IMG/VR virus record: IMGVR_UViG_3300030107_003486
Location: 1 to 21,664 of that record
Reading direction: 5' to 3' (one strand)
DNA length: 21,664 bases
Source of the DNA: a virus
Part shown: in pieces, positions 1 through 21,664 of the stretch
How the letters are laid out: every line of letters starts with the position of its first letter
Numbering within the stretch: the first letter of the stretch is position 1
Notes under the pieces: generated by a model
What the model was told of the DNA's origin: nothing
The model's database searches: none
Seen by the model: the letters and a program-made list of their open reading frames with translations, nothing else
Position numbers and translations under genes: made by a program

Positions 1-105
1 AATGCAATAGATCAAAAGACAGGTCGATTAAAGTATGATGTTGATCCTGCTTATAGAGAATGGTTTAACAAGACACTTGATAGATCTAGCGTTTACGGAG
101 TTTAA
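1..105 (+). CDS. 3' end of upstream gene, possibly capsid scaffolding protein (partial)
   Basis: Frame 1 is open from the window edge to a TAA at 103-105 and encodes 34 residues, ending in a charged and aromatic tail (WFNKTLDRSSVYGV). The 5' part lies outside the window. In T7-like phages the gene directly before the major capsid gene encodes the scaffolding protein (gp9), so position suggests that role. The 34 residues alone are not diagnostic. It is followed by a 111-base gap that carries regulatory-looking structures before the capsid gene. Confidence 0.55.
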   Translation, partial: NAIDQKTGRLKYDVDPAYREWFNKTLDRSSVYGV

Positions 106-130
106 GGTTATATTGATTGCATGAGTAGTT

Positions 131-144
131 CTGCACTTGTGTAG
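131..144 (+). promoter_or_regulatory. Late control element copy 1 (candidate phage promoter or RNA hairpin)
   Basis: CTGCACTTGTGTAG lies 72 bases before the capsid start. The same 14 bases recur exactly at 14842-14855 before the tail fibre gene, and a variant lies at 1294-1307 before tail tube A. Each copy can fold as a 5-bp stem (CTGCA with TGTAG, one G-T pair) around a 4-base loop. Placement before the gp10-, gp11- and gp17-like genes resembles the late promoters of T7. Function is inferred, since no promoter consensus for this phage is known to me. Confidence 0.6.
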
Positions 145-179
145 TTTATTAAGCCTCTTGCGGGAGACACCTTAATAAA
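145..179 (+). other. Stem-loop in the capsid gene leader
   Basis: TTTATTAAG (145-153) is perfectly complementary to CTTAATAAA (171-179), and a short inner CTC/GAG pairing (155-157 with 164-166) is possible. It begins at the base after control element copy 1 and no T-run follows it, so it is not a terminator. A transcript starting near the element would carry this hairpin at its 5' end, where it could protect the abundant capsid mRNA or serve as a processing site. The role is inferred. Confidence 0.55.
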
Positions 180-216
180 TGAAATAAGTAATTAACGCTC
201 GCAACTAGAAAATTCA

Positions 217-1224
217 ATGGCTAATGCCAGTTTAGACCGTTTAGGTCAGGTCAAAGGCGCAAACGCCGTAGACGCTCTCTTCCTGAAATTAGGAATTAGT
301 GAGCTACTTTCAGCCTTCGAGCGTACTTGCGTATTCAAAGGAAAAGTAAAAGAACGTGCCATCAAAGGTGGCAAGAGCGCGGCATTTCCCGTGTCGGGTC
401 GAAGTGCAGCAGCGTACCACGTTCCGGGGCAACCGATCTTAGGGGCAACAAACTCACCCGGAGATCGTAACGAGCAAGTCATCAACCTTGATGGATTGCT
501 TATTGCCGATGAGGTTATCTACGATTTAGATAATCTTATGAACTACTACGAAACAAGACAGGATGTAACTAATCAGTTAGGTCTTGCTCTTGCTTACGAG
601 TGGGACAAGAGAGCAGCTAGGGTTCTTTATGCAGCAGCAAAGACAACAACTGAGCCGCTTGCTAAGACCATTAACGCTAACCGCACAGGTCATTCAGCGA
701 CCTTATCTGCTGGTTATGCAGCCGCTACTAAGAACGCCAAGGGTGATGAGCTAATTGAAAAGATTAGTTCTATCAAAGTTGAGATGAAGAAAGCTGATGT
801 TCCAACAGAGAACTTAGCTTGTGTTGTTGGCCCTGATGAATACGATTATCTACTTGATTCCACTAGAGCAATCAACACTGACTTCAACAGTGGTGGTGGC
901 GAGAATGGGTCATTTGCTGGAGGTCGTGTATTACGTGTCAAAGGCATAAATGTATATGAGTCAAATCATGTTCAACAATCCGCATACACGAATGGTACTT
1001 ACGACAAGAACACTGCTTACGAGCAGAACTTGACTAAGAACAGAGCGATCATCTTCCATAAAGATGCGATTGGATGCCTCACATTAAAGAGTCCTTCTTT
1101 ACAGGTAACTCCTGAAGGCAGCTCGTTCAATGTGATGTACCAAGCTAGTCTTATGGTGGCTAGGATGGCTATTGGTATGAATGTACTACGTCCAGAGTGT
1201 GCTGGTGTTATCGAAATACCTTAA
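217..1224 (+). CDS. Major capsid protein (T7 gp10-like)
   Basis: This protein forms the icosahedral shell. At 335 aa it is close to T7 gp10A (about 345 aa). Stretches align well with what I know of T7 gp10: GKSAAFPVSGRSAAAYHVPG near residues 52-71, an INLDGLLIADEVIYDLDNLM segment followed by NYYETR near 89-114, and IGMNVLRPECAGVIEIP at the C-terminus. The family has the HK97 capsid fold. The ATG at 217 has only a weak purine stretch upstream (CTAGAAAA). A structured 111-base leader precedes it and a strong terminator follows 13 bases after the stop, so it can be expressed partly as its own unit. No slippery site for a T7-type 10B frameshift product is seen near the stop. Confidence 0.96.
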   Translation: MANASLDRLGQVKGANAVDALFLKLGISELLSAFERTCVFKGKVKERAIKGGKSAAFPVSGRSAAAYHVPGQPILGATNSPGDRNEQVINLDGLLIADEVIYDLDNLMNYYETRQDVTNQLGLALAYEWDKRAARVLYAAAKTTTEPLAKTINANRTGHSATLSAGYAAATKNAKGDELIEKISSIKVEMKKADVPTENLACVVGPDEYDYLLDSTRAINTDFNSGGGENGSFAGGRVLRVKGINVYESNHVQQSAYTNGTYDKNTAYEQNLTKNRAIIFHKDAIGCLTLKSPSLQVTPEGSSFNVMYQASLMVARMAIGMNVLRPECAGVIEIP

Positions 1225-1237
1225 CAACTAAAACAAC

Positions 1238-1272
1238 AAGCCCCTGTTCCCCATCGGCGGGGGCTTTTTTTC
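1238..1272 (+). terminator. Rho-independent terminator after the capsid gene
   Basis: AAGCCCC (1238-1244) pairs with GGGGCTT (1260-1266) around a loop of about 15 bases, and the T-run continues to about 1271. It lies between the capsid and tail tube A genes, the same place as the late terminator Tphi in T7 between genes 10 and 11. It would lower readthrough from capsid into tail genes, so capsid mRNA is made in excess. Confidence 0.9.
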
Positions 1273-1293
1273 TTTTCTTCAGTTAAACTAAGT

Positions 1294-1307
1294 CTGCATA
1301 CGTGCAG
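1294..1307 (+). promoter_or_regulatory. Late control element copy 2 (variant, perfect 5-bp stem)
   Basis: CTGCATACGTGCAG matches copies 1 and 3 at 10 of 14 positions. The stem CTGCA/TGCAG is perfect here because the G-T pair of the other copies is replaced by G-C. The loop differs (TACG instead of CTTG). TAAG precedes it with one base between, as in copy 3. It lies 22 bases after the terminator and ends exactly 6 bases before the ATG at 1314, so it could restart transcription for the tail genes. Confidence 0.5.
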
Positions 1308-1313
1308 TTAGTT

Positions 1314-1973
1314 ATGGGATCAGCCAATCAATCTGTCACGCCGGGCAGAACAACACTATTAGAAGCAGTTAATATTTGCCTCCAAAACATAGGTGAACAA
1401 CCTGTAAACAGTCTTGAGAATGAGCAAATAGCAGAAGCAGCAATGGCTGAAAGAACCATCCTTGAGTTCTTTAAAGAAGGTCAAACTAGAGGATGGAGTT
1501 GGAACACAGAATATGAATATGAATTTACAAAGAATACAGATGATCAGTTTGTCGTACCAAGCAATCTTGTTTCTTTCTCTCCCGATCAATATGATTGGAA
1601 TGGACGTTTTATTTTAAGAGGACAGAAGGTTTACGACAAAGAAGAAAGAACATATACCATCCCTGATACCGTTACAGAAAAGATTAAAGCTGATGTGATT
1701 TGGTTCCTTCCTTGGAATGAATGTCCAGAGGCTTATAACAGATGGACAACAATACGATCAGCGAGAGTATTTAGTGATCGAGTTTTAGCTGATGATTCTA
1801 TTTTTAAATACACTGCTGTAGATGAACAAGCAGCACTTGTTGAACTACAAAGAGTTGAATTAGATCAAGCACAAGCCAACTCCTTAACAGGTGGGCAGAA
1901 CATTAATCCATTCCCTACCTTCTCCCCTGCCTTTGGATTACTAGGAAGAAACAGGAGTTATCTACGTGGCTAA
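1314..1973 (+). CDS. Tail tube protein A / adaptor (T7 gp11-like)
   Basis: This protein is likely the gp11-type tail tubular protein that forms the ring joining portal to nozzle. The N-terminal TTLLEAVNICLQNIGEQPVNSLEN is typical of that family, and the 219 aa length is slightly above T7 gp11 (196 aa). Order between capsid and tail tube B agrees. Two in-frame starts are possible: GTG at 1302 and ATG at 1314. I chose 1314 because GTG 1302 lies inside the inverted-repeat control element, and because the element-to-start spacing is then 6 bases, the same as for the fibre gene. Neither start has a Shine-Dalgarno. The 3' end overlaps tail tube B by 8 bases. Confidence 0.88.
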   Translation: MGSANQSVTPGRTTLLEAVNICLQNIGEQPVNSLENEQIAEAAMAERTILEFFKEGQTRGWSWNTEYEYEFTKNTDDQFVVPSNLVSFSPDQYDWNGRFILRGQKVYDKEERTYTIPDTVTEKIKADVIWFLPWNECPEAYNRWTTIRSARVFSDRVLADDSIFKYTAVDEQAALVELQRVELDQAQANSLTGGQNINPFPTFSPAFGLLGRNRSYLRG

Positions 1974-4476
1974 TTTAGTAAGCTCAACAATTCCTAATCT
2001 TATACAGGGTGCGTCATTACAGCCTGACGCTTCAAGAGATCCAAGTCAGGGTGACGAACAGATTAATGGAATGAGTTCTCTTGCCGAGGGCTTAAGAAAG
2101 AGAGAAGGAACTGAATGTATTAAAAAAGTTTCAACGTCATCTTTAGGTGATGTATATATGCACCAGATCTTGCGTGACTCTGGTGAAAAGTATTTAGTTG
2201 TTATTGGCAAAACATCAATCAAGGTCTTTGATTTAGATGGCAATGAAAAAACAGTCAATGTTGCGACTAATGCTTTTAACTATTTGTCATCTGTTGTCAG
2301 CGCAAAGACAGACATAAGAGCAGCGACCATTGCTGACTACACATTCATTAGCAATATCAAAACAAGCCCAGCATTAACAAGCGATACAGCACCCGCTACG
2401 GCAAGACCTACAACGCATGAAGCACTGATATGGATTAAGGCCGCCAATTATGGTCAGCAACTAAAAGTTAGTGTCAACGGAACACAAGCCACAGTTCAAA
2501 CAGCAGTAGCCCCTGTCATTGTTAGTGGAGGATCAACAACAGAGAATAGGATCAATACAGCAGATCTAGCCGAAGCAGTTAAGACAGGTTTAGGAACGAT
2601 CTCAGGTGTAACGATTACAAGGAATAAGAGTGTTCTCCACTTTACTTCTAACAGTGCAATAACCATTTCAGCGCAGGATGCTAGAGCCAATGCAGATATA
2701 ACTTGTATCACTTCAGAAGTACAAGTATTTACAGAGCTTCCGACTGTTGCACCGTCTGGGTATCAAATCAAAATCCTTGGTGATCCATCAAATGCTTTTG
2801 ATAATTACCATGTTGAATTTGTTCCAAGAACAGGAGCCGGAACATTTGGAGAAGGTTCATGGCAAGAGTGCGTTAGCCCCGGAGAGAAATACAAAATAGA
2901 TAAGGACACCATGCCTCATCTATTAGTCAGACTTGCTAATGGTCAGTTCTACTTTGGCCCGGCTGACGGAACAACTCAGGGAGGAACAGTTATTCCAACG
3001 TGGGGTGAAAGAACTTGTGGTGATACCGATAGCGCACCAAATCCAAGCTTCATTGGATTTCCTATTCAAGACGTATTTATCTATAAGAACAGATTAGGAT
3101 TCTTAGCTGATGAAAATATTATTTTAAGTCGAGCCAAATCTTTCTTTGATTTCTTCCCAGAGACAGTAACAACATTACTTGATTCTGATCCTATTGATCT
3201 ACAAGCAAGTAATACAAAGGTGTCAATACTTAGGTATGCCATACCATATCAGGATGAATTGATTATATTTTCTGATCAAATTCAATTTAGATTTAATGCA
3301 GCAGAAACAATATTAACTCCATCTACTGCTGTTATTACTGTATTAACTCAGTATGAAGTAGACATCAATTGCCGACCTTTACCTGTAGCTGGCACGATTG
3401 TTTTTGCACAAGCCAATGGTGTTTGGAGTAGTTTCCGTGAGTTCTCTGTTAAAGGTGCAGGTTCAGCTTTAGTTGCTGATGCTTCAGATTTAACCAGTTA
3501 CGTTAATAGCTATATTCCATCAGATGTTTTTAAATTAACTTCTAACGATACAGGTAATTCTTGGTTTGCTTTATCAAGTAAGACAGGTTTCACAGATCGA
3601 GTATATGTTTATAAATACTTCTATAGAAATACAGGATCAGGAGCAGAGAGAGCGCAAAGTAGCTGGTCTTATTGGCAGTTAAATGGTGCAGATACAATCT
3701 TGCAGGTCTTATGTGTAGAGGAAACTCTTTACTTACTTGCTCAATATGGCAATGATGTTTGGTTAGAAAAGATGCCTGTTGCTGACAGGCTTAGTGACGT
3801 ATCCCCTAGCCCATATCCATTCTTATTAGATAGAAAGGTTTCTACGACCACTGACACTCCAGCAGCAATAAGAGTATCAGCCGGAACTTATAACAACGCA
3901 ACCAAGAAAACAACTTGGACATTGCCTTATACCATCGTCAAAGAAACTCAGGCATGGTCAGGCTTTAACACAACGACAGATGGTGCTGTTTATTTAGGAA
4001 CTGCTAGTAGTGGAACTTCAATAACAGCAGAGGGTAACTGGTCTACAACACCGATCTATTTTGGAGAAGTATTTGATTTCACTTATCGCTTTACCAAGTT
4101 CAAACTATATAAAGAGATTGGTGGAGGAAAAGCACCGGGCAACGTAGAGAGAACGCAAGTAAGACATGCGAAGTTAAGGTATCACCAGACTAATTATTTC
4201 GAGATACACGTTAAAGCAGAGAGAAGAGATACGGCTGTCTATAAGTTTGATGGAACGATCTTAAGAGTAAGAGATTCAGTATTAGGTAATGTCCTACCTG
4301 CTACTGGTTATGACCGAGAAAATGATCGTTTCTTTGAAGGAGTCTTCCGAATACCGATCAACTCAAAAGGTGAAAACTGTGTAGTCGAGATTCATAACAA
4401 AACAATTCACCCTTGTAAATTCTCTACTTGTGAATGGGTGGGATTAATTACATCACAAGCGAGGTCAATGCAATGA
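1966..4476 (+). CDS. Tail tube protein B / nozzle (T7 gp12-like)
   Basis: This 836-aa protein (T7 gp12 is about 794 aa) should form the nozzle of the short tail. Diagnostic matches to gp12 include the N-terminal IPNLIQGASLQPDASRDPSQ, then GLRKREGTE, and the segment near residues 370-415 with KNRLGFLADENIILSRAKSF, FFPETV and DSDPIDL. The start is GTG at 1966, overlapping the tail tube A stop. AGGAG at 1953-1957 lies 8 bases upstream and supports this start. It ends in an ATGA overlap with the next gene, so translation is probably coupled. Confidence 0.94.
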   Translation: MANLVSSTIPNLIQGASLQPDASRDPSQGDEQINGMSSLAEGLRKREGTECIKKVSTSSLGDVYMHQILRDSGEKYLVVIGKTSIKVFDLDGNEKTVNVATNAFNYLSSVVSAKTDIRAATIADYTFISNIKTSPALTSDTAPATARPTTHEALIWIKAANYGQQLKVSVNGTQATVQTAVAPVIVSGGSTTENRINTADLAEAVKTGLGTISGVTITRNKSVLHFTSNSAITISAQDARANADITCITSEVQVFTELPTVAPSGYQIKILGDPSNAFDNYHVEFVPRTGAGTFGEGSWQECVSPGEKYKIDKDTMPHLLVRLANGQFYFGPADGTTQGGTVIPTWGERTCGDTDSAPNPSFIGFPIQDVFIYKNRLGFLADENIILSRAKSFFDFFPETVTTLLDSDPIDLQASNTKVSILRYAIPYQDELIIFSDQIQFRFNAAETILTPSTAVITVLTQYEVDINCRPLPVAGTIVFAQANGVWSSFREFSVKGAGSALVADASDLTSYVNSYIPSDVFKLTSNDTGNSWFALSSKTGFTDRVYVYKYFYRNTGSGAERAQSSWSYWQLNGADTILQVLCVEETLYLLAQYGNDVWLEKMPVADRLSDVSPSPYPFLLDRKVSTTTDTPAAIRVSAGTYNNATKKTTWTLPYTIVKETQAWSGFNTTTDGAVYLGTASSGTSITAEGNWSTTPIYFGEVFDFTYRFTKFKLYKEIGGGKAPGNVERTQVRHAKLRYHQTNYFEIHVKAERRDTAVYKFDGTILRVRDSVLGNVLPATGYDRENDRFFEGVFRIPINSKGENCVVEIHNKTIHPCKFSTCEWVGLITSQARSMQ

Positions 4477-4919
4477 GATGGATAGACCCAACATTTGCAC
4501 ATGTGGAGTATATAGCGGATAATTTAAGAGAACAAGACAGATTAGAAGTGTTTTATAGCCACGGTGTTACAGGATGGGAATCAGTGATTAGTAGCTGGAA
4601 CTATAGTGAAATACGTCATGGGATAGAAGGGGATAATGGTAAGCCAGTTGCGCTATGTGGAGTAAATAACAGTATTATTTGGTTACTTGGAACTGATGAA
4701 TTGTTTTCTTCCAATAGCCATAGGAGACAATTTATTAGAGGTGGCAAAATATGGATTAATGAATTACTTACAGGTGGAGAACAAATGCTGCATAATTGGG
4801 CTTTAAGCTCAAATGTTTCAAGTCTGAGATGGCTAAAGCATTTGGGATTTGAAATAGATCCACCTCAACCAATGGGTAAATCTTGCCAGCTATTTAGTCA
4901 TTTCTGGAGGAAAGCATAA
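4473..4919 (+). CDS. gp13-like virion-associated protein
   Basis: 148 aa, beginning MRWIDPTFAHVEYIADNLRE, a pattern (aromatic and charged start, then an ALR-like helix 'IADNLREQDRLEV') that resembles T7 gp13 (138 aa) and the related phage family with a GNAT-like fold. T7 gp13 is needed for virion morphogenesis and is reported in virions. A start at 4434 in the same frame is possible, but ATG 4473 is better: it overlaps the tail tube B stop as ATGA, and GAGG (4461-4464) lies 8 bases upstream. It overlaps the next gene by one base (TAATG). The family assignment comes from order, length and N-terminal pattern, and no catalytic role should be assumed. Confidence 0.75.
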   Translation: MRWIDPTFAHVEYIADNLREQDRLEVFYSHGVTGWESVISSWNYSEIRHGIEGDNGKPVALCGVNNSIIWLLGTDELFSSNSHRRQFIRGGKIWINELLTGGEQMLHNWALSSNVSSLRWLKHLGFEIDPPQPMGKSCQLFSHFWRKA

Positions 4920-5758
4920 TGGTTGCGATTACTGGAGCAATGGCATTAGGGGCAGCCCAAGCAGGTCTTGGTGTTGCTCAGTCCATAGCAGGATATAAAG
5001 CACAAAAGCAGGAATACTTAAACCAAACTGCTTTTCAGGATGCACAAAATGAATTTGCTTCTTGGCAAGCAGGATTCAATAGCAAAATACAGGATGCAAA
5101 TAAACAATATCAATACTGGACTGAAACAGTTCAATACAATCAAAACTTTGCTTATACAAATGCGCTGAGAAATGTTGAATTAACAAAAGCCATACGACAA
5201 GCAGAAGTAGTTGAACAAACAAGGGCAGCAGCAGGAGCTAGTTATATTCAAGATTCTGATGCAATTAATGATGCTTATCAACAAGCTTCGATGCAAGAAG
5301 CTGTTGCTACTCAGCAATACAGGTGGAGATCATTACAAGCGAGAGCATCAGTACAAGCAATGGAAGGTGAAGGCAAGTCGATTGATCGGATTATTAATGA
5401 TTATGCAAGGCAACAGGGAGACTATGAATCATTACAAGCCATCAATGCAGCGTCTAGGACAAGACAATTCACAAGGCAACAAGCAGCGCAAGTTGCTCAA
5501 TACATCAGCAGATGGAATAGCCAACAGTTCTATGAAGAACAGCCATTTATAGAACCACTAGCACCTTTCGCACCATTACCGACTTTGATTACTCCTGCGG
5601 GGCCAAGCATGAGAGGAGGAGGCCCATCAATGGGTGCAGCACTTCTTAATGCTGGTAGTGCAATTCTTGGTGGCATTGACACTGGAATCAAAACAGCATC
5701 AAGACTAAATGCGATGAAGAAACCTAATTCACCTACTGGCCCCGGAACTTCTAATTAA
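4919..5758 (+). CDS. Internal virion / ejection protein (T7 gp14-like)
   Basis: 279 aa, longer than T7 gp14 (196 aa). The N-terminus is small-residue rich and hydrophobic (MVAITGAMALGAAQAGLGVA, continuing QSIAG), followed by a long Gln/Ala-rich helical region to about residue 205 and a Pro/Gly-rich tail. In T7, gp14 leaves the capsid first and forms a channel in the outer membrane. The hydrophobic N-terminus and helical body fit that role, and the position before the larger ejection proteins agrees. Start support is strong: GGAGG at 4906-4910 lies 8 bases before ATG 4919, with TAATG coupling to the gene before. Confidence 0.82.
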   Translation: MVAITGAMALGAAQAGLGVAQSIAGYKAQKQEYLNQTAFQDAQNEFASWQAGFNSKIQDANKQYQYWTETVQYNQNFAYTNALRNVELTKAIRQAEVVEQTRAAAGASYIQDSDAINDAYQQASMQEAVATQQYRWRSLQARASVQAMEGEGKSIDRIINDYARQQGDYESLQAINAASRTRQFTRQQAAQVAQYISRWNSQQFYEEQPFIEPLAPFAPLPTLITPAGPSMRGGGPSMGAALLNAGSAILGGIDTGIKTASRLNAMKKPNSPTGPGTSN

Positions 5759-5760
5759 TC

Positions 5761-8190
5761 ATGGCTAATAAAAAACAACAACTTCCACAGGGGCAAATAA
5801 CACCAGTAGCCCGTCCTCTTGGTTCATTTATTCAACCCGGACAACAACAAACAGCAGGTGCAGCAGCACCGCCTAATATTCCTAATCCAAGCAAGATAGC
5901 AACACTGCAAAAGGCAGGAGTTGGAAGTGTAAAAGGCTATAACAAATTTGAACAATTAAGTAATGCTCTTGGGAATTTCACCCCAACTGCTATCAGTGCA
6001 GCACAGACAATTTATGAAGACTATGCAAAGAGAACAATAGAAGATGAATACTATAAGACCTTAAAAAATGAAGATGTAAAAGCAAGACTAAGCCTACAAA
6101 TTCAGGCAGAGAAAAGTGCTGCTGGTACTAATCAAAAGATAGATGAATTAAATAAAGTTGATCCTATTGCTGCTCTACTTCTTGATGAAGCTAATCCTTG
6201 GAAATTAATAGGTAGACGTAGAGCATTAGCTCAATATGCAGCAGCAGAAATAGATAATGCTTTTGATAATGATTTTTCTGGAAACAAAGAAGCATTAAGC
6301 ATTATAAAACCGGGTAGTGGTGAACTAACACAGAGAAGAGTTGAAATACAAAAAGCAGTACAAGATAAATATGGATTCACAGGAGATGAACCTGAGTATC
6401 TTTATTATGTTGTCCCGAAAGAAAATAAAGCCTTTGATGACTATTCAGATAAGCACGAAAAGTTATATCACCAACAAATAAAAATATCCTCAAAAGAAAC
6501 TTCTGTAGCTGCACTTACTTTTCAAATAGATGGTCTGATCAAAGATGGAATTGTTATTGGCCCAACTGGAGAATATTATAAAGCTGGTAGTCCTGAATTT
6601 AATCAAATAGGTGGAAGACAATTAACAACAGAATTAGATAAAACTCTATCGTTATTCGCAGGTAAAGATAAACAAGATGTTTTAGAGAGTATTACAGAGG
6701 AACTTGGAGGCTATGTAGGAACAGGTTTAATAGAAGAAATAAGACTAGGAAGTTCAACAACCCCTTATGACAAAAGACCTAGATATGGTGATGTGTATCC
6801 CGGCACGTTATTAGATATTCAATCAAAGAATCTTGATCGACAACAAAAAATAATTAATGGTAAAAATAAAAAGTTTGAAGCAAGAATAACTGAATTATTC
6901 AATGAATTAGTTTTTCCTTTTGCTGTTGGAAGCGATGAGCGTAGGGATGCTATTAAACAGATAGACGAACAGATGAGAGCAGAAGGATTTTTTGGTGCAA
7001 GAGAAATTTTAAAAAACTTAAATGATACAGATATTGATTATCAAGATGATTTTGACAAACAACCAGAGGGACAAACACAAGTAGAGGAAGCTGAATTTAT
7101 AGATGGGATCAATCCTAATTCCTTTGAAAATCAAGAAAGCATCGGGAACTTGTACCAAGAAGCATCAAAACTTGCAAAGAAATATCCAAGTGATTTACAG
7201 GATTCAGCAAGGCTAAGAATATTTAATGCGATAAAAGCTAAAAGGAATGACTTTGAAAAGCTACCAAGCGGAACAACAACAAGAATTAATAATGCTGTTA
7301 AGCAATATTTAAGCCATCCTAAAATTGATGGATTAGAAGGAGGTCAAAATTTCTTACGGTTTAAACAAAATTATGGATTAACTAATGACATGGCCTCCTC
7401 AGTTTTATCAGGTAGTCAGAAATTTAGTGAATTAGCCATTAAGGTTAAGGATGAAATTACGATTGCTACTTCAGATGCTTATGCTGCTTGGAGAAATGAT
7501 CCTAAGAATGAAGGAAAGATATTAAGCCCATCTGAAGAGATTAAAATAGAAAGGACGGCTATTTCTGACTTTAATAAAAGTGAAGATTTTAGAACAATTC
7601 TTGCAGAGACTTTCGATCTAAGCACAAAAAATGGTGTTGAAGACGCTAATGCTGTTTTAAGTTCTTATGCAGGAAAGGACGCACAGAAATTTGAAAAGAT
7701 ACTGACAGAAGAGGAACTAAAACAAAAAGACTTTGATGATTTTGCAGCAGGTAAGCATGGATTACCTGTAGGGAAAGATGCCCCTGATGCTGGGGATGCA
7801 ATGGATGGAGGTGGGAGTCTTCCTAAAGGACAAGAAAGAGATATATCTGATTCCAAAGTAAAAACTTACAGAAGAACAGCTTTACTAAAAGGGAGAACAA
7901 TTTATACCGATTTAAACAACATAAAGAATGGACAACCATTAACAGGTAACACTTTAGATATTTCTAATAGAGCAAGGATTACTCCAGAAAAATTATTGTT
8001 AGAGCAATTAAAGTTTTATCCTTCTCTTGATCCAAGTGGAGAAATAGAAACTTATTTAAAACAGAAAGTATCTGAACAAAAAAATAATGGTTTGATTTCT
8101 CAAGCATGGATGAATGGCAATAATCATTGGGCGGCTGAAATGATATTTGGCGCACCCTTATTTCCTATAGCCAAAATCCTTCCTAACTAA
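5761..8190 (+). CDS. Internal virion / ejection protein (gp15-like by position)
   Basis: 809 aa (T7 gp15 is 747 aa). The N-terminus is Gln/Pro-rich (residues 1-45), followed by a mostly helical, strongly charged body without signal peptide or membrane segment. Position directly after the gp14-like gene and length point to gp15, which with gp16 builds the ejected periplasmic tube in T7. I see no enzyme motif. A run near residues 660-695 is Gly/Asp-rich and probably disordered. The ATG lies 2 bases after the preceding stop with no clear Shine-Dalgarno, so translation probably depends on the gene before. Assignment rests on order and size. Confidence 0.75.
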   Translation: MANKKQQLPQGQITPVARPLGSFIQPGQQQTAGAAAPPNIPNPSKIATLQKAGVGSVKGYNKFEQLSNALGNFTPTAISAAQTIYEDYAKRTIEDEYYKTLKNEDVKARLSLQIQAEKSAAGTNQKIDELNKVDPIAALLLDEANPWKLIGRRRALAQYAAAEIDNAFDNDFSGNKEALSIIKPGSGELTQRRVEIQKAVQDKYGFTGDEPEYLYYVVPKENKAFDDYSDKHEKLYHQQIKISSKETSVAALTFQIDGLIKDGIVIGPTGEYYKAGSPEFNQIGGRQLTTELDKTLSLFAGKDKQDVLESITEELGGYVGTGLIEEIRLGSSTTPYDKRPRYGDVYPGTLLDIQSKNLDRQQKIINGKNKKFEARITELFNELVFPFAVGSDERRDAIKQIDEQMRAEGFFGAREILKNLNDTDIDYQDDFDKQPEGQTQVEEAEFIDGINPNSFENQESIGNLYQEASKLAKKYPSDLQDSARLRIFNAIKAKRNDFEKLPSGTTTRINNAVKQYLSHPKIDGLEGGQNFLRFKQNYGLTNDMASSVLSGSQKFSELAIKVKDEITIATSDAYAAWRNDPKNEGKILSPSEEIKIERTAISDFNKSEDFRTILAETFDLSTKNGVEDANAVLSSYAGKDAQKFEKILTEEELKQKDFDDFAAGKHGLPVGKDAPDAGDAMDGGGSLPKGQERDISDSKVKTYRRTALLKGRTIYTDLNNIKNGQPLTGNTLDISNRARITPEKLLLEQLKFYPSLDPSGEIETYLKQKVSEQKNNGLISQAWMNGNNHWAAEMIFGAPLFPIAKILPN

Positions 8191-8200
8191 GAGATTTATC

Positions 8201-11200
8201 ATGCCTTTTAACTTACCTGAACTTAATGATGAGCAGATTGATTCTCTTCAACCTCAACAGATAAGTAATACACAAAGAAGACAAGGAATAGAACTTGAGA
8301 TGGAAGATAGTGCTGGGAAATTAAAACCTCTTGTCCAGTTATTTAATACGTTAGGTTCAAAAGGATTTGGAACAGGATTAGTTCAGGGGCCGTGGAACGC
8401 TGCAACAGATTTAACAAATGCAATAGGAGATAAAATCCAAAGGAAAGAAATAGATACAGGTGATAATTATTTGAAGATGTCAGATGAAACTGCAAGGTGG
8501 ATTAGTCCAACAGAGTCACCAGTATTCGGAAACTTCTTACAAGAGGAAGGATATACACAAGCAGACGTAGCGAGCAAAAGGGTAGGAGAAGTTGTTGGTG
8601 CTGAATATGTAGGTGCAGTTTCAGGATCTTCAGTATTAAAACAAATACAAAGAGCCGCTTGGGTAAAGACTTTTCTTCAAGGATTACATCAAACTAGAAG
8701 GTTAAATACAGGCTTAAAAAGTGCCGTCCAAGTAGATAAAGCAAGAAGATGGGCCAAGAGAGGAGAATTCACAACAAGAGGAATGTTTTACGCTGGTACG
8801 GCTTCTCTCTTCTTAGATGAATCTTTAGAGAAAGGAGGGAACTTATCAAACTTCACAGAGGATGTAATTAATAAATACTTTGAGACAGATCTAAATCTAC
8901 CTTTAACTGTTGATGAAACTGATGACTACATAACAGCACGAATAAAAGGAACTTTCACAGACATGAGTATTGTTCCAATTTTAAGGACGATAGGCATACC
9001 ACTAGAAGGAATGTATGACCTCGTTGGTGATTCATTTGCACCAGTCAAAAGAGCAACAGTAGAAGTTGTAGATGAAGTTGCTAATGCACCTGTTCCAACG
9101 TATCAAAATCTTTTAGATAAAGGAATTGATGGACTTCCTAAAGGTGTACCCGGAGGAGCCATCGTTAAACATGACTCAGCTATTAGTAGAGCAATAGATG
9201 AAAATCTTTTAAATAAACAAGTTGTAGAACAACGTGATTGGTTAAAAAGAAATGGATTAGTAGAAGTCGGAGAGAATGGTCAACTAGAACTTACTTATCC
9301 CGGTGCTATTGATCAAAATATCAAAACTCAATTTGATGTAATTAGAAGACAAAGGGGTGAATTAATTAGAACAGCGACACAGACAGGAGAGGACGTATCA
9401 AAACAACTTGACGAGTTAGACAAGTTAGAAGATGAACTAACAGAACAAAGTCTTGCGGGTAATCCTGCTCAAATGCCATCAAGGATTATTGAAGAGCAGC
9501 TTGAATTACCAGATGCAAGAGTAGAAATGGATACTCTTCTAGCGCAGCTTAATGAAATATCTGATCTAGAGCTTAGAAAGATTCATAGCGAAGTTAATGC
9601 ACCAGCAATTAGGGCGCAAAGAACAGAAGCAATCAATCAAGGTGCTGCACGATTAAAGGAAATAGAAACAAGAATTGAACAAATTAACCAAAAGATAGAA
9701 GACGGAAGTTACACACCAAGAGGAGGAAAAAGAGAACTTAATAAAGCACAAAAAGCATTAACTCTTGCCACTCAAGAATTATCAGTTTTACAAGAATCAG
9801 GTAAGAAGATACAGCCATTAGTAGGTGATCAGTTAGAGCTTGCTTTAAAGAATGAATTAACTCCAATTACTGAGACTGTTGAGAAGCCAAAACTATCTTG
9901 GTTTAACAAACCATCAGCAGCAGATATTAAAGCCGGGGAGGATGGTGTCAATAGGATTATTAATTCACTAGATAAGGCATTAGGAACAGAATGGAAAGGC
10001 GGCCCCATTGATGCCTTAAGGCTTACAGGAGATGTAATTGGTGTAGGTAGATCTATTGCAGAAGAGACAGTACAGAAAGCAATTAGAGATATAAATAGAG
10101 TTAATTCTCAAAGAAAAATTGCTGATGCAAAAGTAGAAAGAATAGAAGGAAAGAAAATAAAAAAAGCAGAAGTTAAAACTGATGATGTACCACCAACGCT
10201 TGACGAATATAAAAATGACTTAATGCAACTTGGTAGAGATGAATTAAGAAGCATCTCATCTCCAAGCGAGAACCCAGAGATAGCAGCAATTGTTAAAAAT
10301 AGAACTGGTAGAAGAGTATGGCAAGCAAAGAAAGAAGATATTGTTAATGCTTTTGTTGAGTATTACCAAAAGACAGGTTTTTATGGCCGTCCATTATATC
10401 CCGGCGAAGAAGTTCAATCAACACTGCCAATTAGAAAAGCAAATATAGAAACCACTTCACCATTAGCAAAAATCACAGATGCAGAGGGTATTGAAAGCTT
10501 GCAGCCTGTAGGTGAATATCAGCCAAGGGGTATGAGTGCTGTAGATAGAGATCGCTTAAAAGCTGAAATCATTCAAAGCGCAGTTAGGAATGGAGAAGTT
10601 CAACCACCTTCATCTCCATTACCAAAAAGACCAGTAACAACTTTTGTCCAAGATGATTTTATTGATGAGCTTTTAACAGATGAGACTGGACAACTCTCAA
10701 TGCTTTATAACTCTGATCTTTTACCTACATACGAGGCAGGCGGCAAAAACGCTATGGCTCTCATAGATGAAATGAGATTGAGATATGAATATCAAACATT
10801 AGATGCAGAGTCATTAAGAGCGCAAAAGGAAGCTTTTTATAAGCAACAAGGATGGGACAAACTACCTTTTGAAGAGAAGAAAAGATTAGGCATATTAAAT
10901 AAGTGGGAATACGCTTTGAAGGGAGAAGAAGTTATAGATGGGAAGCTTATAAATGTCACCCCAACACTGCAAGGGATTAAGGAACAACAACAAAAGTTCC
11001 TTGACATGTTTGGAGAGCCAAAGCCAAAAGTAGAACCAACAAAAGCCAAGAAAGGAAAAACACCTACAAAGCCGAAACCACCGAAGAAACCACCAGAGAA
11101 AGAAGTCTTTACTAAAGAGGGAATTGTCCCAGAGAAAACAAAAAAAGAGATGGATAAAGTTACAGAGAAGAAAGGAACAATTGGAACCAAACAAGAAATC

Positions 11201-11305
11201 AATATTAATCAGCAGTCCTTAAACGATCTGGACGCTGCTATCAAGCGACAAGAAAAAATTGTTGCTGAAGCCAACAAAAAAGCAGATGGAGGTATCTGTC
11301 AATGA
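8201..11305 (+). CDS. Large internal virion / ejection protein (gp16 region, first of two)
   Basis: 1034 aa. No motif of the N-terminal transglycosylase of T7 gp16 is visible. Features in order: a region with several Gly/Ala-rich segments (about 40-330, including GEVVGAEYVGAVSGSS); charged helices likely to form coiled coils (about 375-420 and 480-535); and a Lys/Pro-rich low-complexity stretch near 945-975 (KPPKKPPEK and similar) followed by a charged C-terminus. The stop overlaps the next start (ATGA at 11302-11305). Order and size suggest an ejection protein carried inside the capsid. Whether it matches part of gp16 or is extra to it cannot be settled by eye. Confidence 0.68.
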   Translation: MPFNLPELNDEQIDSLQPQQISNTQRRQGIELEMEDSAGKLKPLVQLFNTLGSKGFGTGLVQGPWNAATDLTNAIGDKIQRKEIDTGDNYLKMSDETARWISPTESPVFGNFLQEEGYTQADVASKRVGEVVGAEYVGAVSGSSVLKQIQRAAWVKTFLQGLHQTRRLNTGLKSAVQVDKARRWAKRGEFTTRGMFYAGTASLFLDESLEKGGNLSNFTEDVINKYFETDLNLPLTVDETDDYITARIKGTFTDMSIVPILRTIGIPLEGMYDLVGDSFAPVKRATVEVVDEVANAPVPTYQNLLDKGIDGLPKGVPGGAIVKHDSAISRAIDENLLNKQVVEQRDWLKRNGLVEVGENGQLELTYPGAIDQNIKTQFDVIRRQRGELIRTATQTGEDVSKQLDELDKLEDELTEQSLAGNPAQMPSRIIEEQLELPDARVEMDTLLAQLNEISDLELRKIHSEVNAPAIRAQRTEAINQGAARLKEIETRIEQINQKIEDGSYTPRGGKRELNKAQKALTLATQELSVLQESGKKIQPLVGDQLELALKNELTPITETVEKPKLSWFNKPSAADIKAGEDGVNRIINSLDKALGTEWKGGPIDALRLTGDVIGVGRSIAEETVQKAIRDINRVNSQRKIADAKVERIEGKKIKKAEVKTDDVPPTLDEYKNDLMQLGRDELRSISSPSENPEIAAIVKNRTGRRVWQAKKEDIVNAFVEYYQKTGFYGRPLYPGEEVQSTLPIRKANIETTSPLAKITDAEGIESLQPVGEYQPRGMSAVDRDRLKAEIIQSAVRNGEVQPPSSPLPKRPVTTFVQDDFIDELLTDETGQLSMLYNSDLLPTYEAGGKNAMALIDEMRLRYEYQTLDAESLRAQKEAFYKQQGWDKLPFEEKKRLGILNKWEYALKGEEVIDGKLINVTPTLQGIKEQQQKFLDMFGEPKPKVEPTKAKKGKTPTKPKPPKKPPEKEVFTKEGIVPEKTKKEMDKVTEKKGTIGTKQEININQQSLNDLDAAIKRQEKIVAEANKKADGGICQ

Positions 11306-14300
11306 CTGATTGCAACAACCTAGACGAACAAGCTAGACAAGCTCAGGAAGAGCTAGAAAATCTCAAAAGGATGAGAGCAAAAATGCAGGCTAATTTGCAG
11401 CATTTGAAGCAACCAAAAATAAGTAAAGAGAAATGGCAAAGAAAGATATTGACAAAGATTGATGGAACAGAGGTCAGTGTTGATCCTGTTGAATGGGCTA
11501 GGAAAGCAGAAGACGATTTAAGACAGTTAGAAGAGGGAAAAGTCCAAGAACTTGTTTCTGGTCTTATTGAAAATAAAGAGAAGCCATTAGGTCGAACTGG
11601 TCAATCTATTAACTACGGAAGAATCCCACCAACTAAAGCAAACGTAGCGGCTGTCTTTAATCTTATTGCACAGAAATGGCAGAAGACAGAAGGTGGAATC
11701 AACCACATGCGACCTTTTACTCAAGAGGTTGCGACTCATCATTTAATTGATTTTGCAAAAAGAACAGCAAAAGATCCAAGGTTGGCAGTTGAAAGGCTGA
11801 CAAAAGATTTAAGCAAGATAGGTGACTTAGCAATCAATACTTATTCGGCTGCAAAATATAGATGGGAAAGCGCAGTAGCTTATGCAGATGCGTTAGAAGA
11901 TGCAGCAAACATCATTGAAGAGACTGGGGTTTTGCCTGATATTAATTTATTAGAATTATCAAATATTGGTAAATGGGCGCATACATTTGAACAGCTAGAT
12001 ACTTTCACAAGAAGAAAAGTTGGACAAGCCTTGCAGTCATATCAAAAGGATATGGATCTTGATTTAGATTTAGTAGACTTCACAAAACAATCAAGTGATT
12101 TAACACTAGACGATATAACGGGAGACAGCTTGTTAGCCCAAGTTATAGATCATGTTGATAAAGGAGATCATCGAAAACTTAGATCATTAGCTATCTCGAA
12201 AAGGATTAGCGGATTAAGAGAAGTAGAGCTAAATGAGCCTGTGATCTATCAGCACATGAGAAATATGCTGCATTACAAGAAAGCAAATATGTTTAGTTCA
12301 ATCTGGTCTTGGGGATTAAGAAATCCAGTATCAGGCATTATGACCAGTGCTGATTTCTATATGAGAGATATTTTACAAACAAGTCTCTCAGAGGGATTTG
12401 GGGCTGCTAATGCACTGTTTGGATATACCAACAGAAAGATGGTGGAAGGTTGGAGTGATGCTTGGAATAACGCTAGAGGTGCTTGGAGAACTGGAAGGCA
12501 ACGAATGGGTGGTAGGACTGTTAAAGAGACAAGTCCAGAGTTATTAGAGTCTGCAAAATTAGCTAATGATAACGCTATCAATCAAGCATGGGATTTGTTG
12601 TTTACTGATACAGGAACAAAGGTATTAAATAATTACAAGGTTAATTATCCAAAAGGGTTAAAACTTCCCGGCAAACATCAGTCAATACAAGAAAACATTG
12701 CTACATATTGGGCTTGGCAAACTTTATTTAACGGTTCAGTACGAAATTTAACAGGAAGAGTTGGAGAGAAATTAGCTGGAAATGATGCTTGGTATTTCCC
12801 AGAATTTAGAGCTTTATCATCAGTAGATGAAGGTGTAAGAACGATGGCAGGAATACAGGCCATACATTCAGAAGCCTTTGCTCAGGGTATTCAAGTTGCA
12901 AGAGGTACTTTATTACCAAGCAAAAGTTGGCTTGATCGACTTAAAGGAGGAACAGAAGGAGGAGGCTTAATGGGGCCAAGCATGGCGAAGAAAAGTGAAA
13001 GTGTTTTTGCACAAGAATATGCAGATGAAGCTGTTAAGAATTGGTTGTTTAGCGGAAAGATGACTGATGAAGATCTAAGAAAATTCAGACAAAAAGAAGT
13101 AGGTATGCCAGCAGGACAGAATATGACTGACGATGAAATTAGGATCAAAGTTTTTAATGACTTAAATGGTGTTCCTAATCAAGCAGACATGTTTGGTGCG
13201 TTAGCAAAAGATAGAGGAGACAAAGTAACTTTCACAGGAAAATTTGACGCTAAAGGGCCACTAGGAAAAGTTGGACAAGCGTTTAACTTTGCGAGACAAG
13301 ATCCCATTGTTGGCGGTCAAATGCCAGTATTCACAACAATGGTTAAAGGTCTTGGCTGGGCTATAAGCAAAGATATTTACTTTCAAACTTTCAAACAAGC
13401 TGCTGTTGAACTAAATAATTTATCAGGAAAGGGTACGGGTTTAACCAAGAGACAACTTGCACAAGAAAGGGCAGATGTTGTTAGTTCGATAGCAATAGCA
13501 ACGATGATGTGGATGTTAGCCGAGGCAGGGGTTACAACTGGGCCACCACCAACTGACCCAAGAGAAAGAGAGAACTGGTTAAGACATAACGTCCCATTTT
13601 CAATTTCTATTGGTGCGTTTCTTGGGAAGGCAGGAATTGGCAAAGCACAAGAAGCCACTGAAGAACTAGGAACAAAAATTAAAAAAATATCAGCCAGATC
13701 AATTGAATTTTTTGATATTGCAATGACAATGGGACATCAAGCCCAATACATAAAAGATGGCTTACTTCCTCCTGAAATTGCAAAGGATACTCAACCCATG
13801 TTTATTGATGCCTATAGACAATTACTAAAGAGTAAGAATGGATTAAAGACAATTATGGAAGGAATAGATTTAATACAAAACGTAGATGGCAACCATAATG
13901 CGGCACGATATTTTGCGGCACAAAATACAGGGAGTTTCCCTTTTAGTGGATTAGTTGGAAACTTTGATAGAGCATTTGAAGCTGAACAAGCAGGAGAGAA
14001 ATTTGTAACAAGAAGGCTACTCAGTAACGATGAAATAGTTGCTTTATCTAAAGATCCAACACATGCAAAGTTGATGAAGATAACAGATACAATTAATAAA
14101 TCAATGCAAGATTACGTTGGATTTACTGTAAAAGATATTCCCTTCTTAGATGATGTATTTACTCAACCAACTGAAAAAGATTCATTAGGTATAGATACAA
14201 AAGCGACAATGTTAGGGTTTGGTGGTGATAGAGCAATGCCCTTTATTCAACTCGAAAAAGATAATTCAAAATTAGCAAGATGGATGACAAGACATGGGAT

Positions 14301-14805
14301 AACTTTTAAACCTAATCCAGATGGCAAAATTACAATTGGAGAAAAAGATTATAAAAAAACAATTCAATTAACTAGAGATGAAGAAGGAGAATACAGAGCT
14401 TTTGCTTATAGCATTAAAGGAGAGTTGCCTATTGCTGTTGTACTAGGAAAGACTAGATCTTTTCATCCTGAAATCGGCTCAATGGATCAGATTGTAAGAG
14501 GTTCAACTTTAGTAGAAGCATTAAATAAATTACGTCAAAGCCCAAGATATAATGATGCGCTAGAAGGAGATCCACAAAGTCCAAGTGAAGCAAAAAATAG
14601 ATTTTATACAAGAGGAGAAAGGACACAAATGGATGAAGGGTATTTGTTGAGTCCAGTTGAATGGGTTTATAATTACTACTACGAACAAGCAAAACAACAA
14701 CTAATTAGAACAAATGAAGATGTAAAAAATAGATACTCGTTATTGCTAGGAGAGAAAGGCAAGCAAAGACTAGAAAGAGGAGAGTTTTATAGGAACCGTC
14801 TTTAA
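11302..14805 (+). CDS. Large internal virion / ejection protein (gp16 region, second of two)
   Basis: 1167 aa. It begins with a likely coiled coil (LDEQARQAQEELENLKRMRA), followed by a long helical protein with many Trp and aromatic residues. A hydrophobic stretch at about 724-743 (ADVVSSIAIATMMWMLAEAG) could contact or cross a membrane, which would suit a protein ejected into the host envelope. The C-terminal part contains many charged residues. The start overlaps the previous stop as ATGA, and GGAGGT at 11288-11293 is a strong Shine-Dalgarno 8 bases upstream. It is the last gene before the fibre, which is where gp16 ends in T7. No lysozyme or transglycosylase motif is seen. Confidence 0.7.
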   Translation: MTDCNNLDEQARQAQEELENLKRMRAKMQANLQHLKQPKISKEKWQRKILTKIDGTEVSVDPVEWARKAEDDLRQLEEGKVQELVSGLIENKEKPLGRTGQSINYGRIPPTKANVAAVFNLIAQKWQKTEGGINHMRPFTQEVATHHLIDFAKRTAKDPRLAVERLTKDLSKIGDLAINTYSAAKYRWESAVAYADALEDAANIIEETGVLPDINLLELSNIGKWAHTFEQLDTFTRRKVGQALQSYQKDMDLDLDLVDFTKQSSDLTLDDITGDSLLAQVIDHVDKGDHRKLRSLAISKRISGLREVELNEPVIYQHMRNMLHYKKANMFSSIWSWGLRNPVSGIMTSADFYMRDILQTSLSEGFGAANALFGYTNRKMVEGWSDAWNNARGAWRTGRQRMGGRTVKETSPELLESAKLANDNAINQAWDLLFTDTGTKVLNNYKVNYPKGLKLPGKHQSIQENIATYWAWQTLFNGSVRNLTGRVGEKLAGNDAWYFPEFRALSSVDEGVRTMAGIQAIHSEAFAQGIQVARGTLLPSKSWLDRLKGGTEGGGLMGPSMAKKSESVFAQEYADEAVKNWLFSGKMTDEDLRKFRQKEVGMPAGQNMTDDEIRIKVFNDLNGVPNQADMFGALAKDRGDKVTFTGKFDAKGPLGKVGQAFNFARQDPIVGGQMPVFTTMVKGLGWAISKDIYFQTFKQAAVELNNLSGKGTGLTKRQLAQERADVVSSIAIATMMWMLAEAGVTTGPPPTDPRERENWLRHNVPFSISIGAFLGKAGIGKAQEATEELGTKIKKISARSIEFFDIAMTMGHQAQYIKDGLLPPEIAKDTQPMFIDAYRQLLKSKNGLKTIMEGIDLIQNVDGNHNAARYFAAQNTGSFPFSGLVGNFDRAFEAEQAGEKFVTRRLLSNDEIVALSKDPTHAKLMKITDTINKSMQDYVGFTVKDIPFLDDVFTQPTEKDSLGIDTKATMLGFGGDRAMPFIQLEKDNSKLARWMTRHGITFKPNPDGKITIGEKDYKKTIQLTRDEEGEYRAFAYSIKGELPIAVVLGKTRSFHPEIGSMDQIVRGSTLVEALNKLRQSPRYNDALEGDPQSPSEAKNRFYTRGERTQMDEGYLLSPVEWVYNYYYEQAKQQLIRTNEDVKNRYSLLLGEKGKQRLERGEFYRNRL

Positions 14806-14841
14806 TAATTGGAATCAGACTAGAAATCCGTTAATATAAGA

Positions 14842-14855
14842 CTGCACTTGTGTAG
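14842..14855 (+). promoter_or_regulatory. Late control element copy 3, before the tail fibre gene
   Basis: CTGCACTTGTGTAG is identical to copy 1 at 131-144 and ends exactly 6 bases before the GTG start at 14862, the same spacing as copy 2 to ATG 1314. It lies in the 56-base gap between the last ejection gene and the fibre, the place of the phi17 promoter in T7. TAAG precedes it with one base between. The promoter role is inferred; the exact 14-base repeat in two intergenic gaps is seen directly. Confidence 0.62.
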
Positions 14856-14861
14856 AATATC

Positions 14862-17800
14862 GTGCCACAGTCATACCAAGAACATAATGGTGATAATTCC
14901 ACCCACACATTTACTATTGGGTTCGGATCAGGAACTACTAAATATTTAAAACGAGAACATATCAAGCTTTATTACGGTAGAGATCGTGTCGCTGGAACTC
15001 AAACAAATACCTTAACTTTAGATACTGACTATGTATATATAAGTGATTTAGTTATTAAATTAATTGGATCTGCGCTCAACACAGGTGTAACAGTAGGAGA
15101 TCCATACCCATTGGCGAGTGGAAGAAAGCTAACGATTGAAAGAGATACACCACAGGATACGTTGCTTGTTCCTTGGGCTGATGGATCAAACTTAACGAAA
15201 GAAGCATTAGAGACTTCTAACCTACAGGTACTATTTGGACAACAAGAAGAAGCTGATACTGGATTATTAAACTCTGCAAAAGCTGTTGCTGCTGAGACTG
15301 CATCTACTACAGCAACTAATGATGTGGCTGTCTTAACGGCAAACTATTTCAAGAGAGATGGAACCCTCGGAATGACAGGGAATCTTCAGTTAGGTACTAA
15401 TAGGATAACAGGAGTAGGCGATCCAACTGGGACGCAAGATGTAGTAACAAAAGCATACCTAGAACGTACTGGAAGTATTACTTCTACTCAAATTGAAAAT
15501 GGAACGATAGTGGATGCTGATGTTAATACTAGTGCAGCAATATCAGGATCAAAGTTGCAGGCTTCTTCTGGGTCTAATGCAGGAAGCATGTCTTCTGCTA
15601 ATTTTACAAAATTGGCGGGTATAGACACCGGAGCCAAAGACGACCAAACAGGTGCAGAAATCAAGGCAGCTTATGAAGCCGAATCAAACACCAACGCTTA
15701 CACAGATGCAGAGAAGACAAAGCTCGCATCTTGTGAGAGCAATGCAAAGGATGATTTAACTGCCTCAGAAATAAAGTCTCTTTACGAAAGTAATAGCAAT
15801 ACTAATGCAATTACCGATACAGAGAAAACAAATATTGGAACGATTACCAATAAGCAACCACTTGATTCTGAGCTAACAACTCTTTCAGGGATGCAAGCTG
15901 CTACGGCTTCAAAGCTTGCTAGTGGTACTGCTCTTACTTCAGACATTGCAGACCTTAACCAGATAGATGGATTAACAAAGCAGACAACAATCTCTGATAG
16001 TGATGCTTCATTTCCTACGTCTGGTGCAGTTGTTGATTATGTCGCTGCACAGATTGCACCTATTGGTGGTCTTGAAGTTATAGCTGATGATGCCTCGTTT
16101 CCAAATACTCAACCTGATGCAGGTGTAGTTATTAGTATTGCTGATGCTGGTGGATTAGTAGTTGATGGTTCTGGTGAAAGTTCTACTGCCAGAACAGTCG
16201 GCGGTTCAACAGTAACTATCAATGGCATCAACTCTAGTTACAACAGTTCTACTGTTACCTCTGGTATTGGTTTCCTTGTAAGTTCGACTGGATCAGGACA
16301 GATATATAACTTCCATAAATCAGTCATAAGAGATCAAGATATTCTTAGTATCAGTACCGATATAAATGACTTTGCTAATAGGTATCGTGTAGAAAATACA
16401 TTACCTGCTGCCAATAGTTCAACAAACCATGATGGTGATTTGGTCTGGGCTAGAGATGTTGGGAAGATGTATGTCTACAGTGGAGATTATAATGGTACTC
16501 CAGTAGGAAGTTTTGGTGAAGTTCAGTCCATTGGTAGTTTCTATATATCAACTTTAAGTCCTGCATTTAATGGAACCCTTCAAGATTTCACAATTACAAA
16601 TGCACCTTCTAATGCAGAACAAATCCTTTTAAGTATTAATGGTGTAATACAGAAACCAAACGCAGGAACCTCGACACCATCAGAAGGGTTTGCGTTAAGT
16701 GGCAGCACCGTAAAACTTGGTGCTGCACCAGCTAGTACGGATACTTATTTTGCAGTTGTTATTGGATCAACAGTAAATATTGGAACTCCAAGTGACAACA
16801 CAGTAGACACAGACATATTGATGAGTGGAGCCGTAACTGATGCAAAGGTCAATGCTTCTGCTGCGATAGCAGGAACAAAAATATCTCCTGATTTCGGATC
16901 GCAAAATATAGTTACAACTGGAACTTTAGGTAGTGGAGATATAACAGTATCATCTACAAAACCAAGAATTGATTTAATTGATACAAACAACAATAGCGAT
17001 TTTTATTTTATTAATGATGATGGCACGTTTGCTATTAAAGATAGTACTAATGATGCGGGCAGACTTGTTATCGCTTCAAATGGTCAAACGACTATTTATT
17101 CAAACTGTGATTTCGCTGCTGGTGTTGACGTAACTGGAGACATCACAGTTTCAGGAACAGTAGACGGAGTTGATATTGCAGCGTTAAATACAACTGTCGG
17201 AACTAAGGCGGTATTAACAGGCTCAACCGATAACACCATTTGTACAGTTACAGGTGCAAACACTATTCAAGGTGAGGCAAATCTTACCTTTGATGGAACA
17301 TCATTAACAGTAGGTGATGCTTTTACTGCACATACAGGAGCAGATAATTTAATTATTGGAGAAGATACCAATGGTGTGAACTGTGGGATGACTATCCTTA
17401 ACCATACGGGTTCAGATGGACGTATTTGTTTTGCTGATTCAGGTGATACTGATGGAGGAATGATTAAATATGTCCATAATGGCGATTTTATGCAGTTTAT
17501 TGCTGGTGGAGATGAAAGAGTACAGGTTAAATCAGATGGAAACCTATCAATAACTGACGGAGATCTAGTTGTAGCAAACGGTCACGGTATTGACTTTAGT
17601 GCTACGAGTAATGGTACAGGTTCAAACCAAGCAGAACTTCTTTCAGATTATGAAAGTGGGGTTTGGACTCCAGTACTAAAGAGTGGAAGCAACACGATTA
17701 CTTATGATACTGGGTCTAATACTCGTTTTACATATACAAAAATAGGAAATGTATGTCATATCTTCTTTACTTTAGATAATAGAACTACTTCTGGAACAAC

Positions 17801-18053
17801 AGGGTCAGGTTTTGATGTTGAGGGTTTACCATTTACTTCTGCTGGTGGTAGACAATCTAATGGAACTGGTGTTTGGTATGGATCAGGTTTAAGATTAAGT
17901 GCTTGGCCTGTTGTAACACATATCCAATCAGGAAACTCAGAACTTAGATTTTATGCTAAAGATTCTGCTGCTGGAAATTATTATCAAGTCGATTTATCTA
18001 ATGTAGGAGCAAACTCCTATTTATTTTTCACTCTTACATACGAGATAACTTAG
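14862..18053 (+). CDS. Tail fibre protein (T7 gp17-like N-terminus, long shaft, receptor tip)
   Basis: 1063 aa, the host-recognition fibre. Residues 1-140 resemble the T7 gp17 attachment domain: a beta-rich start, then the pattern TIERDTPQDTLLVPWADGSN followed by LTKEALETSNLQ. Next come two tandem 37-residue repeats (250-323), repeated 'DADVNTSAAISGSK' type segments (about 216-230 and 659-673), and a shaft with fibre motifs such as TKPRIDLIDTNNNSDFYF. The C-terminal tip follows 'LLSDYESGVWTPV' (about residue 925) and carries a YTKIGN motif. The start is GTG, 6 bases after a control element, with no Shine-Dalgarno. Blocks at 17265-17298, 17586-17605 and 18047-18076 are repeated in and after the second fibre gene. 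Confidence 0.92.
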   Translation: MPQSYQEHNGDNSTHTFTIGFGSGTTKYLKREHIKLYYGRDRVAGTQTNTLTLDTDYVYISDLVIKLIGSALNTGVTVGDPYPLASGRKLTIERDTPQDTLLVPWADGSNLTKEALETSNLQVLFGQQEEADTGLLNSAKAVAAETASTTATNDVAVLTANYFKRDGTLGMTGNLQLGTNRITGVGDPTGTQDVVTKAYLERTGSITSTQIENGTIVDADVNTSAAISGSKLQASSGSNAGSMSSANFTKLAGIDTGAKDDQTGAEIKAAYEAESNTNAYTDAEKTKLASCESNAKDDLTASEIKSLYESNSNTNAITDTEKTNIGTITNKQPLDSELTTLSGMQAATASKLASGTALTSDIADLNQIDGLTKQTTISDSDASFPTSGAVVDYVAAQIAPIGGLEVIADDASFPNTQPDAGVVISIADAGGLVVDGSGESSTARTVGGSTVTINGINSSYNSSTVTSGIGFLVSSTGSGQIYNFHKSVIRDQDILSISTDINDFANRYRVENTLPAANSSTNHDGDLVWARDVGKMYVYSGDYNGTPVGSFGEVQSIGSFYISTLSPAFNGTLQDFTITNAPSNAEQILLSINGVIQKPNAGTSTPSEGFALSGSTVKLGAAPASTDTYFAVVIGSTVNIGTPSDNTVDTDILMSGAVTDAKVNASAAIAGTKISPDFGSQNIVTTGTLGSGDITVSSTKPRIDLIDTNNNSDFYFINDDGTFAIKDSTNDAGRLVIASNGQTTIYSNCDFAAGVDVTGDITVSGTVDGVDIAALNTTVGTKAVLTGSTDNTICTVTGANTIQGEANLTFDGTSLTVGDAFTAHTGADNLIIGEDTNGVNCGMTILNHTGSDGRICFADSGDTDGGMIKYVHNGDFMQFIAGGDERVQVKSDGNLSITDGDLVVANGHGIDFSATSNGTGSNQAELLSDYESGVWTPVLKSGSNTITYDTGSNTRFTYTKIGNVCHIFFTLDNRTTSGTTGSGFDVEGLPFTSAGGRQSNGTGVWYGSGLRLSAWPVVTHIQSGNSELRFYAKDSAAGNYYQVDLSNVGANSYLFFTLTYEIT
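15609..15830 (+). repeat. Two in-frame 37-residue tandem repeats in the fibre shaft
   Basis: Residues 250-286 and 287-323 of the fibre follow the same pattern: K-L-A, then AKDD-T, EIK, YE-SNTNA, TD-EKT. The protein repeat is clear while the DNA copies have diverged, so the duplication is old. Such repeats usually form spaced structural units and let fibre length vary by unequal recombination. Confidence 0.8.
17265..17298 (+). repeat. Fibre homology block A, copy 1 (34 bp)
   Basis: A 34-base stretch inside the main fibre gene, encoding IQGEANLTFDG, is identical to 18593-18626 in the second fibre gene. The frame is the same in both, so recombination here would join the two genes in frame. Confidence 0.9.
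17586..17605 (+). repeat. Fibre homology block B, copy 1 (20 bp)
   Basis: GGTATTGACTTTAGTGCTAC, encoding GIDFSAT, is identical to 19085-19104 and is in the same frame. It lies just before the segment 'LLSDYE' that starts the variable C-terminal tip. Confidence 0.88.
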
Positions 18054-18076
18054 ACCGTTAGCAAGTCTCTAAACTA
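18047..18076 (+). repeat. Fibre 3'-end repeat, copy 1 (about 30 bp)
   Basis: The stretch contains TTAGACCGTTAGCAAGTCT and includes the fibre stop codon (TAG at 18051). It recurs at 19548-19578 after the second fibre gene with one substitution and one extra T. AGAC and GTCT could pair over a 9-base loop, but the stem is weak and no T-run follows, so a terminator is not supported. Confidence 0.88.
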
Positions 18077-18096
18077 CGCACCATTTAAACCTATTT

Positions 18097-18109
18097 AGCT
18101 CGGTGAGCT
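18097..18109 (+). other. Short inverted repeat before the 100-aa gene
   Basis: AGCTC (18097-18101) and GAGCT (18105-18109) form a perfect 5-bp stem with a 3-base loop (GGT), 9 bases before ATG 18119. It occupies the place where a Shine-Dalgarno would be. It may affect translation of the small gene, but it is short and could be chance. Confidence 0.35.
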
Positions 18110-18118
18110 TCCTTAAAA

Positions 18119-18421
18119 ATGGCAATTACAAAGACAACTGAAAACGACAAGATCGAAGTCGTTTCTAAGTGGAACATTCAAGTAAGAACTGCAACCGTCA
18201 TCAAAGAAGATGGAGTAGAACTAACTCGTAGTTTTCATCGTAAAGTATTAACACCGGGATCACTTAAAGGTGGCGATGGTGCAGATAAAGATGATCTAGT
18301 AAATACGGATTTGTCGGGCGAGGACAGTGATGTTCAGGCAATCTGCAATGCTGCGTGGACATCTCAAGTAAAAACCGACTACACCGCTTTTTTAGTCGCT
18401 AACAAATCTACAACTCCTTAA
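18119..18421 (+). CDS. Small conserved cyanophage-type protein between two fibre genes
   Basis: 100 aa, soluble, no signal or membrane segment. It reads MAITKTTENDKIEVVSKWNI and then VRTATVIKEDGVELTRSFHR, a beta-rich pattern, followed by a polar middle with LTPGSL and DTDLSGE and a helical end (VQAICNAAWTSQVKTDYTAF). I recall similar small proteins next to fibre genes in marine cyanophages, always without assigned function. Location between two fibre genes suggests a fibre accessory, such as an assembly chaperone or a small structural unit, but this is inference. No clear Shine-Dalgarno. It lies within the interval that recombination between the fibre homology blocks would remove. Confidence 0.8.
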   Translation: MAITKTTENDKIEVVSKWNIQVRTATVIKEDGVELTRSFHRKVLTPGSLKGGDGADKDDLVNTDLSGEDSDVQAICNAAWTSQVKTDYTAFLVANKSTTP

Positions 18422-18427
18422 TTATCA

Positions 18428-19549
18428 ATGGCATTAACTACAGTAAATTCAAGCGGCATTAAAGACGATTCTCTAGTTAATGCCGATATTAAAAGCGATG
18501 CTGCGATTGCTTTTAGTAAATTAGCGTCTACTCCAGCCGTCTTGACTGGTTCGACTAATAATACAATTACTACGGTTACAGCAGCCAATGCGATTCAAGG
18601 TGAGGCAAATCTTACCTTTGATGGAAGTACTTTAAAACTACTAAATGCTTCTGTTCCTCAGATAAGAATTAATAATGATACTAGTGATGGATCTAGTACC
18701 AGATTTTCGATTGGTAAGGCGACTGCTAGTAATAACTTCTTTAATGGTGCTGCGGATGGAGATAGTTGCATATCTGCACCATCAAATTTATTATTAGGTG
18801 TAGGAGCATCTGAAAAACTCCGCATAGATTCGAGTGGAAAAGTAGGTATAGGTACAACAAGTCCTTCAAAAATACTAGATGTTGAAGCAGCAGCAGGTGG
18901 GAATTATATAGCTCATTTTCGTAATGGCACATCTGCAACACCTTATACCGTACAGATAGAAGAACCTAATAGTCCTACTGCTGGTTATCCTTTATTAAAT
19001 GTATGTAGTGATGGTGGAACTACACAATATTTTAGAGTTGATTCTGGTCGTGGTGTTACTGCATTAAAGATGCATGATGGTGCTGGTATTGACTTTAGTG
19101 CTACTTCTGATGCAACAGGTAAAACAAGTGAACTATTAGCCGACTATGAAGAAGGTCTATACCAACCAACAATAATTGGATCTAGTAGTGGTGGTTGGGG
19201 TACAAATAGTTATACATACTTTGCTTATACCAAGATAGGGAGAGTAGTATTCGTTTCAGGTTATATAAACATCAATGCTGATAATAGTGCCGATGGTGAT
19301 GTGAGAATTTCATTACCTTTTACTGCTGGTAGTTTCACTGAAAATGCAGATTCCGGATCATTGACTGTTTCTCTCAGAGCGCATAATGACTATACATCTT
19401 TATATAATGTCAGTGGTGTTGTTCTGGCAGGTCAAGCAAATATGGAAATTGTCTCTGTTAGATCTAATGGTACTCATGTGTGGGTTGGTCAAGAACATTG
19501 CGATGCATCATGGAATGTAAGAGTTGGAGGATTTTATTTTACTGCTTAA
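18428..19549 (+). CDS. Second fibre-like protein, paralogue of the main fibre C-terminal third
   Basis: 373 aa, without the gp17-type attachment domain. Residues 1-35 carry the 'VNADIKSDAAIAFSKL' segment seen in the main fibre. Residues 38-70 match the main fibre near 785-815 (GSTNNTITTV, IQGEANLTFDG). Residues 220-238 match its pre-tip region (GIDFSAT, ELLADYEEGLYQP). The last 130 residues are a different tip but keep YTKIGR. A 'LRIDSSGKVGIGTTSPS' motif near 136-152 is typical of phage fibres. It probably forms a second short fibre or an alternative tip, attached through a partner. The gene ends just before a copy of the repeat that also ends the main fibre gene. Confidence 0.85.
   Translation: MALTTVNSSGIKDDSLVNADIKSDAAIAFSKLASTPAVLTGSTNNTITTVTAANAIQGEANLTFDGSTLKLLNASVPQIRINNDTSDGSSTRFSIGKATASNNFFNGAADGDSCISAPSNLLLGVGASEKLRIDSSGKVGIGTTSPSKILDVEAAAGGNYIAHFRNGTSATPYTVQIEEPNSPTAGYPLLNVCSDGGTTQYFRVDSGRGVTALKMHDGAGIDFSATSDATGKTSELLADYEEGLYQPTIIGSSSGGWGTNSYTYFAYTKIGRVVFVSGYININADNSADGDVRISLPFTAGSFTENADSGSLTVSLRAHNDYTSLYNVSGVVLAGQANMEIVSVRSNGTHVWVGQEHCDASWNVRVGGFYFTA
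18593..18626 (+). repeat. Fibre homology block A, copy 2 (34 bp)
   Basis: Identical over 34 bases to 17265-17298 and read in the same frame (IQGEANLTFDG, residues 56-66 of the second fibre protein). Confidence 0.9.
19085..19104 (+). repeat. Fibre homology block B, copy 2 (20 bp)
   Basis: Identical to 17586-17605 and read in the same frame (GIDFSAT), just upstream of the divergent C-terminal tip of the second fibre protein. Confidence 0.88.
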
Positions 19550-19578
19550 CTTTAGACCGTTAGCAAGTCTTTAAACTA
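19548..19578 (+). repeat. Fibre 3'-end repeat, copy 2 (about 31 bp)
   Basis: Near-identical to 18047-18076 (one substitution, one extra T). Here the stop codon (TAA 19547-19549) comes just before TTTAGACC, whereas in copy 1 the stop is inside the repeat. Together with blocks A and B it marks the second gene as a duplicated fibre end. Confidence 0.88.
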
Positions 19579-19610
19579 TGGCTATTAATTAACAACAACC
19601 ACGACTTTAA

Positions 19611-19814
19611 ATGTCAATTTCTAAAGAAGAAAAACTTACTAAAATTGCTAATGAAAAGAAGCAATTAGAGACTCAATTTAATGCTGCTCAATCTGCACAA
19701 ACTCAGCTTAAAGAGCGTTATGCAATTTTAACTGGTGAAGAAAATGCTGTTAAAGCTACACCAGATGGGACACAGTTTGAGGAAGTAGTTCCTACACCAG
19801 TGGAAAATGCGTAA
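19611..19814 (+). CDS. Small coiled-coil protein
   Basis: 67 aa. Residues 4-42 (KEEKLTKIANEKKQLETQFN and onward to TQLKERYAIL) are a likely single coiled coil with heptad-spaced Leu, Ile and Phe. The rest is an acidic, Pro-containing tail. I recall similar short coiled-coil proteins in marine cyanophages near tail genes, without known role. It has no clear Shine-Dalgarno and overlaps the next gene by 8 bases, so the two are probably co-translated. It could be a trimerising accessory of the fibres or a partner of the membrane protein that follows. Confidence 0.72.
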   Translation: MSISKEEKLTKIANEKKQLETQFNAAQSAQTQLKERYAILTGEENAVKATPDGTQFEEVVPTPVENA

Positions 19815-20022
19815 AGTCATTGATGGAATTGCAATAGCTAGTGGTGTTGGACTACTAGCTATATTTGGCTCTGGTGCTTATGGCTACTATTGGTTCCAAA
19901 ATAATAAGGACACGTTAAAACAGAATCTAATAGAACAAGTGACTGGATCTATTGAGCTTCCTAACTTGTCAGGGCCAGCGATGCCTGCACCAAATAAAAG
20001 CTTCTCACCACCTAAGTTTTAA
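19807..20022 (+). CDS. Small protein with one N-terminal membrane segment
   Basis: 71 aa. MRKVIDGIAIASGVGLLAIF plus GSGAYGYYW form one likely membrane segment (about residues 7-28), followed by an amphipathic charged helix (NNKDTLKQNLIEQVTG) and a Pro-rich tail. The start with MRKV and DG/D-AIAS resembles a small-protein family I recall from marine cyanophages, of unknown function. In T7 the gene after the fibre is the 67-aa holin 17.5, also with one membrane segment, so a lysis role is a reasonable alternative. The TAA at 20020-20022 is followed directly, in the same frame, by the next gene. Confidence 0.72.
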   Translation: MRKVIDGIAIASGVGLLAIFGSGAYGYYWFQNNKDTLKQNLIEQVTGSIELPNLSGPAMPAPNKSFSPPKF

Positions 20023-20685
20023 TTGCCAGAAATACCAGAAATACCAGAGATTTATATCCCTGATGTTTCGATAAGAGTTCAGCGTCAAGCCAACCATTTA
20101 GATATAGAAGTACCCGGTTGTAGTTATCAACATCGAGATCAGAATCTACAACCACAACTTTTAGTCACAGATCCCAATGGGGTTTATACAACCTGTGATG
20201 GCAATGCTGGAATCCCTAGTTTTTATCCAATGGATTGGAACCCGAAGGATATAAGGATCGTTGAGGACAAATTAAAATCATCAAAAAAACAAGAAACTCC
20301 TGAGTCTTCTAAGCAGAAACCTGTTATTCCAGAAATTCCAGTTGAATGTCCGGGGCCAACTAATTTAAGAGTAGGTGACATAAGGAACTCAGAATCTAGG
20401 GAGAAAGTAGTCGGGCATAAAGTCGTTGATAAAAAATGTATAGAGATCTATGAGCCAACAACATTCGTAGATAAGTACATACCCAAGCTCACAACCGTAA
20501 GTACTACCTTTGGAATCACAGTCGTAGCTACCAGTGCTGCTGCTCTTACACCAACCATCCTCAATAAGATTCTCAAGCCAGCATTTAAACAGTTAATCAA
20601 TAGAGCTAAAAAACTAATTGGTAAAAAGACTAAGGTTCTTTCTGTTGCTGAGAGGAAGAAGAAGCAGAGGGAGTCTCGAAAGTGA
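20023..20685 (+). CDS. PEIPEI-type conserved cyanophage protein with C-terminal hydrophobic segment
   Basis: 220 aa. The N-terminus is a Pro-Glu-Ile repeat (PEIPEIPEIYIPDVSI), followed by VPGCSYQHRD, a C-D-G/IPSF-P-MDWNP segment, a disordered Lys/Ser/Pro linker, CPGPTNLRVGDIRN, and near residues 163-185 a hydrophobic, small-residue segment (TTFGITVVATSAAALTPTIL) ending in a very basic tail. This domain order matches a family I recall from many cyanophages; function unknown. The start is TTG at 20023, immediately after the previous stop; the first in-frame ATG is at residue 69 and would lose the conserved N-terminus. Reinitiation after the preceding gene is likely. The last 56 bases overlap a convergent gene. 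Confidence 0.75.
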   Translation: MPEIPEIPEIYIPDVSIRVQRQANHLDIEVPGCSYQHRDQNLQPQLLVTDPNGVYTTCDGNAGIPSFYPMDWNPKDIRIVEDKLKSSKKQETPESSKQKPVIPEIPVECPGPTNLRVGDIRNSESREKVVGHKVVDKKCIEIYEPTTFVDKYIPKLTTVSTTFGITVVATSAAALTPTILNKILKPAFKQLINRAKKLIGKKTKVLSVAERKKKQRESRK

Positions 20686-21286
20686 TTGAGTGAGTATGAG
20701 GTTCAATAACACCCGGAACTGGATAAAGCTCTATATCTTCACAAGTAACTGCTGATGGACTGCCCGGAGTGAAACGAACACCCAGACGATATTGCTCGGC
20801 GCAGACCTTGAGTCGATGGAGTGAGATCTCAAGTGTAGATTTCTTGTATAGCAATTCTTGATTTTTGATATTCATTCGTACAGATTGATGGCAAAGATCA
20901 ACACCCTTTCCAATTGGAATATTGAATTGCAGGGATGCACCCCAATTGAAGGAATAATTATCTTTCTCAAATCTTGGTATCTCTGAGTAATACTTAACAT
21001 CTCCCGTGTCATCGTCATAGATGGGCGTTCTCGTCATTGTTTCTCTGGGTCTTGCAAAACTATGGGAATCAACCAAGTATGGTGAAAAAGTAACGGAAGG
21101 ACTGACACATTGTATCCCTTGAGAATACCTCGAAACAGGCCACGCCCCCGGAACAATTTGCGTTGCATTGTTATTAACGACCCCGCTAGAATTTGAGCTT
21201 GGAGAAGCAACAGTAGTATTTGCTATAACAGGAGTTTGACCACCTATTAATAATACAATTGCTACTGACCGAAGATACTTATTGAT
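20630..21286 (-). CDS. Likely secreted or envelope conserved cyanophage protein, start uncertain
   Basis: About 218 aa from the start chosen here. It begins NKYLRSVAIVLLIGGQTPVI followed by ANTT, a good signal peptide with likely cleavage after VIA. Then comes a Ser/Asn-rich SPSSNSSGVVNNNATQI segment, a beta-like middle with FNWGASLQFNIPIGKG, a helix with LCHQSVRMNIKNQELLYKKS and Cys residues, and a Ser/Gln-rich C-terminus. I recall this pattern in marine cyanophages, function unknown. The signal peptide fits only an ATC codon at 21286-21284. The nearest upstream ATG (21400) would add 38 residues and overlap the preceding gene by 139 bases. No ATG, GTG or TTG lies between. The 3' end overlaps the plus-strand gene by 56 bases. 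Confidence 0.7.
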   Translation of the reverse strand: MNKYLRSVAIVLLIGGQTPVIANTTVASPSSNSSGVVNNNATQIVPGAWPVSRYSQGIQCVSPSVTFSPYLVDSHSFARPRETMTRTPIYDDDTGDVKYYSEIPRFEKDNYSFNWGASLQFNIPIGKGVDLCHQSVRMNIKNQELLYKKSTLEISLHRLKVCAEQYRLGVRFTPGSPSAVTCEDIELYPVPGVIEPHTHSITFETPSASSSSQQQKEP

Positions 21287-21664
21287 TCGCTTGTTTGTGT
21301 TGTCTCGACAGTACGAGAAACAGTTGTTATATTCTCTAATCCGGGTGAAGTTACATGTTCGATTAGAGAGAATGGGGCGGCCTCGTTGACTATTTGCCAT
21401 TGCGGAATAGTCTCCATTTGTGGGCTTGCCCAGTTGTAATTAACTCCATTAATTGTTTGGGTAGAGGTTGTTGTTGCAGAAGGATTAATAACAGTTCCTT
21501 CTTTTGGTTTGATGTTTTGACCAGCAGCACTATATGTATATCCATTTGAGAATGAATGGCTGGTAACTGTCTCTGTCAGCACAGATTGGCTAGTGCTATT
21601 AACACGCATTTCCCCGCTTCTGAATGTCGGAACCAAGGGGGCTGCTACTACGGTTTGACCCGCT
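21262..21664 (-). CDS. Conserved cyanophage virion-type protein (5' end outside window)
   Basis: The frame is open from the right window edge to a TAG at 21264-21262, giving at least 133 residues. A TTG at 21636 could be a start, but the frame continues upstream (AGQTVVAAPLVPTFRSGEM), so the gene probably begins outside. The protein is rich in Thr, Ser and Val, with repeated TxTxT strands (QSVLTETVTSHSFSNGYTYS; TVSRTVETTQTSESIS) and a Gly/Asn/Pro centre, which suggests a beta-structured surface protein. I recall similar proteins next to the SPSSNSSG family in cyanophages; function unknown. It overlaps the next minus-strand gene in the ATC-start model by 25 bases. Confidence 0.72.
   Translation of the reverse strand, partial: AGQTVVAAPLVPTFRSGEMRVNSTSQSVLTETVTSHSFSNGYTYSAAGQNIKPKEGTVINPSATTTSTQTINGVNYNWASPQMETIPQWQIVNEAAPFSLIEHVTSPGLENITTVSRTVETTQTSESISIFGQ

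Follow-up and report, generated by a model that had tools for sequence, protein, structure and literature searches.

The 21.7 kb stretch of DNA analyzed here (the window) is a viral fragment from a T7-like cyanophage whose capsid protein shares 78.5% identity with its counterpart in Synechococcus phage S-SRP02; no near-identical DNA was found in the phage collection searched. The pattern CTGCAN4TGYAG matches the plus strand of the window only at 131-144, 1294-1307, and 14842-14855. These are the three exact palindrome copies described in an earlier note on this sequence, and each was confirmed to lie in an intergenic gap, before the genes for the major capsid protein, tail tube A, and the tail fiber (PHROG 267, 446, and 21412, respectively). 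The features of the locus are as follows.

131..144, plus strand: copy B, CTGCACTTGTGTAG; putative late promoter core of the major capsid gene (exact match, with orthologous sites in relatives)
144, plus strand: last base of copy B; predicted +1
145..179, plus strand: capsid mRNA leader hairpin (model match of 38 bits, covariation, and RNA fold from base 144)
217..1224, plus strand: major capsid protein, gp10-like (PHROG 267, E 5e-60)
1238..1271, plus strand: terminator-like hairpin and T run, AAGCCCC...GGGGGCTTTTTTT, recognized from the sequence between the capsid gene and copy C
1284..1289, plus strand: TAAACT box (YANNNT), 4 nt 5' of copy C
1294..1307, plus strand: copy C, CTGCATACGTGCAG; putative late promoter core of tail tube A
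1314..1973, plus strand: tail tube A, gp11-like (PHROG 446; start taken from homologs)
14832..14837, plus strand: TAATAT box, 4 nt 5' of copy E
14842..14855, plus strand: copy E, CTGCACTTGTGTAG; putative late promoter core of the fiber gene
14862..18053, plus strand: tail fiber gene, gp17-like (PHROG 21412, 13481, and 2710, tail fiber)

The number of matches expected by chance in the window is 0.13, with no more than 2 in any one of 100 dinucleotide shuffles. Because intergenic gaps make up 1.9% of the window, the probability that all three copies fall in gaps by chance is approximately 6e-6. The start of tail tube A was assigned by homology to the ATG at 1314; the start given in the list of open reading frames, 1302, falls within the palindrome. 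The GTG start of the fiber gene is 6 nt 3' of copy E. A near-identical segment, TTAGACCGTTAGCAAGTCT(C/T)TAAACTA, appears at 18051-18078 and 19550-19578 after two adjacent fiber-type genes and is possibly a remnant of recombination or of a terminator.

Relatives were collected with a capsid scan, which returned 80 loci, and the complete records of G001-G015 and S-SRP02 were examined. Orthologous capsid, tail-tube-A, and fiber sites in S-SRP02-like phages of 38-66% GC carry CTGCA-N4-TGCAG or a close variant. The A site abuts the start codon of a small gene approximately 4 kb 5' of the capsid gene, upstream of the portal gene. The B site precedes the capsid gene in S-SRP02-like relatives. The C site lies 6-8 nt before tail tube A and directly after a terminator-like hairpin, which in relatives likewise separates it from the capsid gene. 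The E site lies 4-8 nt before the fiber gene, and the F site lies further along the late region. The element is also present before the gene for SSB in several genomes and before p011. A YANNNT box is conserved 4-5 nt upstream of the C and E sites.

In S-SRP02, 7 of the 8 strong plus-strand hits fall in gaps, which constitute 11% of the genome (p 1.5e-6, for a profile to which S-SRP02 itself contributed). The A, B, and C cores of S-SRP02 end at bases 23149, 27254, and 28449, respectively. A reversed control pattern gave 0 matches in the 17 records searched. No clear core was seen before the capsid gene of many S31/S37-like phages, or in the 95 bases preceding the minus-strand terminase gene. 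Sites inside an acetyltransferase-like gene of the GC-rich phages are in-frame with conserved codons (PARVQ) and are probably coincidental. An extended element (TAAACTAAGT-CTGCATAGATGCAA) was observed on the minus strand at 3811-3824 of G001, and also in G002 and G003, 10 nt before a minus-strand gene. Such an orientation is expected of a directional promoter.

The three copies are probably class II/III-type late promoters for the phage's own single-subunit (T7-like) RNA polymerase. This reading had been offered in the earlier note, together with comparisons of gaps against genes and of the same genes across relatives, and both comparisons favor it at the level of sequence: relatives carry the element in front of the same late genes, on the coding strand and in the great majority of cases in gaps. 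The complete relatives encode a T7-like RNA polymerase with 45-67% identity to the S-SRP02 enzyme, in a region outside the one covered by the window. The polymerase would be made early and would bind the 14-bp core, C-T-G-C-A-C-n-n-n-T-G-C-A-[G/A], in double-stranded DNA. The core would span about -13 to +1; melting would take place in its right half, TG[CT]A, and transcription would begin at the final purine. Transcripts would then begin just 5' of the late genes, and the dyad would be a property of the recognition sequence rather than of RNA structure. The predicted -1 is an invariant A, and a purine occupies position 14, the predicted +1, in 125 of 128 sites. The specificity loop of the polymerase differs between phages with CTGCA half-sites and those with CNACG or CATCG half-sites. 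A new start would be needed at the C site, which immediately follows a terminator. A conserved leader hairpin would stand at the start of the capsid transcript, its GCC core 8 nt 3' of the promoter core. Among 144 capsid sites, this spacing, counted from the end of the promoter core to the GCC, is 7-8 nt in 137. The predicted fold of a window RNA begun at base 144 is paired from its first nucleotide. Several points count against these promoters. With +1 at the last base of the core, the tail tube A and fiber mRNAs would have leaders as short as about 6-8 nt, and genes at the A sites would begin at or adjoining +1; both are unusual for phage late genes. Many S31/S37-like phages show no clear core before the capsid gene, and the core differs from the promoters of T7, Syn5, and LUZ100. 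Pairs 3-12 and 5-10 change jointly, mostly between two clades (CTGCA..TGCAG versus CAACG, CATCG, or CTACG..CGTAG), which would also fit the operator of a dimeric protein.

An operator for a dimeric repressor is the main rival explanation of the palindrome. The 14-bp dyad would be bound by a dimeric phage regulator, such as the MarR-like protein encoded next to the integrase, which would repress or activate the late genes at their promoters. The dyad symmetry, the fixed spacing of the half-sites, and the coordinated changes in both halves between clades would all suit such a protein. Complete relatives carry a MarR-like gene whose product has a recognition helix that varies from clade to clade. 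The correlation with clade does not decide between the polymerase and the MarR-like protein, because both differ between clades. The two halves, however, are not equally conserved: A13 never changes, its partner may be A or T, and position 14 holds G or A. No core was seen 5' of the MarR gene in S-SRP02, although an operator of this type would be expected at the regulator's own promoter, and a better operator candidate exists near the genes for MarR, SSB, and p013. We regard this assignment of the palindrome as unlikely. The better candidate consists of CCTAGG-centered palindromes (ACTCCTAGGAGT), which were observed in L084 upstream of 13625 (MarR), 18985 (SSB), and 10024 (p013, minus strand) and in G001 upstream of SSB. 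They often occur as pairs on either side of a -35-like sequence, and they are candidate operators of the phage MarR-like repressor.

The palindrome could instead act after transcription, as a hairpin serving as a 5' stabilizer of mRNA, a processing site, or a translation element. The earlier note had seen selection on pairing in the window copies, where three of four loop bases are changed and one G-T pair becomes G-C, as was verified. Two scans with the tail-tube-A protein (a third gave 4 loci) provided 84 distinct C sites for comparison, collected with a finder that demanded a YANNNT-like box upstream and so left sites without the box uncounted. C4 is kept in 83 of the 84 sites, and G11 and A13 in all 84. 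Clade-level covariation at two pairs and the folding of the 1294 copy in context agree with a hairpin, but the pair 2-13 is broken in 47 of the 84 sites (A.A in 45) around the invariant A13, and the 131 and 14842 copies form no stem in their predicted RNA context. What is kept is therefore the sequence and not the hairpin, and the claim of selection on pairing fails for the palindrome. Among 56 distinct cores, 79.3% of the cells are paired versus 72.8% after shuffling, and pair 2-13 is unpaired in 30; stem pairing is not maintained across orthologs. Among S-SRP02-like phages, the stem is almost unchanged in sequence and the loop is variable, which indicates that the sequence of the palindrome, and not its pairing, is recognized. 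Across relatives the loops do not resemble the stable RNA tetraloops that had been proposed. A functional RNA hairpin formed by the palindrome is thus quite improbable.

Two related ideas were rejected. A comparison of G.U with A.C by strand, as a sign of an RNA stem, gave no useful G.U excess at the tail-tube-A sites of S-SRP02-like phages. A hairpin acting as a spacer that brings a Shine-Dalgarno sequence to the start codon was discarded: GAGG-like bases occur upstream in only some C and E sites and are absent in S31/S37 relatives and at capsid sites.

Host sigma-70-type promoters, in which the YANNNT box would be the -10 element for cyanobacterial RNA polymerase and the palindrome would overlap the start region, are the least probable explanation, since the box, strongly conserved at near-fixed spacing at the C and E sites, is absent at the capsid (B) sites and has no consistent -35 sequence, and its lookalike at the A sites, TAGCCTGAG, is ruled out as a promoter by being the coding end (PPVA-stop) of the upstream gene.

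The claim of conserved pairing is rejected for the palindrome and is transferred to the capsid leader. The RNA hairpin at an mRNA 5' end that the earlier note had envisaged does exist, as a separate element at 145-179 that begins at the predicted +1 of the capsid promoter. Its outer stem, TTAAG/CTTAA, is extended to TTTATTAAG/CTTAATAAA in the window lineage and is followed by an unpaired C, an inner stem (CTCT/GGAG), a TGCG loop, and an ACAC bulge, with 9 pairs. The general form has an outer stem, an invariant unpaired C facing an A-Y-A-M bulge, and an inner stem, often with a UNCG-type loop. Among 74 distinct leaders, 94.7% of the cells are paired versus 78.2% after shuffling, and slid controls reach at most 60.4%. 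Cells changed on both sides with pairing kept number 155 versus 57 after shuffling, and 0 of 500 shuffles reach this value. Fit to the structure was the criterion for choosing the leaders, which biases these figures toward it, and the shuffles ignore relatedness.

In 649 kb searched with a covariance model, 15 matches were obtained at E up to 1, and 14 of them lie just before capsid genes. These 14 include weak matches in Syn5, P-SSP7, P-SCSP1d, and roseophage CRP-118, none of which was used in building the model. The leader was also recognized by eye in S-CBP42 and P-RSP2 and, less complete, in HTVC041P. No match to Rfam 15 was found in the window (E up to 1) or in L084, L127, and L275 (gathering scores). 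Leader hairpins were located at the following positions.

Window: 145-179
L084: 27255-27289
L275 (Syn5): 19888-19922
L277: 20692-20710
L279: 4872-4906
L283: 5930-5952

Because Syn5 carries the leader with no copy of its promoter before the capsid gene, the probable role of the leader is separate from that of the promoter and lies in the processing, stability, or translation of RNA.

On a slight balance of probability, late control in T7-like cyanophages of marine and fresh waters has two shared parts. A dyad-symmetric promoter for their own polymerase would be combined with a new family of capsid leader RNAs that sets the level or stability of the capsid mRNA, and the leader would occur without the palindrome in Syn5, P-SSP7, and the roseophage. 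The literature searched yielded no late promoters for most cyanopodoviruses, and the S-SRP02 genome paper mentions none; an earlier description of the consensus is possible. With a promoter consensus, late transcription in cyanopodoviruses becomes open to experiment, and new polymerase-promoter pairs become available. In the capsid leader, common ocean viruses would have a widespread and previously undescribed RNA element that controls their most abundant protein.

The core matches none of the promoters of T7, Syn5, and LUZ100. As with the class II/III promoters of T7, several short copies precede middle and late genes (SSB, capsid, and fiber) on the coding strand, T7 itself having phi2.5 before SSB. 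The predicted -1 A and +1 purine and the phage-encoded single-subunit polymerase, here in the relatives, are also shared. In contrast, the T7 promoter TAATACGACTCACTATAG is dissimilar in sequence, the core described here is dyad-symmetric, the start is predicted, and the tail tube A and fiber leaders would be very short. No T7-type consensus was found around -17 to +1, where only T(-4), A(-1), G(+1), and a few other positions agree. This mismatch excludes T7-type specificity but not the class, because T7-like polymerases with diverged promoters are known.

The virion RNA polymerase of N4 uses extruded-hairpin promoters in which the loop has 3 nt and includes a defined purine. An inverted repeat of approximately 5 bp at a phage promoter is common to both systems, but the loop described here has 4 nt of variable sequence and the stem often contains mismatches; the perfect 5-7 bp stem and 3-nt loop with a central purine of the N4 type were not found. 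LUZ100 is a T7-like phage with a MarR-like regulator, an integrase, and mapped phage promoters (PMC10134795). Unlike the core, its motif, AATTACCACACAG..TATGGA, has no dyad.

The promoter of the Syn5 RNA polymerase is ATTGGGCACCCGTAA followed by G (PMC3950665). Syn5 resembles the phages described here in having a cyanophage single-subunit polymerase and a short promoter with a partial inverted repeat (GGG-CA-CCC). A single promoter was reported for over 37 kb (PMC3950665); two exact copies were found in the Syn5 record (L275), at 4929 and 44797. The sequences from +1 at these copies can form 5'-terminal hairpins, GCAAGG..CCTTGC and GCAAGAGA..TCTCTTGT, respectively. The CCCGTA of the Syn5 promoter resembles CCCCGTAG, the right half of the element in S31-like phages.
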